From Bradyrhizobiaceae bacterium (GTDB taxonomy: Bacteria; Pseudomonadota; Alphaproteobacteria; Rhizobiales; Xanthobacteraceae): DNA of 63,986 nt. The DNA is taken from contig CANKBJ010000004.1 in NCBI GenBank assembly GCA_947479905.1, positions 1 through 63,986 on the forward strand. The letters are read 5' to 3'. Below the pieces are notes generated by a model, which saw nothing but the letters and a program-made list of their open reading frames with translations, ran no database searches and was not told where the DNA came from. Position 1 is the first letter of the stretch, and each line of letters begins with the position of its first letter. Both the position numbers and the translations under genes were made by a program. Below, one piece after another: positions 1-63,986 of the stretch.

Positions 1-50
1 ATGCCGATTCGAAGATCACCCAACGGTGCCCGTCACGTCCGTTCACAGCC

Positions 51-141
51 TGGTCGCAATCGCCCGGAACGGGTGGTCGCGATCAATCGGAACGCCTGGT
101 CGCAATCAGTTGGAACAGGTGGTCGCAATCACCCGGTGCGC
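51..141. repeat. Four 23-bp tandem repeats, probable IS21-type element end
   Basis: Four consecutive units begin TGGTCGCAATC or TGGTCGCGATC and continue NNNNGGAAC, at 51, 74, 97 and 120; the last one degenerates after ACCCGG. The 23-bp period and the GGTCGC/GGAAC core resemble the repeated termini of IS21-family elements I know from rhizobial genomes, which carry several copies of such units at each end. No transposase is visible, so the element body would lie left of position 1. The radical SAM gene on the minus strand loses its frame where these repeats begin, about 136-150, which supports an insertion boundary. Assignment to IS21 is from memory of such ends, not from a search. Confidence 0.55.
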
Positions 142-774
142 GCAATCGACGTCGATGATCTTGTCGAGATCGTCATAGACCGGCTTGGTATGGGCCTTGC
201 GTTGCAGCTTTTCTTTCGTCACCCACGGGTCCTGCGCCGCGGCCATCACGACATCGTCGGCTTCGATCAGATTCTTCAAGCCGACTTCGCCTTCCGAATA
301 GCAGGCGGCGTCGAGATGCGTGCATTCGACCAGCATCTCGGCATAGGCGGTGGTCACCGCCGGTCCGCCGGCGACGACGAAAATGCCGGCGTCCTGATCC
401 TTGACCGACTTCGCCAGCGATTTGAGCCAGGGATAGGAGACGTCATAGGACATCGAGAAGCCGACAATATCCGGCCGCATGCTGGCGAGCTTGCGGGCCA
501 GCACGATGTCGGGGCTGTCGGACGACGGCAGGTTCAGGTCCAGGACCTCGACCGCGCCGAGATTGCCGGCATAGCGCTTAAGGTAGGAGGCGAGCGTCAG
601 CACGCCGTAGGGAAAGGCGAGAAAGCTGCGGATCGCTTTCTTGGTGGTGTCGGTGGTCGCATCGCCCAGCCGGTACGGCAATACGACCAGCAGGATCGAT
701 CTCGGCCGCCGTTCGGATTGTCGCGGAACCTGGCCTGTCATGCTTTGGTTCTTTGCTCGCAAGGTTTCCGGCAT
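106..774 (-). pseudogene. Truncated B12-binding-domain radical SAM protein
   Basis: The 222-residue product matches the N-terminal cobalamin-binding-type Rossmann domain of the large B12-dependent radical SAM family. It has a VVLPYRLG strand near residue 30, FPYGVLTLASYLKR near 53-66, DIVGFSMSYD and a VVAGGPAV turn. The radical SAM barrel with its CX3CX2C cluster motif is missing. After DDLDKIIDVD the reading frame runs into the 23-bp repeats at 51-141 and stops. A shorter start at 741 (MTGQV) is possible. Intact relatives sit in LPS or hopanoid/lipid modification loci and are several hundred residues longer. It is almost certainly non-functional as a radical SAM enzyme, broken by the element to its left. 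Confidence 0.7.
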
Positions 775-879
775 ACGGCACCGTGCGGGCGCGCGCAGAC
801 GACCGCATAGAATAGGCCGCCGTGTTAATGTTTACGGCAGGCTCCTTAATGAGATGTTAACCATAAACCCACCCGGAAT

Positions 880-892
880 GGCGGTAGCTGCC
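880..892 (+). promoter_or_regulatory. Possible ops-like motif in the gmhB leader
   Basis: GGCGGTAGCTGCC lies within the 257-bp divergent intergenic region 775-1031, about 140 bp before gmhB and on its strand. It shares the GGCGGTAG core with the enterobacterial ops element and nearly all of its sequence with the better candidate at 19436, differing there by one deleted base. The core alone also occurs by chance inside genes elsewhere in this window, so this is weak evidence. Nothing else is recognised in 775-1031 beyond what should be promoters for the two divergent genes. Confidence 0.2.
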
Positions 893-1031
893 TGGATGCC
901 TGGGTTTGCAGCCCTGCGCCGGCCCCGGGAGCCGCGATATCGCTCGGGCAGCCGCGCCAATTGAAATTCGACCTCGACAGTATAGGTTCGCAGCGCGAAG
1001 GCGCACGCAGTCGAATTTAGAGGGTCAATCA

Positions 1032-1604
1032 GTGCCAAATCCGGCCGCCGGCAAGATTTTGATGATCGACCGGGATGGCACGATAAACCGCCGGCCGCCG
1101 AACGGCGGCTACCTCACCCGCTGGGACGATTTCGTCTGGCTCGAGGATAATGTCGAAGCGATGCTGCGGCTGACAAAGGCCGGTTACCGCTTTGTCGTTA
1201 TCTCCAATCAGGCCGGCATAGGCCGCGGTATTGTCGATCGTGCAACGGTGGACGACATCAATCGAAAAATGGTCGCCGGTCTGAGCGAGCGCGGCATCGC
1301 TATCGTCGACGTCTATATCTGCCCGCATCACCCGGATGAAAAATGCGATTGCCGCAAGCCGGCGCCGGGGATGTTCCGCCGCGCCGCGCGCGAGCATTCA
1401 TTCCGAATTGATCGCAGCATCTATATCGGCGACGATCCGCGCGATGCGGTCGCAGCCTATAACGCGGGATGTCCCTCGGTCCTGATCGGACCGGAACGCG
1501 ATGTCGATCCGGGCAATGGCGTGACGGCGAGATTCAGGTCCGAGACCTTGCTCGGCGCGGTCGACTGGATCGAGCAGCTTTTCGCCCTCTGGGACAAAGA
1601 CTGA
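1032..1604 (+). CDS. gmhB: D-glycero-beta-D-manno-heptose 1,7-bisphosphate 7-phosphatase
   Basis: This HAD-superfamily phosphatase removes the C7 phosphate of heptose 1,7-bisphosphate in ADP-heptose synthesis for the LPS core; it is cytoplasmic. The 190-residue product has the HAD motif DRDGT (nucleophile D13, acid D15), the SNQAGIGRG region, the family zinc ligands C97-x-H99-x5-C105-x-C107, and YIGDDPRDA as the acidic HAD motif. The GTG start at 1032 is chosen because AGAGGG lies 7 bases upstream and the protein then begins just before the first strand; the frame stays open to 906. It faces gmhA, the preceding pathway step. A histidinol-phosphate phosphatase role is the main alternative, but the gmhA neighbour argues for heptose. 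Confidence 0.87.
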   Translation: MPNPAAGKILMIDRDGTINRRPPNGGYLTRWDDFVWLEDNVEAMLRLTKAGYRFVVISNQAGIGRGIVDRATVDDINRKMVAGLSERGIAIVDVYICPHHPDEKCDCRKPAPGMFRRAAREHSFRIDRSIYIGDDPRDAVAAYNAGCPSVLIGPERDVDPGNGVTARFRSETLLGAVDWIEQLFALWDKD

Positions 1605-1662
1605 TCTAACGAGATGAGTAAACCATAGCTCGCCTCGCGCTTGGTTCATTCGCGCCGAGCCA

Positions 1663-2310
1663 TTAATCAGGCGTCGAAAGCCCCAACTCAATCTCGAGAG
1701 CGCCGCATAACATGTGGCCGAGCAGAATATGCATTTCCTGAATACGAGCGGTGGTGTCGGAAGGCACAATCAAGAGATGGTCCGTCAATCCCACCATATC
1801 GCCACCACCTTTTCCGCTCAGGCCGGCGGTAACGATACGCATTGCTTTCGCGCGCTTTAGTGCCGAAACAATGTTCGGGCTTTTTCCCGACGTCGAGATC
1901 GCAATGGCGATATCGCCAGCGCGCCCAAGGGCTTCGATCTGCCGATCGAAAATAAAATCGAATCCAAGATCATTGCCACAGGCCGTGATCGCGGACGTGT
2001 CCGTCGTCAATGCAATCGCTGCGATGGGCGAGCGATTGCGCTTATAGCGAATGGTCAGTTCCGTCGCCAAATGCTGAGCGTCGGCGGCGCTGCCACCATT
2101 GCCGAACAGCATGATCTTGCCGCCGGCACGAATTGAGGTCACGCAGGCCGCGAGAAGCGCGGTGAAGGCGCCCTGCAGCTCTGCTTCCGCGGCCCGCGCC
2201 ACCGCGTGATGCGCTGCAAATTCGGCGTTGAAAAAATCGGATATCTTCACGGAGGCACCTAAGAATACCCTGCCTGGCTTTGGAGAACTGGTCTTTATGT
2301 CATTAAACAA
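1663..2310 (-). CDS. gmhA: Sedoheptulose 7-phosphate isomerase (phosphoheptose isomerase)
   Basis: A SIS-domain isomerase that converts sedoheptulose 7-phosphate to D-glycero-D-manno-heptose 7-phosphate, the first step to ADP-heptose. Visible hallmarks are the phosphosugar loop MLFGNGGSAADAQHLATEL, the AIAISTSGKSPN loop, and the C-terminal helix IQEMHILLGHMLCG holding the catalytic region. At 215 residues it is slightly longer than usual (about 190-200). The GTG at 2250 (protein beginning VKISDFF) would give a more typical N-terminus and is a good alternative start. It converges with gmhB. The partner hldE (kinase/adenylyltransferase) is not in the window. Confidence 0.87.
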   Translation of the reverse strand: MFNDIKTSSPKPGRVFLGASVKISDFFNAEFAAHHAVARAAEAELQGAFTALLAACVTSIRAGGKIMLFGNGGSAADAQHLATELTIRYKRNRSPIAAIALTTDTSAITACGNDLGFDFIFDRQIEALGRAGDIAIAISTSGKSPNIVSALKRAKAMRIVTAGLSGKGGGDMVGLTDHLLIVPSDTTARIQEMHILLGHMLCGALEIELGLSTPD

Positions 2311-2728
2311 TTATTGCAACGGTCTATTTGGCGCCACGGTTATTTTACGACATTCGTCTGGGACGACGCTGGCGGCCGCTTGATTGATCGCACGCCTGGT
2401 GTTTCTCCAGCGAGGCGATTCGCCCAAAGGACAATTACATCGAATTTGCCCCGGGGGTTGGCAGCGATGTCAGTGTCTCTTGTACCCCAGCTGACCATGG
2501 CGGCCTTCGGGAAAGACCTTAAGGCTGGCGGTCGAGGCGGGGACGGCTTGAGAAAAAAGTACAATTAATCAGCGGGTTAAACGATCTTTGCGGCCTTAAG
2601 TGGCTGGCTCTTCGATCTGCGAAATATTGCTCTCTATTTTCCAAAAGGCCGAATTGGGTTCGTTTGGCCAAAACATCTCAATATACGTTCACTGTATGTA
2701 GAATATAACAGCGAACAATTTTCGGCGA
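2311..2728. other. Intergenic stretch without a recognisable gene
   Basis: About 420 bases between gmhA and a rhizobial-type hypothetical gene. Open frames of 74-84 residues exist on both strands (2314-2568, 2340-2564), but neither matches anything I recognise, and they overlap antisense to each other. No tRNA, inverted repeat or clear transposon end was found. The transition from chromosomal genes to the mobile-looking strip probably lies here. Confidence 0.5.
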
Positions 2729-3223
2729 TTATTTTCCTTTTCTTTTAGCGCTACGGCTGACTTGGTTATCGTCCAGCCGACACAAATCAAAATCGCGAAT
2801 CGCCCGCTTGCGGCGTGACAGAGCGCGCCGCTCGTATCGGTCCAGGGGCGTGAGCCGACTGATGAGATTCCCGATGACTTGGTGAGGCTTAGCAAGTTGA
2901 TCGCTGACGAAGTTCTCGTTGAAAAGGATTGCCGTTGCTTCCGACAGCAGACCGTTGCGAACCTGACGGACGCGAACCAAGTCGATCTGAGCCGCCGCAA
3001 TCCTACACGCCGGCTCCATCAACTTAGCCGACGCGTGCTCACCGGCAATTTCCTTTCCCAGTGATTGCAGCTGATTGAAGAACAATGGGTCGACCAGAAC
3101 AGATAGGCTGACGCCATGCTTCTTCGAGTTGCAAGATGCCCTCGCTTTGCCGCTGGCAGTGCGCGGGCCGGTGCTGGCCAGTGCATTGCTCTGGTTGGCG
3201 GTAATCTTCCTTTCGCTGGTCAA
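2729..3223 (-). CDS. Hypothetical protein, rhizobial mobile-region type
   Basis: A 164-residue basic protein of unknown function. The N-terminal pattern NQSNALASTGPRTASGKARAS followed by KKHG resembles a small family common in Bradyrhizobium and relatives, which typically begins with an Asn/Ala-rich STGPRT-GK segment. The rest is predicted helical and Arg/Lys-rich, ending in RSAKRKGK. The downstream end of the 3230-3976 gene lies 6 bases upstream, so the two are probably one transcript. No enzyme motif, membrane segment or signal peptide is visible. Such pairs are often found beside transposons and phage remnants, but I cannot assign a role. Confidence 0.6.
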   Translation of the reverse strand: MTSERKITANQSNALASTGPRTASGKARASCNSKKHGVSLSVLVDPLFFNQLQSLGKEIAGEHASAKLMEPACRIAAAQIDLVRVRQVRNGLLSEATAILFNENFVSDQLAKPHQVIGNLISRLTPLDRYERRALSRRKRAIRDFDLCRLDDNQVSRSAKRKGK

Positions 3224-3229
3224 GATACC

Positions 3230-3976
3230 TTACTCCCCGCCCATTTTCAGTCGGCGTTCGTTTTTTTCCGTAGCCGCGTCGGTGCCAGTCACCGCCTCCT
3301 CGGCTTCGATAATTTCCCCCCACTTCTTGGAGCGCGTTTCGTTATCGTTTGCCTTGACTTTATTGACTGCGACCAGGCGATTGACTGCGGCCGTCGCAGG
3401 CGGCGATCCCGTCCGCTGGGTTTCCCGGCGGCGCTCGATCTCACGCAGGATTGAGTAGCGGCGTGCTTGGGCGTTCGTTTCCAAACGGTCGATCGCTTCG
3501 AAGCTGTCCATTTGGGAGGAGAGAGTCTCGGCAACAATTGTATCCGTCGAGAAGCCCGCACAGTCCAACAGCTCTTCAACACCAGCCGCCTTGATCGGCT
3601 CGCTTAATACCCAAGCGGCGGCCGCCGCCTCCGCATCCATAACAGGTATTCGATCTACCCGCGCTTGGACGGCAATGTTGCACAGAGGCTCAAGAACCCG
3701 CTTCATTCCCGTGTACATATTGCCATTGAGCAATTCCGGTTTGAGGCGAGCAAACCTCAGACTGTCCATCATCGCATTGGCAAGATCCCTCGTCGCAAAT
3801 TCCTCGAAAATGTCGGTAGGCTGGAGTGTTTCATTAACCCGTTTAAAGAGCTCGTTATACGTAGTCTCGCTCTCGCCAGGGAGAAGCGAGGGCGGGCCAA
3901 AGAGATCAATACGGGCCCGAGCCCTTTTGGCTTTGCGGGATTGCGAAGGCTTTTTCGTCTGAGTCTTTTTTGCCAT
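3230..3976 (-). CDS. Hypothetical protein paired with the 2729 gene
   Basis: A 248-residue protein if it starts at the ATG at 3976 (MAKKTQTKKPSQ); the frame stays open to 4018, but the first 14 residues of the longer form look like leader. It has a Lys/Arg-rich N-terminus, a central helical region, and a charged C-terminus ending RRLKMGGE. It contains ERRRETQRTGSPP and no catalytic motif that I recognise. It lies directly upstream of, and probably co-transcribed with, the 2729-3223 gene. Similar proteins occur as a conserved pair in rhizobial accessory DNA. Function unknown. Confidence 0.55.
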   Translation of the reverse strand: MAKKTQTKKPSQSRKAKRARARIDLFGPPSLLPGESETTYNELFKRVNETLQPTDIFEEFATRDLANAMMDSLRFARLKPELLNGNMYTGMKRVLEPLCNIAVQARVDRIPVMDAEAAAAAWVLSEPIKAAGVEELLDCAGFSTDTIVAETLSSQMDSFEAIDRLETNAQARRYSILREIERRRETQRTGSPPATAAVNRLVAVNKVKANDNETRSKKWGEIIEAEEAVTGTDAATEKNERRLKMGGE

Positions 3977-4470
3977 TAGATCACGCTTTCGGTAGTGGTT
4001 CCTTTGCGCATTATGCAATACGAACGGGCGCCGCTTTTTAGCTATCCACTAATTCCACAAAAACTTGCGGTTTTGTTTCGGCTATTGACACGCCGCGTTT
4101 CGAATCAATTGTTTAACGATGTATCGCGGCGAGCACAAAGTTAACGGGCCAAATGTCGAAGTGCCCTGGTGTTTGATTAGAATTAGTCGTCGCAGCGAAA
4201 AATGCTGCGCGAAGCCGTCGTCGGCTGACTGGGTGTAAGGCTACGCGCTTTAGTCAGTCTCCAAAAAAATGGTTCTCACGCATCAAGTCGATCGGGCGAC
4301 TTTGCCGTACTGACTTAATCCAGTTTGAATTTATCTCTGGCCAATGCCGCGGACGAGAGCATGAAATTTGATTTTTATTGTAGCCCGCTTCCAGTACACA
4401 TTTAGACTTCGAGTAACCAATTTATTCGCCGAAATTATAGGCTGAGGCTAATTGGCCGCTCAATTACGAG
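3977..4470. other. AT-rich non-coding stretch
   Basis: About 490 bases between the hypothetical pair and vapC. It is noticeably richer in A and T than the surrounding chromosome and has no plausible long open frame. CTGACT (about 4225) and AGTCAG (about 4252) could form a loose stem, but there is no run of T after it. No tRNA or known RNA was recognised. The upstream end should hold the promoter of the leftward hypothetical pair. Confidence 0.45.
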
Positions 4471-4902
4471 CTACGAAGCGAGGGGATTTACCCAGCGAAG
4501 CGAAGGAAACCGCGCGAAATCTCCGTCCGTAGAACAGAGGGTGAGACCGTGCTCTAATGCCAACGCGGCTAAGTGTGCATCTGGGACTAGATTGGCGTGG
4601 ATACCCGGTAATGCAAGCAATTCGTTTAGCAGACCGCCATGGCGCTCCGTTGGCACCGGTGTCCACACGGTTTCGCACGCAAGCCACGCGCGTACTTGAT
4701 CCCACGCTTTGGCTGTTGGTTCGGGATATTCGAACACGCGTGGATTTGTGACCAGGCGAAGAAATGCCAGCAGGCTTTCCCACGGCAGTCCGACGCGAGT
4801 TGAGCCATTGAGCTGCTGATCAAGCCAATCGCGCGCCGCGTCGTGCTGTGCCAAGGACGAAACATGCGAATAGATCAGAATATTCGCGTCGACTAAAATC
4901 AC
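4471..4902 (-). CDS. vapC: PIN-domain ribonuclease toxin of a VapBC pair
   Basis: A 143-residue PIN-domain protein, expected to be a Mg-dependent ribonuclease that halts translation when freed from its antitoxin. The acidic catalytic set is visible: D5 in ILVDANILIY, E42 in LPWESLLAF, D108 in LVPDAHLAALA, and D126/D128 in CSTDGDFARF. Length is normal for VapC. Its ATG overlaps the vapB stop by 4 bases (ATGA), so the pair is translationally coupled and leftward. The RNA target cannot be read from the sequence. Confidence 0.9.
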   Translation of the reverse strand: MILVDANILIYSHVSSLAQHDAARDWLDQQLNGSTRVGLPWESLLAFLRLVTNPRVFEYPEPTAKAWDQVRAWLACETVWTPVPTERHGGLLNELLALPGIHANLVPDAHLAALALEHGLTLCSTDGDFARFPSLRWVNPLAS

Positions 4903-5147
4903 TTGAAAGATTCGCCCTCGGCAACGGCAAGGCTGTCGTTGATGTTGTCGAGACTCGCCAAACGCATGCGTCCAAGTGAAACTGTTTGAGTCTGAAATGG
5001 TGCATCCTGTTTGGGACGAGAACTTAAATCACTAAGCCCCTTACGCAGTGCGTCGTTGACGATTTCCTTAAAATTGCCATCGCGTGTTCGGCGTAATCGC
5101 TCAATTGCCACGGCCACATCATCGTCAAGGGTAAGCGTTGTTCGCAT
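4899..5147 (-). CDS. vapB: Ribbon-helix-helix antitoxin of a VapBC pair
   Basis: An 82-residue antitoxin. The N-terminal MRTTLTLDDDVAVAIERLR pattern is a classic ribbon-helix-helix DNA-binding fold, followed by FKEIVNDALRKGL. The C-terminal half (about 45-82) should wrap around the VapC toxin. It is immediately followed by vapC with a 4-base overlap. An inverted repeat and a promoter lie directly against its start codon (see 5148-5184), as expected for autoregulation by the VapBC complex. No ribosome-binding site is obvious, because the operator occupies that place. Confidence 0.88.
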   Translation of the reverse strand: MRTTLTLDDDVAVAIERLRRTRDGNFKEIVNDALRKGLSDLSSRPKQDAPFQTQTVSLGRMRLASLDNINDSLAVAEGESFK

Positions 5148-5184
5148 GCATCAAATCATAATATAATTGATGCGTCGATGTCAA
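5148..5184 (-). promoter_or_regulatory. vapBC promoter with overlapping operator
   Basis: Read leftward, a perfect -35 TTGACA (5184-5179) is followed 15 bases later by TATTAT (5163-5158). The inverted repeat GCATCAA (5148-5154) / TTGATGC (5167-5173), with a 12-base gap, covers the -10 region and abuts the vapB ATG. The transcript would start only a few bases before the ATG, giving a very short leader. This is the arrangement expected for repression by VapB or VapBC. The elements are read directly; the regulation is inferred. Confidence 0.65.
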
Positions 5185-5201
5185 GGTAGTTCTGCGGCTA
5201 C

Positions 5202-5465
5202 TTATTGGGACTTTTCTTGACGATCCCGCAGCCGCACTCCTGGACCGCCGCCATTCTCCGCGATGAACTCAATCCCTTCGCGCATAAGTGCGTTCAATAG
5301 CTTCTGTATCGTTGCCTCACGGCCTCCTAGACGGCCATCGACGGCCTCCAGCCGCTTCACTGTTGGCTCTGAGACCCCTGCGGCAAAAGCTAAATCCTGC
5401 TGGGACCAATCGAGAAGTGCCCGCGCAGCTTTGATTTGTCGAATTGATACTTTAAGTATTGACAA
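5202..5465 (-). CDS. Small XRE-family helix-turn-helix regulator
   Basis: About 87 residues from the TTG at 5465, with GAGGT just upstream; the frame is open to 5537 but the extra 24 residues look unrelated to the fold. The core QIKAARALLDWSQQDLAFAAGVSEPTVKRLEA is a standard Cro/C1-type helix-turn-helix, typical of small rhizobial regulators. The C-terminus ends in the variant FIAENGGGPGVRLR seen in this group. Two palindromes lie at 5447-5459 and 5482-5494, one over its first codons and one over the likely promoter, suggesting self-repression. It sits upstream of vapBC on the same strand, but vapBC has its own promoter. Confidence 0.75.
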   Translation of the reverse strand: MSILKVSIRQIKAARALLDWSQQDLAFAAGVSEPTVKRLEAVDGRLGGREATIQKLLNALMREGIEFIAENGGGPGVRLRDRQEKSQ

Positions 5466-5494
5466 AAGTACCTCTATAATAATACTATTAGTAT
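5447..5494 (-). promoter_or_regulatory. Two 13-bp palindromic operators at the XRE gene
   Basis: ATACTTTAAGTAT (5447-5459) and ATACTATTAGTAT (5482-5494) are both perfect palindromes around a central base, with the shared half-site ATACT. Their centres are 35 bases apart. The first covers the early codons of the XRE gene; the second covers the AT-rich region where its -10 should be. The pair is best read as the binding sites of the XRE protein itself. Confidence 0.6.
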
Positions 5495-5607
5495 CGCAGC
5501 GCCTCCCGAGACGGTATCCATAAACGGCCGAGAACAAAACTGCCGTCTGAAATGAACTTCCAAGTCAACCATCATCGATAATAAGCCCAACCAGTGGAGC
5601 AATTTCT

Positions 5608-6108
5608 ATGAGTAACCTCGCATTCGCCGCTATCCACTACCGTGCCATCCGCGATCGTGTGCGCGCCATGGATACCCAGATCGACGAGGAAACCCTCGCC
5701 GATACCGTGGAGGGCCTCACAAACCTACACGAAATCGTCCAAGCAATTATCCGCTCCGCTCTTGTCGACCAAGCCCTCGCTAGCGGGCTTAAATGCCGGA
5801 TTGCTGACATGCAAGACCGGCTTGCACGTCTGGAAGATCGCGCCTCAAAGCGCCGACAAATCGCCAGAGACGTGATGGTTGATCTCGATCTTAAGAAGCT
5901 CACTGCGCCGGATTTCACCGTATCGATCCGACCAGGCATTCCGTCTTTGATGGTGATCGATGAGGCCGCCGTCCCTAAAGCCTATTGGGAAGCCGGCGAA
6001 CCACGCCTGCGGCGTCAACTATTGACGCATGATCTTAAACAAGGGGAGGAGGTTGCCGGCGCGGCACTGTCGAATCCTCAGCCTTTCCTCAGCGTGAGGA
6101 CACGGTAA
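5608..6108 (+). CDS. Siphovirus Gp157-like protein
   Basis: A 166-residue helical protein of the phage Gp157-like family. The N-terminal half (about 1-95) is predicted coiled coil, with an E-rich segment and RLARLEDRASKRRQIARDVM. The C-terminal half has the family's diagnostic ending: a beta segment TVSIRPGIPSL, then VPKAYW, and SNPQPFLSVRTR as the last residues. GGAG lies at a proper distance before the ATG. Its TAA overlaps the next gene's ATG by one base, so the two are coupled. Gp157 genes are found in phages next to recombination genes, which fits the Rad52 neighbour. The precise role is not established. Confidence 0.75.
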   Translation: MSNLAFAAIHYRAIRDRVRAMDTQIDEETLADTVEGLTNLHEIVQAIIRSALVDQALASGLKCRIADMQDRLARLEDRASKRRQIARDVMVDLDLKKLTAPDFTVSIRPGIPSLMVIDEAAVPKAYWEAGEPRLRRQLLTHDLKQGEEVAGAALSNPQPFLSVRTR

Positions 6109-7052
6109 TGGGCTTCTCAGCAAAGCAACTACAGGCGCTACGGCGCAATGTTGATCTCCGTTGCGTTCGGACCCGGGAGGTCAATGGTCGAACGCTCTCC
6201 TACGTCGAAGGCTGGTTTGCAATCTCGGAAGCCAATCGGATCTTCGGCTTCGACGCATGGAGCCGTGAGACGGTTGAGTTAAAATGCATCTTGGCACGAG
6301 AAAGCAGGGGCGCCTTTCTGGCCGTCTACACCGCTCGGGTACGGATCACAGTTCAGGCTGATGGAGCAGTGGTTATTCGGGAAGGCCACGGCACTGGCGA
6401 AGGGCGCGGGCCTTCTCCCGGCGAGGTGCACGATCTTGCTTTCAAGGCCGCCGAGACCGATGCCACCAAACGAGCTTTGGCTACCTTTGGTAAGCCTTTC
6501 GGACTGGCACTCTACAGAACCAGTCACAAAAATTCTTCCTCAAAAAATGCCACACATGAACCGGTGCCAGCTAGCCAAATCGAAGAACGGGGGCGTGCCG
6601 CCAACGAAACAATCGCAATTTCGCGACCGCGAGAATTCGTAAAAAACGATCAGGCTCGGGATAATCAACAACACAATGTTCAGTCTGCGCCCGAGATGTC
6701 GATTGCACTGGCCACGCCTTCGCTCGCGCCCACGAAGATCGATAAAAGTGTTCTAACGATTTCCGAACCAAAGAGACTTCGCGACAAAGCTCATCTGCGG
6801 TTTGTTGCTGCGCACCCATGCCTTGTCTGTGGACGGCAACCGTCCGACCCGCACCATCTGCGCTTTGCGCAACCGAGAGCCCTAGGCTTGAAGGTCAGCG
6901 ACGAATTTACCGTTCCGCTATGTCGCGAGCATCATCGGCAACTCCATCATGCCGGAAATGAGATCGCTTGGTGGCATAATATTGATATCAAGCCCCTGCC
7001 GATCGCAAAGGGACTTTGGGAAGAGAAGCATCTTGGAGGCACCGTACCATAA
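6108..7052 (+). CDS. Rad52/Rad22-type annealing protein fused to an HNH-like Cys/His domain
   Basis: A 314-residue protein. Residues about 1-145 match the Rad52/Rad22 single-strand annealing family: YVEGWFAISEANRIFGFDAWSRE, then GHGTGEG and AAETDATKRALATFG. A variable linker (about 150-220) follows. Residues about 225-305 carry HPCLVCGRQPSDPHHLRFAQ and VPLCREHHRQLHH, a two-Cys plus His-rich arrangement typical of HNH or DUF968-like domains. Such a protein could anneal DNA ends and nick or bind DNA; catalysis is not proven. It is coupled to the Gp157-like gene. Its stop at 7050-7052 lies at the joint with a methyltransferase remnant, so a few C-terminal residues may not be native. Confidence 0.75.
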   Translation: MGFSAKQLQALRRNVDLRCVRTREVNGRTLSYVEGWFAISEANRIFGFDAWSRETVELKCILARESRGAFLAVYTARVRITVQADGAVVIREGHGTGEGRGPSPGEVHDLAFKAAETDATKRALATFGKPFGLALYRTSHKNSSSKNATHEPVPASQIEERGRAANETIAISRPREFVKNDQARDNQQHNVQSAPEMSIALATPSLAPTKIDKSVLTISEPKRLRDKAHLRFVAAHPCLVCGRQPSDPHHLRFAQPRALGLKVSDEFTVPLCREHHRQLHHAGNEIAWWHNIDIKPLPIAKGLWEEKHLGGTVP

Positions 7053-7434
7053 CCCCGAGCAGCTCAGATTCGTGCGGCAGCTGTTTGACCTGATCGTCCC
7101 GGGCGGATTGCTTGTCCTCGAAACCGCGACAGCGAGACGTCCACGGACGCGCAACGAGAACTGTGCGGAGATCTGGTTTCCGCCGGACAAGGCGGCGTCG
7201 CGGGCCGCGCATGTGTCGACGAATGTCACCCACCTTCCGAGCGCGAAAGCGGTGATGTCATGGTTGCAGATGATCGGGTTCGTCGAGATCCAGACGTCGG
7301 TATGTCATCGCCGGGTGTCGCGTGTACTGGCCGCTGATCGCATCGCCTATATCGCCAACCGCCCGGCCAACGGTCGGCCCGGCATTTATTATGGCCATGC
7401 CGGCCACGAGTTTCATATTGGACACCCGCGCTAG
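7047..7434 (+). pseudogene. C-terminal remnant of a SAM-dependent methyltransferase
   Basis: From YHNPEQLRFVRQLFDLIVPGG onward the frame reads as the second half of a class I methyltransferase: LVLETATARR strand, then MSWLQMIGFVEIQ, and a C-terminal GIYYGHAGHEFHIGHPR. The glycine-rich SAM-binding motif I and the first half of the domain are absent. The homology starts exactly where the Rad52 fusion gene ends, so an insertion or deletion has replaced the 5' half. An open frame back to 6949 exists only because it crosses the neighbour in another phase. It is not expected to be functional. Confidence 0.65.
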
Positions 7435-7490
7435 CGCAAGCCCGGGGGCGCGGCGTCAAACCAGGGCTGGAATGACAAGGCGCGCGGCCT

Positions 7491-8759
7491 TCAATTCTCG
7501 ATAACCTGAACTTCCGGCAAAGGAAGGATGAACTTCGACCGGACGCCGCGCGCCCGCAGTCCGGCGAGGATGGTCTGCCAGTAATGCCAGGCGAGCAGAA
7601 CGACATAGTCCGGCTGCTCTTCGACCAGCACCGAATTCTCCACCACCGGAATGTGCTTGCCCGGTAGATAAAGGCCGAGTTTCAACGAGGTCGGCTGTTC
7701 GGCGATATACGGCATAAGTTCGCGGTCAATGCCGACATAATTGAGCAGCGTCGAACATCGGCCGGGGCACGAATTGCCGACGAAACGCTTGCCCTGCTCG
7801 GCGGCCGTAATGGCAAGCTTCAGCAAGTCGGCCTTGTGCTTGGACACGTTCTTGCGGAACGCGACGTAAGTTTCCGACTTATAGAGCCCGGCGCCGATTT
7901 CTTCCGCCAACAGGTCCGTGAGGCCGCGAGACATCGGCAAGTTGCCGCCGCGTGCGACGAAGATACGAATTGATCCACCGTAGCTCGCGACACGTTGCGC
8001 GTCGACCACCGACATGTCGTAAAACGAGAACAACCGGATCAGCGACTGGATCGAGTAGGTGCGCAGGTGTTCGTGATAGGCTGTGTCGTACTGAACGTTC
8101 GAAATGATATCGCCGAGATAGTGGTTTTCGATGACAAACAAGCCGTCCGGCGCCAGCAACTTTTCGACCGCGCGCAACACCGCGCCCAGACTTGCCATAT
8201 GGGCGAAAACGTTTGTGGCCGTGATAAGCTTGGCCTGACCATGGCTCTCGACGACCTGCCTCGCAATCTCCTCGTCAAAGAAGGCCTGGATCGTTTCGAT
8301 GCCGGCTTCCCTTGCGAATTTTGCGATATCGGTCGGCTCGATCCCGAGCACACGCATACCCTGCCGCTGGAACCCCTTGAGCAGGGTTCCGTCGTTCGAT
8401 CCGATATCAACTACGAGTGAATCCACGGGCGTGTTGTGCCGTCTGACGACATCCACACTAAGACGGTGATGATGATCGGACAGTTCTTTGGTAATGCCCG
8501 TCCGGTACGGGTAGCTTCGGTGGTAAACCACCTGTCCGGCCACCACGTAATCGATCTGAACCAAGCCGCAATCGGTGCAGCGCATCAAGCGCAACGGGTA
8601 GGTTGTCTCGGGCTGGACAAGCTGATCGCGCGACAACAGGCTGTCGCACAAAGGCTGGTGACCAAGATCGATCACGAGATCCAAGTCGCTAGAGCCGCAC
8701 ACTTGACAACGATTGAGCGGTCCGGGTTCGAAGTCGTGTTGCGGGCGGATAAGGGCCAT
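7491..8759 (-). CDS. SAM-dependent sugar C-methyltransferase
   Basis: A 422-residue protein of the TylC3/NovU-type C-methyltransferase family, which methylates a carbon of a nucleotide-linked keto-sugar. The N-terminal zinc-binding domain has C18xxC21 and later CTDCG cysteines. The Rossmann methyltransferase domain has VVDIGSNDGTLLKGF (motif I), EPTD, and YHEHLRTYS; the C-terminal domain has VGNSCPGRCSTLLNY and PDYVVLLAWHYWQTI. It is the last of five leftward genes (12829 to 7491), separated by 4 bases from the oxidoreductase. With the two SDR genes upstream this implies a C-branched sugar. The substrate (CDP, GDP or TDP sugar) cannot be read directly. Confidence 0.85.
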   Translation of the reverse strand: MALIRPQHDFEPGPLNRCQVCGSSDLDLVIDLGHQPLCDSLLSRDQLVQPETTYPLRLMRCTDCGLVQIDYVVAGQVVYHRSYPYRTGITKELSDHHHRLSVDVVRRHNTPVDSLVVDIGSNDGTLLKGFQRQGMRVLGIEPTDIAKFAREAGIETIQAFFDEEIARQVVESHGQAKLITATNVFAHMASLGAVLRAVEKLLAPDGLFVIENHYLGDIISNVQYDTAYHEHLRTYSIQSLIRLFSFYDMSVVDAQRVASYGGSIRIFVARGGNLPMSRGLTDLLAEEIGAGLYKSETYVAFRKNVSKHKADLLKLAITAAEQGKRFVGNSCPGRCSTLLNYVGIDRELMPYIAEQPTSLKLGLYLPGKHIPVVENSVLVEEQPDYVVLLAWHYWQTILAGLRARGVRSKFILPLPEVQVIEN

Positions 8760-8763
8760 TGAT

Positions 8764-9840
8764 TCAATCGAGTTGATGGGCAGAAGAAATAAGGCGCTGA
8801 ACGCGCAACGCGTCGATGAAGGACGGTGTTACTCGTTCGCCGGATCGTATGGCATCGATAAACCGAGAGGCGATTTTCGCTGAAACAGAAATTCGCGGAT
8901 CCTCTGTTGTCGACGGCTCGTCATCTGTCTGGACGATTATTTCCGCAGCCGGATGGCCGCGGCGCATCAGACTCAATGAGAACGCGACAGGATTGCCAGA
9001 AAAGTTTTTAAGCGTCAATACGCCGTCCGCGCCGTGCAGTGTGATTTGGTGTCTTTGCACCCCGAAGGCCGCGCTGCACAGGCTGAATTGCCCGACCGCA
9101 CCGGAATCAAACCGCATCTGGCCTCCGACCAGCGTGTCGGCGGGCCGCGTGTAGTCGTGCGGCGCCGCGCAGGCGATCTCGGCGTCGGCAATCGGACCGC
9201 ATAGCCATTCCAGATAATAGAGAATGTGCGACCCAAAATACGCCAGCGCGCCACCGCCAGACTCGTGCGCCGTTTTCCACCCGGCCTTCTGATGCACGTT
9301 GTCGTAGCTCTCGAAGTGCCATTGCACGAGGACGTGACGCAATTGCCCGATAGCGCCGGCCGTGAGCAAGCGACGTGTTTCGGTGAAAGCGTGCGTTTCG
9401 GGAAAGATGAAATCGACGGCGGTAATAACGCCGGCCTTCGCGGCGCGGACGGCGATGCGCTCCGCACTCGCCAAATCGGCCGCAAGCGGCTTTTCGGCAA
9501 ATATTGGCAACATCCGGTCAATTGCCTGCTCGACAATGCCGGGCTGCTGATGCGGCGGCACCGCGATGGCGACCGCGTCAAGCGCTATATCGTTCAAATC
9601 GGTGAAGCTCGCGGCGACACGGGGAATGCCGAGACGGGCCGCCGCTGCATCCCGGCGATCGGCATGGGGGGAACAGAGCGCGACGATCTCGACGCCGGGA
9701 ATCCGCTGGAATGCGGGCGCGGTGACATAGCTGCCATAGCCCGAACCGAAGATCGCCAAGCGAACAGGATTCCCACGCGTTGCCGACGCGCTAGCGTTGC
9801 CCACTGCGCGATCTCTTAGACTTCGGCTCAGGGGGCTCAT
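8764..9840 (-). CDS. Gfo/Idh/MocA-family NAD(P)-dependent oxidoreductase
   Basis: A 358-residue sugar dehydrogenase or ketoreductase. The Rossmann fold starts with LAIFGSGYGSYV, followed by the VAIAVPPHQQP and FAEKPLAADL motifs that define the family; the C-terminal alpha/beta domain contains GGGALAYFGSHILYY, where the catalytic His is usually found. It overlaps the GT2 gene by about 50 bases from the ATG at 9840; the GTG at 9804 is an alternative that shortens the overlap. One of five Gfo/Idh genes in the window. Here it probably reduces or oxidises a keto-sugar made by the SDR and C-methyltransferase steps. Confidence 0.85.
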   Translation of the reverse strand: MSPLSRSLRDRAVGNASASATRGNPVRLAIFGSGYGSYVTAPAFQRIPGVEIVALCSPHADRRDAAAARLGIPRVAASFTDLNDIALDAVAIAVPPHQQPGIVEQAIDRMLPIFAEKPLAADLASAERIAVRAAKAGVITAVDFIFPETHAFTETRRLLTAGAIGQLRHVLVQWHFESYDNVHQKAGWKTAHESGGGALAYFGSHILYYLEWLCGPIADAEIACAAPHDYTRPADTLVGGQMRFDSGAVGQFSLCSAAFGVQRHQITLHGADGVLTLKNFSGNPVAFSLSLMRRGHPAAEIIVQTDDEPSTTEDPRISVSAKIASRFIDAIRSGERVTPSFIDALRVQRLISSAHQLD

Positions 9841-10780
9841 CGAAGTTGATCCGCTCGCGTTCCACGACGCGGCCGCCGAAGCGCACCTGATGATGGATAG
9901 AAAGAATGTACTCGCCGAGGATACCGAGAAACAAAAGCTGAATGCCGGCGAAAAAGAATATTGCGACGATCATGGTGGAGATGCCCGGCGCGACCGAGCC
10001 GGCGGGCAGCACCAGCACCCATATTAAATTGACGATGGCGTAGAGGATGCTCAGCACGGCAATAGCCAAACCGAACACCGACAGCAGCCGAATGGGAGCG
10101 CGCGTAAACGAAAGCAGGCCGTTGAGGCCGATGTCGATAAGCGTAAACAGCCGGTTCTTGGAAAAACCACGAGCGCGCGCGCGCCATTTATAATGCACCG
10201 GATAGGGCGCGAAGCCGGTCGATGCGATTAGACCGCGAATGTAGGGATTGTAGTCGTCGATGTTGGTGATTGCGTCGAGAACCCGGCGATCGATCAACTG
10301 AAATTCGCCGACGTCGGCCGGAATATCGATATCTGCGAACGCGCGCACCATGCGATAATATAAACGGCGGACGGCGTGCATAACGGCGCCTTCGTCGCGG
10401 TCGACACGCACGCCTTGAACGACCATGTGGCCTTCTTCCCAGTGGCGCACAAAGGTCGCGATCAGTTCCGGCGGGTCCTGCATATCGACCGCCATCATGA
10501 CGAGAATGGCATCGCCGGTCGCGGCGTTGAGCGCGTTAAAGGTAGACCGCAGCGGCCCAACGTTGCGTGCATTAACGATAACTTTAACGCCGGGGTCGGT
10601 CGCCGCGATCTCACGCAGGATTTCGACGGTTCGATCGGTCGAAGCGTTGTCGGCGAAGATGTGCTCGCGCTCGTAGCCCGGCAATTCCTTTTTGAACAAT
10701 TCGACGATTGCCGCCTGGCACTGGCGGACATTGAGTTCTTCATTGTAGCAGGGCGAGATGATCGAAATCCGTTTTGTCAT
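9791..10780 (-). CDS. GT2 polyprenyl-phosphate sugar transferase (DPM1/GtrB-like)
   Basis: A 329-residue membrane-bound glycosyltransferase. The GT-A domain (about 1-220) begins ISIISPCYNEELNV, has ADNASTDRT and the metal-binding MMAVDMQDPPE. Two hydrophobic spans lie near 235-260 and 270-300, then a basic tail. This architecture moves a sugar from a nucleotide to undecaprenyl phosphate on the cytoplasmic face, for later use by a membrane GT-C enzyme. The YfhO-like protein at 15988 is an obvious candidate partner. It overlaps the 10777 gene by 4 bases (ATGA). Confidence 0.85.
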   Translation of the reverse strand: MTKRISIISPCYNEELNVRQCQAAIVELFKKELPGYEREHIFADNASTDRTVEILREIAATDPGVKVIVNARNVGPLRSTFNALNAATGDAILVMMAVDMQDPPELIATFVRHWEEGHMVVQGVRVDRDEGAVMHAVRRLYYRMVRAFADIDIPADVGEFQLIDRRVLDAITNIDDYNPYIRGLIASTGFAPYPVHYKWRARARGFSKNRLFTLIDIGLNGLLSFTRAPIRLLSVFGLAIAVLSILYAIVNLIWVLVLPAGSVAPGISTMIVAIFFFAGIQLLFLGILGEYILSIHHQVRFGGRVVERERINFDEPPEPKSKRSRSGQR

Positions 10781-11793
10781 GCCGTCCCCGTGGTGGCCTT
10801 TGGTTGAGTCTCCAGATAATCGCGATACCAGGTCACTGTCTCGACGAGAGCACGGTCAAAATCGTGGCGCGGCCGCCAGTTCAAAATCTTTATGGCCTTT
10901 TCGCTCGAGACCCGCATAAATCGAATCTCGGCTTTCGCCGTATTGCCGATGATCGGTTCGATCTTGCGACCTGCGATCGAAATCAGACGGCGGACGATAT
11001 CAATCACCTCGATATCGACTTCGTGAGAGAAATTGAAGGCTTCGCCGTGGAGGCTGGCGTCAGCCAGGCTCCGCTCGGCGAGCAGCAACTGGCAATCGAC
11101 AGCGTCCTCGATATAGAGAAAGTCCCGCGTGAATTTTCCGTCGGAACGCAGCACGACGTCTTCGCCGCGCAACAGCGAGCGGATCGTGCCGGGAATAATC
11201 CGGTGCCAGTTGAAATCGAAGCCGCCGAAATAATTGGCGCAACGGGTTACCGTGATCGGCAAATCATAAACCTTGCCATAGCTTCTCGCGATCTGGTCCT
11301 GGCAAGCCTTGGCGACCTCATAAGGATGCCGGGGCGCCAGGTTACTGTCTTCGCGATAGGGAATGGCTTGCGGACCGTAGGCTTTGTCCGAAGACGAGAC
11401 GACCATCGCGCAGCGCGGCTGACGCGTACGGATCTGCTCGGCGAGCGCCAGCGTGCTTCGCATCGCTTCGGAAATGCTGGCCTCGGGCTCGCGCCACGCG
11501 CGTTCGACGTCGGAGTTCGCCGCGATGTGGAAGATCGCATGCAACGGGCGATCGAACAGTTGCGTGACGACGGCCGAGTCGCTGACATCGCCGCGAACGA
11601 TGGTGACGCGCCGGTCGAAGCCGGCGAGTGCAAGCTGCGATTCGGGATGGTCGTGCCGGACCAAAGCAATCACGTTCGATCCATGACCAAGAAGTCGCCG
11701 GATGGTCCAGCCGCCAAGAAAACCCGTTGCGCCGGTGACGACGGCAGTTTTGCCGGCCCAGAAGCCCGCGTCGTAGGGTAGCGCGCTAGGCAA
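10777..11793 (-). CDS. SDR NDP-sugar 4,6-dehydratase-like enzyme (CDP-glucose dehydratase type)
   Basis: An extended short-chain dehydrogenase. The NAD motif TGATGFLGG is followed by FHIAANSDVE, SSSDKAYG, and the YEVAKACQDQ catalytic Tyr-x3-Lys. The SSSDKAYG box and RFSRDFLYIEDAV-like stretch fit the CDP-glucose 4,6-dehydratase (RfbG) branch better than UDP-glucose epimerases. No ATG is available near the fold: the TTG at 11793, overlapping the upstream stop by 8 bases, gives a 338-residue protein of natural length. A GTG at 11838 or TTG at 11868 is possible. With the cytidylyltransferase-like 15177 it would make CDP-4-keto-6-deoxyglucose. Confidence 0.7.
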   Translation of the reverse strand: MPSALPYDAGFWAGKTAVVTGATGFLGGWTIRRLLGHGSNVIALVRHDHPESQLALAGFDRRVTIVRGDVSDSAVVTQLFDRPLHAIFHIAANSDVERAWREPEASISEAMRSTLALAEQIRTRQPRCAMVVSSSDKAYGPQAIPYREDSNLAPRHPYEVAKACQDQIARSYGKVYDLPITVTRCANYFGGFDFNWHRIIPGTIRSLLRGEDVVLRSDGKFTRDFLYIEDAVDCQLLLAERSLADASLHGEAFNFSHEVDIEVIDIVRRLISIAGRKIEPIIGNTAKAEIRFMRVSSEKAIKILNWRPRHDFDRALVETVTWYRDYLETQPKATTGTA

Positions 11794-12829
11794 CTTGGGG
11801 CACCCAACGAAAACTCTCGTCGATCCGGTTGGCGGCACGAAGGTTGCGCAACCGTTCAAGCCGGACAAACCGTTCGCTCAGGAGTGTCTCAAGCGCTTTC
11901 GGCTTGTCGGCAAACCAGCGCACCATTTCCTGCGCGCCGGCCGCCAGATTCCAGGTGGGTTGATACCCCTTCAGGTGGGTGAAGACGCGGGTAAAATCGA
12001 CCCGGTACGAGCGCGGGTCGTTGCCGTTTTCGCCGGTGATTTCTATAGGGCAATTCCCCAGCGCGGCGGACGCGATTTCGGCGATATCCTTGACCTGGTA
12101 GTTGCAGTCCCGGCCGCCGACATTGAAGACGTGATACGGCAGCGATCCGATTGGAGCTTCCGCCGCCGCTAGTGCGGCGCGGCTCAGATCCTCGATATGA
12201 AGCAATGGCCGCCAGGGCGTTCCATCGGACAGCACACGGATTTTTCCAGTTGCGTGAGCATAGGCCATGACATTGCCGAGCACGAGGTCGAGCCGCATGC
12301 GCGGGCTGGCGCCGTAGGCGGTCGCATTGCGGAGGAGGATCGGTTCGAAATCGTCACGTTGCAAAGACTCGAGCAATTGCTCGCCTTCGACCTTCGATCG
12401 AGCGTAAGCGGTCACCGGGGCGACGCGGCCATTCTCGTCGATGGGGACATCGCCACCAGCCGAACCGTAGATCGAACAGGATGATGCCAACACAAAACGC
12501 GGTACGCCGGCCGCGCGGGCCTGCTCAGCGCATCTCCGCGTACCGCCGACATTGATGGCCTGCGTCTGCTCCGCCGCGACATTGCCGAGTGGGTCATTCG
12601 ATAATGCCGCCAGATGAATCACGGCATCGACCCCGGCGAACACCTCATGACCAATTTCGCGAATGTCACCGACGAACTCGAAATCGGGATGCTCGTCCTT
12701 CAATTCGCCACTGATCTGATCGCGGAAATATCCGGTGTCAAAACCGACGACTTCGTGTCCGGCGCCGTGAAATACGCGCGTCATCACCGGGCCGATATAA
12801 CCGCAATGCCCAGTGATCAGTACCCGCAT
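11786..12829 (-). CDS. NAD-dependent epimerase/dehydratase (extended SDR)
   Basis: A 347-residue extended SDR. It opens with the cofactor motif MRVLITGHCGYIG, has VIHLAALSNDP, SSCSIYG and YARSKVEGEQ (catalytic Tyr-x3-Lys), then LRNATAYGASPRMR. It is most like NDP-sugar epimerases or dehydratases that process an already oxidised sugar; the reaction is not certain. First gene of the leftward group, with the promoter expected in 12830-12966, divergent from the radical SAM gene. Its end overlaps the next gene. Confidence 0.8.
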   Translation of the reverse strand: MRVLITGHCGYIGPVMTRVFHGAGHEVVGFDTGYFRDQISGELKDEHPDFEFVGDIREIGHEVFAGVDAVIHLAALSNDPLGNVAAEQTQAINVGGTRRCAEQARAAGVPRFVLASSCSIYGSAGGDVPIDENGRVAPVTAYARSKVEGEQLLESLQRDDFEPILLRNATAYGASPRMRLDLVLGNVMAYAHATGKIRVLSDGTPWRPLLHIEDLSRAALAAAEAPIGSLPYHVFNVGGRDCNYQVKDIAEIASAALGNCPIEITGENGNDPRSYRVDFTRVFTHLKGYQPTWNLAAGAQEMVRWFADKPKALETLLSERFVRLERLRNLRAANRIDESFRWVPQVA

Positions 12830-13035
12830 CGATTCAGCCCATGTTCAAGGGGGAACTATTACCCTTTTTAGTACGGAGCGCCCGAAAGCAAGTCAACCAT
12901 GGCCGTTCACCATAAAATCCGCCAACAATCGCAAATATCTATTCCAAAACAAAAGGTTATGGTACGGTGGCTGGAATTTTGCTTGACCGGTGTCGGACAC
13001 TGCGCCATGTTGTCCCCTGTTGTAATAAGACCATC

Positions 13036-14232
13036 ATGAAAATTATGCAGCCAGCAAGCATCCGGCCGGAGACCCCTGCCGCAGATATGAACGATCTCGT
13101 TCAAAAAGTAGCGTATCGCACCCGCTACTTCGACGATCCGCGAGATGTGCTGGCTCAGATTCTCGCCAAAACCGTCGTTCCGTATCAGGTCGAAGTGCAG
13201 CCCGGCCGCATCAAAGGCCGCGAGTTGTGCTGGATGCCCTGCTCATATTGCTATGGTGGTTCGTCGCAAAATGTCGGCGAGCGGCTCAGTCCCGAACGCT
13301 ATCTGGATATCATCCGGCAGACCGGCTCCGGGCCGCACGGCGGCATCAAGAAAGCAATTTACGCCGGCTACGCAACTGACCCGCTGAACTATGAACACAT
13401 CGACGACTTGATAGCGGCATCGGCGCAGATGGAGCAGGTTATCGGGGTTCACTCGAAACTATTGCGGATCAGCGATCGTCTGATTGCAACGCTGGCCGCC
13501 GCAAAGGTAAGGCCCGAGAGCTATGTCACCATCAGCGTCGATGCGGGCTCACAGCAGAGCTACAACGACACGCATTCCATCAAATCCAAAGCCAACATTT
13601 ACGCGAAGGTGCTCACCAACATCAAGCGTCTCAGCGACATGCGACGGGCCAATGGCGCTAGCCTCGATCTATCGGCGAATTATCTGATCACACGCGTAAA
13701 CAATGATTCAAAAATCATCGAGACGGGCGTGCGCGATCTCATCGCCGCCGGTATCGATACGATCCGTCTGTCCTTCCCGCAGGTCCCGCGTGGACAGGAC
13801 AGCGAAGGCGACAGCCTTATTCCTACCCGGGCGGAAATCGCCGACATCTACAAGCGTCTCAAGCCTGTGATCGATAGTTTCGCCGGTGAGCGCGCTCAGG
13901 TCATCATGCTCGATGTCGATAGCGACCATGGCATTAGCGCCAGGCGGACGCTGCCTTGCTTCGCGCGCTTCATTTATCCGGCGATTTCGTATGACGGTTT
14001 TCTGTCGCATTGCTCGCAATCGGCGGCGCCGCATTTCCGCGACATGGCGCTGGGTAATCTCCAGACGAGGGATTTCTGGGATTCGTTCTACGATTACGAC
14101 CCCGCTGACTTCTGGAATATGCTGGACCGGCAGCACACGAAGATGACAAAAAACGATTGCCGTTGCGACCGCAAAGAGCACACGGTCAATCAGGTCTTCA
14201 AACGAGCATTCGGTACTGAGCGGCCGGTATGA
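13036..14232 (+). CDS. Radical SAM protein with SPASM/twitch-like C-terminus
   Basis: A 398-residue protein from the ATG at 13036 (the frame is open to 12967). The radical SAM cluster motif CWMPCSYC gives C65, C69 and C72 (CX3CX2C). The barrel continues with AIYAGYATDPLNY, VTISVDAGS and IRLSFPQVPRGQ. The C-terminal part has C308, C326 and CRC (C375, C377) with LGNLQTRDFWDSF, the layout of a twitch or SPASM domain holding an auxiliary iron-sulfur cluster. Relatives modify peptides or sugars, for example by dehydrogenation, epimerisation or deoxygenation. It is coupled (ATGA) to an oxidoreductase gene and lies in a nucleotide-sugar module, so a sugar substrate is plausible but unproven. Confidence 0.8.
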   Translation: MKIMQPASIRPETPAADMNDLVQKVAYRTRYFDDPRDVLAQILAKTVVPYQVEVQPGRIKGRELCWMPCSYCYGGSSQNVGERLSPERYLDIIRQTGSGPHGGIKKAIYAGYATDPLNYEHIDDLIAASAQMEQVIGVHSKLLRISDRLIATLAAAKVRPESYVTISVDAGSQQSYNDTHSIKSKANIYAKVLTNIKRLSDMRRANGASLDLSANYLITRVNNDSKIIETGVRDLIAAGIDTIRLSFPQVPRGQDSEGDSLIPTRAEIADIYKRLKPVIDSFAGERAQVIMLDVDSDHGISARRTLPCFARFIYPAISYDGFLSHCSQSAAPHFRDMALGNLQTRDFWDSFYDYDPADFWNMLDRQHTKMTKNDCRCDRKEHTVNQVFKRAFGTERPV

Positions 14233-15155
14233 TGGATCGCAAAGGCGGCTTTGCGTCGGCCGTCGTCGGCGCATCCGGCTTTGGCTGCGTCCATGTGCGT
14301 GAGCTGATCAAGGCCGGGGCGACGAGCTTACGTGTCGTCGGCAGGAATGCGGAAAGCACGGCGGCAACCGCGCGCAAGCTTGCAACCCTCCATGGGACCA
14401 CGAGTATCGTTGCATCGACATTAGAGGAACTTGTCGCCGAGCCCGCCGACTTCGTCTCGATCTGCTCACCGACCGAAATGCACGCGGATCACGCTGCGGC
14501 GTTACTCCCGGCCGGCTCTTATATTTTCGTAGAGAAGCCTTTTATCTGGCAATCGCTGGCCACCGCCGACGACATTTTGACGCGCTCGCAACGGCTGTTG
14601 GACCTTGCGAACGGACGTCTCACAGTAAACCAGCCAACCGCCAGACTGATGGAGGCCATCCTGGCGGCCGGCCTGGCAAAAAGCCGGCCGCGCTCGTTTT
14701 CCATGCGCTATCAGACCCGCGGTAATTATGTCGGTACTGATATCGCCGTCGATCTGCTGCCGCATGCGCTGTCGGCCATCCTGGTCCTGCTTGGAGAAGC
14801 CGGCGCCGGATTATCGATCCAGGACCTGTCTGTCGTCGGCGGCGATAACAGCTGGCGTGCGGAATTTAGCCTCGGTGCGCTTGCGGTCAGTCTTGATTTC
14901 CTTCAGGACCCGGGCGCTCCAGGGTCCGAACTTAGCTTCAAGATTGACGGCAGGCCCGTTCGGCGCGGCCAACGTGAGATCCAAGGAGGTTTCGAAGTAT
15001 TTTTGGAATCCAGCGGTGAAATTCATGTGATTGAGAATCCGATTTCGGTTAGTATCGCACGAGCAGTCGATGTGTGCCGGGCCGGGGGGCTTTACCAAGA
15101 TGCCGTTGCCATTCACTCAGTCGTGCGGCTGATGTGTCGAATCCTCAAAAGCTGA
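14229..15155 (+). CDS. Gfo/Idh/MocA-family oxidoreductase
   Basis: A 308-residue protein with N-terminal Rossmann motif VVGASGFGCVHV, FVSICSPTEMHADHAAALL and FVEKPFIWQ. The C-terminal half is more diverged than in the other four family members here, and the usual catalytic His region reads DIAVDLLPHALSAIL (His about residue 178). Its ATG overlaps the radical SAM stop by 4 bases, so the two are probably made together and may act in sequence on the same substrate. The reaction is not known. Confidence 0.75.
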   Translation: MMDRKGGFASAVVGASGFGCVHVRELIKAGATSLRVVGRNAESTAATARKLATLHGTTSIVASTLEELVAEPADFVSICSPTEMHADHAAALLPAGSYIFVEKPFIWQSLATADDILTRSQRLLDLANGRLTVNQPTARLMEAILAAGLAKSRPRSFSMRYQTRGNYVGTDIAVDLLPHALSAILVLLGEAGAGLSIQDLSVVGGDNSWRAEFSLGALAVSLDFLQDPGAPGSELSFKIDGRPVRRGQREIQGGFEVFLESSGEIHVIENPISVSIARAVDVCRAGGLYQDAVAIHSVVRLMCRILKS

Positions 15156-15176
15156 ATAACGTGGCGTGGTAGCGAC

Positions 15177-15983
15177 ATGAATCGCACTGCGATTATTCTT
15201 TGTGGCGGCCGTGGCAAGCGGCTTGGCGATATCGGCGAGCGCATGCCAAAGACATTGGTGCGCGTTCATGGCCAGCCCATTCTCTGGTACATCGTGATCC
15301 GACTATACATGGCCGGCTTTCGGCATTTTATTCTGCCGCTTGGGTACAAGGGTGACCTGATCCAGGGCTTCGTCGACCAATCGTTGACACAACTGGACGC
15401 CCGCATTGACGCCATCGAAACGGGCGAAGATACCTCGATCGGACGTCGTATCGACCGCGTGCGGCACCTGATTGCCGACGATCATTTTTTGTTGATTAAC
15501 GGCGATACATTATTCGACTTCGACGCCGGTGATTTTCTGGACGGTCACGTTTCCAGCGATCTCGATTTGACACTAACGGCATGTCACGTCGTTTCGCAAT
15601 TCGGGCTGTTGTTCCTCGACGCGAACGACCGGATGGTGGATTTCCGCCGTGATGCCCTCGTGCGCAGTTTTGAAATCGTGTCCGAACATGCCGCCAATGC
15701 GCCGCGGCGCGCGCTGGTCAATTCCGGCATAACTTATATGCGGCGATCGATTCTGGATCAGATCGATATCGCCAAGACCGACTCTTTCGAGGACGAGGTG
15801 TTCACGAAACTCATCCAGACGGGCCGCTCCGATTACCGTGTAATCAACGCATATTGGTTTGCAATTGATACCGCGAAGGATCTTGAAATAGCGAACTCCG
15901 GTCTGGCGTCTGATCCGCGGGCGGAAGGGGCGTTACTTTTATACCAGAAGCTGATCCGTTATACGGCAACCTTAATTGGCTGA
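15177..15983 (+). CDS. Sugar-phosphate nucleotidyltransferase (cytidylyltransferase-like)
   Basis: A 268-residue enzyme with the nucleotidyltransferase signature ILCGGRGKRLGDIGERMPKTLV, an INGDTLFDFD metal-binding segment and the VNSGITYM motif. It lies in the group of glucose-1-phosphate cytidylyl-, thymidylyl- and mannose-1-phosphate guanylyltransferases; length and the GDTLFDFD form suit a RfbF-type glucose-1-phosphate cytidylyltransferase. This assignment is by similarity and by the nearby CDP-glucose dehydratase-like gene. It is 21 bases after the oxidoreductase and 4 before the membrane protein gene. Confidence 0.7.
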   Translation: MNRTAIILCGGRGKRLGDIGERMPKTLVRVHGQPILWYIVIRLYMAGFRHFILPLGYKGDLIQGFVDQSLTQLDARIDAIETGEDTSIGRRIDRVRHLIADDHFLLINGDTLFDFDAGDFLDGHVSSDLDLTLTACHVVSQFGLLFLDANDRMVDFRRDALVRSFEIVSEHAANAPRRALVNSGITYMRRSILDQIDIAKTDSFEDEVFTKLIQTGRSDYRVINAYWFAIDTAKDLEIANSGLASDPRAEGALLLYQKLIRYTATLIG

Positions 15984-15987
15984 ATAA

Positions 15988-18102
15988 ATGCTCGGTGCCA
16001 CGATCAACTATCTTCCGTGGGTCGTATTCGCCGCAAGTCCGATTGCGCTTTGGCCTTTTTTCAAGCGCATAGGGCTTAACGACAATCGAACGGTTTTAAT
16101 TCTGGCGGTCGTCGTCGTCGCTCTGGTGCAAGGCGAGAATATTTTTCTCGGGCCCTTGTCGAGGCATGAATTCGGCGACGGCGAACAGCTTTATTTCGGC
16201 TACTTTCCTTATCTCGCCAAGCATTCCCATGAATTGTTTCTGACGCAGGTCGCCGGCGGGGTGGATCGCTATGCGTTCGGCCGTATCGGCGTCGAACTGT
16301 TCTCCTTGCGTCTGGAAATGGCCCGCTTCATGCCGTTATGGGCGGTTCTGGATTTCTTCCGTTTCGCGGTGCCGGCGGTGGCGTTCGCCGGCGTATGGCT
16401 GTTCGCGACGCGCCTTCTCCAGGCGCCGCGCGAAGTCGCATTCGCCGCCGCGTCTCTTTACGCGGTGGCATTCGACTACACCGCGACCCTGACATTCCTT
16501 TACGGATTTGACGGTGCGGCGCTTCCGTTTTTGTTTTTCGTGCTTTTTGGGCTGAGGCCTAACGTTGCCGGAATATCGGTTCTTCTTGTAACGATCGTCG
16601 TGTTCGTGAGTGCGGCGGATCCATTCTATTTCTGGCCGATCTTTCTTGTTGTCGGCGGATTGATATTGTTGTGGATGCGGCCGCAATCATGGGCGATGTT
16701 GCTGGGCGGCGGCGCGTTGCTGTCGATCATGTGGCTTCTTAATTACGCCGAAGCAATATTCGCGTTCCTGATGATGCTTCCCTACAGCGCGCGTGGCCTG
16801 CAGGCGCAGAATATTGGGCTTATCGGAAATATAGCCGCTGAACTGTCGCGCCTCGGCAAATTCAGTATCGACTATAATCGGGGTACGCTATCGATCGCGG
16901 TCCCGCTCGCGCTTTCGGTCGCTCTCGCATTGCGGGCGCGGCGACACAAATATCTTCTCGTCATCCTGATTCCGATCGCAGGTGAATTGATGACGAACTT
17001 TCTGACCGCAATCCCGTGGGCGCAATTCAAACTGAATTTTCTCGCAACCTTTCGTTGGTATATCGAATACGGCGCCGACAGTCTGACGCTGCTTGTCTTA
17101 TGCGGCGCCGCGGCGTTGCGGGCCGAGGGCGAGTCGGCATTGCCAAAGCGGTTTTCTGTTCTAACCGCGACTGTGGTCGGCGCGGTCGCGCTCGCGCACG
17201 TCGCTTATTTTCGTCTCCAGCAGGCGGGACAAACGCTCGTGCGAGGCAATTTATCTGCATTTGAACAGGTCCTTCACCTCGACCCGGCGGCCGTGGGTAT
17301 AAAGCCAGGATTCCGGGTCGTCTCGCTGCCGAGTCGGGTCGACCCCAACCTTGCCGCCGGCGCTGGCCTGGAGACCTACGATGCGGGCGCGACGCTCATT
17401 CACCGTGGTCTTTATAAATACTGGCAATCCGGAATTGAAAAGCTGCCTGGCGGGCTCACGACGGCACAGGCCGGTTTTACGAGCCGGCCCGCCTATAACG
17501 AATGCTGCGAGCCGTTGCGGATAGCGGACTATGCGAACATCGATATGCTTCGTATTGCCAACGTCGGCTATATTCTGACCTACCGAGCCTTGTCGGATCC
17601 GCAGTTGCAAAAAGTCTTCGGGCCGGCGCAACAGCCAATGCGCAGCCTTTTGCAGCAGACGTTCGGGCCGCCAGCGCCGATTTTTGTCTACGAGATTCGC
17701 GATCCGTTGCCGCGTGCCTACGCGGCTTCGGGCGTCGATGTGGTGCCCGACGCCGCGGCCGACATCGAGGTTCTCGACCGGGTGAAGCAGATCGGCTTGG
17801 CCCGAAGGGTCGTCGTGCGTGCGGCCGATGCCCGGCTCACCGGGGCCAATCTGACGCCGGGTTTGGAAGTGACCGCAAAGCCCGTTCTCAATGGTTACGA
17901 GATCCGGCTTTCCCAGCCCACCGGCGCGCTGGTCGTCGTCAATGTGCCGTATTATCCTTGGTGGCACGCAGTCTCGGCGGACGGCGCATTACTGCAGGCT
18001 GCGGCGGCAAATGTCGTGCAGACGGCGATCGTGGTTCCACCTGGGGTTACCGACGTTCAATTGATGTACAAGCGGCCCACTTTATTCGGCCGGTTTCGAT
18101 AA
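15988..18102 (+). CDS. Large multi-pass membrane protein, GT-C/YfhO-like
   Basis: A 704-residue protein. Residues about 1-440 hold ten or more hydrophobic spans, with a loop after the second span containing RHEFGDGEQLYF, whose acidic residues could be the catalytic site of a GT-C glycosyltransferase. Residues about 450-700 form a soluble, probably periplasmic, domain ending with VVNVPYYPWWHAVSADGA, a signature of YfhO-type proteins. Enzymes of this class take a sugar from undecaprenyl phosphate and add it to a surface glycan or teichoic-type polymer. The GT2 at 9791 could supply the lipid-linked donor. The family call is fairly sure, the acceptor unknown. Confidence 0.65.
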   Translation: MLGATINYLPWVVFAASPIALWPFFKRIGLNDNRTVLILAVVVVALVQGENIFLGPLSRHEFGDGEQLYFGYFPYLAKHSHELFLTQVAGGVDRYAFGRIGVELFSLRLEMARFMPLWAVLDFFRFAVPAVAFAGVWLFATRLLQAPREVAFAAASLYAVAFDYTATLTFLYGFDGAALPFLFFVLFGLRPNVAGISVLLVTIVVFVSAADPFYFWPIFLVVGGLILLWMRPQSWAMLLGGGALLSIMWLLNYAEAIFAFLMMLPYSARGLQAQNIGLIGNIAAELSRLGKFSIDYNRGTLSIAVPLALSVALALRARRHKYLLVILIPIAGELMTNFLTAIPWAQFKLNFLATFRWYIEYGADSLTLLVLCGAAALRAEGESALPKRFSVLTATVVGAVALAHVAYFRLQQAGQTLVRGNLSAFEQVLHLDPAAVGIKPGFRVVSLPSRVDPNLAAGAGLETYDAGATLIHRGLYKYWQSGIEKLPGGLTTAQAGFTSRPAYNECCEPLRIADYANIDMLRIANVGYILTYRALSDPQLQKVFGPAQQPMRSLLQQTFGPPAPIFVYEIRDPLPRAYAASGVDVVPDAAADIEVLDRVKQIGLARRVVVRAADARLTGANLTPGLEVTAKPVLNGYEIRLSQPTGALVVVNVPYYPWWHAVSADGALLQAAAANVVQTAIVVPPGVTDVQLMYKRPTLFGRFR

Positions 18103-18158
18103 AATGCGTTATATTTCAAAGACATAAGTCGCTAGCCTTGTTGGTCGGCCTGAGTTGA

Positions 18159-18208
18159 CGTTCATCGCGTGAACGAGTATTAGATTTGCGCTGTTCATAG
18201 CATGAACA
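18159..18208. promoter_or_regulatory. Two GTTCA-N5-TGAAC inverted repeats
   Basis: CGTTCA-TCGCG-TGAACG (18159-18175) and TGTTCA-TAGCA-TGAACA (18192-18208) are two copies of the same palindrome, with centres 33 bases apart, about three turns of DNA. A further half-site TGAACGAG lies at 18223-18230. They fill the 113-base gap before the winged-helix regulator gene and end 7 bases before its first ATG, so they are best read as operators of that regulator or another dimeric factor. Confidence 0.65.
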
Positions 18209-18215
18209 ATCGCCG

Positions 18216-18878
18216 ATGAATTTGAACGAGCAAGATATGGCGACCGGTCATCCCACCTTCGAGGAAACTGATTTCGTCGACGTCGAGATTGCGCTTGGCG
18301 TGCTCGACGCTGTCGACCGCAACCCTTCGGTCACGCAACGGTCTGTCGCGCTGGAACTGGGGATCGCCCTCGGTCTGGCTAACGCCTATCTCAAGCGCTG
18401 TGTCCGCAAAGGGCTGATTAAAGTCAGTGAAGTTCCGGCGCGGCGCTACGTCTATTACCTAACCGCCAAGGGATTTGCCGAAAAATCGCGTTTAACGGCA
18501 AGCTATCTGTCTCACTCGTTTTCCTTTTTCCGGCGGGCTCGCAATCAATGTGCCAACGTTTTTGACGACGCGGCGCTGCGGGGCCAGAGCCGATTTGCCC
18601 TGTTGGGTGGCGGAGACCTCGCCGATATCGCTTTGCTCGTCGCCCGCGAAAAGAATGTCGATGTCGCCGGAATTGCCAACGCGAGCAACGCAGCGGATCT
18701 CCAGCGTCAGCTGAAGGCCTTCGGTCAGGTCGATGCCGTCATGATCACGGCGCTGGAGGGGACCCATGACGCGCTCAAGATTTCGCTCGCGGCGCTACCG
18801 GAAAATCGCGTTCATATCCCCGAATTGCTACGTGTGAGATTCAGCCGCCCTTTCGGCGCGAGCGAGACCACCGAATGA
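18216..18878 (+). CDS. Winged-helix transcriptional regulator (EPS-associated MarR-like)
   Basis: A 220-residue regulator. Residues about 20-90 form a winged helix-turn-helix (LDAVDRNPSVTQRSVALELG, then AYLKRCVRKGLIK and a wing RRYVYYLTAKG). The rest (about 95-200) has a Rossmann-like sequence, RFALLGGGDLADIALL and VAGIANASNAADL, which may bind a small ligand. Similar proteins occur at the head of exopolysaccharide clusters. The ATG at 18237 (MATGHPTFEE) may be the true start. It overlaps the NusG-like gene by 4 bases (ATGA), forming a two-gene control unit preceded by a pair of inverted repeats. Confidence 0.75.
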   Translation: MNLNEQDMATGHPTFEETDFVDVEIALGVLDAVDRNPSVTQRSVALELGIALGLANAYLKRCVRKGLIKVSEVPARRYVYYLTAKGFAEKSRLTASYLSHSFSFFRRARNQCANVFDDAALRGQSRFALLGGGDLADIALLVAREKNVDVAGIANASNAADLQRQLKAFGQVDAVMITALEGTHDALKISLAALPENRVHIPELLRVRFSRPFGASETTE

Positions 18879-19381
18879 CCGGCACTCTCTGGTACGTCGT
18901 CCATACTCGTCCGAACAGCGAGACGAAGGCAGACTTGAACCTGCGACGGCAGGGCTTCTCGACCTATTTGCCGCGCTATCAGCGGCAGCGCCGGCACGCC
19001 CGCAAGATCGAAATCGTCGCGCGTCCCTTGTTTCCCCGCTATCTCTTCGTCGCGCTCGACTTGGCGTTCGACCAGTGGCGCTCGATTCAATCGACCTTCG
19101 GAATCAGCCAGATCATCCTCGCAGGCGAGAAGCCGCGGCCGCTTCCGGACGGGGTGGTCGATGAGATTCGGGCGCGTGAGACTGATGCCGGCTACGTCAA
19201 GATTGGGTTGCCGGCTGGTGTAAAGCCCGGAAGCCGAATTCGTCTCCTCGACGGCGTTTTTGCAGATGCCACAGGGGTCCTTGAGCAGGTCGCCGACGAA
19301 CGACGTGTCGCAATCCTGCTTTCGCTCCTCGGGCGCGAAGTGCGAATGTTCGTTCCTGCGGCGAGTGTCGGAGCGATTTGA
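18875..19381 (+). CDS. Specialised NusG/RfaH-like transcription antiterminator
   Basis: A 168-residue NusG paralogue. The NGN domain (about 1-105) opens with LWYVVHTRPNSETKADLNLRRQG and includes FPRYLFVALDL, the segment that contacts the RNA polymerase clamp. A KOW domain follows (GSRIRLLDGVFADATGVLEQV). Unlike housekeeping NusG it sits alone in a glycan locus, coupled to a winged-helix regulator, and immediately ahead of a 41-kb co-oriented gene run. RfaH-family proteins of this sort load at an ops element in the leader of long operons and suppress polarity. A matching motif lies 54 bases after its stop codon. Confidence 0.85.
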   Translation: MTGTLWYVVHTRPNSETKADLNLRRQGFSTYLPRYQRQRRHARKIEIVARPLFPRYLFVALDLAFDQWRSIQSTFGISQIILAGEKPRPLPDGVVDEIRARETDAGYVKIGLPAGVKPGSRIRLLDGVFADATGVLEQVADERRVAILLSLLGREVRMFVPAASVGAI

Positions 19382-19396
19382 TCGCTCGCGCTTTGG

Positions 19397-19455
19397 AGTG
19401 CTGGACAACCGTGTGGCGCGTGAGCCACCCGGACTGCGGTAGCATGCCTTTTCTC
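19397..19455 (+). promoter_or_regulatory. ops/JUMPstart-like element in the operon leader
   Basis: GCGGTAGCATGCCTTTTC lies at 19436-19453. Compared with the E. coli ops element (GGCGGTAGCGTGCTTTTTTC, from memory), it keeps the GCGGTAGC core, the TGC and the T tract, differing at about four positions. Upstream, AGTGCTGG (19397-19404) recalls the 5' part of JUMPstart, and a small hairpin is possible (GTGGC 19413-19417 with GCCAC 19424-19428). The element is on the coding strand, 20 bases before the 19475 ATG and just after the RfaH-like gene. The match is read from the sequence; recruitment of the antiterminator is inferred. Confidence 0.5.
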
Positions 19456-19474
19456 AAGCCTTGATAGTCCAAAT

Positions 19475-20380
19475 ATGCTCACAGAAATGACAGACCAACA
19501 ATTTCTGGCCGCGCTTCCCGCTTATTCAGAGCCTGTCAGTCTGAAATCGGCGCAAGGGCGGCGCATTCGAGCGACGATCCGCCGTGGCCTCGCCCATCTC
19601 GTGTTGCGCGAATTGCTGACGTCACTTCGCCGCGGCTACCGCGGACGCAGCCCCGATGATGTAAAGGACTACTACGAAACCAATTATGTGAATACCGGGG
19701 AACGCGCCGCAGCCCAACATGGGGAACCTGGACGACGCGTTTTCTATCGGTTTTTGGACTCTTGGATTATCGAACTCGAATCGCGCCACACGGAGGCTAT
19801 CGCCAGCCAAATCATGGGCAATATCATCGAAGACATTGCGCCGGCTTCACTTTGTGAAGTCGGATGTGGCTACGGCCGAAATCTCCTCTATTTGGCAAAC
19901 CGGCTCGAGAATGTTCGTTGTTCCGGCGTTGAGCTTGCGCAAAGCGGCGTCGACGTCGCCCATCAGCTGCAACAGTTAGATTTAGTGAATACCGGCTATG
20001 GCGGTGTTTACGGCTTTACCGAGCGGGGAACGGACAACGTTCGCCGCACCAACATCGTCCAAGGCTCATCATATAAACTGCCGTTGGAAGACGCCTCGGT
20101 CGACATGGTGGTTACCTGTGAAGCGCTCGAGCAAATGCAGACTGGGCGCGACCAAGCCCTGCGTGAAATCCGGCGTGTCGCCGGCCGCTACGCCTTATTT
20201 TATGAACCGTTCGCGGACGGCAATGATTGGTTACAGCGTTTGTATCTCTGGTCGCGAAATTACTTTCGGACGCCGGTAAAGTCGTTGCGCGACTATGGCT
20301 TTGAGCCTATTGGCATCTTCACACATGTGCCGGTCAAGCCGACCTTCGCCTATACATTCGTGTTGTGCCGGGTCGTCTAG
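19475..20380 (+). CDS. Class I SAM-dependent methyltransferase
   Basis: A 301-residue protein and the first gene of the main run. The methyltransferase fold begins near residue 120 with SLCEVGCGYGRNLLYLA (motif I), then GVELAQSGVDVAHQL, a post-I acidic residue, and DMVVTCEALEQM with a Glu in the motif IV position. An N-terminal helical extension of about 110 residues includes a YYETNYVNTGERAA segment. The acceptor is unknown, but position in the locus suggests O- or N-methylation of a sugar. The start at 19475 places the ops-like motif in the leader. Confidence 0.75.
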   Translation: MLTEMTDQQFLAALPAYSEPVSLKSAQGRRIRATIRRGLAHLVLRELLTSLRRGYRGRSPDDVKDYYETNYVNTGERAAAQHGEPGRRVFYRFLDSWIIELESRHTEAIASQIMGNIIEDIAPASLCEVGCGYGRNLLYLANRLENVRCSGVELAQSGVDVAHQLQQLDLVNTGYGGVYGFTERGTDNVRRTNIVQGSSYKLPLEDASVDMVVTCEALEQMQTGRDQALREIRRVAGRYALFYEPFADGNDWLQRLYLWSRNYFRTPVKSLRDYGFEPIGIFTHVPVKPTFAYTFVLCRVV

Positions 20381-20446
20381 TTCGCCGAATAGTTATTCGT
20401 TCGCGGGCCATGTCTGCGAAAAAAGGAAAGCACGAAGTCCATCAAT

Positions 20447-21514
20447 ATGACCGATAGCAAGACCAAAACAATGGGCGGCGAATGCCGCACATTCAAGAAT
20501 CCAGCGGCTGACCTCGTCGACAAAGCCGTTCTCGTGACGGGCGGCACGGGGTCGTTCGGAAATGCCTTCGTTCGCCAATTATTGAGCGCGTCGAAGTTGC
20601 GAAAAATCATCGTCTTTTCGCGAGACGAGCAAAAGCAAGAATCCATGTCGTTTGCGTTACGCGATGAATTCCCGGACCAATTCGACCGGCTTCGATTTTT
20701 TATCGGTGATGTGCGCGATACGTCTCGTCTGGAGCTCGCGATGCGAGGCGTCGACATCGTTGTTCATGCTGCCGCGCTCAAAATCGTGCCGACCGCTGAA
20801 TACAATCCGTTCGAATGTATCCTCACCAACGTTCATGGCGCAGAAAACGTCGTCAAAGCGGCGCTCCGCACCGGAGTGTCGCGAGTCGTGGCGCTTTCGA
20901 CCGATAAAGCTGCCAGTCCGATCAACCTCTATGGCGCGTCGAAGCTTGCCGCCGACAAGATCATGGTTGCCGCCAACAACTTGTCGGGCGACGAAGGCGG
21001 ACGATTTTCGGTCGTGCGTTATGGCAACGTTATCGGCTCGCGCGGTTCTGTGGTGCCGCTGTTTCAGAGGCTAATTAGTTCCGGAGTCAAAGCGCTTCCG
21101 ATAACTGATCCGAGGATGACTCGCTTTTGGATTACCATTGAACAAGGGGTGAATTTCGTTCTCTCGTCGATCGCCCTTATGGCGGGCGGTGAAATATTTG
21201 TGCCGAAAATCCCGTCGATGAACATTGCCGACCTAGCGAGGTGCATAGCGCCTGACTTGCCGCAGGAGACCATCGGCATCAGGCCGGGCGAAAAACTGCA
21301 TGAAGTCATGATCACCGAGGACGATGCGCGGATGACCGTCGAGCTCGACGACCGTTTTGTTATTTGTCCGACCAATCCAGGCTGGACAACGACGCATCTC
21401 GACCGGTGCGGCGCCAAGCCGGTTGCCGAAGGATTCCGCTATTCGTCCGACGGCAATAGCGAATGGCTCGAGGACGGTGGAATTCGAAGCCTGATGGGCT
21501 GGAAAGTTGCCTGA
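20447..21514 (+). CDS. pseB: UDP-GlcNAc 4,6-dehydratase (5-inverting), pseudaminic acid step 1
   Basis: A 355-residue member of the PseB/FlaA1 dehydratase family, which turns UDP-GlcNAc into UDP-2-acetamido-2,6-dideoxy-L-arabino-hexos-4-ulose. The NADP motif TGGTGSFG starts near residue 31. Further signatures are SRDEQKQE, VVHAAALKIVPTAEYNPFE, the catalytic STDKAASPINLYGASK (Asp-Lys plus Tyr-x3-Lys) and RYGNVIGSRGSVVP. The N-terminal 20 residues are extra, so a slightly later start is possible. Its partner PseC lies three genes downstream. Confidence 0.9.
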   Translation: MTDSKTKTMGGECRTFKNPAADLVDKAVLVTGGTGSFGNAFVRQLLSASKLRKIIVFSRDEQKQESMSFALRDEFPDQFDRLRFFIGDVRDTSRLELAMRGVDIVVHAAALKIVPTAEYNPFECILTNVHGAENVVKAALRTGVSRVVALSTDKAASPINLYGASKLAADKIMVAANNLSGDEGGRFSVVRYGNVIGSRGSVVPLFQRLISSGVKALPITDPRMTRFWITIEQGVNFVLSSIALMAGGEIFVPKIPSMNIADLARCIAPDLPQETIGIRPGEKLHEVMITEDDARMTVELDDRFVICPTNPGWTTTHLDRCGAKPVAEGFRYSSDGNSEWLEDGGIRSLMGWKVA

Positions 21515-22193
21515 GGATACCAATCGCTTGTCGATTGCTCAGAAAGCCGTTGTCTCCGAGTCGGAGGGGGATGCCTGGCTTGCCCGCAATCTTCCGCGGC
21601 TGGGTGATCTGGCCGCCAAAGGCGGCGATCCCGTCGTTGAGATACTCGACCAAAGCGGCGTTCGCGGCCGGAGCATTCTTGAAATTGGGTGCAGCCACGG
21701 CTGGCGGTTGGAACTGCTGCGCAAGGCTTCGTCCGCCTTCGCCGCCGGCATCGATCCGTCGCTCCGCGCGATTGAGGAAGGCCGCAAACTCTACCCGGAA
21801 CTTGAACTGGTGCGGGGAACGGCCGATGCATTGCCGTTCGAGAGTGCGCGGTTCGATCTGGTGATTTACGGCTTTTGTCTTTACCTCTGCGACCGCGCCG
21901 ATCTTTTCAAGATCGTGGCCGAGGGCGACCGGGTGCTGGCCGAGAACGGCTATCTGGTCATTTACGATTTTTGTGCGGAGCATCCCCACCGCCGCAGCTA
22001 TAGCCATGATGCTCGGCTGACGACCTATAAGATGGACAATTCGGCGTTGTTTCTGGCGAACCCCGCCTACAAATTGGTGGCGCAGCGCATGATCGGTGCC
22101 GACGGCGGCCCCGCGACCTCGGACGATGATCGTGTCGCGATCAGTTTGTTGAAGAAGAACCTCGACGATGCCTACCCGTTGCGTGGCAACTGA
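21507..22193 (+). CDS. Class I SAM-dependent methyltransferase
   Basis: A 228-residue methyltransferase with motif I ILEIGCSHGWRLELL near residue 57, an acidic residue after strand 2 (AGIDPSLRAIEEG), and RFDLVIYGFCLYLCD as motif IV. The start is a TTG at 21507 that overlaps pseB by 8 bases, with GGAAAG directly before it; a TTG at 21528 is an alternative. Similar proteins often sit beside PseB in nonulosonic acid loci, where they may methylate the sugar. The target is not known. Confidence 0.7.
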   Translation: MPEDTNRLSIAQKAVVSESEGDAWLARNLPRLGDLAAKGGDPVVEILDQSGVRGRSILEIGCSHGWRLELLRKASSAFAAGIDPSLRAIEEGRKLYPELELVRGTADALPFESARFDLVIYGFCLYLCDRADLFKIVAEGDRVLAENGYLVIYDFCAEHPHRRSYSHDARLTTYKMDNSALFLANPAYKLVAQRMIGADGGPATSDDDRVAISLLKKNLDDAYPLRGN

Positions 22194-22210
22194 GCGCCGC
22201 GGCGTCGAAT

Positions 22211-23179
22211 ATGTCGAAAGCAATTGGAATATTGGGCCTTGGCTCTATCGGAATGCGGCACGCGTCCAATCTACTTGTGCTCGGAGAGCAGGTTGTTGGG
22301 TTCGATCCCGATCCGAGCAGGTGTGCGATGCTAGCAAAGGCGGGCGGACAACCAACCGACACAGCCGCCGGCGTCATGACAACCACGCGCGCCGTCGTTG
22401 TCGCCTCGCCGAATGATCGGCATCTCGACGATCTTAATGGTGCGATGCAAGGCGGGCTGCATTGTTTCGTTGAGAAGCCCCTCGCGCATCATGCCGGTGG
22501 CGTCGCCGAATTGCTGGCCCTTGCACATCGGAAAAATCTCGTTGTCTTTTGCGGCTTCAATTTGCGCTTTCATCCTTGCGTCATCGCTGCGCGGGCGGCG
22601 CTCGATGCCGGAAAAATCGGCCGCCCGATCCGCGCGCAAATCGAATGCGCATCTTATCTTCCGAATTGGCGGCCGGGCACCGACTACCGCAAGAGCTACG
22701 CGGCGAACCCGGCGACCGGCGGCGTCGTATTCGATGTCATCCATGAAATCGACGTGGCGCTATTCCTGTTCGGAGCGGCGCAGGTGACAGCCGCGAGCGC
22801 CTATTGCAGCGGATACTTGGATATGCCGAGCGATGACGTCGCCGATTTCGTCCTGCGGCATAGTTCCGGAGTTAGCTCTGCCGTTCATCTCGATTATGTT
22901 ACGCGGCCGCCGTTGCGGAGAACCCGGGTTGTCGGGACAGAGGGCAGTTTGGAAATCGACCTGATCGCGCGGACGCTCACGCGGCTTTCGCCGGCCGGTC
23001 AGGTCGCAGAATCGATCGCCTATCCAGGTTCGTTTACCGAGGATTATCGTGAAGAGATGATTGCATTTCTTGCACGCATAGACGGCCGTCCCGGCGCAGG
23101 CGCGGACGGCGAAGATGGCTTGCGGGCACTGAAGGTCGCTCTCGATGTTCGCCATATGTCAGGACTTCCGAACGTATGA
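22211..23179 (+). CDS. Gfo/Idh/MocA-family oxidoreductase
   Basis: A 322-residue NAD(P)-dependent sugar oxidoreductase. It opens with AIGILGLGSIGMRHASNL, has VVVASPNDRHLDDL and CFVEKPLAHHAGG, and the catalytic-type GGVVFDVIHEIDVALFLFG helix with His. It overlaps the next gene by 4 bases. It is directly followed by the SpsF-aminotransferase fusion, an arrangement that suggests oxidation of a hydroxyl to a keto group that the aminotransferase then converts to an amine. Confidence 0.85.
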   Translation: MSKAIGILGLGSIGMRHASNLLVLGEQVVGFDPDPSRCAMLAKAGGQPTDTAAGVMTTTRAVVVASPNDRHLDDLNGAMQGGLHCFVEKPLAHHAGGVAELLALAHRKNLVVFCGFNLRFHPCVIAARAALDAGKIGRPIRAQIECASYLPNWRPGTDYRKSYAANPATGGVVFDVIHEIDVALFLFGAAQVTAASAYCSGYLDMPSDDVADFVLRHSSGVSSAVHLDYVTRPPLRRTRVVGTEGSLEIDLIARTLTRLSPAGQVAESIAYPGSFTEDYREEMIAFLARIDGRPGAGADGEDGLRALKVALDVRHMSGLPNV

Positions 23180-25230
23180 AAACGGTCGCAATTATTCAGG
23201 CGCGGATGTCTTCCGCGCGTCTGCCCGGTAAAGTTCTGGAAGATCTCGCGGGCCTCCCCGTCATCGCTTGGGTTGTGCGGGCCGCCCGCGCAAGCGTTGG
23301 CGTCGATGAGGTGGTCGTCGCGACATCGACCGAGGCCAGCGACGACGCCGTCGCCGCATGGTGCGAGAAAAATGGCGTCGCGGTCCATCGCGGATCGGAG
23401 CGCGATGTGCTGGATCGGTTTAAAGGCGCAATCCTCGTTCACAAGGCGGATGTCATTGTTCGCATGACCGCCGATTGCCCATTTCTCGATCCGGCTGTCG
23501 TCGGCCAGACAATCCGTCTACGTTCGGAAAACGGCGCGGACTACGCGTGCAATACCGACCCGCCGACCTGGCCCGATGGGCTCGATTGCGAGGTGGTAAC
23601 CGCCGACGCATTGCTTTTGGCCGCGGCGGAAGCCGGCCGGCCGAGCGACCGTGAGCATGTAACGCCGTTCGTACGCAATAACCGCATGCGCTTTTCGGCC
23701 GAAACGCTAGTGTCGCCGCTGCCGCGACTTGAGGCCGAGCGGTGGACGCTTGATACACCGGATGATCTGAAATTCCTTCGCGAGGTTGCGACCCATCTGC
23801 CACGGGACCGCGCGCCGTCGCATCTTGAAGTGCTCGCAGTGCTCGACAAAGAGCCTGAGCTGCGCAACATCAACCGCGTCAATAGCCGCAATGCCGGCTT
23901 CGATGCCGCCCTGATCGCGGATCCGGTTGATGTGAAGCGTAGCTTTGCCGGTTCGCAGAAGCTGATGGAGCGCGCCGAGTGCGTTATTCCGCTTGGCTCC
24001 CAGACCTTCTCGAAAAGCCGCGTGCAGTTGCCGCCCGGCGCATCGCCGTTGTTCGTAACCCACGGCGACGGCGGTCGGGTTTACGATGTGGACGGCAATG
24101 AATATGTCGATCTGGTCAACGCGCTTCTGCCGAACATCCTCGGCTACCGCGACGCCGACGTTGACCTCGCCATCCGCAGTCAACTTACGCGTGGCATCAG
24201 CTTCAGCCTGCCGACGCCGCAGGAAACCGAACTGGCGGAACGCCTAATTGATAATATTCCCTGCGCGGAGATGGTTCGGTTTGGCAAGAACGGCACCGAC
24301 GTCACGTCCGCTGCCGTTCGGCTGGCGCGGGCTTCGACCCGGCGCGATCGGCTGATGCTGCTCGGCTATCACGGCTGGCAGGATTGGTACATCGGCGCGA
24401 CGACGCGCAACCTTGGGGTTCCGGCTTCTGTTTCGGCGCTATCCCATCTGGCACCTTGGGGCGACCTGGCGGCGGCAGATGCGCTGTTCCGTAAGTATCC
24501 CGGCGAGATCGCGGCGATCATTCTTGAACCGATGAACGTGTCCGAACCCGCGCCCGGCTATCTCCAGGATCTGATTGACTTGGCGCACCGGCACGGCGCG
24601 CTGGTGATCTTCGATGAGATCATCACCGGTTTTCGTTGGGGCCTCGGCGGCGCGCAAGCGCGTTACGGCGTTGTTCCCGATCTTGCGTGCTTCGGCAAAG
24701 CCATGGGCAACGGCATGCCGATCTCAGCCGTCGTCGGCCGTGCCGATGTGATGCGGCTCATGGAAGACATTTTCTATTCAGGGACGTTTGCAGGCGAAGC
24801 GCTGTCGCTCGCCGCGGCGATCGCGACTATCGACAAGCTTAAGCGCGACAAAGTCGCCGAACATCTCTGGCAAGTCGGCGGCTCTCTCATGGCCGCCGCC
24901 AAGGAAAAGATTAAGGCCAAGGGGCTAGACGATGTCCTGGGGCTGGTTGGCGTGGCACCCTGGGCCATCCTGACCTATCGCGATCATGCGACGGCTTCGA
25001 AAGAAGCCGTGAAAACCCTGTTCCTGCGTGAAATGATCGCCGCCGGCGTTCTCATTAACGCCAGCCACAATGTCTGTTTCGCGCATTCGTCCGCCGATTT
25101 CGCCCGAATTCTGGCCGCCTACGACCATGCTTTGGGCGAAGTGCGGGATGCCCTCGACCGCGGCGACATCGAACGGCGGCTCGGCAACCAGGTGATCCGG
25201 CCGGTATTTTCGGTGCGGGCCGCCTCGTGA
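23176..25230 (+). CDS. Fusion of SpsF-type nucleotidyltransferase and class III aminotransferase
   Basis: A 684-residue two-domain protein. Residues 1-240 are an SpsF/CMP-sugar-synthetase-like domain: IIQARMSSARLPGKVL, VVVATSTEASDD, MTADCPFLDP, and RWTLDTPDDLKFL. Residues about 255-684 are a class III aminotransferase of the glutamate-1-semialdehyde aminomutase type: GNEYVDLVNA, FGKNGTDVTSAAVRLARA, YHGWQDW, VIFDEIITGFR and the PLP lysine K508 in FGKAMGNGMP. The frame is continuous with no stop or shift, so this is a real fusion. It would couple amination and nucleotide activation of one sugar. It starts 4 bases inside the preceding oxidoreductase gene. Confidence 0.85.
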   Translation: MKTVAIIQARMSSARLPGKVLEDLAGLPVIAWVVRAARASVGVDEVVVATSTEASDDAVAAWCEKNGVAVHRGSERDVLDRFKGAILVHKADVIVRMTADCPFLDPAVVGQTIRLRSENGADYACNTDPPTWPDGLDCEVVTADALLLAAAEAGRPSDREHVTPFVRNNRMRFSAETLVSPLPRLEAERWTLDTPDDLKFLREVATHLPRDRAPSHLEVLAVLDKEPELRNINRVNSRNAGFDAALIADPVDVKRSFAGSQKLMERAECVIPLGSQTFSKSRVQLPPGASPLFVTHGDGGRVYDVDGNEYVDLVNALLPNILGYRDADVDLAIRSQLTRGISFSLPTPQETELAERLIDNIPCAEMVRFGKNGTDVTSAAVRLARASTRRDRLMLLGYHGWQDWYIGATTRNLGVPASVSALSHLAPWGDLAAADALFRKYPGEIAAIILEPMNVSEPAPGYLQDLIDLAHRHGALVIFDEIITGFRWGLGGAQARYGVVPDLACFGKAMGNGMPISAVVGRADVMRLMEDIFYSGTFAGEALSLAAAIATIDKLKRDKVAEHLWQVGGSLMAAAKEKIKAKGLDDVLGLVGVAPWAILTYRDHATASKEAVKTLFLREMIAAGVLINASHNVCFAHSSADFARILAAYDHALGEVRDALDRGDIERRLGNQVIRPVFSVRAAS

Positions 25231-25237
25231 TATTGCC

Positions 25238-26437
25238 ATGACGCAAAAGTTTCTTCCTTACGGCCGTCACGCCATCGACGAAGACGACATCCTGGCTGTG
25301 TCAGAAGCATTGCGCGGCGATTTCCTAACCACGGGTCCCCGGGTCGAAGAATTCGAAACTGGTTTCGCCGCCGCGACCGGGACGCGCCACGCCGTTGCTT
25401 GTAACTCCGGGACCGCGGCGCTGCATCTTGCGGTTCTTGCACTCGGTATTGCGCCGGATGAGGCGGCGATCGTACCGAGTTTAACATTTCTGGCAACGGC
25501 CAATGTCGCCCGCATGGCCGGAGCAGACGTGGTCTTCGCCGACGTCGATCCGGATACCGGGCTGATGACCGCCCAGACCTTCGCCGAAGCGCTCGAACGT
25601 GCGAAATCGGCAGGTCTGACTGTGAAGACCGCGCTCCCGGTGCATCTTAACGGCCAGGTCTGCGACATGGCAGACATCGCAGCGGCCGCAGACAAACACG
25701 GGATTGCTCTGATCGAGGATGCCTGCCACGCGCTCGGCGCCGCCGATATCGGCGCGACGCCATACTCACGGATTGCCTGTTTCTCGACGCATCCCGTCAA
25801 GGCGATAGCCACCGGCGAGGGCGGCGTTGCGACGACTGCCGATGATGAACTGGCGCGGCGCATGCGCCTGCTGCGAAATCATGGAATGACCCGGGAAGCC
25901 GGTGTTTTCGTGCACAAGGGCATGGCTTTCGACGGCGATGTTGCCAATCCTTGGTATTACGAAATGCAGGAGATCGGCTGGAACTACCGCCTGCCGGATG
26001 TCTTGTGCGCGCTCGGCATCAGCCAGCTCAAGAAGCTCGATCGTTTCTATCGCCGTCGCGTTGAGATAGCGGCGCTCTACGATTCCCTGCTGGCGCCGCT
26101 GGCGCCGCTGATCCGCCCAGTTTCGCACGGCAACCGGCCGCACGGATGGCACCTCTATCCGGTGCTGATCGATTTTGATCGGCTTGGTAAGTCGCGCGCC
26201 GAGACAATGAGGCAGTTGCGCGACCAAGGGATCGGAACTCAGGTCCACTACATCCCGGTTCATAGGCAGCCTTATTACCAGAAGCTCTACGGCGAACTGT
26301 CATTGCCGGGTGCTGATTCATATTATGCCCGCTGCTTATCGTTGCCGTTTTATCCGGCTTTGGCGGATACCGATCTGACGCGCGTTGCCGACGCACTGGC
26401 CGCGCTCATTTCCGCTTCGGGCAAGGTGAGCGTCTGA
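25238..26437 (+). CDS. pseC: UDP-4-amino-4,6-dideoxy-AltNAc aminotransferase (DegT family)
   Basis: A 399-residue DegT/DnrJ/EryC1 PLP enzyme. The second pseudaminic step aminates C4 of the PseB product. It begins FLPYGRHAIDEDDILAV, has CNSGTAALHLA, LIEDACHALGA and the PLP lysine K188 in FSTHPVKAIATGEGG; the HPVK-x5-GEGG form is typical of PseC. C-terminal YIPVHRQPYY is also diagnostic. Its stop overlaps the next gene by one base. Identification rests on these motifs plus PseB, PseG/H and PseI in the same run. Confidence 0.9.
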   Translation: MTQKFLPYGRHAIDEDDILAVSEALRGDFLTTGPRVEEFETGFAAATGTRHAVACNSGTAALHLAVLALGIAPDEAAIVPSLTFLATANVARMAGADVVFADVDPDTGLMTAQTFAEALERAKSAGLTVKTALPVHLNGQVCDMADIAAAADKHGIALIEDACHALGAADIGATPYSRIACFSTHPVKAIATGEGGVATTADDELARRMRLLRNHGMTREAGVFVHKGMAFDGDVANPWYYEMQEIGWNYRLPDVLCALGISQLKKLDRFYRRRVEIAALYDSLLAPLAPLIRPVSHGNRPHGWHLYPVLIDFDRLGKSRAETMRQLRDQGIGTQVHYIPVHRQPYYQKLYGELSLPGADSYYARCLSLPFYPALADTDLTRVADALAALISASGKVSV

Positions 26438-27897
26438 TGGGCGAGGTCTGCCTGTTTCGTGCCGATGCGTCGCCGGCGATTGGAGCCGGCCACGTCATGC
26501 GCTGCCTGGCCTTTGCGGAAACCCTGCAATGGGCCGGATGGACCTGCCGGTTTGCCACTAACGAGTTGGCGTCGGCAGCTGCGCCGGCGCTGATGTCGGG
26601 CGGACACGATGTGCGCGTGATGACGAATCAAGCCGATGTGGCGACGCTGGCGCGCGACGCGCGTGTGGCCGTGATCGATCACTATGGCCTCGATGCTGCG
26701 CTCGAACGGGCGATTGCGGCGGAAGGCGCACGCGTGGTCGTGTTCGACGATCTTGCCGACCGTCTGCATGCGTCGGATATTTTGCTGGATTCATCACCGC
26801 AACGCGTCGCCGACGATTACCGGGGCAAGGTGCCTGCGGACTGCCGACTTTTGCTGGGTGCGCGCTACGCAATCGTACGGCGGATGTGGCGTCAGAACGC
26901 CGCTGCGGCCCGGCAGCGTCACGCCAAGGGCGAGGCGGTTCGCCGCATCGTCGTGTCGATGGGAGCGACCGACCCGTCCAATGCGACACTGCGTGTCATC
27001 CGCGCGCTTTCGGGTCTGCCAAAGAGCATTGAGGTTGATGCCTTGCTCGGCTCGGCTGCGCCGCATCGCGAAGCGGTGACAGCCGCGCTTGGCGCCGGTA
27101 TGCGGCTGCACGTTGATCCTGAGAATTTGGTCTCGTTGTTCGCGGACGCCGATCTGGCTATCGGAGCTGCCGGATCGACGAGTTTTGAACGCGCCATTCT
27201 CGGGCTTCCGTCGATATTGATCCCGGTGGCTGACAATCAGCGTTTCATCGTTCAGGCATTTGGCGCGGCGAAAGCGGCGGAGGTGCTTTCGGCCGACGCT
27301 CTCGACCGTCCTGCGGAATTTGTCGCTCAAGTTCGCCAGTTCGCGGACGACGGCGACAAGCGCGCCGAGATGTCACAGGCCGCGGCACGAATGATAGACG
27401 GGCGCGGTACGCTTCGGTTGCTGGCGGCCGTGGCAGGCACTTATATCGGCGCGAACGGCGCGACAATTGAATTACGCGCAGCCGAGCCGGAAGACGAGGA
27501 TTGGCTTTTCGAATTGCAGCTTCAACCCGCGACCCGCCGCTATGCTCTCGATCGCAACCTACCGAAGCCGGAGGGGCACAAACGCTGGCTAGCCTCAACC
27601 CTTGCCGATCCGGAACGGCTTCTGGGGATCGTCGTTGTCACAGGCGAGCCGGCAGGAATGATCCGGCTTGACCGTATTTCGTCGAAGCCGGTCACGTTTC
27701 AGGTATCCATCGCCATCGATGAGCGTAAGCAGCGCCTTGGTATCGGCCGCGCTGCTTTGGAACTTGCCCGCGGCATCGCGCCCGCGGCAGAATTTGTCGC
27801 AACGGTACTGCCGGAGAACCGCGCGTCGCGGGCTTTATTTTCGGCTGCTGGCTATCGCGCGGAAGGCGACAATCGTTTCCGAAGGAGGGCGGCGTAA
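26437..27897 (+). CDS. PseG-PseH fusion: nucleotide-sugar hydrolase and N-acetyltransferase
   Basis: A 486-residue fusion of two consecutive pathway enzymes. Residues about 1-335 are PseG, the hydrolase that frees 2,4-diacetamido-2,4,6-trideoxy-L-altrose from UDP: FRADASPAIGAGHVMRCLA, VVFDDLADR, and the GT-B-like AIGAAGSTSFERAILGLP motif. Residues about 340-486 are a GNAT acetyltransferase (PseH): IELRAAEPEDEDWLFE, then SIAIDERKQRLGIGRAALEL and TVLPENRASRALFSAAGY. PseH acetylates C4-NH2 before PseG acts, so the fusion joins steps 3 and 4. In many bacteria these are separate genes. It is linked by one-base overlaps on both sides. Confidence 0.9.
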   Translation: MGEVCLFRADASPAIGAGHVMRCLAFAETLQWAGWTCRFATNELASAAAPALMSGGHDVRVMTNQADVATLARDARVAVIDHYGLDAALERAIAAEGARVVVFDDLADRLHASDILLDSSPQRVADDYRGKVPADCRLLLGARYAIVRRMWRQNAAAARQRHAKGEAVRRIVVSMGATDPSNATLRVIRALSGLPKSIEVDALLGSAAPHREAVTAALGAGMRLHVDPENLVSLFADADLAIGAAGSTSFERAILGLPSILIPVADNQRFIVQAFGAAKAAEVLSADALDRPAEFVAQVRQFADDGDKRAEMSQAAARMIDGRGTLRLLAAVAGTYIGANGATIELRAAEPEDEDWLFELQLQPATRRYALDRNLPKPEGHKRWLASTLADPERLLGIVVVTGEPAGMIRLDRISSKPVTFQVSIAIDERKQRLGIGRAALELARGIAPAAEFVATVLPENRASRALFSAAGYRAEGDNRFRRRAA

Positions 27898-28955
27898 TGC
27901 AAGAATTTGCCATCGCCGGACGGAAAATAGGCCCCGGGCATTCGCCCTATGTGATTGCCGAGCTATCCGGAAATCACAATGGCCAGCTTGAGCGGGCGTT
28001 TCGGCTCATTGAAGTGGCAATGGAAGCCGGCGCCGACGCGGTCAAGCTTCAGACCTATACGGCCGACACGATCACCATCGACTACGACGGTCCGGGCTTC
28101 GCGATCGAAGGCGGACTGTGGAGCGGCCGAAAGCTCTACGATCTTTACCAAAAAGCGCAGACGCCGTGGGAATGGCATGAAGCGTTATTCGAAAAAGCGC
28201 GGCAGATCGGCATCACGGCTTTCAGTACGCCATTCGATTTCACGGCGGTTGATTTTCTAGAGAAGCTCAACGCGCCGGCCTACAAGATCGCGTCATTCGA
28301 GATCATCGATATTCCGCTGATTGAGTACGTCGCTGCGACCGGCAAGCCGATGATCATTTCGACCGGAATGGCCAATTTGTCCGAGATAGAAGAGGCCGTG
28401 GCGGCGGCGCGCGGCGCGGGCTGCCGAGACTTGGCCGTGCTGCATTGCGTCAGTGGGTATCCGACGCCTTGTGGCGACGCCAATCTACGCACGATCCCGG
28501 ACCTTGCCGCGAAACTGGGCGTCACCGTCGGATTGTCGGACCACACCATGGGCGTTGCGGTTTCGATCGCGGCGGTCGCGCTTGGGGCTACGATCCTCGA
28601 AAAGCATGTCACGCTGGCGCGCGCGCACGGTGGTCCCGACTCTGCCTTTTCGCTTGAACCGCACGAACTGGCCCAACTTGTGGCGGCGACCGCGGACGCG
28701 CACGCGGCGCTTGGGTCGGTGAACTATGCCCTCAAGTCGAGCGAGCAGGGCAGCATGGCATTTCGGCGATCGCTTTATGTAGTCGCGCCGATCCGGAAAG
28801 GAGAGCGCTTTACGGAGCGCAACATTCGTTCCATTCGGCCGGGTTATGGACTGCCGCCGAAGCTTCTCCCCGACATTATAGGTCGCAACGCGGCGCGCGA
28901 TATCGATCGCGGCGCCGCGATGACACTCGACATGATCGAGACCGTTGAGCCATGA
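27897..28955 (+). CDS. pseI: Pseudaminic acid synthase (NeuB family)
   Basis: A 352-residue NeuB-family enzyme that condenses phosphoenolpyruvate with the altrose derivative to give pseudaminic acid. The barrel has YVIAELSGNHNG, VKLQTYTADT, FSTPFD, YKIASFE, STGMA, HCVSGYPTP and the metal-binding EKHVTLAR. A C-terminal SAF domain (about 290-350) is present with RRSLYVVAPIRKGE and RPGYGLPPK. The GNHNG/EKHVTLAR set and the position behind PseG favour PseI over a sialic or legionaminic synthase. Start overlaps the fusion gene by one base. Confidence 0.9.
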   Translation: MQEFAIAGRKIGPGHSPYVIAELSGNHNGQLERAFRLIEVAMEAGADAVKLQTYTADTITIDYDGPGFAIEGGLWSGRKLYDLYQKAQTPWEWHEALFEKARQIGITAFSTPFDFTAVDFLEKLNAPAYKIASFEIIDIPLIEYVAATGKPMIISTGMANLSEIEEAVAAARGAGCRDLAVLHCVSGYPTPCGDANLRTIPDLAAKLGVTVGLSDHTMGVAVSIAAVALGATILEKHVTLARAHGGPDSAFSLEPHELAQLVAATADAHAALGSVNYALKSSEQGSMAFRRSLYVVAPIRKGERFTERNIRSIRPGYGLPPKLLPDIIGRNAARDIDRGAAMTLDMIETVEP

Positions 28956-29689
28956 CGTCTCGTACCGTCGCAACCATCGAAGCGCGCATGACGTCAACCC
29001 GCCTCCCGGGAAAGGTGCTGATGTCGGCCGCCGGCCTCCCGATGCTTGAACTTATGATCGAGCGGCTCAGATTTGTGAAGGAGATCGACGCGATTGTGAT
29101 AGCGACCACCGTCAATGCGAGCGACGATCCGGTCGAGGAACTGGCGCACCGTGTCGGCGTCGGCGTCTGGCGCGGCAGCGAAGCGGACGTGCTGAACAGG
29201 GTGCTCGACGCTGCGAAGGCCTATGAGGCCCAAACAATCGTGGAACTAACCGGCGACTGCCCGCTGATAGATCCGGCCATCGTGTCAAAGGTTATTAATG
29301 CCTATCGCGATCAAAATGCGGATTACGTTTCGAATATAATCGAGCGCACCTATCCTGACGGCATGGATACGCAGGTTTTTGCGACGACACTTCTTGAAGA
29401 TGTCGCGCGCCGCACTGACGATGTCGCAGATCGCGAACATGTAAGCCTTTATATCTATCGCCATCCCAAGATCTATTCCCTGGCCAATGTGGTGGCGCCG
29501 GCTGAAGTGGTCCGCCCGGATTTGCGGCTCACGCTCGATACCCGTGAAGACCTCGCGGTTATTCGGACCATCTTCGAGTCGCTGCGGCCGACGCGAAAGG
29601 ATTTCACGCTGGCGCAGATTCTTGCATTCCTCGATGCCCATCCGCAGATCGCCGCGATCAACGCGCAGGTCGAGGCGAAAATTGTCTGA
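28952..29689 (+). CDS. SpsF-type cytidylyltransferase-like protein
   Basis: A 245-residue nucleotidyltransferase with ATIEARMTSTRLPGKVL, VIATTVNASDDP, LTGDCPLIDP and LRLTLDTREDLAVIR, the same signatures as the N-terminal domain of the 23176 fusion. It lies directly after PseI with a 4-base overlap, so it may serve as the CMP-pseudaminic acid synthetase (PseF role), but true PseF proteins carry an ARGGSKRI motif, which this one lacks. It could equally activate a different sugar together with the following oxidoreductase and aminotransferase. Confidence 0.75.
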   Translation: MTSRTVATIEARMTSTRLPGKVLMSAAGLPMLELMIERLRFVKEIDAIVIATTVNASDDPVEELAHRVGVGVWRGSEADVLNRVLDAAKAYEAQTIVELTGDCPLIDPAIVSKVINAYRDQNADYVSNIIERTYPDGMDTQVFATTLLEDVARRTDDVADREHVSLYIYRHPKIYSLANVVAPAEVVRPDLRLTLDTREDLAVIRTIFESLRPTRKDFTLAQILAFLDAHPQIAAINAQVEAKIV

Positions 29690-30662
29690 CCCCTGGCGCG
29701 CGCTCATTGTCGGCTGTGGCAAGATTGCCGGCGGTTATAATCGTGGACCGGACGACGCGATGGTTCTTACTCATGCGCTGGCCTATCGTAATCATCCGGG
29801 CTGTAAACTCGCAGCCTGTGTCGACAGCAACGCCGAAGTGCTGGCGGATTTCGCGGCTCGCTGGGACGTGCCGCGGACTTATTTGAGCCTGGATCAGGCG
29901 CTCGATAGCGAGAGCTTCGATATCGTGAGTGTCTGCTCGCCGACCGGGACGCATCTGGCGACATTGCGCCGCCTGTTGCAAGCCCGGCCTCACGCGGTCT
30001 TTGCCGAGAAGCCTCTCGACGGGGACGCGAAGCAGGCGCGCGAAATCGGGGCGCAATTCGCGGCGCAAGAAATTCCCGTCGCTGTGAATTTTACGCGGCG
30101 CTTCGATGAAGCCATGCATGCCCTGCGTCAATCGATCCGCGAAGGCCGCTATGGCACGCTTCATTCCGTGGTCGGATGGTACGGCCGGGGCGTCGTCAAC
30201 ACTGGCAGTCATCTCATAGATCTCGTGAATTATCTGACCGAACGGGAGCCGACGATCGAACATGTCGGCGCGGCGCAGCTCTGCGGCCTCGATCCGGATT
30301 TTACGGTGACGGCTGAACTCGATCTGGGCGGCGTGCCGTTCCGAATTATCGGCTTACCGGGGGTCGACGTTGGCCGGTTCGAGGTGGAGATCGGCTTCAG
30401 TGACGCCATCGTTTCCTTGGAAGATGCTGGGATGACGCTTCGCTTGCGCTCATACGGAGCGTCTGACGTATTCGCCAATGAGCGCGCTTTAGATCGCGGC
30501 ACATGGCAGCGGACCGGTTATGGCATCGCGATGCTGCGGGCGATCGATGAACTTCTCGCTTGGCGCTCCGGTGCGAGATTGTCTTCGGATATTGAGAGCG
30601 CGGCTTTCTCAATCGAACTTGCTGATGAGATCCGCGCGCGATCTGTGGAGAAGTCCCAATGA
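29682..30662 (+). CDS. Gfo/Idh/MocA-family oxidoreductase
   Basis: A 326-residue oxidoreductase beginning at a TTG at 29682, which overlaps the previous gene by 8 bases and has GAGGCG about 8 bases before it; the frame runs open back to 29487. Motifs: ALIVGCGKIAGGYNRG, IVSVCSPTGTHL, FAEKPLDGDAKQ and NTGSHLIDLVNYL with the catalytic His. It overlaps the aminotransferase gene by 4 bases. The SpsF, Gfo/Idh and DegT genes form a tight three-gene module, fitting a path that oxidises, aminates and activates one sugar. Confidence 0.85.
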   Translation: MSDPWRALIVGCGKIAGGYNRGPDDAMVLTHALAYRNHPGCKLAACVDSNAEVLADFAARWDVPRTYLSLDQALDSESFDIVSVCSPTGTHLATLRRLLQARPHAVFAEKPLDGDAKQAREIGAQFAAQEIPVAVNFTRRFDEAMHALRQSIREGRYGTLHSVVGWYGRGVVNTGSHLIDLVNYLTEREPTIEHVGAAQLCGLDPDFTVTAELDLGGVPFRIIGLPGVDVGRFEVEIGFSDAIVSLEDAGMTLRLRSYGASDVFANERALDRGTWQRTGYGIAMLRAIDELLAWRSGARLSSDIESAAFSIELADEIRARSVEKSQ

Positions 30663-31984
30663 GCCAGCTTGCAATTTTCGGCGGCGCGCCGGTCCGATCG
30701 ACTCCGTTTCCGGCCTATTCGGTGATCGGGGAAGACGAAAAGCGCGCCGTTATGGAGGTCATGGATAGCGGCGTGCTCTCACGCTATCTCGGTTGCTGGG
30801 ACGAAGACTTCTATGGCGGATCGAAGGTCCGTGAATTCGAGGCGGCGTGGGCGGCGCAAAGCCAAGCCAAGCACGCGGTCGCGGTAAATTCCTGCACCTC
30901 AGGTCTCTATGCGGCCGTCGGTGCGCTGAATATCGGACCCGGCGACGAGGTGATTGTCTCGCCCTTTACGATGGTGGCATCCGCCACAGCCGCTTTGATT
31001 TTCAACGCGGTGCCGGTGTTCGCCGATATCGATCCTGAACTTTACACCTTATCGGCTGAGACGATTGCGCAGTGCATTACGCCGCGAACCAAAGCCATCA
31101 TCGTCGTGCATATTTTCGGGCAGGCGGCCGACATGGACCCGATCATGGCGCTGGCGCGGCGTCACGGCATCGCGGTGATAGAGGACTGCGCGCAGGTGCC
31201 GTTCGCGACCTACAAGGGCCGTCCGGTCGGGACGCTAGGCGATATTGGCGTGTTCAGCCTGAACTATCATAAGCATATCCATACTGGCGAAGGCGGCGTT
31301 TGCGTTACGAACAGCGACGAACTCGCCGACCGCTTGCAACTCATTCGGAATCACGCCGAAGCCGTCGTCGAGGATAAGGGCACGACCAATCTGGTCAACA
31401 TGATCGGCTTCAACTTCCGGCTTGGCGAGATCGAGGCGGCGATCGGCCTGAGCCAGTTGCACAAAGGTCCCGCGCTGATCGCGCAACGCAAACAAAACGT
31501 GCAATATCTCGAAACCAAGCTTGCGGGCATTCCGGGGCTCGCGATGCCCAAGGTCGGCCCCGCCGGCGATCACGTCTATTATCAGCATGTTTTCGATTAC
31601 GACGAGGAGAAGACCGGCGTGTCGCGCGATTCTTTTTCCGCCGCCGTTAAGGCGGAGCTTCCGCCAACTCTGCTGCGAGAGCATGAAGGCCCATTATTGG
31701 GCGCCGGCTACGTCAAGCCAATCTATCTGTTGCCGATGTATCAGCGTATGATTGGCTACGGCACGGTGCAATGCCCCTTCCGTTGCCCGCTCTACGACGG
31801 CAAGCCGTCTTACGACGCGGGCATATGCCCGAACGCGGAACGGGCGCACCAATCGCGCGTTATTACGCATGAGATGATCCGGCCGCAGATGACGACGCGC
31901 GATCTCGACGATGTCGCCGCCGCCTTCCACAAGGTCGCCGACAATTTTGGCGAATTATCGGATCGGGCGCACACAATTGCCTGA
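30659..31984 (+). CDS. DegT/DnrJ/EryC1-family sugar aminotransferase
   Basis: A 441-residue PLP enzyme, somewhat longer than PseC. It begins LAIFGGAPVRSTPFPAYSVIG, a feature of the AHBA synthase and scyllo-inosose aminotransferase side of the family. It has VNSCTSGLYAAVGAL, SPFTMVASATAALIFNAVPVF, VIEDCAQVP, and the PLP lysine K205 in YHKHIHTGEGG. A cysteine-containing C-terminal segment (QCPFRCPLYDG) is unusual. Together with the preceding Gfo/Idh oxidoreductase it is expected to aminate a keto-sugar or cyclitol. The substrate is not known. Confidence 0.85.
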   Translation: MSQLAIFGGAPVRSTPFPAYSVIGEDEKRAVMEVMDSGVLSRYLGCWDEDFYGGSKVREFEAAWAAQSQAKHAVAVNSCTSGLYAAVGALNIGPGDEVIVSPFTMVASATAALIFNAVPVFADIDPELYTLSAETIAQCITPRTKAIIVVHIFGQAADMDPIMALARRHGIAVIEDCAQVPFATYKGRPVGTLGDIGVFSLNYHKHIHTGEGGVCVTNSDELADRLQLIRNHAEAVVEDKGTTNLVNMIGFNFRLGEIEAAIGLSQLHKGPALIAQRKQNVQYLETKLAGIPGLAMPKVGPAGDHVYYQHVFDYDEEKTGVSRDSFSAAVKAELPPTLLREHEGPLLGAGYVKPIYLLPMYQRMIGYGTVQCPFRCPLYDGKPSYDAGICPNAERAHQSRVITHEMIRPQMTTRDLDDVAAAFHKVADNFGELSDRAHTIA

Positions 31985-32990
31985 CGAGATTAGACCTCGC
32001 TCCGTGCTAGTTTTCAGCCGCGATCCAGGGCCGACCAATCTGTTGATCGCGTTGGTTGAGCGCCTATCGTCGGCAGCGTCCGAAGATGAATTAGAGGGCA
32101 TCGCGACCTTGCGGCAGAAGATCGATCGGTCTCATGCGACGATTATGGCCCGCGATCCGGGTGTGCGGATGTGGCAACAGGCGGGGTTCTCGCCGACGTC
32201 GTGGCGTGACCGATCCAAAGAGGCCGCGCGAAGGCTTCTGCTCGATTCCGAGGCGGCGTTCGTTCTGACCGGCTCGAGCGACGTTGACGAATTCGGCGAC
32301 CGGGACCTCTGGCAGGCTGCCCGTTCGCTCGGCCTTGAATCGCATGTTGTGATCGATCACCCGGCTAATTTGCGCACCCGCTTTAACGATCGGGAGGGCA
32401 ACCCGCTATGGCCGGACTATCTCTATGTCGCGGACTACGATTTTGCCGAGCGGCTCGTTAAGATCGGCCACGAGCGCAGCCGCGTGCGCGTGATCGGCGA
32501 TTTACATCATGCGCGGTTAAAGCGTCGCGCCGTCGATGTGAAGGACGCCGACATCGCGAATTTGCGTCGCGGTTGGGGCGCCGATGAGAAAACCCATGTG
32601 ATCCTGTTTGCTTCAGAATGTGCGCGCGAAATGCTAATCGCCGGTTGCCCAAGCCAATACGACGAGATTGCAGTTCTTGAGGACTTGCTTGGCACCCTTG
32701 AAAACGGCGAGACACCAGGACCGGTTCGCGCCAATCCAGACGATGTTCTTGTTGTGATCCGGCCGCACCCGCGCGATGCGGCGGGCAAATACGACGAAAT
32801 CGCTTCTGGCTATGCGGGTTGCCTACGCGTTATTGTAAGTGGCGAAGCCGGTGTCGAATTGGCCATTCTCTCGTCTGACGTGGTCGTCGGGATGAACTCG
32901 TCATTTCTTTATGAGGCCTACGAATTGAAACGCCCCGTGGTTTCACTGACGGGACATATTATTGCAGATGGCAAGAGTTGTGCCGGCTAA
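31977..32990 (+). CDS. Putative GT-B-like glycan protein, unknown
   Basis: About 337 residues from the TTG at 31977, which overlaps the previous stop; a GTG at 32004 is an alternative and the frame is open to 31911. It starts with a Rossmann-like VLVFSRDPGPTN. The second half has VLVVIRPHPRDAAGKY and VVVGMNSSFLYEAYELKRPVVSL, which resemble the C-terminal lobe of capsule-type or CDP-glycerol glycosyltransferases. The N-terminal half has no recognised catalytic residues. I treat it as a likely glycosyltransferase or glycan-associated protein, with moderate doubt. Confidence 0.5.
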   Translation: MPDEIRPRSVLVFSRDPGPTNLLIALVERLSSAASEDELEGIATLRQKIDRSHATIMARDPGVRMWQQAGFSPTSWRDRSKEAARRLLLDSEAAFVLTGSSDVDEFGDRDLWQAARSLGLESHVVIDHPANLRTRFNDREGNPLWPDYLYVADYDFAERLVKIGHERSRVRVIGDLHHARLKRRAVDVKDADIANLRRGWGADEKTHVILFASECAREMLIAGCPSQYDEIAVLEDLLGTLENGETPGPVRANPDDVLVVIRPHPRDAAGKYDEIASGYAGCLRVIVSGEAGVELAILSSDVVVGMNSSFLYEAYELKRPVVSLTGHIIADGKSCAG

Positions 32991-33009
32991 TGCTTGATTC
33001 GAGACAAAA

Positions 33010-34743
33010 TTGTCGAATTCGATATCGTCTGTGGTTGCCGCCAGTTTGAAAAAGTCCATCACGAATTTGCTGGGGCAGGCAAAGGTATTCGCGCGTCTGT
33101 TTGACAGCGATACGCGCGCGCATCGAAGCGTCCAGGCTGCCGTCGAATCGCGTTTGGCGGAAATGGCGCTAGAGGGCGGCTCAGCCCTTAGTGGGCCGGC
33201 CGGTAAATGCCTGATTGACGGCATGTGGTACAATGCAAATTATTGGTATCGCCTTAGTCTTTTCCGTGCCGCGATGGGGACCGTGGCGGGCGAAGAAATT
33301 GGAATACTCGGCCCGCACAATGCCGGGCGTTCCCGCAGGACTTTTGCGCATCTGGGCATAGATCAAACGCGATCATTCCCGGAGCTACTCCGTGAAGTTC
33401 GACAAGAAGCCGTTACGCTGGCCGACCGCGCGTTGCTGACTACAGCCGACGCCGAGGATGTGCTGCTTTGGGAAATGCCGATGGGCTTCCCGGCGGTAAT
33501 GATTTACGACGGCATTTTGAAGCGCCAGCGTGCGGCAAACGTTGATGTAAAGGATCCGAACTTTCGAGAATATGCGATTGAGGCATATGCGAGCTGCCTC
33601 GCGGCAATTCGATTAATAAAGCGTGAGACGCCGACATTGTTGTTGCTCAGTCATGCGGTGAATTTTTCCTACGCTGCGCTTGGATGGGCGGCGATGAAGC
33701 AGGGCTGTCCTGCAGTCGTTCTTTTCGGCGGATACGGTTCGCCGCGGTTTTTTAAATTGTCCTGCCCCGATGATTTCTTCAATTGGTGTAGTGGACTTAC
33801 CAATGAGGATATTGCGCTGCTGCCGCTTCAAGTTAAGAAACGTTTGGGTGCTGCCGGAGAAGGTTATTTGGCGGGCAGGTTAGCGGGTATGACCAATGAC
33901 ATTGGTGGTCAATACGCATTTGGCAAAACCGGCGACAAATTAGATAGGCGTGTTCTTGCGGCTAGGTACGGCTGGTCATTGGATACACCTATAGTCGCAG
34001 TCTATTCGTCTAACTTTTTCGATTTCCCGCACGCTTGCGGAATGAGCCACTTTCGTGACTTTCGTGACTGGCTGGAAGTCACGATTTCAGCTGCGATTGA
34101 GAACACCAATGTGAACTGGCTGTTCAAGCCGCACCCTTGTGATGCGTGGTACGGAGGAGTCACTCTTTCGGATCTCCTTCCCGCAAAAATGCCGTCTCAT
34201 ATTGCTCAGTTGCCAATTGAGACCCCCGGGGCAGATTTGTTATCGAGTGTCGATGCGTTAATAACCGTGCATGGCACCGCTGGGTTGGAATTCGCCGCGC
34301 AAGGAAAGCCAGTATTGCTTGCAGACCGAGGCTGGTATGATCTGGCGGGTTTTTCCGTAGCTGCGTCGTCGCGCGCGGAGTATGCTAAACTACTTCGCAC
34401 CGATTGGTGGCGCCAACTCAATCCGGCGGTTGTTAAAGAGCGCGCGAAAATATTTTCGGGAGTTCACTTCTGCGCGCCGGATTGGCAGTTGACGTTGCTC
34501 ATGAGAGACGATTCGCAGCAAGATAATTTGTGGAAAGATATTCTTATGGTCGTCGAGAAAAAGGAAAATATCGACATTGAATTTGCGATGATTAGAAAAT
34601 GGATGGCATCAAATTCGCATTATTATCATAACTATAAAATGATGCAGAGTGAGGAATACTGCGTTGCGAACGTAGAATCGTCTGGCAGTCAGATAAAGAT
34701 ATCGAGTTCGGCGGGGTCAAATCATAAGGAAATTCTGCAATGA
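33010..34743 (+). CDS. Capsule-polysaccharide-type GT-B glycosyltransferase
   Basis: A 577-residue protein starting at a TTG at 33010 with GAGA shortly before. The C-terminal lobe has WLFKPHP (about 375), VDALITVHGTAGLEFAAQGKPVLLADRGWYDLAGF, the pattern of capsule biosynthesis proteins related to Kps Kdo- or CMP-sugar transferases. This makes it a good candidate to transfer a nonulosonic acid. The last third of the gene (about 34500-34740) is much richer in A and T than its neighbours, and the C-terminal 70 residues (Asn, Lys, Ser and His rich) resemble no known domain. It overlaps the PhyH gene by 4 bases. Confidence 0.65.
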   Translation: MSNSISSVVAASLKKSITNLLGQAKVFARLFDSDTRAHRSVQAAVESRLAEMALEGGSALSGPAGKCLIDGMWYNANYWYRLSLFRAAMGTVAGEEIGILGPHNAGRSRRTFAHLGIDQTRSFPELLREVRQEAVTLADRALLTTADAEDVLLWEMPMGFPAVMIYDGILKRQRAANVDVKDPNFREYAIEAYASCLAAIRLIKRETPTLLLLSHAVNFSYAALGWAAMKQGCPAVVLFGGYGSPRFFKLSCPDDFFNWCSGLTNEDIALLPLQVKKRLGAAGEGYLAGRLAGMTNDIGGQYAFGKTGDKLDRRVLAARYGWSLDTPIVAVYSSNFFDFPHACGMSHFRDFRDWLEVTISAAIENTNVNWLFKPHPCDAWYGGVTLSDLLPAKMPSHIAQLPIETPGADLLSSVDALITVHGTAGLEFAAQGKPVLLADRGWYDLAGFSVAASSRAEYAKLLRTDWWRQLNPAVVKERAKIFSGVHFCAPDWQLTLLMRDDSQQDNLWKDILMVVEKKENIDIEFAMIRKWMASNSHYYHNYKMMQSEEYCVANVESSGSQIKISSSAGSNHKEILQ

Positions 34744-35660
34744 TTGAATTGTTGAGGAGCATTGTTGGCAAGCGCCTCTGGTTGCATTCCACGCGGCGTC
34801 ATAAATCGCGCCTTGGCCGAAAGCTGGCACCAAAATATAGTAATTATCTCAAGGTCGCTCAGCGCAGCAAAGCGGGTGCAATATCAACGCAATCGGAAAT
34901 GGTTTCACAGGCTACGCAATTTAAAAATGACGGCTGGGCCGCTTTTAATCCGAAAAGTTCCCAAGAGCTTGCCAAGGCGATGTGGGAGAAAATCCTGGCC
35001 GAAGAAAAGGCGGGCTTCACGGTTTGGAATGCCGAAGGGCGCTATGCGCTTGGCGATATTTATCTGCGTTTTCCTGAAGTCGATAAGCTGTTTCATTCCG
35101 AACTCGGCGACTTTCTTCGCGCCTGTTACGGCGCGGATTTTAAGATCTTCTTTGGGGTCTGTTATAAGTCAAAATACGACCCAGCCGGCGCTTCCGGATC
35201 GCAGCTTTGGCATGCCGATGGCGGTCCGGGCACCTGCATCAATCTGATGTGGTGCTTGAGTCCGGTTTCGCGCGAGAACGGCGCAATGGAATGCTTGCCA
35301 TGGGCCGATACGCTGGCATTATTTGAGTCCGAGCAATCGATCAAGCAAAGGCCCGGCAGTAGCAAGCGTGATGTCCTCGCCGGACATTATGAGACGGAAA
35401 TCGGTCGCCGGTTTGCCGACCATATTATTCAGCCGAACGGCGATTCCGGCTTGCTGTTCTCGTTTTCGAATAATTTGGTGCACAAGGGCGGTTTTCCGCA
35501 GCCTGGGCATGAGCGCTACGTCTGCGTGTTTCACATTTATCCGTCGGCGGTGCCAACACCGTTTGATCTTTATCTAAAGAATGGCATTGGAAAGCGCGCC
35601 TCCTATCCGGTCGATCCCGCCTTCGACGACAAAGCCACTAGCACGGCCTTGGCGAGCTGA
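34740..35660 (+). CDS. PhyH-like Fe(II)/2-oxoglutarate dioxygenase
   Basis: A 306-residue double-stranded-beta-helix oxygenase. The iron triad is visible: H158 and D160 in QLWHADGGPG, and H248 in NNLVHKGGF, with R259 after it (HERYVC) to bind 2-oxoglutarate. The N-terminal 60 residues are basic and lack a domain. Such enzymes hydroxylate small molecules or sugars; in this locus a glycan precursor or the sugar itself is the likely substrate. It is coupled to the upstream GT-B gene by an ATGA overlap. Confidence 0.75.
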   Translation: MIELLRSIVGKRLWLHSTRRHKSRLGRKLAPKYSNYLKVAQRSKAGAISTQSEMVSQATQFKNDGWAAFNPKSSQELAKAMWEKILAEEKAGFTVWNAEGRYALGDIYLRFPEVDKLFHSELGDFLRACYGADFKIFFGVCYKSKYDPAGASGSQLWHADGGPGTCINLMWCLSPVSRENGAMECLPWADTLALFESEQSIKQRPGSSKRDVLAGHYETEIGRRFADHIIQPNGDSGLLFSFSNNLVHKGGFPQPGHERYVCVFHIYPSAVPTPFDLYLKNGIGKRASYPVDPAFDDKATSTALAS

Positions 35661-35676
35661 CCGGGGGTAGAAAACC

Positions 35677-37059
35677 ATGTCCATCCTCGAAAGCGCGAAG
35701 CAACCCGACAAACTTTCGCCGGCCGTTAAATTGGCTGACGGTGGCGAGGTTTGGAAGCAATCTTGGTTTTTGCTGATGCTGCTCGAAGGTCTTGGCCGCG
35801 AGGGGCTGGACGCTGGGGCGGTTGCATGGCTGAAAACGCTTGCGCAGCAATCGCAGCAGGCCGATCTGGCGGCGTTGCGGGCGACGGTCGCTCAGCAGGC
35901 ATCAGGACCCGAGCGCGAGCGGGTTGCCGCCGCGCTCGATCGGCTGAGCGAAGTCGCGGCGTTCAACGCGCGTTGCTACCGCCGCCTGAGACAGGAAGAT
36001 GAGCGGGTCACGGCGTGGCCGAACAATCCGCGTACGAAAATAGCCGACCCGGATTTCTATTTCGATATCTATGAGGACCTTCCCTATCGTAAGACGCATC
36101 GTTTTATCGAAAAGTCGACGCCGATTGGCAGCGCGGGATCTTGTTTTGCTTTGCGGATCGCGCATCAACTCCAGACTTGGGACTACAATTACGTAATAGA
36201 AGAAGACGATTATCCATCTAACCTGCCCTTGGACCAGTTGAGCAAGACTAATTTTCGTATGGCGCCTGCGCGTTGCGGTACGCTTTTCAATACGCCCAGT
36301 ATGCGACAAATGGTTGAGCGGGCTTTCGGTTTGTGGGAGCCGGATAAGATCTTAGTTAAAGATGGCGACCGCTTGATTGACCCGTTTCGCAGTATCAGAC
36401 CAAACTATGCGGACGAATCCGGATACCTTTCCGATTTTGATCGCCATACCGAGGCGATCCGCCGGGCGCTGATGAAATGCGATGTGTTTATTTTGACTCT
36501 AGGGCTTACCGAGGCCTGGAAGTTCGCGCATAGTGGCGACTACACTAGTGTGGCGCCGTACCGAATTGATCCGACGCTCATTCGGCCGCATGAGTTGACG
36601 GTTGCTGAAAACCTCGAAGAGCTTGAGCGGTTGTTCTCGGTCTATCGCAAGCACAATCCGAAGATTAAGCTCATCATTAGCGTATCGCCGGTCCCTCTAG
36701 CGAAAACGTTTTCGACGCGGAATCACGTTGTTGCGGCTAACTCACTCTCTAAAGCAACCTTGCGTGTTGCGGCCGAGGAGTTCTGTCGCAATCATCCCGG
36801 CGCGGTGTTCTATCTTCCGTCCTATGAAGTGGTCACTTACGGCACCCGCGAGCCTTGGGAAAAGGATATGCGCCACGTCTCGGCGGCCGCCGTCGCTCGC
36901 GTCATGAATTTGTTCCGCACCATGTTCTTAACGGACCAAACGACGCCGCTGCCGCTGCTTATGCACGAAGAATCCATCGGCGGACCCGACCTGAAGCTTC
37001 GCGCCAAGGGCTGGGCGAAGGCAGGGTTGCGCGCGGCAGGACTTTACCGGCGTTCCTGA
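35677..37059 (+). CDS. GSCFA-domain protein, SGNH/acyl-esterase-like
   Basis: A 460-residue protein. The exact GSCFA motif is at 154-158 (PIGSAGSCFALRIAHQL), the nucleophile Ser region of this SGNH-like family. Further family features are VFILTLGLTEAW (about 270) and IISVSPVPLAKTF (about 332). The N-terminal 110 residues are helical with no recognised domain. It starts 16 bases after the oxygenase gene, with GGGGGTAG before the ATG. GSCFA proteins are thought to remove or move acyl groups. No signal peptide is visible, so it may act in the cytoplasm on a glycan precursor. Confidence 0.75.
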   Translation: MSILESAKQPDKLSPAVKLADGGEVWKQSWFLLMLLEGLGREGLDAGAVAWLKTLAQQSQQADLAALRATVAQQASGPERERVAAALDRLSEVAAFNARCYRRLRQEDERVTAWPNNPRTKIADPDFYFDIYEDLPYRKTHRFIEKSTPIGSAGSCFALRIAHQLQTWDYNYVIEEDDYPSNLPLDQLSKTNFRMAPARCGTLFNTPSMRQMVERAFGLWEPDKILVKDGDRLIDPFRSIRPNYADESGYLSDFDRHTEAIRRALMKCDVFILTLGLTEAWKFAHSGDYTSVAPYRIDPTLIRPHELTVAENLEELERLFSVYRKHNPKIKLIISVSPVPLAKTFSTRNHVVAANSLSKATLRVAAEEFCRNHPGAVFYLPSYEVVTYGTREPWEKDMRHVSAAAVARVMNLFRTMFLTDQTTPLPLLMHEESIGGPDLKLRAKGWAKAGLRAAGLYRRS

Positions 37060-37070
37060 TCAAAATAGTC

Positions 37071-38954
37071 ATGGTTGAAAATAACACAACGTTCAGCCGT
37101 CCGCGCATCGTGCAACTACGCGATCATGGCTCGTTATTGCGCGGAATTGTTCGCGCCTTCGGATATCTCGAGCCTCGGGAGCAGCGATGGGCTGCCGGAC
37201 TATTTGCGTCCACGCTTATTAACGCCCTGTTCGGCTTGGTGAGTATTGCCGGTGTGCTTCCGTTCTTCCAGTTGCTGATAAAGCCCGATCCCCTTGCGCT
37301 AGACAGCATGGTAGGGCGAGCGTTCCATTTTCTCGGGATTTCCTCTGAGCTTCACGCCATCGTCCTAGCCGGCGCAGCGTTGATTGGCCTCATGGTTGCA
37401 AAGAATTTGTTCGGCATTGTACACGCTCGAATCTCGGGCCATTTCTGTGCCCGCGTCGAGACCCGGCTGGCGACAGAAACTTTGGAAAGCATCGTGTACG
37501 CGCCGTTCTCATGGTATTTGCGGCAAAATACATCAGTGCTGCGCGACGTCATCATGAATCATATAGTCGAATGGGCCCGCGGCATTATCCGTCCGACCCT
37601 TGGCCTCGCCAATACCGCGTTGATGCTGTTAATGGGCGTTGGGCTGCTGCTGCCACTTACACCGATCCCGGCCCTGCTTATCCTCGCATTGATAATTATC
37701 ATTGGCGGCGGATTGGTCATGATGGCGCGGCCGAAGATTGCACTTGCCAGTGGGCGCAAGCGCCATAACAATCTTATCGCGGGCGTGGCCGCTACTGAGG
37801 CCATATCCGGCGGCCGTGACGTGCGTATGTCTCGTGCTGGTGCGATGCTGATCGACGAGTTCTTTCGGAATTATTCCATCTATGCACACTCGGATGCAGA
37901 TGCGCGGCAGTGGCAATTGATCCCGCGTTACGGGATAGAGGTCATCGGCGTTGGTGCTCTTGTCGCTATTGCCTTGGGGGCATTGCTCTCCGGATACGAT
38001 AGGTTCGAGACCGCGTCGATCTTGGCGCTCTATGCTGTCGTTGCGGTTCGTCTCATCCCGATAATAGGTGAAGCGGCGAACGCCATCTCCACGATCCAGA
38101 TTTCGCTACCCGCGCTCGAGCATCTGGATCTGCTGCGCAGCGAATTGCCATCGTCTAACGCAAGAGCTAAAATTCCCTTAATGACTATAGGTTGGTCGAA
38201 GTTGGTGCTTGAGGATGTTCACTTCAATTATGGCAATGGCGCTTCGGACGCGCTTACCGCTGTCGATCTCGTCATTACTCGTGGCCGCAGCTATGGATTG
38301 GTAGGATCGTCAGGGGCCGGAAAAAGCACTCTGGCGGATGTGGTCGCTGGCTTGTTGGTTGCGACACAGGGGAGAATGCTGCTCGACAACAAGCCGTTGG
38401 CTAATGAAAGTGCCTTGGCCGGTTGGCGTCAGCATGTTTCCTATGTGGCCCAGGCGCCGCTTATTTTCGACGCCAGTGTGGCTGACAATATTGCACTCGG
38501 CGCAAACGGGGCGAATCGGGAATTTAAGCTAGCCTCGGCGATCGATACGGCCGGACTTGGCGCCGTGGTGGAGGGACTGAACGACAAGCAAAACACCGCG
38601 ATAGGCGATCGCGGCTCGCGGCTTTCCGGCGGACAGCGCCAGCGTGTCGCCATAGCACGCGCAATATATCAAGACGCCGATCTGTTGGTACTCGATGAGG
38701 CAACAAGTGCGTTGGACAGTCTAACGGAACGTGATTTTGCCAACGCGATGGATGCGCTCAAGGGTCGCGTCACTATCCTAGCAATCGCCCATCGTCTCTC
38801 TACCGTAATGCGCTGCGATGAGATTATCCTGCTGAACCGCGGTCGCATCGCCGCGCGCGGGCCTCATTCGGAGCTGATGGCGAGCAGCGATGAATACCGG
38901 CGCTTCGTCGAGGCGCAATCGATGGACAACGAAATTGCCTTCGCCACAAAGTAG
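37071..38954 (+). CDS. ABC transporter (PglK/MsbA-like lipid-linked glycan flippase)
   Basis: A 627-residue half-transporter from the ATG at 37071 (the frame is open to 36855). Membrane spans lie in about 40-325, followed by an ATPase domain with Walker A GSSGAGKST, the signature LSGGQRQRVAIA, and Walker B LLVLDEATSALDS, then the switch His in IAHRLSTV. Proteins of this fused type flip lipid-linked oligosaccharides (PglK) or lipid A (MsbA). Placed in a glycan run with no Wzx seen, it is the best candidate for moving the lipid-linked glycan across the inner membrane. Confidence 0.8.
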   Translation: MVENNTTFSRPRIVQLRDHGSLLRGIVRAFGYLEPREQRWAAGLFASTLINALFGLVSIAGVLPFFQLLIKPDPLALDSMVGRAFHFLGISSELHAIVLAGAALIGLMVAKNLFGIVHARISGHFCARVETRLATETLESIVYAPFSWYLRQNTSVLRDVIMNHIVEWARGIIRPTLGLANTALMLLMGVGLLLPLTPIPALLILALIIIIGGGLVMMARPKIALASGRKRHNNLIAGVAATEAISGGRDVRMSRAGAMLIDEFFRNYSIYAHSDADARQWQLIPRYGIEVIGVGALVAIALGALLSGYDRFETASILALYAVVAVRLIPIIGEAANAISTIQISLPALEHLDLLRSELPSSNARAKIPLMTIGWSKLVLEDVHFNYGNGASDALTAVDLVITRGRSYGLVGSSGAGKSTLADVVAGLLVATQGRMLLDNKPLANESALAGWRQHVSYVAQAPLIFDASVADNIALGANGANREFKLASAIDTAGLGAVVEGLNDKQNTAIGDRGSRLSGGQRQRVAIARAIYQDADLLVLDEATSALDSLTERDFANAMDALKGRVTILAIAHRLSTVMRCDEIILLNRGRIAARGPHSELMASSDEYRRFVEAQSMDNEIAFATK

Positions 38955-38964
38955 CGTCGGCGGC

Positions 38965-39759
38965 ATGTTTCCTTTGCGAGCCGCGGCTCTCGCGCAGGTT
39001 GATGGGTCGATGTGCGGGCACCTTTTGCAGGGTCTGGCTCGTAACGGCGTGGAGCTATCGGCTATCTTGGTCGATGCCAAGCCGGAATTGGCGCGCGACA
39101 CAGCGTTGCATTTTGAACGGACAGGCGGGCGCATGCCGCGCCTTGGCTATGAAGTTTTCGAGGAACTAAAAATTCCGCTCTATTTCGTAAGGGACCACAA
39201 TGACGCGGCGGCCGTGTCCTTGCTCTTGCAGTTGAGGATCGATCTGGTCGTCAACGCCGGCACCCCGCGCATTCTCAACGAACGGTTTTTGCGCGCGCCA
39301 AATGTCGGAATAGTGAACTGCCACCCAGGCCTGCTGCCGCAGTTTCGCGGCTGTAGCGCAGTCGAATGGGCGCTTCACCTCGATGAACCGATCGGAAATT
39401 CAGTCCATCTTATGGCGCCTGGTATTGACGAAGGACCGCTGCTGGCGCAACAGGTTTTGACGGCGTCGCCTGCAGAAAGCTATCAGGACATTCGGGTCCG
39501 AGTTTATACGGAAGGCGCTGATCTGCTTGGCCGCACTGCGCGCGCGATACAGCTTGGGAATTTGTCAACAGAATCCGCGGTTAGGCAGGAGGCGGGGCGC
39601 TATTTCTCGCCTATCCCGGATGAGCTATTTCAAACGGCTTTGTGTAAGGTCCAGCAGGGAAACTATGGGCCAAAGTACGAGGTTGGACACTCTCCACTCG
39701 TTTTTGACCCGGAAGTTGCCAGGCATTGTAATTCACGCAGCAAATCGCAGGTTCAGTAG
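38965..39759 (+). CDS. Formyltransferase-family protein
   Basis: A 264-residue protein from the ATG at 38965; the frame is open to 38890, which would overlap the ABC gene by 65 bases. The 10-formyltetrahydrofolate transferase signature is IVNCHPGLLPQFRG with N118 and H120, and D155 in APGIDEGPL, giving the expected Asn-His-Asp triad. Sugar N-formyltransferases of this fold act on amino-sugars attached to nucleotides. With two or more aminotransferases in the run, a formamido sugar is a sensible product. No good ribosome-binding site was seen, so the start is tentative. Confidence 0.75.
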   Translation: MFPLRAAALAQVDGSMCGHLLQGLARNGVELSAILVDAKPELARDTALHFERTGGRMPRLGYEVFEELKIPLYFVRDHNDAAAVSLLLQLRIDLVVNAGTPRILNERFLRAPNVGIVNCHPGLLPQFRGCSAVEWALHLDEPIGNSVHLMAPGIDEGPLLAQQVLTASPAESYQDIRVRVYTEGADLLGRTARAIQLGNLSTESAVRQEAGRYFSPIPDELFQTALCKVQQGNYGPKYEVGHSPLVFDPEVARHCNSRSKSQVQ

Positions 39760-39767
39760 ATAAGATC

Positions 39768-40862
39768 ATGAAAGTTAAAGTTCACGGCGCCGGCTCGATC
39801 GGCAATCATCTGTCACATGCTTCCCGCAGCCTCGGCTGGGCCGTCGACCTTTGCGATATCGATCCAGCCGCGCTTGCGCGCACCAAAGCGCAGATATTCC
39901 CGATGCGTTACGGGAAATGGGACGAAGGCATCCGCCTGCTGGAGTCGCGCGACGCGCCCAAGGGCGGCTATGACCTCATCGTTATCGGGACGCCGCCGGA
40001 CAGCCATATGGCGCTTGCCCGCGCCGCGGTCGCCGAGAAGCCACGCGCTATCCTGATCGAGAAGCCGCTCTGCGGCCCCGACCTGCAAGGCGCCCAGAAT
40101 TTGGTGGACGAAGCGGCCGCCGCGGGTGTCGCGGTGTTCGTTGGTTACGACCACGTCGTCGGCCGCGCCTGCGGCCTGGTCGGCGATGCATTGCGCGCCG
40201 GCGTCGCCGGGGCAATCGTGACGATTGACGTCGAGTTCCGCGAACACTGGGGTGGCATTTTGCTGGCGCATCCCTGGCTCGCGGGGCCTAGCGACAGCTA
40301 CCTGGCTTATTCGAAGCGCGGCGGTGGCGCCTCCGGCGAACATTCGCACGCGGCCAACTTGTGGCAGCATTTTGCGCATCAGTGTGGCGGCGGGCGCATC
40401 GCGGAGTTGCAGGCTACGCTGGATATCGTCCGCGACGGCAAGGTGGACTACGATCGTCTTTGCCTGATGAATTTCCGTACCGAAACCGGCCTTATCGGCC
40501 GTTGCGTGCAGGATGTCGTTACGCAGCCGCCGCGAAAGTGGGCGCGCCTGCAGGGCGAAGGCGGCTATATTGAATGGTGGTGCGGGCGCGAGCCGGGGAC
40601 CGACGTTGTGGTCACGGGCCTCGCCGGCAAGCCTGCGAACGACCAGAAAGTCAGCAAGACCCGACCCGATGATTTCATCGAGGAGCTGAAACACATCGCG
40701 GCGGCGCTTGAAGGCGATCCCGCGGCATCGCCACTGGCTCTGGCGCGCGGCCTCGACACCATGCTTGTGATCGCCGCGGCGCACCGGTCGTCGGGAACCG
40801 GACGGCGCGTGAGGATCGACTACAGCCGCGGTTATGTCCCCGCGGCGATCATCGTCGAATAA
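39768..40862 (+). CDS. Gfo/Idh/MocA-family oxidoreductase
   Basis: A 364-residue NAD(P)-dependent oxidoreductase. The N-terminus MKVKVHGAGSIGNHLSHAS is the cofactor-binding strand; IGTPPDSHMALA and LIEKPLCGPDLQG follow. The region GGGASGEHSHAANLW has the likely catalytic His. It lies 33 bases before the NeuB-cupin gene. Together with that gene and the NeuA at 42486 it makes a second nonulosonic-type module. The substrate cannot be read. Confidence 0.8.
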   Translation: MKVKVHGAGSIGNHLSHASRSLGWAVDLCDIDPAALARTKAQIFPMRYGKWDEGIRLLESRDAPKGGYDLIVIGTPPDSHMALARAAVAEKPRAILIEKPLCGPDLQGAQNLVDEAAAAGVAVFVGYDHVVGRACGLVGDALRAGVAGAIVTIDVEFREHWGGILLAHPWLAGPSDSYLAYSKRGGGASGEHSHAANLWQHFAHQCGGGRIAELQATLDIVRDGKVDYDRLCLMNFRTETGLIGRCVQDVVTQPPRKWARLQGEGGYIEWWCGREPGTDVVVTGLAGKPANDQKVSKTRPDDFIEELKHIAAALEGDPAASPLALARGLDTMLVIAAAHRSSGTGRRVRIDYSRGYVPAAIIVE

Positions 40863-40895
40863 ATCAAATCTGCGAGCCTGAAGAGGAAAACGCCC

Positions 40896-42464
40896 ATGGC
40901 GGAAAAGATCGCCAGCTTCGACTTCCGCAATCTGTTCGTGCTCGACGTGGCCAACAATCATCAGGGTTCGGTTGAGCACGGATTGGCAATCATTGATGGC
41001 TGCGCAAAGGTCGTGGCAAAACACGGCGTGCGTGCCGGTATGAAGTTCCAGTTTCGGGACCTTCCCGAATTCGTGCACATGGATGAGCGCGCCCATCCCA
41101 CCAACAAGCATGTTCCGCGCTTTCTTTCGACAATGCTGTCCTGGGATAGCTTTGCGGAGCTTCTCGCCGCCACCAAGCGCAACGGCCTGTTGTCGATCTG
41201 TACGCCCTTCGATGAAGCGTCGGTCGATCGGATCGTCGCGATGGGGTTCGACGTCGTTAAGGTCGCGAGCTGCTCGGCGCGCGACTGGCCGCTCCTCGAT
41301 AAGGTCGCGTCGTCGGGCCTGCCCATCATCGCGTCCACAGGCGGTCTGTTGCAGACCGAAGTCGACGATCTGGTCAGCTTCCTCTCGCATCGTGGCTGCG
41401 AATTTGCATTGATGCATTGTGTGTCGATCTACCCGACGCCCGCCGAAGACTGCAATCTCGGCAATATCGCCGAGTTCCGCGCCCGGTATCCGAAGCGCAT
41501 CATCGGATGGTCGACCCACGAGGTTCCATCCGAGACCGCGCCGGTGATGATCGCGGCGGCGCTCGGTGCCGAGATGTTCGAGCGGCACGTCGGTGTTGCG
41601 ACCGATACCATCAAGCTCAATGCCTATTCGTCGACGCCGGAGCAGGTCGACAACTGGATTCAAGCCTGGAAGGCCGCTCGGGTTCTCATCGGTGATAGAA
41701 AGCGCGGCGCGCCGAACCCGATCGAGCGCACGTCGATCGACGAGTTAAAGCGGGGCGTGTTCGCTAAAACGGCCATCGAGCCGGGTGAGATCATTCGCGC
41801 CGACCAGATCTACTTTGCGTTCCCCTACCGGCCCGGCCAACTTTCGTCCGGCGAATGGCGCGAGGGCATCGTGTCGAACGCGGCGATTGCGCCAGATGCG
41901 CCGTTGCAGCTTGCGACCCTCACCGTGCCCGGCGATCCCGATATCAAGGTCATCAAGAACGCGGTCCATGAGGTTAAGGCGCTGCTGGCCTATGCGCATG
42001 TCCCGCTTTCGCACGAATTCACTACCGAATACTCGCATCATTACGGTGTATCGAACTTCCGCAAGGTTGGCGCGGTGCTGATCAGCGTCATCAACCGCGA
42101 CTACGCCAAGAAGATATTGGTGCAGCTCCCGGGCCAGCTTCATCCATGGCATTTCCATAAGCTCAAGGAAGAGACGTTCATCGTGCTCTGGGGCGAAATG
42201 ACGATCGAACTCGATCAACGCCGCAAGGTTCTGCAACCGGGCGATACTTTGACGGTCTTGCCTGGCGTTTGGCACCGGTTCTGGACCGATACGGGATGCG
42301 TGTTCGAGGAAATCTCGACCACCGCCTTCCCGAACGACAGCACTTACCGCGATCCTGAAATCAACAAGTTGACCTCGGCCCAGCGCAAGACTGTTGTCGA
42401 TCATTGGGGCAGGTTTCAGTTGATCGATCAATTGCGCGCGGCGGAACTTCCCGCTGCCGATTGA
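40896..42464 (+). CDS. NeuB-family synthase with SAF domain and C-terminal cupin
   Basis: A 522-residue three-part protein. Residues about 10-270 form a NeuB-type barrel: FVLDVANNHQGSVEHG, CTPFDEASVD, STGGLLQ, HCVSIYPTP and ERHVG (His 231, metal). Residues about 285-345 look like an SAF domain (KRGVFAKTAIEPGEIIRAD). Residues about 390-475 are a cupin with metal-type residues H416, H419, H421, E426 and H460 (LHPWHFHKLKEE, PGVWHRFW). The usual NeuB stops at about 350 residues, so the cupin is an extension that might isomerise, bind or protect a sugar substrate. The frame is continuous. A second nonulosonic acid is implied alongside pseudaminic acid. Confidence 0.85.
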   Translation: MAEKIASFDFRNLFVLDVANNHQGSVEHGLAIIDGCAKVVAKHGVRAGMKFQFRDLPEFVHMDERAHPTNKHVPRFLSTMLSWDSFAELLAATKRNGLLSICTPFDEASVDRIVAMGFDVVKVASCSARDWPLLDKVASSGLPIIASTGGLLQTEVDDLVSFLSHRGCEFALMHCVSIYPTPAEDCNLGNIAEFRARYPKRIIGWSTHEVPSETAPVMIAAALGAEMFERHVGVATDTIKLNAYSSTPEQVDNWIQAWKAARVLIGDRKRGAPNPIERTSIDELKRGVFAKTAIEPGEIIRADQIYFAFPYRPGQLSSGEWREGIVSNAAIAPDAPLQLATLTVPGDPDIKVIKNAVHEVKALLAYAHVPLSHEFTTEYSHHYGVSNFRKVGAVLISVINRDYAKKILVQLPGQLHPWHFHKLKEETFIVLWGEMTIELDQRRKVLQPGDTLTVLPGVWHRFWTDTGCVFEEISTTAFPNDSTYRDPEINKLTSAQRKTVVDHWGRFQLIDQLRAAELPAAD

Positions 42465-42485
42465 TAAGCTGAAGGGATCTGGTCG

Positions 42486-43208
42486 GTGATCGGGGGGCGC
42501 TCAGTGCTCGCCGTCGTGCCCGCGCGCGGCGGCTCTAAGGGGATACCGCTTAAGAACCTGCGCGAGGTTGGCGGCCGCAGTCTGGTGGCGCGGGTAGGCG
42601 ATGTCGTTCGAGAGGTGCCGGAAGTCGACCGCACGGTCGCATCGACGGATCATGCCGGGATTGCCGCCGCCGCCAAGGAGGCGGGCATCGACGTCCCGTT
42701 CCTCCGACCGGAACCGATCTCGGGCGACCGTATCGGCGACTTCGACGTCCTGATGCACGCGCTCAAGGCGACCGAAGCCATCGATAAGAAGACTTATGAC
42801 ATCGTCGTGATGTTGCAGCCGACGTCGCCGCTGCGGACACCGGCTCAGGTATCCGGAACCATCCATATGCTTGCGGACGGAAACTGGGACTCGGTCTGGA
42901 CCGTAAGCCCGACGGATTCAAAGTCGCATCCGCTCAAGCAACTGACCGTCGCGAGCGACGGTATGCTTGGCTATTACGACAGCCGGGGCGACCGGATCGT
43001 GGCCCGGCAGGAGCTCTCGCCGGTCTACCACCGCAACGGCATAGCCTACGCGATCACGCGCGATTGCCTGCTGAACCAGGGTTCGATCAAAGGCGGCCGG
43101 GCGGGCGCGTTTGTGGTCGACGGCGACCATGTTTCAATCGACACCGAATGGGATATTCAACTGGTGGAATGGATTTTGTCGAAGCGTAAGGACGGTCCTT
43201 CGCAATGA
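42486..43208 (+). CDS. CMP-nonulosonic acid synthetase (NeuA/PseF-like)
   Basis: A 240-residue cytidylyltransferase with the family signature VVPARGGSKGIPLKNL near residue 10, STDHAGIA, MLQPTSPLRTP and DTEWDIQLVEW. The ARGGSK motif makes it a true NeuA-type enzyme, in contrast to the SpsF-like proteins upstream. It starts at a GTG at 42486 and follows the NeuB-cupin gene, so its product is probably CMP-activated by it; it may also serve the PseI product, because no other NeuA-type gene is present. Overlaps the next gene by 4 bases. Confidence 0.85.
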   Translation: MIGGRSVLAVVPARGGSKGIPLKNLREVGGRSLVARVGDVVREVPEVDRTVASTDHAGIAAAAKEAGIDVPFLRPEPISGDRIGDFDVLMHALKATEAIDKKTYDIVVMLQPTSPLRTPAQVSGTIHMLADGNWDSVWTVSPTDSKSHPLKQLTVASDGMLGYYDSRGDRIVARQELSPVYHRNGIAYAITRDCLLNQGSIKGGRAGAFVVDGDHVSIDTEWDIQLVEWILSKRKDGPSQ

Positions 43209-44593
43209 AGGTGCTCGTCTTTATCGACCACGACATCATCTGCCGTCATTTCATTCTGAGCGGCGCGCTCGCGCCGTTGGTCGAGGCCGCGGACGTCCGC
43301 TTTGTCTTTCCAGCCAGCGGCAAGCGATTTACGCTCGATCCAGTATCGCTGCCGCTGGGCGCGCCGTTCGAATGTCTCCCCGCGGATGACATCCGGCTGC
43401 AGACCTGGCGCTGGCGGTTGTTTGCCGACCAACTCAAATGGCGTCCGGGAAAGCACGAACGCGCAATCCGGCGCCTGCGGCAGTTTACTCTCGGCTGGAA
43501 AGCGGGACTGTTGCTTCGGCTGGCGGGCCTCCCGCTTCTTTCACGGGTCTTCCACTGGTACACGGAGCGCCGGCTCGATGCGCACCCCGCGGCCGCCCTG
43601 GCCAGGCTGATGGAACAGGAGCGGCCCGACATCGTCCTGCATCCGACCGTGCTCGACGGAAGCTTCATCAATGACGTCGTTTTCGAATGCCGGAAGAAGG
43701 GTATTCCCTGCGTCCTGGCGATGAATTCCTGGGACAACCCCTCGACCAAGCGGGCAATGGTGGGAAAGCCGGATTATCTGTTGGTCTGGGGGCCGCAAAC
43801 ACGCGATCACGCTATTCGGTTCATGCAACTCGAGCCGGATCGCGTCGTGCCGTTCGGCGCGGCGCAATTCGATGTTTTCCGGACAACGCCGAGAGACAAT
43901 CGAGTGACGTTCTGCGCGGAGCACGGCATCGATCCAGCCCGGCGCATCGTGTTGTTCGCCGGCTCAAACGCACAAACGGATGAATTCGCCGCCTTGAGCG
44001 CGCTTGACGATGCTATCGAGGAATCGCGCCTCGCCGGCATTGCTGTCGTGTATAGGCCGCACCCTTGGGGCGGCGGCGGCCGTGGTGGCTCGCGCCTGGC
44101 GACGGCCAAATTCAGGCATGTCGTGGTTGACCGCACCATGCGCGATTATATCGAGGCATTGGGGCGTGGAGATCAGCGCATAACTTTGCCTGATTATCAT
44201 GATACGCATGATCTTCTGTGCTCAGTCGACGCGGTTGTATCGCCACTATCCACAATTCTGCTGGAAGGAATGCTGCATGGGCTGCCTGTCGCGGTATTTG
44301 CCGCGGCCGGCGCGGGCGGATCACAAATGCTGGCAAACAATCTGCCGATGTTGCATTTCGACGAATTCTTGACGCTCCCCGATATGCCGGTCGCGCATTC
44401 GGTCGAGGAATTGATCGCCGTGATGCCGCGCATCGCCGACTTAACCGACGGCCCGGAATTGGGGAAGCGCCTAAAGAAGGAGGCGGGGTGGTTCACGTCG
44501 TCTTTCGATCGACCCTGGAATCAACGGATCGTGGAGTTTTTGACAGGCTGTGTAGCCGCTTCCGGTCGCGCCAAATTGAAGGGCGCGGAATAG
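43205..44593 (+). CDS. GT-B-type glycosyltransferase-like protein
   Basis: A 462-residue protein of the broad capsule/CDP-glycerol-type GT-B group. The N-terminus MKVLVFIDHDIICRHF and PDIVLHPTVLDGSFINDV suit the first lobe; the C-terminal lobe has VVYRPHPWGGGGRGG and DAVVSPLSTILLEGMLHGLPV. Directly after the NeuA-like gene with an ATGA overlap, it may be the transferase for the CMP-activated sugar, but this is inferred from position. No membrane span is evident. Confidence 0.6.
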   Translation: MKVLVFIDHDIICRHFILSGALAPLVEAADVRFVFPASGKRFTLDPVSLPLGAPFECLPADDIRLQTWRWRLFADQLKWRPGKHERAIRRLRQFTLGWKAGLLLRLAGLPLLSRVFHWYTERRLDAHPAAALARLMEQERPDIVLHPTVLDGSFINDVVFECRKKGIPCVLAMNSWDNPSTKRAMVGKPDYLLVWGPQTRDHAIRFMQLEPDRVVPFGAAQFDVFRTTPRDNRVTFCAEHGIDPARRIVLFAGSNAQTDEFAALSALDDAIEESRLAGIAVVYRPHPWGGGGRGGSRLATAKFRHVVVDRTMRDYIEALGRGDQRITLPDYHDTHDLLCSVDAVVSPLSTILLEGMLHGLPVAVFAAAGAGGSQMLANNLPMLHFDEFLTLPDMPVAHSVEELIAVMPRIADLTDGPELGKRLKKEAGWFTSSFDRPWNQRIVEFLTGCVAASGRAKLKGAE

Positions 44594-44596
44594 CCC

Positions 44597-45775
44597 ATGG
44601 ATCGGAATGCGCGCCGTGATATTGGAAATGTGGACGTCGTTGTCTTCAACAAAGGTGGGCGCGAGTCGCGCATTGAACTTCTGGCGCGCGGTGACGAGGT
44701 GCCGCGGGAATTCTTCTACGGTTTTTTCGATCTTGAGAAAGCGGGACTGAAAAGCGCGATGATTTCGACATCCGGCGCCGAGCCTGGCTTGCTCGGGTCC
44801 ACTGCGGATATTTTTGAAAGGGCTCTCGCTAGGGTCACTGGAGTTGGCGCGCGGCCAATGTCCGTCCGGCTTCGCGCCGCCGCGTTCGCGAATGCGAAGG
44901 TCGCGATCAGCTACACGGACGGCTTTTCGCTGTCGTTAGGTCTCGGCCTGGGTAACGTTGCGAAAAGGCCCGTTCTGATCGGCGGTTTTCAAGGCTTGTC
45001 CGATATTGAGAACCGCGCGCCGCCGTCGATGCGCGGTTTCTCGCGCGCGGTCATCAAGCGTTCTCTCGCCGGTCTCGATCATGTGTTCTTTCTTGGGCCC
45101 GCTGACAGGGCGCGGGCGATCGAGACATATGGCGTCGATCCCGCGCGTTCGTCCATTTTGACGTTCGGCGTGGATACCGAATTCTGGCGTCCCTTGCCGG
45201 ATCAGGGCAAAGAGGACTTCGTCCTGGCCATCGGCCAGGATCTCAATCGTGACTTCGATCTGCTGGCGCGGGCGCCCGGCTCCAACCCGACATTGATTAT
45301 CACCCGGAATCCTGTGCGCGTGCCCGCGGGGGCCACCCATATCCGCATCAGTCCGGGCGGCTTTGCCGACCCTAATTCCGCCACCGACGAAGATCTGCGC
45401 CGTCTCTATAACAATGCGGCCGCTGTCGTCGTTCCGCTCAAGGACGTCTATCAGCCTTCGGGGCAGAGCGTGACGTTGCAGGCCATGAGTTGCGGAAGGC
45501 CGGTCATCCTGACCAAAACACGCGGGATCTGGGCTGCCGATCTGTTGAAGGACGGCGATAATTGCGTTCTGGTGCCGCCGGGAGACGCCGAAGCGCTTGG
45601 CGCTGCGATCACGCAGTTGCGCAATGATCCGGCCTTGGCTGCGCGTATCGGCGCTTCCGCACGCGCAACAGCGGTGGCGCATTTCGGCCTGGACAAGCTC
45701 GGCCAGGGCACCGTCGATCTTGCCCGCCTCGGACTGTCGCTGGCAGCCCGGCGCGCAGGCGCGCAGGCCGGTTAA
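44597..45775 (+). CDS. Family 4-type glycosyltransferase
   Basis: A 392-residue GT-B enzyme. The C-terminal lobe has the recognisable PSGQSVTLQAMSCGRPVILTKTRG segment with an E-to-Q variation at the usual EX7E position (Q and C in place of the first Glu), then GIWAADLLKDGDNCVLVPPGD and a C-terminal helix. The N-lobe includes GGRESRIELLARG and NVAKRPVLIGGFQGL. Substrate unknown. It lies 3 bases after the preceding gene and 9 before the MBOAT gene. Confidence 0.7.
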   Translation: MDRNARRDIGNVDVVVFNKGGRESRIELLARGDEVPREFFYGFFDLEKAGLKSAMISTSGAEPGLLGSTADIFERALARVTGVGARPMSVRLRAAAFANAKVAISYTDGFSLSLGLGLGNVAKRPVLIGGFQGLSDIENRAPPSMRGFSRAVIKRSLAGLDHVFFLGPADRARAIETYGVDPARSSILTFGVDTEFWRPLPDQGKEDFVLAIGQDLNRDFDLLARAPGSNPTLIITRNPVRVPAGATHIRISPGGFADPNSATDEDLRRLYNNAAAVVVPLKDVYQPSGQSVTLQAMSCGRPVILTKTRGIWAADLLKDGDNCVLVPPGDAEALGAAITQLRNDPALAARIGASARATAVAHFGLDKLGQGTVDLARLGLSLAARRAGAQAG

Positions 45776-45784
45776 AAAACCATT

Positions 45785-47350
45785 ATGCTGTTTCATTCGC
45801 CCGTCTTCCTGTTCTTCTTCCTTCCGGTAGTGCTCGGCGTCTATCTGCTGTTGGAGCGGCGCGCGCCGTCGGTCCTGTCGATCGGATTTCTGGCGCTGGC
45901 GTCCTTGTTCTTCTACAGCTGGTGGAACCCGTTTTATCTGCCGCTGTTGATCGGTTCGATCGTGTTCAATTTCACGATCGGGCGGCTGGTGAGCGGCGAT
46001 TTCCGGTTCCGTAACCGCTATGGCGCACTCGTATTCGGGGTGGTTGCCAACCTGGCCTTGCTGGCGGCGTTCAAATATGCCGACTTCGCGATCCGGACGA
46101 TCGATTGGTTTGGTGGAGCGGGAATTCCCGATCTCGGCATCGTTCTGCCACTGGCTATATCATTCTACACCTTCCAGCAGATCGCCTTCCTCGTCGACTC
46201 CTATCAAGGCAAGGCGCCGATCCGAAGCTTTCCGGCCTATTGTCTTTTCATCACGTTCTTTCCGCACATGATCGCGGGGCCGATCGTGCATCACCGCGAA
46301 ATGATGCCGCAATTCGCGCGCCTGATTGCCGGAAATTCCCGGACAACAGAGGAGGTCTGGCACGATCTTGCCGTCGGCTTTTCGATGTTCACGATCGGTC
46401 TGGTCAAAAAAGTATTCTTTGCCGATCAATTCGCGATCTGGGCGGACAATGCGTTCCGGGCAGCCGACGCCGGCGCCCAGCTTTCCTTCGCCGAGGCGTG
46501 GCTGGGGACGGGATGCTTTGCGTTGCAGATCTATCTCGACTTCTCCGGCTACACCGACATGGCGCTCGGTCTGGCGCGGCTGTTCGGCGTCAAGTTGCCG
46601 CTTAATTTCAATTCGCCTTACAAGGCGTCGAGTATCATCGAGTTCTGGCATCGCTGGCACATGACGCTGTCGCGCTTCCTGCGCGATTACCTCTACTTCC
46701 CGCTGGGCGGCAACAGGCTCGGCAAGTTTCGTCAATACAGCAACATCATGATCGTGATGTTGCTCGGCGGCCTGTGGCATGGCGCATCCTGGACCTTTGT
46801 GATGTGGGGCGGGCTGCACGGCGTCTATCTGCTGATCAACCACGGCTATCGAGCACTGGTCGCGCGCGGACTGCCGGCGATGCGGCCCTGGGCCGGCGTT
46901 TTGATCACGACAGTCTGTGTGCTGGTAGCGTGGGCATTCTTCCGCGCCGAGACTTTTTCCGGCGGTTTCAACGTGATCAAGGGTATGGTCGGGTTCAACG
47001 GCATCGCGCTGCCGCTGCATTGGGAGCCGGCATTTGGCGCGAAGGTCGATGCGCTCGCGCGCATGGGTCTGCCCATCGGCTTTGCGCCGATGACGGCCTA
47101 TAGCGGCGGCGTGCAGATCGCCTGGGTCGTTGCTGGCTTCCTCGCGATGTGGTTCCTGCCGAATACCCAGGAAATCCTGCGCCGGCACGATCCCGCCTTC
47201 GAAACTGTCGCCGCGCCGCGCGGCTTGGCGGCGATCTTAACCTGGCGGCCGTCGGCAGCGCTCGGCGCCGGCTTTGCCGTCGCGGCGCTGGCGGCGACTT
47301 TCATCGTCCTGCAAGGCAAGGCCGGGGAGTTCATCTATTTCCAGTTCTAG
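45785..47350 (+). CDS. MBOAT-family O-acyltransferase (AlgI-like)
   Basis: A 521-residue polytopic membrane protein. The MBOAT hallmark GGLWHGASWTFVMWGGLHG carries the catalytic His, and EFWHRWHMTLSRFLRDYLYFPLGGN and FFPHMIAGPIVHHREMMPQF are AlgI-type signatures. About nine or more hydrophobic spans are visible. Such proteins pass acetyl groups across the membrane to an exported polysaccharide, working with an SGNH-type partner, here the next gene. The ends of the two genes overlap by 77 bases in the current assignment. Confidence 0.88.
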   Translation: MLFHSPVFLFFFLPVVLGVYLLLERRAPSVLSIGFLALASLFFYSWWNPFYLPLLIGSIVFNFTIGRLVSGDFRFRNRYGALVFGVVANLALLAAFKYADFAIRTIDWFGGAGIPDLGIVLPLAISFYTFQQIAFLVDSYQGKAPIRSFPAYCLFITFFPHMIAGPIVHHREMMPQFARLIAGNSRTTEEVWHDLAVGFSMFTIGLVKKVFFADQFAIWADNAFRAADAGAQLSFAEAWLGTGCFALQIYLDFSGYTDMALGLARLFGVKLPLNFNSPYKASSIIEFWHRWHMTLSRFLRDYLYFPLGGNRLGKFRQYSNIMIVMLLGGLWHGASWTFVMWGGLHGVYLLINHGYRALVARGLPAMRPWAGVLITTVCVLVAWAFFRAETFSGGFNVIKGMVGFNGIALPLHWEPAFGAKVDALARMGLPIGFAPMTAYSGGVQIAWVVAGFLAMWFLPNTQEILRRHDPAFETVAAPRGLAAILTWRPSAALGAGFAVAALAATFIVLQGKAGEFIYFQF

Positions 47351-48275
47351 GAAATTCGCTATCGGCTTTTGTCTGGTCTTCGCCGCAGGTATTTGCGGAT
47401 TTGTCGCGGGCAGCGAACTGCTGGTGCGTTTCGTGGTCGCGCCCGGCGATAGCTACGAACAATATAAGGCAACGTTTCGCGATGCACGGGCGCCGGTCGC
47501 TGCCTTCGGCGATTCGCACGTCGCCGACGGGCTTGAATCCAACGAGGACTTCGTCAATCTCGGCGCCGCCGGCGATACTTTGTTTCTAATGCTGGCGAAG
47601 GCACGAAGGTATGTCGCTTCGGGGCGCGGCAAGAAGATCGTCCTGCAATATTCTCCGGAGCAATTTGCCATCTATCGCGCCGCCAATCAGCAGACCGACG
47701 TCGCCGAAGAATTGCTGGAAGGCAATGAGCGTTTGCTCGAATTTATGCGGCCGCACTTTCGCGGCTATCTTTTGGCTTACTGGAGCGCGGCATTGCGTGA
47801 CCCGGCGCGCATTTTTGCAGCCCCCGCCAAAGCGCCGTCGCGCGCAGAACCGGAGGCGCAGTTGCCTTCCGGCTTGAACGCGCTGCCGCCGGCGGAGCAA
47901 CGCAAGGCGGCGGAAATCCGGGTTCAACTCCACGCACCTTTGCCGCAGGGCCGGACGGTCGAGGCACTCCTGGAGAAATTCTCCGAGGTTTTGCGGGAAT
48001 TCCGCCGCCAAGGAATCGACACGTGCATCGTGGAGTATCCGCTCAGCGGGCCATACCGCGAGTCGGCGGCGCGGGTGCCGATGTTTGACGCAATGGCCAA
48101 ACGTTTCGCGCGGCTGGCTGATGCCGAAAAGGTTCGTTTTGTCGATCTGGCAACCGCCATGCCGGACTCGGCTTTCGCCGATCCGGACCATCTTGCCTCG
48201 CATGCCCGCGCCAAGATGACTGAATTGGTCTTCGACGGCTGCTTCGGTGCCAACCGCGGCGCGGCGACACGATGA
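47274..48275 (+). CDS. SGNH-hydrolase-like partner of the acyltransferase
   Basis: A 333-residue protein. The region KFAIGFCLVFAAGICGFVAG (about 27-46) looks like a single N-terminal membrane anchor. The motif VAAFGDSHVADGL (about 75) is the SGNH nucleophile block, and DPDHLASHARAKM near the C-terminus holds the Asp-x-x-His dyad. Hence a periplasmic acyl-transfer partner, as in alginate acetylation. The only in-frame start before the anchor is a TTG at 47274, deep inside the MBOAT gene; the next (GTG, about residue 51) would delete the anchor. The true start may be unusual. Overlaps the next gene by 4 bases. Confidence 0.7.
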   Translation: MPSRRWRRLSSSCKARPGSSSISSSRKFAIGFCLVFAAGICGFVAGSELLVRFVVAPGDSYEQYKATFRDARAPVAAFGDSHVADGLESNEDFVNLGAAGDTLFLMLAKARRYVASGRGKKIVLQYSPEQFAIYRAANQQTDVAEELLEGNERLLEFMRPHFRGYLLAYWSAALRDPARIFAAPAKAPSRAEPEAQLPSGLNALPPAEQRKAAEIRVQLHAPLPQGRTVEALLEKFSEVLREFRRQGIDTCIVEYPLSGPYRESAARVPMFDAMAKRFARLADAEKVRFVDLATAMPDSAFADPDHLASHARAKMTELVFDGCFGANRGAATR

Positions 48276-49297
48276 AAATAGCACTCGGCAGCCGGCCCTA
48301 TGACGGCGCATGGGGCGGCGGCAATCGCTTCGTCGCGGCATTGTCGGAGGCGTTGACCAAAGCCGGCCATTCCGTTGTCTTTGACCTAGCCGGTGACGAT
48401 ATCGATATCGCGTTAATGACCGATCCGCGTTCGCGGTCGCCGAATGTCACATTCAGCGCGGGAAAGATTTTCCGATACCTGGCGCTGAGAAATTCGCGCG
48501 CAATTATCGTCCACCGCGTCAATGAGTGTGACGAACGCAAAGGCGAGGCGTTCATCAACCGCAAGCTCGTGCGGGCAAATTACGTCGCCGATGTCACGGT
48601 CTTTGTCGGTGAATGGCTTGTTCACCTGCCAGTGTGGCAGGAAAATCTGCGAACGCCGTGGCATGTGGTGCGCAACGGCGCTGACGTCAGGCTGTTCAAC
48701 GCAAATGGCTTTAGTCCATGGGCCGGTCAGGGGCCGTTGCGGCTGGTGACGCATCATTGGGGCTATCACCCCATGAAGGGATTCGACGTCTACGCCGCGC
48801 TCGATGACATGAGCGGCCAGGAAGCGTGGCGCGACCGCGTCGCCTTCACTTTCGTCGGCAATCTGCCGAAAGGGTTTGCATTCAAAAATGCCCGTTACGT
48901 GCGGCCGCTTGACGGCGAGCAGCTGGCGGCGGAGCTTCGCAGCCATCACGGCTATCTGACAGCCTCGATCAACGAACCGGGTGGCAATCACCAGAACGAA
49001 GGGGCGATGTGCGGCCTGCCACTGCTCTATCGCGAATCGGGATGCATGCCGGAATACTGCGCCGGCTACGGTGTCAGTTTCCGCAGTGTCGATGACTTTC
49101 CGGCCGCGCTCGATCGTTACATCGCGCAATATCCGGCACTTGTCCCGAAGATGGCGTCGTATCCCCACACCGCCGAGCACATGACAAGCGATTGGATCGC
49201 GCTGTTCGAACGGCTTTGCGCGGAACGCGACGGCCTGATCGAGCGCCGTAATCTGTGGCGTGCGCCGCTTCGCGCCTTGTCAACGCAGGTGCTCTAG
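48272..49297 (+). CDS. Family 4-type glycosyltransferase-like protein
   Basis: A 341-residue protein. It opens with IALGSRPYDGAWGGGNRFVAALSEAL, an N-lobe donor or acceptor loop of the GT4 type. The C-terminal region has GYLTASINEPGGNHQNEGAMCGLPLLYRESGCMPEYC, in which a Glu sits at the place of the usual EX7E motif. No membrane segment. Substrate unknown; it follows the acylation pair and precedes the Gmd paralogue. Confidence 0.7.
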   Translation: MKIALGSRPYDGAWGGGNRFVAALSEALTKAGHSVVFDLAGDDIDIALMTDPRSRSPNVTFSAGKIFRYLALRNSRAIIVHRVNECDERKGEAFINRKLVRANYVADVTVFVGEWLVHLPVWQENLRTPWHVVRNGADVRLFNANGFSPWAGQGPLRLVTHHWGYHPMKGFDVYAALDDMSGQEAWRDRVAFTFVGNLPKGFAFKNARYVRPLDGEQLAAELRSHHGYLTASINEPGGNHQNEGAMCGLPLLYRESGCMPEYCAGYGVSFRSVDDFPAALDRYIAQYPALVPKMASYPHTAEHMTSDWIALFERLCAERDGLIERRNLWRAPLRALSTQVL

Positions 49298-49299
49298 CC

Positions 49300-50274
49300 A
49301 TGTCGCGAACCGCGCTTATTCTCGGGGTCACCGGACAGGACGGTGCCTATCTCACCCGTTTTCTGGCTGGCAAGGACTACATCATTCACGGCACGTCGCG
49401 CGACGCCGATATGGCCCGCCTTGGCGGTCTGACCACGCTCGGGGTACGCGAGCGGGTCCAGCTTCATTCGGTTTCGCCGACCGATTTTCGTTCGGTGTTG
49501 CAGACGATCGAGCGGGTGCAGCCGGACGAAATCTACAATTTGTCGGGCCAATCGTCGGTGGCGCTCTCCTTCGCGCAGCCGCGCGAGACGATGGACAGTA
49601 TTGTCAGTGGCACGCTGAATATCCTGGAAGCGCTGCGCGTGCTTGGTGGAAACATTCGTTTCTATAACGCGGGTTCATCCGAGATATTCGGCGATACCGG
49701 CACCCGGGCGGCGGATGAAAGCACGGCGTTCCGGCCGAAAAGTCCTTATGGCGTTGCCAAGGCCGCCGCCGTCTCGCTGGTGGCGAACTATCGCGAGTCA
49801 TACGGGCTGTTCGCCTGCTCCGGGCTGTTGTTCAACCACGAGTCGCCGCTGCGGCCGGAGCGGTTTGTGACACGCAAGATAACCGCTGCCGCGGCCCGCA
49901 TTGCCAATGGCGCAAGCGAACGCCTCCGGTTGGGTAATCTGGCTTTGTCGCGCGATTTCGGCTGGGCTCCTGAATATGTGGTCGCGATGTGGACCATGCT
50001 TCACCAGCAGGCGCCCGACGATTTCATCATAGCGTCCGGCGAAACGCACACTCTGGAAGAATTCGTTTCGACGGCATTCGCCGAAGCCGGGCTCGACTGG
50101 AAAAGCCACGTCGACTTCGATCTCGCGTTTTCGCGGCCGACCGACATCGCCCACTCACTCGGGGATGCCGGCAAGGCGGCGCGGCTGCTCGACTGGAAGC
50201 CGTCGGTGAAATTCGATGAGATCGTCAAACGCATGATCCGCGGCGAACGCGACGGCGCGGCGGCGATCCCATGA
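49300..50274 (+). CDS. GDP-mannose 4,6-dehydratase paralogue (extended SDR)
   Basis: A 324-residue SDR, shorter than Gmd. It begins [19 protein letters not shown], has YNLSGQSSVALSFAQP, NAGSSEIFGDTG and SPYGVAKAAAVSLV (Tyr-x3-Lys), LLFNHESPLRPERFVTRKI and LGNLALSRDFGWAPEYV. These are Gmd/GDP-4-keto-6-deoxymannose family signatures. A second Gmd lies at 55784, so this copy may have another role, for example reduction of the 4-keto sugar (RMD-like) or a different NDP-sugar. It starts 2 bases after the previous gene; the frame is open to 49255. Confidence 0.75.
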   Translation: MSRTALILGVTGQDGAYLTRFLAGKDYIIHGTSRDADMARLGGLTTLGVRERVQLHSVSPTDFRSVLQTIERVQPDEIYNLSGQSSVALSFAQPRETMDSIVSGTLNILEALRVLGGNIRFYNAGSSEIFGDTGTRAADESTAFRPKSPYGVAKAAAVSLVANYRESYGLFACSGLLFNHESPLRPERFVTRKITAAAARIANGASERLRLGNLALSRDFGWAPEYVVAMWTMLHQQAPDDFIIASGETHTLEEFVSTAFAEAGLDWKSHVDFDLAFSRPTDIAHSLGDAGKAARLLDWKPSVKFDEIVKRMIRGERDGAAAIP

Positions 50275-51395
50275 GCTTGCGTTCGATCGCTTCCCGCCTT
50301 AAGCCGTTGGGCTACGCCGTCAACGCCTATGGCCGGCGCGCGCTGGCAAGCGCAGGGCTGGCGCCGGCGCATCCACCGGTCGGCTTGGTCATAGAACGCG
50401 CCGATTGGGCGATCCGCTGGTGGGGAAGTTTCATCGCTGAGGAAGCGAATAAAGTGCGGCCGGATACCGCATGGGTGACGACGAACCCGTCTGAGCTGAC
50501 GTCGGGCGTGGTTGAATTCGGCTCGCAATATCAGTGGGTGGAGTGGGGCCGCTATCTGTCGCCCGATTGCCATTTTGTCAGCACCTATTTCCACGGCAAG
50601 CCGGAAGACGGACCGCAGGTCGCGCGCCATATAGACGCATTTCTGGCGTCGACACCGCGGCTGAGCCGAATTGTGGCCTCCGCGACCTTGGTGCGCGACC
50701 GGCTGGTGGGCTGGGGCGTTCCACCGGAAAAGGTTGCCGTCATTCCGATCGGTTGTGAGACAAATCGTTTCCTGCCGCCATCGCAGCAGCAAAGGCTGGC
50801 CGCGCGCGAGCGCTTCGGTATCCGCCCCGGCGAGATCGCGATCGGCTCGTTTCAGAAGGACGGCGATGGTTGGGGCGCAGGCGACGTGCCGAAACTGATC
50901 AAGGGCCCGGATGTTTTTCTGGCGGCGGTCGAGCGGCTGTCGAAAGACCTGCCGGTGTTTGTTCTGCTAGGAGGTCCGGCGCGCGGTTACGTCAAGCGCG
51001 GCCTGGAGCGTCTCGGCATTCGCTATGCCTATCATTACGCCCCGGATCGCGACGAGCTGGCCAAGCTCTATCATCCCCTCGACCTCTATCTGGTGACCAG
51101 CCGCGAGGAAGGCGGGCCGATGGCGCTGATGGAAAGCATGTCGTCGCATGTTCCGGTGGTTTCAACGCGCGTCGGAATGGCGCCCGATTTGATCACAGAC
51201 GGCGTAACCGGCGCGCTGGTCGAGGTCGGTGATGTCGAGGCGATCGCGCGGCGCGCGCATGCATTGCTTGCCTTGCCGAATCGCGCGGCGGCGCTCAAGG
51301 CGGCCGCGCGTGAGGCGGTGATGGTGGCCGATTGGTCGATTGTCGCGCGGCGACATATCGATGAGGTTTGGCGGCCGCTGGGCGTGCTGCGTTGA
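50271..51395 (+). CDS. Family 4 glycosyltransferase
   Basis: A 374-residue GT-B enzyme. The N-terminal lobe has ADWAIRWWGSFIAEE; the C-terminal lobe has VAVIPIGCETNRFLPP, KGPDVFLAAVERL and TSREEGGPMALMESMSSHVPVVSTRVG, the full EX7E donor-binding motif. The unusual VIERADWAIRWWG near the start is shared by a set of glycan enzymes in rhizobia. Retaining mechanism expected; donor unknown. Its ATG overlaps the Gmd-paralogue stop. Confidence 0.82.
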   Translation: MSLRSIASRLKPLGYAVNAYGRRALASAGLAPAHPPVGLVIERADWAIRWWGSFIAEEANKVRPDTAWVTTNPSELTSGVVEFGSQYQWVEWGRYLSPDCHFVSTYFHGKPEDGPQVARHIDAFLASTPRLSRIVASATLVRDRLVGWGVPPEKVAVIPIGCETNRFLPPSQQQRLAARERFGIRPGEIAIGSFQKDGDGWGAGDVPKLIKGPDVFLAAVERLSKDLPVFVLLGGPARGYVKRGLERLGIRYAYHYAPDRDELAKLYHPLDLYLVTSREEGGPMALMESMSSHVPVVSTRVGMAPDLITDGVTGALVEVGDVEAIARRAHALLALPNRAAALKAAAREAVMVADWSIVARRHIDEVWRPLGVLR

Positions 51396-51420
51396 TGCCC
51401 GCTGCCGTCCCGGGCCATCC

Positions 51421-52083
51421 ATGATTCGCGTCGTTGTTTTCGATTTCGACGGCACGCTGGCCGATACCAACGGCGTCAAGGAAGCCTGCCTGCATCGCAC
51501 TGTCGCAGCGATTGCCGGCGGCGGCGCTGCGCTGGCCGCGGCGAGACGGGAGGGCGGTGATCGCTATCGGATTTTCGCAAGAGTCGCGCAGCAATTGTTA
51601 GCGAACGCCGGCGATCTGGCGATTGCGACGCAGGCGCGCGGTTTGGTCGACAGCTATTCCCGCTGTTGTGCGGCCGGCATCGTCGCAGCCCCGGAACGTA
51701 GAGGTGCTCGGCAGGTATTGGCGGCGTTGGCGCGCCGCCGCGTTCACGTGTGGGTTTTATCGGCAACGCCGGACCGGCACCTCAACGAGGTCTTGCACAG
51801 GCGTGGTCTGCGCCGATGGCTTAAAGGCAGTTTGGGCTCGTCGGTGACGAAGGAGGAAGGGCTGCGACGAATAATGACGATTGAGCGAATTGGCCGCAGC
51901 GACATGCTGATGGTCGGTGACGGTCAGGACGACCAGCGTGCCGCGCTGACCATCGGCGTCAAGTTCGCAGCGGTCGTGGCGGAAAATCGGATCGCCGCGC
52001 AGGGCCGCTTTGCCATGCGCGATCTAGCGCCGCTGCTGCCTCTTATCGATAGTTTGAATGCGGGAAGGCGGCTTCGCGCATGA
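51421..52083 (+). CDS. HAD-family phosphatase-like protein
   Basis: A 220-residue HAD hydrolase starting at the ATG at 51421; the frame stays open to 51340 but that overlaps the preceding gene. Motif I is VVVFDFDGTLADTNGVKEA, motif II the VLSATP segment (Ser), and a motif IV region SDMLMVGDGQDDQRAA. It resembles phosphoglycolate phosphatase-type enzymes. In this context it could dephosphorylate a sugar phosphate on the way to nonulosonic or GDP-sugar synthesis. Function not assigned. Confidence 0.75.
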   Translation: MIRVVVFDFDGTLADTNGVKEACLHRTVAAIAGGGAALAAARREGGDRYRIFARVAQQLLANAGDLAIATQARGLVDSYSRCCAAGIVAAPERRGARQVLAALARRRVHVWVLSATPDRHLNEVLHRRGLRRWLKGSLGSSVTKEEGLRRIMTIERIGRSDMLMVGDGQDDQRAALTIGVKFAAVVAENRIAAQGRFAMRDLAPLLPLIDSLNAGRRLRA

Positions 52084-52160
52084 ACATTAAGCCATGCAAT
52101 GATCTGCGATAGTATGGTAATGTTTGGCTCACATCAGGCTTCTCAGCGACAAGTCATTTT

Positions 52161-53000
52161 ATGATCCCCCCACCTGAAAATATTGACCGTCACACCGTTC
52201 GTGACTTTGGCCGCGAATGGCAGCGCTTTGATCAAGGCGCTGTGTCGGACGTTGAGATGTCGCGGACGTTCGATGAGTATTTCGCGGTCTTCCCCTGGGA
52301 AGCGTTGCCGAACAATGCCGTCGGTTTTGACGCCGGTTGTGGTAGCGGACGCTGGGCTGCGCGCGTGGCGCCGCGCGTCAGCCATCTCCATTGCGTCGAT
52401 GCCAGCGCGGATGCGCTCGCGGTCGCGCGGAAAAATCTGTCGGGCATAGCCAATGTCACCCTTCACGAATGCCCGCTCGACGCCATGCCTCTGGCCGACG
52501 GCAGCATGGATTTCGGCTACAGCCTCGGGGTCTTGCATCACATACCCGATCTTCAGGGCGGACTAGCGGCTTGCGTGCGCAAGCTGCGATCCGGCGCGCC
52601 TATGCTGATCTATATATATTATGCGTTCGATAACCGGCCGATCTGGTTTCGCGCATTGTGGCGCGCCAGCGATGCAATTCGACGGGTGATCTCGAAAGTG
52701 CCGTTCAGGATAAAATCGCTTGTCGCCGATGGAGTCGCCGCGGTCGTATATTGGCCGCTGGTCGTCGTCGCGCGGCTTGCCGCGCGGGCCGGTTGGGATG
52801 TGTCGAATTGGCCGCTCAGCGCCTATCGTTGGCATAGCTTCTACACGATGCGAACCGACGCGCTTGATCGCTTCGGCACCCGTCTTGAACACCGCATGAC
52901 GCAAGCGCAGATACGCGCGGCGATGGAAAACGCGGGCTTGCAGGATATTTCATTCTCGCAGTCGGTGCCGTTTTGGTGCGCGGTCGGCCGTAAGGCCTGA
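52161..53000 (+). CDS. Class I SAM-dependent methyltransferase
   Basis: A 279-residue methyltransferase, with GFDAGCGSGRWAARVA as motif I near residue 55, HCVDASADALAVA as the acidic loop and MDFGYSLGVLHHIPD as motif IV. The C-terminal half has a hydrophobic segment AAVVYWPLVVVARLAARAG that could bind the membrane. A gap of 77 bases separates it from the HAD gene; no promoter was recognised there. One of several methyltransferases in the run; acceptor not known. Confidence 0.75.
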   Translation: MIPPPENIDRHTVRDFGREWQRFDQGAVSDVEMSRTFDEYFAVFPWEALPNNAVGFDAGCGSGRWAARVAPRVSHLHCVDASADALAVARKNLSGIANVTLHECPLDAMPLADGSMDFGYSLGVLHHIPDLQGGLAACVRKLRSGAPMLIYIYYAFDNRPIWFRALWRASDAIRRVISKVPFRIKSLVADGVAAVVYWPLVVVARLAARAGWDVSNWPLSAYRWHSFYTMRTDALDRFGTRLEHRMTQAQIRAAMENAGLQDISFSQSVPFWCAVGRKA

Positions 53001-53002
53001 AA

Positions 53003-54106
53003 ATGGAAACGACGCGGCTCAAGGACATAGTGCGCCTTTCCTATCGGGCGGCGATGGCGGCGGCGGTGACGGCGGCAATGCCGTTGCGCCGTCGCAACCG
53101 CGATCTCGCTGTTTTTTATGGCGGCGCGCGGTCCGGCGATTTCGGCGGCCCGCTTGTCAAGGTGAAGCTGCTACAGCGGAAATTTCCGCAACATTTCCCC
53201 GACTATTCGCTGGTCTACATTTTGTCGAACGCAATTTACTTGCCGCAGCCTATGATCGATCGGTTGCGCGGCGCCGGCGTGCCGGTCGTACTCAATCAAA
53301 ACGGTCTTTTTTATAAATCGTGGTTTCCGGACGGCTGGGAGCGTGAAAACGCGCGCATGGCGGGCGTCCATGCGGTCGCGGATCATGTGTTCTATCAAAG
53401 TGAGTTTTGCCGGGATTGTGCCGAGCGGTTTCTAGGCCGGCGTCAGGGATCGTCGGAGATCCTCTACAACGGGGTCGACGTGGACCACTTTTCTCCCGCG
53501 TCCGAGCGCCGCCAGGGCAAGCCGTTCATGTTCCTGGTGGCCGGCCGCATTGGCCGAACAACGGCGCACCGGCTTGTGTCTTCGCTCGAGGGACTGGCAA
53601 TGGCGCGCCGCGGCGGTCTCGATGTAGGGATGACCATCGCCGGCGGCATCAATGTGGACGTCGAAGCCGAGGTGCGGGCTTTGGTTGCGCGCCTTGAGAT
53701 AGCGGATGTCGTGCGGTTTACCGGGCCTTATCGTTGGATCGATGCGCCGGCGCTTTACCGCTCGGCGGACGCCTACCTGATGACCAAACACAACGATCCC
53801 TGTCCGAATTCGGTTCTGGAAGCGCTGGCATCCGGATTGCCGGTGCTTTATTCCGCCTCCGGCGGAGTGCCTGAACTTGTCGGCGATGACGCCGGGGTCG
53901 GGCTGGCGGTGCCCGTCACTTTTGACTATGTTGCTGTCCCCGAACCCGATGCGATCGCAGAGGGAATGGCCAAGATCATCAGTGGTCGAACGGCGATGGA
54001 ACGCGCGGCGCGGCAGCGCGCCGTGGAGCGTTTTTCTCTGTCACACTGGTTCGATCGCCATGAAACGATATTCAAGCGCCTGTTAGGCGAAAGGATTGCA
54101 CGATGA
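53003..54106 (+). CDS. Family 4 glycosyltransferase
   Basis: A 367-residue GT-B enzyme. The N-terminus has FYGGARSGDFGGPLVKVK, and VVLNQNGLFYKSWFPDGW is found in the N-lobe; the donor lobe has ILYNGVDVDHFSP, LVAGRIGRTTAHR, and CPNSVLEALASGLPVLYSASGGVPELVGDDAG (EX7E-type). It is likely a retaining transferase. It begins 3 bases after the methyltransferase and overlaps the next gene by 4 bases. Substrate not known. Confidence 0.82.
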   Translation: METTRLKDIVRLSYRAAMAAAVTAAMPLRRRNRDLAVFYGGARSGDFGGPLVKVKLLQRKFPQHFPDYSLVYILSNAIYLPQPMIDRLRGAGVPVVLNQNGLFYKSWFPDGWERENARMAGVHAVADHVFYQSEFCRDCAERFLGRRQGSSEILYNGVDVDHFSPASERRQGKPFMFLVAGRIGRTTAHRLVSSLEGLAMARRGGLDVGMTIAGGINVDVEAEVRALVARLEIADVVRFTGPYRWIDAPALYRSADAYLMTKHNDPCPNSVLEALASGLPVLYSASGGVPELVGDDAGVGLAVPVTFDYVAVPEPDAIAEGMAKIISGRTAMERAARQRAVERFSLSHWFDRHETIFKRLLGERIAR

Positions 54107-54885
54107 AGGCGATGCTGCTGGCAGTCGCAAATGTTTTCGCTCTGCTTTGGCAGGTCGTGCCCGAGCGTTTGCGGCTTTACGCATTCAAGGCTCTGTACGT
54201 TCTGGAATCGCGCGGCAACAATCCGCGTGCCGCGCTCAAGCGCCTGTTTGCCATCCAGGACGAATGGGAGAAGATAGTCAGTGAACGCGCGACGGCGCTG
54301 GGCGGCGGCGAACACCCCAAACACCGGCTTATTCACTATCATGATTTCTTCATTGACCGGATAACCGACGGTCAGCGGGTACTCGATGTCGGTTGCGGTT
54401 ACGGCGCGGTGGCGCGTTCGATCGCACGGGCAAGGCCGGCGTCGGCGGTGACCGGACTCGACAACGACATCGGGCGACTGACGCAGGCACGCAACAGCAA
54501 CAATCCGGCCAACCTGAATTACGTCGAGACCGACGCAACCAAGTCGGTGCCTTCCGGGCCGTGGGACGTCGTCGTCCTGTCGAATGTTCTGGAACATATC
54601 GCGGACCGCATCGGCTTCCTCAAGGCTTTGGTTTCGACCACGGGCGCCGCGCAATTCCTGATCCGCGTGCCGCTGTTTGAGCGCGATTGGAAGATGCCGA
54701 TGCGGCGCGAGGTTGGCGCTAATTACTATTCGGACCCCGATCATAAAATTGAACCGACGCAAGCCGAATTTCGCGCGGAAACAGCGGCGGCCGGACTTGT
54801 CGTCGAGGAACTGATCACCCCATGGGGCGAAATCTGGGCGTCACTCAAGGTCGCCAACAAGGTCGCCAACAAGGGCGCGCCGTGA
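54103..54885 (+). CDS. Class I SAM-dependent methyltransferase
   Basis: A 260-residue protein. Residues about 1-70 are helical, starting with a hydrophobic segment (LLAVANVFALLWQVVPERL). The SAM motif VLDVGCGYGAVARSIA is at about 90, followed by TGLDNDIGRLTQARN and DVVVLSNVLEHIADR. Near its end a 12-base unit is duplicated (54848-54871) and encodes the repeated VANK. Its TGA overlaps the GTG of the next gene. Acceptor unknown. Confidence 0.75.
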   Translation: MKAMLLAVANVFALLWQVVPERLRLYAFKALYVLESRGNNPRAALKRLFAIQDEWEKIVSERATALGGGEHPKHRLIHYHDFFIDRITDGQRVLDVGCGYGAVARSIARARPASAVTGLDNDIGRLTQARNSNNPANLNYVETDATKSVPSGPWDVVVLSNVLEHIADRIGFLKALVSTTGAAQFLIRVPLFERDWKMPMRREVGANYYSDPDHKIEPTQAEFRAETAAAGLVVEELITPWGEIWASLKVANKVANKGAP

Positions 54886-55763
54886 CGTCGATGCCTGCGG
54901 TTAGCGTAATCGTGCCTTGCTACAATGGCGGAATATATCTTGACGGCTTGCTCGCGAGTCTTGCGGCGCAGACGTTTCGGGATTTCGAAGTCGTTATCGT
55001 CAACGACGGTTCGAGCGATCCGGCGACGCTTGAAAAGCTGAAGGAAATAGAATCGGTCGCGCGGGTCGTGCATCAGGAAAACCGTTATCTCCCCGGGGCC
55101 CGCAATACAGGCTTTCGCGAGGCGCGGGCGGAGCTTGTGCTGCCGCTGGATTGCGACGACCGGATCGAACCGGAATTTCTGGCTGAAACGCTGGCGGCCA
55201 TGCGCAACGCTGGCGATGACGTTGGGTTCGTGTACACTTATATGCGGTTGACCGGTACAGCGGACCGCGTCTTTGCAACCCATTGCAGCCATTTCGACCA
55301 GTTGTTCCTCAATCACTTGCCGTATTGCCTGTTGATCCGGAAAAGCGCCTGGAAAGCAGTCGGCGGCTACGACGAGACCATGCGCTCCGGTCTCGAAGAC
55401 TGGGAATTCAATATCGGCCTGTTGCGCGCGGGCTATCGCTGGATTGAAATTCCGAAGCCGCTGTTCATCTATACCGTCCGTTCGGACGGGATGCTGCTCA
55501 GCACATCGGCCCGCCGGCAAGCGAGTTTGTGGAAGCGAATTCGTGACAAGTATCCGGAGTTATTCAGCGCCGCGGCGCTGTTTTCGACGTGGCGGCGGAG
55601 CAGGCCGGGCTGGTGGGCGACGTCGCGGGCAATGTTGCTTTTGGCGATGGCAAAAAGCTTGCCAGAGGCATGGTGTAATTGGCTATTTTTCCAAATGAAT
55701 ATGCTCAATCGCGGTTTGGGCAGGGCTCTCGGCCTTGTCCGGCCGGCGCACTCACAAAACTAG
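54882..55763 (+). CDS. Family 2 glycosyltransferase
   Basis: A 293-residue GT-A enzyme. The GTG at 54882 (VTSMPAVSV) overlaps the previous stop as GTGA; an ATG at 54891 and a long frame back to 54822 also exist. Motifs: VSVIVPCYNGGIYLDGLLASL, NDGSSDPAT, and a metal motif PLDCDDRIEP, then GLEDWEFNIGLLRAG. An inverting transferase, donor unknown. The C-terminus (about 235-293) is partly hydrophobic, with a WWATSRAMLLLAMAK segment. Confidence 0.85.
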   Translation: MTSMPAVSVIVPCYNGGIYLDGLLASLAAQTFRDFEVVIVNDGSSDPATLEKLKEIESVARVVHQENRYLPGARNTGFREARAELVLPLDCDDRIEPEFLAETLAAMRNAGDDVGFVYTYMRLTGTADRVFATHCSHFDQLFLNHLPYCLLIRKSAWKAVGGYDETMRSGLEDWEFNIGLLRAGYRWIEIPKPLFIYTVRSDGMLLSTSARRQASLWKRIRDKYPELFSAAALFSTWRRSRPGWWATSRAMLLLAMAKSLPEAWCNWLFFQMNMLNRGLGRALGLVRPAHSQN

Positions 55764-55783
55764 AATAGGGTGATAATTCAGCC

Positions 55784-56839
55784 ATGAGCAAACGCGTCGC
55801 ACTAATTACCGGCGTCACTGGTCAGGACGGAGCGTGGCTGGCCGATCTTTTGCTGCGCAAAGGATATACGGTTCACGGCATATTGAGACGGTCGTCGTCG
55901 TTCAATACCGCACGCCTCGAAAACCTTTACCAGGATCCGCATGAAGAGCACCGGCGGTTCATCATGCATTACGGGGATATGACGGATGCCACGAACCTGA
56001 TCCGGATCGTGCAGCAGACCCAGCCCGATGAAATCTACAATCTCGCGGCGCAGAGCCACGTCAAGGTTTCGTTCGAGACGCCGGAATACACGGCGAATTC
56101 GGACGCGCTTGGCACGCTGCGGATGCTTGAGGCTATCCGCATCCTGGGCATGGATAAGCGCGTGCGCTTCTACCAGGCGTCCACATCCGAGCTTTACGGC
56201 GGCATTTACAAGGAGCCGCAGAGCGAGACGACGCCGTTCCATCCGCGCTCGCCTTACGCGGCGGCCAAGCTCTACGCGCACTGGATCACCGTGAATTACC
56301 GCGAGGCCTATGGCATGCACGCTTCGAACGGTATCCTGTTCAATCACGAAGGGCCGACGCGCGGCGAAACTTTCGTGACCCGCAAAATCACGCGCGCGGT
56401 CGCGGCGATCGAGTGCGGCGAGCAGGAAAAGCTTTACCTCGGCAACCTCGACGCCCGTCGCGACTGGGGCCATGCGCGCGACTATGTCGAAGGCATGTGG
56501 CTGATGCTGCAGCAACCCGAGCCAGGCGACTATGTGCTGGCGACCGGCGAGGAACATTCGGTGCGTGAATTTGTCGAGATGGCTTTCGCCCATGTCGGCC
56601 GCAAGATTGTCTGGAAAGGCGAAGGCGTCGCCGAGCAGGGGATGGAAGAATCGACCGGCCGGGTTCTGGTCGAGGTCGACCATCGCTATTTCCGGCCGAC
56701 CGAAGTGGAGTGCCTCGTGGGCGATCCGTCCAAGGCACGCCGCCAGCTCGGCTGGCATCACAAGGTTTCGTTCGGAGAACTGGTCCGCGACATGGTGGAC
56801 GAGGATCTCAATCGAGCCCGCCGCAATTCGGCGCGCTGA
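55784..56839 (+). CDS. gmd: GDP-mannose 4,6-dehydratase
   Basis: A 351-residue enzyme producing GDP-4-keto-6-deoxy-D-mannose. Signatures are complete: [84 protein letters not shown] (Tyr-x3-Lys) and [20 protein letters not shown]-fucose synthase lies two genes downstream, completing the standard path to GDP-fucose. Length is normal. Confidence 0.95.
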
Positions 56840-56874
56840 TGCGGTTCAATTCGTTTTTTCGCCAGGAGTAAGAA

Positions 56875-57675
56875 ATGCGTCGCGACGATCGAGCCTATGA
56901 CGAGACCGAAGGACACGACGAGATCGCGGCGATCGAGACGCAATGGACTCGCATCTGGGAAAAAGCCGGCGGTCCGCAGGGCCGCGCCGAACACATCCCG
57001 CGCAAGGCGGAGTTCAAGATACTTTGGCCCTACTTAAGCAAGCTTCCGAAAGGCAGCCGTGTGCTCGACGGCGGCTGTGGAGTCGGCGACTGGGTTTTGT
57101 GGCTGACGCGGGCCGGCTATCCGACCGTCGGCCTTGACGTGTCCCGTCTGACCATCGGCAAATTGCAGCAGATGTTTCCAGATATGGAATTCGCGGTCGG
57201 CGATATTCGCGCGACTGGTTTTGCCGATGAATCGTTTTCGGCGTATTTTTCCTGGGGCACATTCGAGCATTTCGAGGAGGGCTTTGATCGCGTCGTCGGC
57301 GAAGCGTACCGGGTGCTCAAGCCCGGCGGCTTGCTGTTCGCGTCGATGCCGTTTTTCAATTTGCGCCATGCGCTGCACGACATTCTGTTGCAGCCCTGGA
57401 AACTGCAGCCGGAAACGGCGCGGATGCGCTTCTATCAATGGCGCCCGACGCGCGGCGAACTGGCCACCATACTTTCGCGCCACGGTTTTGCGGTCGAGGA
57501 CGTCAAGATCATCGGCAAGCGCCAGGGCATTCAGCGCTGGTTGCAACAGACGTTCGGCATCTCCGCGACCTCGTTCTTCGCGCGCGGTGTTGCCGTGCTG
57601 CTCGCGCCGTTCGTGCCGAAGGCGCTTATCGGCCACATGATTCTTGCCGTCGCCCGCAAGCCCGGCACGCTGTAA
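56875..57675 (+). CDS. Class I SAM-dependent methyltransferase
   Basis: A 266-residue methyltransferase between gmd and the fucose synthase. SAM motif VLDGGCGVGDWVLWL near residue 62, VGLDVSRLTIGKL, GDIRATGF and YFSWGTFEHFEEG. The C-terminal part contains RFYQWRPTRGELA and a hydrophobic end. AGGAG lies at a proper spacing before the ATG at 56875. It may methylate the fucose or rhamnose residue, but only the location suggests this. Confidence 0.75.
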   Translation: MRRDDRAYDETEGHDEIAAIETQWTRIWEKAGGPQGRAEHIPRKAEFKILWPYLSKLPKGSRVLDGGCGVGDWVLWLTRAGYPTVGLDVSRLTIGKLQQMFPDMEFAVGDIRATGFADESFSAYFSWGTFEHFEEGFDRVVGEAYRVLKPGGLLFASMPFFNLRHALHDILLQPWKLQPETARMRFYQWRPTRGELATILSRHGFAVEDVKIIGKRQGIQRWLQQTFGISATSFFARGVAVLLAPFVPKALIGHMILAVARKPGTL

Positions 57676-57689
57676 CGCCGCGAGGCCCT

Positions 57690-58664
57690 GTGACAGAATT
57701 GTCGACTAACCCGCCCTTGTTTGATCTATCCGGCAAGCGTGTCTATGTCGCCGGCCATAGTGGCATGGCGGGCGCTGCTATCGTGCGGCGTCTGGCGTCG
57801 GAGAATTGCGAGATTCTAACAGCCAGTCACGACGCGCTCGATTTGACAAACCAGGCGCTGACCGAGGAATGGATCATGCGCGAGCGGCCGGAGGCAATTT
57901 TCCTGGCCGCGGGCCGGGTCGGTGGCATTCACGCCAACGATACGTTCCCGGCCGAGTTCCTCGCCGACAATCTTGCGATCGCGCTCAACGTGATGCGTGC
58001 CGCGGTCGCTGCGAAGGTGCAGAAGCTGCTGTTTCTCGGCTCGAGCTGCATCTATCCGCGCAACGCGCCGCAGCCGATGGCCGAGGAGTTGCTTTTGACC
58101 GGACCGCTCGAGCCGACCAACGAGTGGTACGCGATCGCCAAGATTGCCGGCATCAAGCTGGCGCAGGCCTACCGGCGCGAATACGGCGCCGATTTTGTCT
58201 CCGTGATGCCGACAAACCTGTACGGTCCCGGCGACAACTATCACCCGCAGAACAGCCACGTTCCGGCCGCGCTCATTCGCCGCTTCCACGAGGCCAAAAC
58301 GCGCGGCGACGCACAGGTAGCAGTGTGGGGCAGTGGAAACCCGATGCGGGAGTTTCTCAGCGTCGAGGATCTCGGCGACGCCTGCGTGTTTGTCATGAAA
58401 CATTATTCCGGCAACGGGTTCCTCAATGTCGGCACCGGCAATGAGGTCAGCATCGGCGAATTTGCGCGCATTGTGGCGGAAGTCGTGGGTTACCGTGGTG
58501 CCCTTGTCTTTGACACCAGCCGGCCAGATGGAACGCCGCGGAAGCTCCTGGACGTTTCACGGCTTGCCGGGCTCGGCTGGCGGGCCAGGACGCCGCTGCA
58601 TGAGGGGTTGAAAATAGCCTACGCGGATTTTCTGGCGCAGGGCAGTCGCCTGCGCGAACGATGA
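57690..58664 (+). CDS. fcl: GDP-L-fucose synthase
   Basis: A 324-residue extended SDR that epimerises and reduces the Gmd product. It has VYVAGHSGMAGAAIVRRL, LAAGRVGGIHANDT, FLGSSCIYPRNAPQPMAEE, NEWYAIAKIAG (Tyr-x3-Lys), MPTNLYGPGDNYHPQNSHV and FLSVEDLGDACVFV, all typical. The GTG at 57690 is preceded by CGAGG and gives the right N-terminus; the open frame extends back to 57438. It follows the methyltransferase by 14 bases. Confidence 0.93.
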   Translation: MTELSTNPPLFDLSGKRVYVAGHSGMAGAAIVRRLASENCEILTASHDALDLTNQALTEEWIMRERPEAIFLAAGRVGGIHANDTFPAEFLADNLAIALNVMRAAVAAKVQKLLFLGSSCIYPRNAPQPMAEELLLTGPLEPTNEWYAIAKIAGIKLAQAYRREYGADFVSVMPTNLYGPGDNYHPQNSHVPAALIRRFHEAKTRGDAQVAVWGSGNPMREFLSVEDLGDACVFVMKHYSGNGFLNVGTGNEVSIGEFARIVAEVVGYRGALVFDTSRPDGTPRKLLDVSRLAGLGWRARTPLHEGLKIAYADFLAQGSRLRER

Positions 58665-58683
58665 TGCGGAGCTGACGCAGCCG

Positions 58684-60624
58684 ATGTGTGGCATTACCGG
58701 CCTGTTCGGTCCGTCCGGATCGTCGGCGACCGAAATCGGCGCCTTGACTGGCGCAATGACGCGGTCGCTCGCGCATCGCGGCCCGGATGCCGACGGCGTC
58801 TTCGTCGACGGCGAGACCGGTATCGGCCTTGGCCACCGGCGTCTGTCGATCGTCGATCTGACCGCGGCCGGCGCGCAGCCGATGATATCGGCGGACGAGC
58901 GGTGGATCACAGTCTATAACGGCGAGCTTTATAACACCGAGGATTTGCGGCGCGAGATTGAATCCACAGGACACCGCGTCAACTGGCGTGGCCACTCCGA
59001 CACCGAAGTCATCCTTGAAGCGGTCACTTTGTGGGGCGTGGTCGAGGCGACGAAGAAATTCAACGGCATTTTCGCGCTGGCGCTGTGGGACCGGCGCGAC
59101 CGACGGCTCTGGCTGATCCGCGACCGGCTCGGCGTCAAGCCGCTCTATTGGGGCAAGCTGCCGGATGGCGGCCTGCTGTTCGGTTCGGAATTGCGCGCGC
59201 TGCGCACGCACCCGCGCTTCGACGCCGCGCTCAATATGCCGGCGGTGGCGGGCTATCTGCGGTCCGCCTGCGTCGCCGCGCCGCTGACCATCTATCGCCA
59301 TGCCTGGAAGTTGCCGCCCGCGCATATCATGAACGTGGCGGCGGGCGAGGATCCCAAGCTTATCCGCTACTGGAATTTGCGCGACGTCGCGGTGGCCGGC
59401 CAGAACTCGCTCGACCGCCGCGGCGACGCCGAGGTAACCGACGAGCTTGAAGCATTGCTCACCGATGCCGTCGGCCGGCAAATGGTGTCGGATGTGCCGC
59501 TCGGCGCATTTCTTTCCGGCGGCATCGATTCATCGACGGTCGTGGCCTTGATGCAAAAACAGTCGAGCCGGCCGGTGCGGACGTTCTCGATTGGCTATCA
59601 CGACAAGGCTTTCGACGAAGCCACGCATGCGCGCGCGGTCGCCAGGCATCTCGGCACCGAGCACACCGAATTGATCGTCGAACCTGCCGCCGCCCAGGCC
59701 GTCATCGGCCGGCTGCCCGATATCTATGACGAACCCTTCGCCGATTCGTCGCAGATACCGACATTTCTTGTCTCGCAACTGGCGCGCCGCGATGTCACCG
59801 TCGCTTTGTCCGGTGATGGCGGCGACGAGAATTTCGCCGGCTATAATCGCTACCATTGGATCGACCGGCTGGCCGGCCTGTCGGCCTCGGTGCCGAACGG
59901 TGTGCTACGCAAGACCAGCGAAGCAATCCAGCTCTTGTCGGTCGGCGCCTGGGACAATCTGCTGTCGCCTTTGCCGCGACGTCTGAGGCCGCGCCAGGTC
60001 GGCGACAAGATCCACAAGGCGGCCGGCATCTTGGCGCTGGAAAGCACCGAGGCCATGTACAGCGGCATGATCGCGCAGTGGTCCGATCCGCGCGACGCCG
60101 CGCCGGGCTGCGTCGAGGCGCCCGGCGTCTGGGACGAGCCAGGCATCGCCGCCGATCTGCCCGACCGTGTCGCGCGGCTGCGTTACTTCGACATGATGCA
60201 CTATCTGCCCGATGACATTCTGACCAAGGTCGATCGCGCCAGCATGGCGGTGGCGCTTGAAGCGCGCGTGCCGTTGCTCGACCATCGCGTCGTCGAATAT
60301 GCTTGGCGCATGCCGCGCGCGCAGCTCGGCAGCGGTCGCGACAGCAAACGCATCTTGCGCCGCATTCTGTATCGTCATGTGCCGGCCGAAATACTCGAGC
60401 GGCCGAAGATGGGATTTGGAATCCCGTTTGGCGACTGGATCCGTGGACCGCTGGTGGAGTGGGCGCAGGATCTGCTGTCGGAAAAATCCCTGGCCGCGGC
60501 CGGCATTTTCGACGTTGCCGTCATCCGCAAGCGTTTTCAGGAGCACGTCGACGGCCGCCGCAATTGGCAAAACTCGCTGTGGACCATTCTGATGTTCCAG
60601 GCCTGGCATCGGCGGTGGTGCTGA
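58684..60624 (+). CDS. Glutamine-dependent asparagine synthase-like amidotransferase
   Basis: A 646-residue class II amidotransferase. The Cys-2 nucleophile is present (MCGITGLFG), with RGPDADG and the N-terminal Ntn domain to about 220. The synthase domain has the PP-loop LSGGIDSS (277-284), SGDGGDENFAGYNRY and LPDDILTKVDRASMA. In polysaccharide loci such paralogues amidate uronic acids or related carboxyl groups, so the target may be a glycan rather than aspartate. It is the last gene of the run, followed by a strong terminator. Confidence 0.85.
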   Translation: MCGITGLFGPSGSSATEIGALTGAMTRSLAHRGPDADGVFVDGETGIGLGHRRLSIVDLTAAGAQPMISADERWITVYNGELYNTEDLRREIESTGHRVNWRGHSDTEVILEAVTLWGVVEATKKFNGIFALALWDRRDRRLWLIRDRLGVKPLYWGKLPDGGLLFGSELRALRTHPRFDAALNMPAVAGYLRSACVAAPLTIYRHAWKLPPAHIMNVAAGEDPKLIRYWNLRDVAVAGQNSLDRRGDAEVTDELEALLTDAVGRQMVSDVPLGAFLSGGIDSSTVVALMQKQSSRPVRTFSIGYHDKAFDEATHARAVARHLGTEHTELIVEPAAAQAVIGRLPDIYDEPFADSSQIPTFLVSQLARRDVTVALSGDGGDENFAGYNRYHWIDRLAGLSASVPNGVLRKTSEAIQLLSVGAWDNLLSPLPRRLRPRQVGDKIHKAAGILALESTEAMYSGMIAQWSDPRDAAPGCVEAPGVWDEPGIAADLPDRVARLRYFDMMHYLPDDILTKVDRASMAVALEARVPLLDHRVVEYAWRMPRAQLGSGRDSKRILRRILYRHVPAEILERPKMGFGIPFGDWIRGPLVEWAQDLLSEKSLAAAGIFDVAVIRKRFQEHVDGRRNWQNSLWTILMFQAWHRRWC

Positions 60625-60653
60625 GCGGGCCGGTTTCTATCGCGTGTTCCGGT

Positions 60654-60690
60654 TAGCAAAAGACCCCGCAACTCGCGGGGTCTTTTGCTA
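60654..60690. terminator. Strong stem-loop terminator between convergent genes
   Basis: TAGCAAAAGACCCCGC (60654-60669) pairs perfectly with GCGGGGTCTTTTGCTA (60675-60690) around the loop AACTC, a 16-bp GC-cored stem flanked by A and T tracts on both strands. It lies 30 bases after the rightward amidotransferase gene and 55 bases past the end of the leftward uup-like gene, so it can stop transcription from both directions. Confidence 0.92.
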
Positions 60691-60744
60691 TTAGCGCTTT
60701 CGATTCATGTCGGCCGCGTCCTGGCCGGAGTAGAGGGGAGAGTC

Positions 60745-62559
60745 TCAGCCGCCGGCCATTTCCTCGCGCAGCATTTCAAGTTCCAGCCACTGCTCCTCTG
60801 CCGCCGCCAGCTTGCGCTGGGTTTCGCCGAGATCGGTGGTGATCTTCTCGAAGCCTGAGCGGTCGCGCTGATAAAGCTTGGGATCCGCGAGCTTGCTCTG
60901 CAACTCGGTGACCTTGGCCTGCAAGGTGGCGATGGTCTTCGGCAAAGTTTCCAGCGCGTGTTTGTGCTTGAAGCTCATCTTCTGCTTGGGCGCGGCGGGA
61001 ATCGAAGATGCGGCCGGCTTCGGCGCATCCTTCTTCGGCTCGGACGCCGGCTGCTCGCGCTTCAAATCCTCGCCGCGCTGGATGAGCATGTCCGAGTAAC
61101 CGCCGGCATATTCGGTCCAACGGCCGTCGCCTTCCGGCACGATGACGCCCGACACCAGCCGGTCAAGAAAATCGCGGTCATGGCTGATGAGAATGACGGT
61201 GCCGGGATAATCGCCGATGACGTCTTCGAGAACGTCGAGCGTTTCCATGTCGAGATCGTTGGTCGGCTCGTCGAGCACAAGAAGGTTCGACGGCTTGGCC
61301 AGCGCCTGCGCCAGCATCAGCCGGCCGCGTTCGCCGCCGGACAATTTGCCGAGTGGCGTGCGCGCCTGTTCGGGGCCGAACAGGAAGTCGCGCATATAGC
61401 CGATGACGTGCTTGGGCTGGCCGTTGACCATCACAGTGTCGCCGCCGCCGCCGGTCAGCGCGTCGGCGACGGTGGTGTTCGGATTGAGGCTGTCGCGGTG
61501 CTGGTTCAGCGTCGCGACTTCCAGCGTCGAGCCGAGCTTGACGGTGCCGCTATCGGGATCGTCGGCGCCGATCAGCATGTTGATGAGCGTGGTCTTGCCG
61601 CTGCCGTTCGGGCCGACAATACCGATGCGGTCGCCGCGCGCGATACGGATCGAGAAATCCGCAACGATGGCGCGGTCGCCATAGGTCTTGTTGATGCCCT
61701 TCGCTTCGATCACCAGCGCGCCCGAGGCGGAAGCAGCGCCCGCTGTGATGGTCGCCGAGCCGGCGGCGCCGCGATAGGTGCGGCGCGCTTCGCGCAGCGC
61801 CTGCAAATTGCCGACGCGGCGCATGTTGCGCTTGCGCCGTCCGGTGACGCCGTAGCGCATCCAGTGCTCTTCCATGACGATCTTGCGGTCGAGCTTGTGC
61901 TGGGCGATTTCTTCTTCGGCCAAAATCGTGTCGCGCCATTCCTCGAAATGGGCAAAGCCGCGCTCAAGCCGCTTGGTCGTGCCGCGATCGAGCCAGACGG
62001 TGGCGCGCGACAGATTGGAGAGAAAGCGCCGGTCATGGCTGATCAGCACCAAAGCGGTGCGGCGTGAATCGAGATCCTTCTCCAGCCATTCGATGGTGGT
62101 CAGATCGAGATGGTTGGTCGGCTCGTCGAGCAGCAGGATGTCCGGGTTCGCCGCCAAAGCACGCGCGAGCGAGGCGCGGCGCGCTTCGCCGCCGGACAGA
62201 TGCGCCGGATCTTCGAGGCCGGTCAGGCCGAGTTCCTCAACCAGATTGCGGGCGATGTAGTGGTCGTCCTCCGAGATCAATCCGCTCTCGACATAGGCCA
62301 AGGTCGTGTCGTAGCCGGAAAAATCCGGTTCCTGCGCCAGATAGCGCACCACGGCGCCGGGCTGAACGAAGACGGTGCCGCTGTCGGGTTCGACCAGTCT
62401 GGCGGCGATCTTCAAAAGCGTCGATTTGCCGGAGCCGTTGCGCCCCACGAGCGAGACACGCTCGCCGGTCGACACCGACAGGTCGGCGCCGGACAAAAGC
62501 GGCGTGCCGCCGAAGGTCAGCTTGATGCCGGCCAGTTGCAGAAGAGGAGGAGGAGCCAT
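60745..62559 (-). CDS. uup: ABC-F family ATPase (Uup-like)
   Basis: A 604-residue soluble protein with two ABC ATPase domains and no membrane span. Walker A sites are VGRNGSGKST (about 40) and VGPNGSGKTT (about 315); signatures LSGGEARRASLA and LSGGERGRLMLA; Walker B LLLDEPTNHLDL and LVLDEPTNDLDM. A linker (about 200-265) and a C-terminal coiled coil (about 525-600) after a Lys/Pro-rich segment are typical of Uup, which acts on ribosomes and branched DNA. It converges on the glycan run and marks the return to housekeeping DNA. Confidence 0.88.
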   Translation of the reverse strand: MAPPPLLQLAGIKLTFGGTPLLSGADLSVSTGERVSLVGRNGSGKSTLLKIAARLVEPDSGTVFVQPGAVVRYLAQEPDFSGYDTTLAYVESGLISEDDHYIARNLVEELGLTGLEDPAHLSGGEARRASLARALAANPDILLLDEPTNHLDLTTIEWLEKDLDSRRTALVLISHDRRFLSNLSRATVWLDRGTTKRLERGFAHFEEWRDTILAEEEIAQHKLDRKIVMEEHWMRYGVTGRRKRNMRRVGNLQALREARRTYRGAAGSATITAGAASASGALVIEAKGINKTYGDRAIVADFSIRIARGDRIGIVGPNGSGKTTLINMLIGADDPDSGTVKLGSTLEVATLNQHRDSLNPNTTVADALTGGGGDTVMVNGQPKHVIGYMRDFLFGPEQARTPLGKLSGGERGRLMLAQALAKPSNLLVLDEPTNDLDMETLDVLEDVIGDYPGTVILISHDRDFLDRLVSGVIVPEGDGRWTEYAGGYSDMLIQRGEDLKREQPASEPKKDAPKPAASSIPAAPKQKMSFKHKHALETLPKTIATLQAKVTELQSKLADPKLYQRDRSGFEKITTDLGETQRKLAAAEEQWLELEMLREEMAGG

Positions 62560-62793
62560 TTCGACTTATTTGCCGCCATTGGTCAGCGACGCCGCCCGGA
62601 AAAGCGCCCGCGCATCGCCCGTTGATGTGATCGCCTACAGGGCGGAAGGCCCGGCGTCAAAGTTTTGCCGCAGCGCGATATCGGGCCACCCGGCTCGCGC
62701 GGGGCCCATGCCTTCGCAAACATATAAGTAAACCAATGACTTATTCGGTAGCCACGCCGCACGGCGCTCTTTGATGGCGGTCGGCGGCCGCGC
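62560..62793. other. Intergenic region between two leftward genes
   Basis: About 230 bases between uup and the TusA-like gene. It should contain the uup promoter. A frame open at 62741-62983 overlaps the TusA gene in another phase and is not a gene. Nothing else was recognised. Confidence 0.4.
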
Positions 62794-63018
62794 CTACGCC
62801 TTCTTGATCCGGAACGTCAGCAGACCTTCGGTCTTTTCCTGGCTTTCCAGGGTGTCGCCGGTCTGCCGCAGCAGGTTCGGGATATCGAGCGCGGCCAGGG
62901 GATCGGTGCATTCGGCGACGACGATGTCGCCGGCTTTCAGGCCGGACAGCATTTTCTTTACCCGCAAGGCCGGCAGAGGACATTTCAACCCCCTCAGATT
63001 CATGATCTTTTCGTCCAA
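62794..63018 (-). CDS. TusA-family sulfur carrier/sulfurtransferase
   Basis: A 74-residue protein with the family motif NLRGLKCPLPALRVKK, in which C13 would carry persulfide sulfur. It also has ECTDPLAALDIPNLLRQTG and a C-terminal beta strand LLTFRIKK. TusA proteins move sulfur for tRNA thiolation or molybdenum cofactor and other pathways. It is divergent from a MoeA-like gene, which makes a role in cofactor sulfuration thinkable. Length is normal. Confidence 0.88.
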   Translation of the reverse strand: MDEKIMNLRGLKCPLPALRVKKMLSGLKAGDIVVAECTDPLAALDIPNLLRQTGDTLESQEKTEGLLTFRIKKA

Positions 63019-63093
63019 AAGCTTCGCTCCTGCTGAGGCTACGATTGAGTTAGACTGAAGGCTCTTGCGGTTCAGAAGGTCAAGTACGGCATT

Positions 63094-63986
63094 ATGGCGG
63101 CGGCGTCCGAGACCATCCAGGCGATTTCACGGCTGACGCGGCTTGCCGACGTGCTGGCAATGATCGATCTGCGGGTCAAACCGGTGACACCGCGCACGCT
63201 CGACGTCGCGGTGGCGGCGGGCCGTGCATTGGCGGGCGACGCCGTTGCCGCCGCCCGTCCGACCGCCGCGCTGGCGCTGCTCGACGGCTGGGCCATCAAC
63301 GCCGACCTGACGCTCGGCGCCGGTGGCTATGCACCGGTGCCGCTGCTGCACCCGCCGCAGCGTATCGAGACCGGACAGTCGCTGCCGCCGGACACCGACA
63401 GTGTCGCACCCTTCGATACGATCAGGATCAGCAACGGCAATGCCGAGGCGCTGGCCACGATCAATCCCGGCGACGGCGTCCTGGCGGCCGGCGGCGACAG
63501 CGACCCGGCAATCCCTTTGCGCCGCGGCGGTGAGCGCCTGCGCATGATTGACCTCGCAGCGCTCGCTGCAACCGGGCTGTCGCGGCTGGCGGTGCGTGAG
63601 CCGCGCATTCGCGTGTTGCCGTTGCGTGGCAGCGCCATCGTCATCGCGGCGGCGCGATTGATTGCCGGCGATATCGAACGGCGCGGCGGCACCGTGAAAC
63701 TCGACGACGCCGGCCGCGATCTTGGCACCGTGCTGGCGGCGGAAAACACCGACGCTATTGTGGTCATCGGCGGTACCGGCAGCGGACGCAATGACACCGG
63801 CGTGCACACGATGGCGCGCGATTGCGAAGTGGCCGTACATGGCATCGCGGTCACGCCGGGCGAGACCGCGGCGGTTGGCTTTGCCGGTCCGCGGCCGATC
63901 CTGCTATTGCCGGGCCGTCTCGATGCCGCCCTTGCCATCTGGTTGCTGGTCGGGCGGCGAATCCTGGATCGGCTGGCGATGGCGAA
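63094..63986 (+). CDS. Molybdopterin-binding MoeA-like protein, partial at the window end
   Basis: An uninterrupted frame from the ATG at 63094 to the window edge (297 codons, no stop), so the C-terminus is missing. Translation gives an N-terminal segment with ISRLTRLADVLAMIDL, then ALALLDGWAINADLTLG (the MoeA-type DGYA-like loop, here DGWA), GDSDPAIPLRRGG, and the molybdopterin-binding VVIGGTGSGRNDTGV. The domain order fits MoeA-family molybdotransferases or related molybdopterin-binding proteins. It diverges from the TusA-like gene, with 75 bases between them. Confidence 0.8.
   Translation, partial: MAAASETIQAISRLTRLADVLAMIDLRVKPVTPRTLDVAVAAGRALAGDAVAAARPTAALALLDGWAINADLTLGAGGYAPVPLLHPPQRIETGQSLPPDTDSVAPFDTIRISNGNAEALATINPGDGVLAAGGDSDPAIPLRRGGERLRMIDLAALAATGLSRLAVREPRIRVLPLRGSAIVIAAARLIAGDIERRGGTVKLDDAGRDLGTVLAAENTDAIVVIGGTGSGRNDTGVHTMARDCEVAVHGIAVTPGETAAVGFAGPRPILLLPGRLDAALAIWLLVGRRILDRLAMA

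Follow-up and report, generated by a model that had tools for sequence, protein, structure and literature searches.

How does a specialised NusG paralogue, encoded directly in front of a long glycan-biosynthesis operon, reach the polymerases that it presumably escorts? For paralogues residing in their own operons, the means of recruitment is given as unknown in the available part of a 2020 study in mBio (PMC7593976). The locus described here, located in a stretch of 63,986 nucleotides from a Bradyrhizobiaceae bacterium (hereafter the window, a contig of a 3.79-Mb assembly of 86.85% completeness), places a regulator, an RfaH-like paralogue, a short leader and some 41 kb of glycan genes one behind the other.

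We propose that this leader carries an ops-type loading site and a hairpin, at which the resident NusG paralogue would be captured in order to antiterminate the 41-kb operon, and we assign this reading, which is built on sequence comparison, a probability of about 0.82. The conservation of the site, its co-occurrence with the paralogue, the covariation in the hairpin, the operator-like palindromes upstream and a layout shared with JUMPstart together lead to the view of a composite loading signal. A sequence-only reading of this DNA had noticed an ops-like element behind the RfaH-like gene and interpreted it as an antitermination switch; the observation is confirmed, and the interpretation is supported by the comparisons below.

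The locus and its layout

The features on which the argument draws are the following.

18161..18173, no strand assigned: palindrome TTCATCGCGTGAA, candidate operator 1 of the winged-helix regulator (TTCA-N5-TGAA type)
18194..18206, no strand assigned: palindrome TTCATAGCATGAA, candidate operator 2 (TTCA-N5-TGAA type)
18216..18878, plus strand: winged-helix regulator, 220 aa, MarR_EPS-like (TIGR04176 59 bits, cut-off 88)
18875..19381, plus strand: specialised, RfaH-like NusG paralogue, 168 aa (TIGR01955 126.4 bits, cut-off 144.5), with a predicted beta-barrel C-domain
19409..19432, plus strand: leader hairpin (CCG.TGGC arm, loop, GCCAC.CGG arm), just 5' of the ops-like block and with covariation among relatives
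19436..19446, plus strand: ops-like block GCGGTAGCATG, equal to positions 2-12 of E. coli ops, with the predicted pause base T at 19445
19475..60624, plus strand: presumed target, 36 collinear glycan-biosynthesis ORFs (picked by the analyst, some overlapping; 12 of the 36 scanned)

The genes of the regulator and of the paralogue overlap by 4 nt on the plus strand, and no gap inside the 36-ORF run exceeds 77 nt. The 93-nt gap behind the paralogue (19382-19474) and the position of GCGGTAGCATGCCTTTTC within it (19436-19453) had been placed correctly by the sequence-only reading. Among the 12 scanned ORFs, a methyltransferase, PseB, GFO/IDH/MocA, a cytidylyltransferase with an aminotransferase, DegT, two NeuB proteins, an MBOAT protein, a glycosyltransferase and an asparagine synthase-like protein were recognised, while two of the 12 were without a Pfam match at E<=1e-10. 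When the whole assembly was searched with the PF02357 profile, the paralogue was the sole match and a housekeeping NusG was not visible, probably because the assembly is incomplete.

Conservation of the ops-like block behind the paralogue

Within the window, the resemblance to ops is unremarkable when judged by its 8-mer, which occurs in five copies against 2.45 expected; 9 of 100 shuffles contain at least as many. A single 8-mer in a single window is weak evidence, and the telling test is conservation. In 88 loci, comprising the window and fetched loci (a few of the genes are distant, and one or more are housekeeping nusG), GCGGTAGC lies 40-118 nt past the paralogue stop in 51 cases, compared with 19 of 8800 random windows of the same size from the same loci. 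Extending the range to 400 nt past the stop raises the count of exact blocks to 55; the remaining 33 loci, which count against the proposed reading, hold no exact GCGGTAGC within this distance, and in three of them (L061, L063, L084) degenerate copies were seen by eye. The ops resemblance, weak as a count in the window, is thus kept in relatives far more often than chance would give.

The co-occurrence of site and factor was followed through 296 genomes of the same family, 79 of which encode a specialised NusG paralogue (E<=1e-20, counted by eye; the next match stands at 5.4e-17). Exact CACCCGNANNGCGGTAGCNTG is found at 43 places in 41 of the 296 genomes, and all 41 belong to the 79; the 217 genomes without the paralogue hold none, and reversed CACCCGNANNGCGGTAGCNTG, the control, occurs in none of the 296. 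Directly behind the paralogue, within about 300 nt, lie 38 of the 43 sites. The other five are found about 2.3 kb from the paralogue on the opposite strand (G044 and G074), 2.9 kb downstream of it (G134), 33 kb away (G111) and, as a second site of its genome, 362 kb away (G080).

The window's own genome contains one exact copy of the longer pattern, the leader's, and thus no exact second target in an assembly that is 86.85% complete; up to three mismatches, 13 matches (the leader copy included) compare with 35 for the reversed control. With a shorter pattern and one mismatch allowed, matches appear in 166 of the 296 genomes, a search that carries no weight because the reversed control is equally common. 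The near-match CACCGGAACTGCGGTAGC is present in at least 11 genomes of genus g23 (among the matches listed: G022, G103, G151, G178, G195, G219, G227, G247, G261, G268, G288), none of them among the 79 with the specialised NusG.

With respect to single bases, the window block shares with ops GCGGTAGC at positions 2-9 and TG at 11-12. In E. coli, G4, G5, A7 and G8 are required for recruitment and TG 11-12 for the pause, according to the available part of PMC5995543, and all of these are present in the window block. At position 1, where ops has G, the window has T, as do 47 of 55 family leaders, the other 8 having G; at position 10, A, G or T prevails. The leader sets behind this base-by-base table were chosen on GCGGTAGC or the longer pattern, and the invariance of the eight GCGGTAGC bases therefore exists by construction. 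One subgroup (L018, L020, L022, L027, L045) reads GCGGTAGCAATG, with one extra base before TG, which would shift the pause base.

Breadth across named genomes and distant sites

An exact scan of named genomes with TCACCCGNASTGCGGTAGCNTG returned at least 119 stretches (L130-L248), some of which come from the same genomes as family loci. Among the matches listed, the titles are alphaproteobacterial nearly throughout and span many groups, including Kiloniella, Ferrovibrio, Roseospira, Terasakiella, Methylosinus, Methylocystis, Bradyrhizobium, SAR116 and others; six titles read 'Proteobacteria' only, and two stand apart, namely Phormidesmis, a cyanobacterium, for a short contig whose paralogue is degraded (L204), and Gammaproteobacteria for a MAG (L150). 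The check proposed at the outset, namely conservation of the motif behind orthologous paralogues in related Hyphomicrobiales, thus turned out positive well past that order. In a sample of the phylum, GCGGTAGCNTG lies at most 400 nt behind the gene in 15 of 68 fetched RfaH-like loci. A close-relative search of viral contigs returned no relatives.

Again among the matches listed, 91 of 119 stretches have a paralogue ORF whose end precedes GCGGTAGC by 45-166 nt, four have the paralogue elsewhere in the stretch (about 270 nt away in L239), and 24 hold none. Some of these lack the gene because the stretch begins there, as in L171, which represents the same contig as L028, where the paralogue is present. 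Of 18 genomes tested that have a non-adjacent site (drawn from the loci before L210), 17 encode a paralogue elsewhere, the miss being L150. Loading had been envisaged at the very next leader; some of the elements, however, sit at a great distance from the paralogue. At such distant sites, ten proteins picked by eye were scanned: all three upstream genes encode Bac_transf initiating transferases, the downstream ones include a sugar epimerase, a glycosyltransferase, DegT and Polysacc_synt_2, and two of the ten gave no match. Since distant sites lie beside glycan genes, some factors probably also act in trans.

Two further arrangements were noted. L140 has the motif behind a winged-helix gene but lacks the NusG gene, and a complete copy (L193) is on the same contig; L158, a contig titled Rhodopila, carries two motif copies 183 nt apart.

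The leader hairpin

The 'small hairpin' mentioned by the sequence-only reading is real (19409-19432). In leaders aligned on GCGGTAGC, a stem lies directly 5' of the block, typically of the form CGGGTGAY-loop-RTCACCCG. The set examined consists of 121 unique leaders, drawn from 80 of the 119 named-genome loci (at least 119 in the scan) and from the family set after removal of 15 duplicates. Alignment with MAFFT left the 43-nt leaders (97 of the 121) gapless and the 5' arms misregistered, so covariation was counted with the register fixed on six core pairs, whereby 16 of the 121 leaders were dropped; in the other 105, at least five of the six core pairs are formed.

Covariation was assessed against 5000 shuffles, which ignore the relatedness of the leaders. 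Under this limit, pair -12 is formed in 79 of 91 leaders (shuffled mean 45.2) and pair -4 in 86 of 105 (72.3), values reached by none of the shuffles, and pair -2 in 58 of 105 (44.3), reached by 12; pair -11 covaries weakly (92 of 100 versus 88.8, reached by 67). Pairs -3 and -1 show no covariation in the 121-leader set, and pairs 0 and +1 are uninformative because they lie inside the invariant block.

In minimum-free-energy folds, the core arm pairs upstream in 112 of 121 leaders, a figure that is weak alone because shuffled upstream sequence also pairs (549 of 1210). The leader energies lie below those of mononucleotide shuffles, with a median MFE z of -2.48. From the last paired base to the predicted pause base, the distance is 10-14 nt in 116 of 121 leaders, a measure taken on a folded stretch that cannot show distances below 10. 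Among the 15 phylum loci with GCGGTAGCNTG, seven have an upstream hairpin stronger than 190 or more of 200 shuffles, and eight do not. In f29, a family of another class, the stems AATTCAG/CTGAATT and ACAACAG/CTGTTGT replace each other.

A hairpin in front of a long operon could also belong to an intrinsic attenuator or terminator, or to another known leader RNA, the more so as in the window hairpin and ops block are followed by CCTTTTCTC. The T run is, however, not conserved, and the ops block separates it from the stem; furthermore, Rfam is silent over the gathering score both in the window (18000-20500) and in 10 relatives, with two sub-threshold matches, neither in a leader. The terminator reading was rejected on these grounds, and this family of explanations as a whole appears extremely unlikely. 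The comparison with relatives also qualifies the original description, in which the T tract and AGTGCTGG just upstream of the block were counted as resemblances: both are present in the window, but neither is conserved.

The block itself might alternatively mark the start of a leader peptide, given that ops positions 10-12 read ATG, GTG or TTG in 107 of the 121 leaders and that position 10 avoids C, which stands there in 3 of 121 and makes up 27% of the bases downstream. The frame thus opened has a median of 18 codons, compared with 25 and 27 in the other frames (n=117), and lacks a third-position GC signal. A frame no longer than the others and without a coding signal led us to reject the peptide, whose likelihood we regard as practically negligible.

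The NusG paralogue

The best NCBIfam match of the paralogue is RfaH, TIGR01955, under the curated cut-off; it also falls below the cut-offs of UpxY (69.6 versus 100) and LoaP (42 versus 125). Several positions separate 58 aligned paralogues from 13 housekeeping NusG proteins. Of the residues with which RfaH contacts ops (K10, H20, R23, Q24, T72, R73), R23 is matched by R in 49 of 58 paralogues, where all 13 housekeeping proteins have E or D, and H20 by H or N in 54, where all 13 have S. F56, which serves tight RNAP binding, is F in every one of the 58 and L in every one of the 13. Q24 and T72 occur in both groups alike and do not discriminate. K10 and R73 are mostly missing, with K in 4 and R in 1 of 58, which speaks against the preferred reading. 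At the positions of the Rho loop, which is I-F-G in 13 of 13 housekeeping proteins, the paralogues have L in 42, L in 46 and G in 57 of 58.

For the window protein and a Rhodospirillales relative, AlphaFold2, supplied with alignments of 58 and 45 sequences, predicts a beta-barrel C-domain with a mean pLDDT of 93 (pTM 0.73 and 0.69). The NGN domain is close to that of RfaH in ops complexes (8pen_P: TM 0.86 by target length, rmsd 1.5, 95 columns). None of the 58 paralogues has E at the E48 position, whereas 54 have V or I for I93 and 37 retain F130. The models suggest that the paralogue is probably not a fold switcher and carries a NusG-like beta KOW rather than an alpha hairpin, while the retained residues of the I93/F130 type leave some domain contact possible. 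The protein was rightly called RfaH-like, but it ranks under the curated RfaH cut-off and no fold switch is predicted for it.

The missing contacts bear on a further explanation, in which loading would proceed mainly via the RNA hairpin, the ops-like block would serve as a pause only and its DNA bases would remain unread. Loading through an RNA hairpin has been proposed for LoaP, and both the conservation and covariation of the hairpin and the scarcity of R73 and K10 fit this idea. Against it, stem letters, stem length and loop vary widely while GCGGTAGC recurs, and R23 and H/N20 set the paralogues apart from housekeeping NusG. Moreover, the central bases of the E. coli element are dispensable for the pause and required for recruitment, as stated in the available part of PMC5995543. 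We consider this explanation unlikely and retain the reading in which the paralogue itself recognises the ops-like bases.

The winged-helix regulator and the palindromes upstream

The original proposal of a circuit, in which a winged-helix regulator controls an antiterminator that then loads at the next leader, recurs beyond the window: 119 of 168 loci, with some genomes counted twice, have a MarR_EPS-like gene in the same orientation. Around the regulator start (280 nt), TTCA-N5-TGAA is present in 107 of the 117 regions that had enough sequence there, in comparison with 1 of 2340 shuffled ones; a looser palindrome with a centre of 3-7 nt is found in 108 of 117 regions and in 46 of 595 random windows of the same loci. 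The centre measures 5 nt in 181 of 182 matches. At least two palindromes occur in 72 of the 117 regions, most commonly at a spacing of 27 bp (36 spacings); the two of the window (18161 and 18194) have a spacing of 33 bp. These paired palindromes would be the operators of the MarR_EPS-like regulator, as their position and recurrence suggest. The C-terminal half of the regulator (18546-18878) is without a Pfam match and, judged by eye, has a Rossmann-like look; a sugar nucleotide might be what it senses.

Could the inverted repeat of the leader likewise be a DNA operator of this regulator and stand outside any antitermination signal? In favour of this, the repeat is palindromic and close to the gene of the regulator, and its arms (TGA..TCA) are similar to a portion of TTCA-N5-TGAA. 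The best-pairing loop varies from 3 to 19 nt across leaders, however, unlike a fixed dimer site, and the palindromes with the 5-nt centre, upstream of the regulator gene, are the better candidate. The operator reading of the hairpin was rejected on these two grounds and seems very unlikely.

A proposed course of events

On the preferred reading of a loading site with a hairpin, transcription of the locus would proceed in five steps. The MarR_EPS-like regulator may control the promoter via the paired palindromes, and the winged-helix and NusG paralogue genes would then be co-transcribed and co-translated, as suggested by their overlap and common strand. Once the leader is transcribed, the hairpin would fold near the RNA exit channel and RNA polymerase would pause at T19445, in line with the distance between the two and with the E. 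coli consensus pause. There, the NGN domain of the paralogue could read the GGTAG loop of the non-template strand and load, a step to which the recurring bases and the partly retained contacts point. By analogy with RfaH, the loaded polymerase would be shielded against NusG and Rho while it transcribes the 41-kb run of glycan genes.

Evolution and significance

The available part of the mBio 2020 paper (PMC7593976) assigns 18% of rfaH genes to Alphaproteobacteria and places ops contacts and autoinhibition late, with the residues arising together, while also allowing a stepwise gain of contacts, K10 early and R73 late. In a rough tree rooted on housekeeping NusG, the ops loci branch below and beside the RfaH group of other classes; node supports near that group are about 0.7-0.8, and part of the leaves were picked for ops. 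We offer tentatively, at somewhat less than even odds, that ops recognition is ancestral to the RfaH-like branch of the phylum and predates fold-switching autoinhibition. Alphaproteobacteria would then keep the older form, an always-open beta-KOW factor made at its own operon and captured by hairpin plus ops, with some factors already acting in trans.

Among the matches listed from open-access titles and abstracts, no ops or JUMPstart element in Alphaproteobacteria was found, and an earlier report may exist; the present loci combine factors predicted to be beta-folded with an ops-like site at their own operon. An ops-like signal behind RfaH-like genes suggests that long sugar-polymer operons carry their own transcription switch. 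A defined and widespread candidate loading site makes the recruitment of resident factors a directly testable question, and it suggests that recognition may predate autoinhibition. In addition, hairpin, GCGGTAGCNTG and MarR_EPS-type palindromes provide a usable marker for long antiterminated glycan operons in Alphaproteobacteria and for distant targets of their factors.

Comparison with known systems

The closest parallel is the JUMPstart/ops element (RF01707) with RfaH in enteric bacteria, in which the leader of a long glycan operon likewise has a hairpin directly 5' of GCGGTAGCNTG. The block described here is identical to E. coli ops at bases 2-9, 11 and 12, and the E. coli hairpin ends 11 nt before the pause base (RNAfold), within the range of 10-14 nt given above. 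The E. coli K-12 rfb leader, which served as a control and scores 60 bits with RF01707, has a 5-bp hairpin followed by GGGCGGTAGCGTG; this hairpin is no stronger than shuffles, 58 of 200 of which reach it. The stem differs, being of the CGGGTGA..TCACCCG type here and missed by RF01707, and the rfb comparison therefore indicates that the layout is common and the stem is not. The ops-paused complex seen by cryo-EM is described as distinct from hairpin-stabilised pauses in the available part of PMC11001881. A further difference from JUMPstart/RfaH is that the site here lies directly behind the factor's own gene and that the factor is predicted to have a beta-barrel C-domain.

The paralogue resembles RfaH (TIGR01955) in its best NCBIfam match, its close NGN domain, F56, R23 and H/N20, and differs in its score under the cut-off, in the near absence of R73 (1/58) and absence of E48 (0/58), in its predicted beta KOW and in being encoded at its target. 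Monomorphic RfaH homologues, which according to the available part of a 2026 preprint (PMC13015549) are active without ops in E. coli, likewise have a predicted beta C-domain and a gene beside a long LPS or glycan operon, and some ops-binding residues are missing in beta-folded homologues of this kind. Those tested in that preprint act without ops, which counts against the reading preferred here, whereas the gene of the window comes with an ops-like site. UpxY and LoaP are also specialised NusG paralogues of long operons, with the window protein under both cut-offs; the gene of UpxY sits inside the operon that UpxY activates, as described in the available part of PMC7593976.
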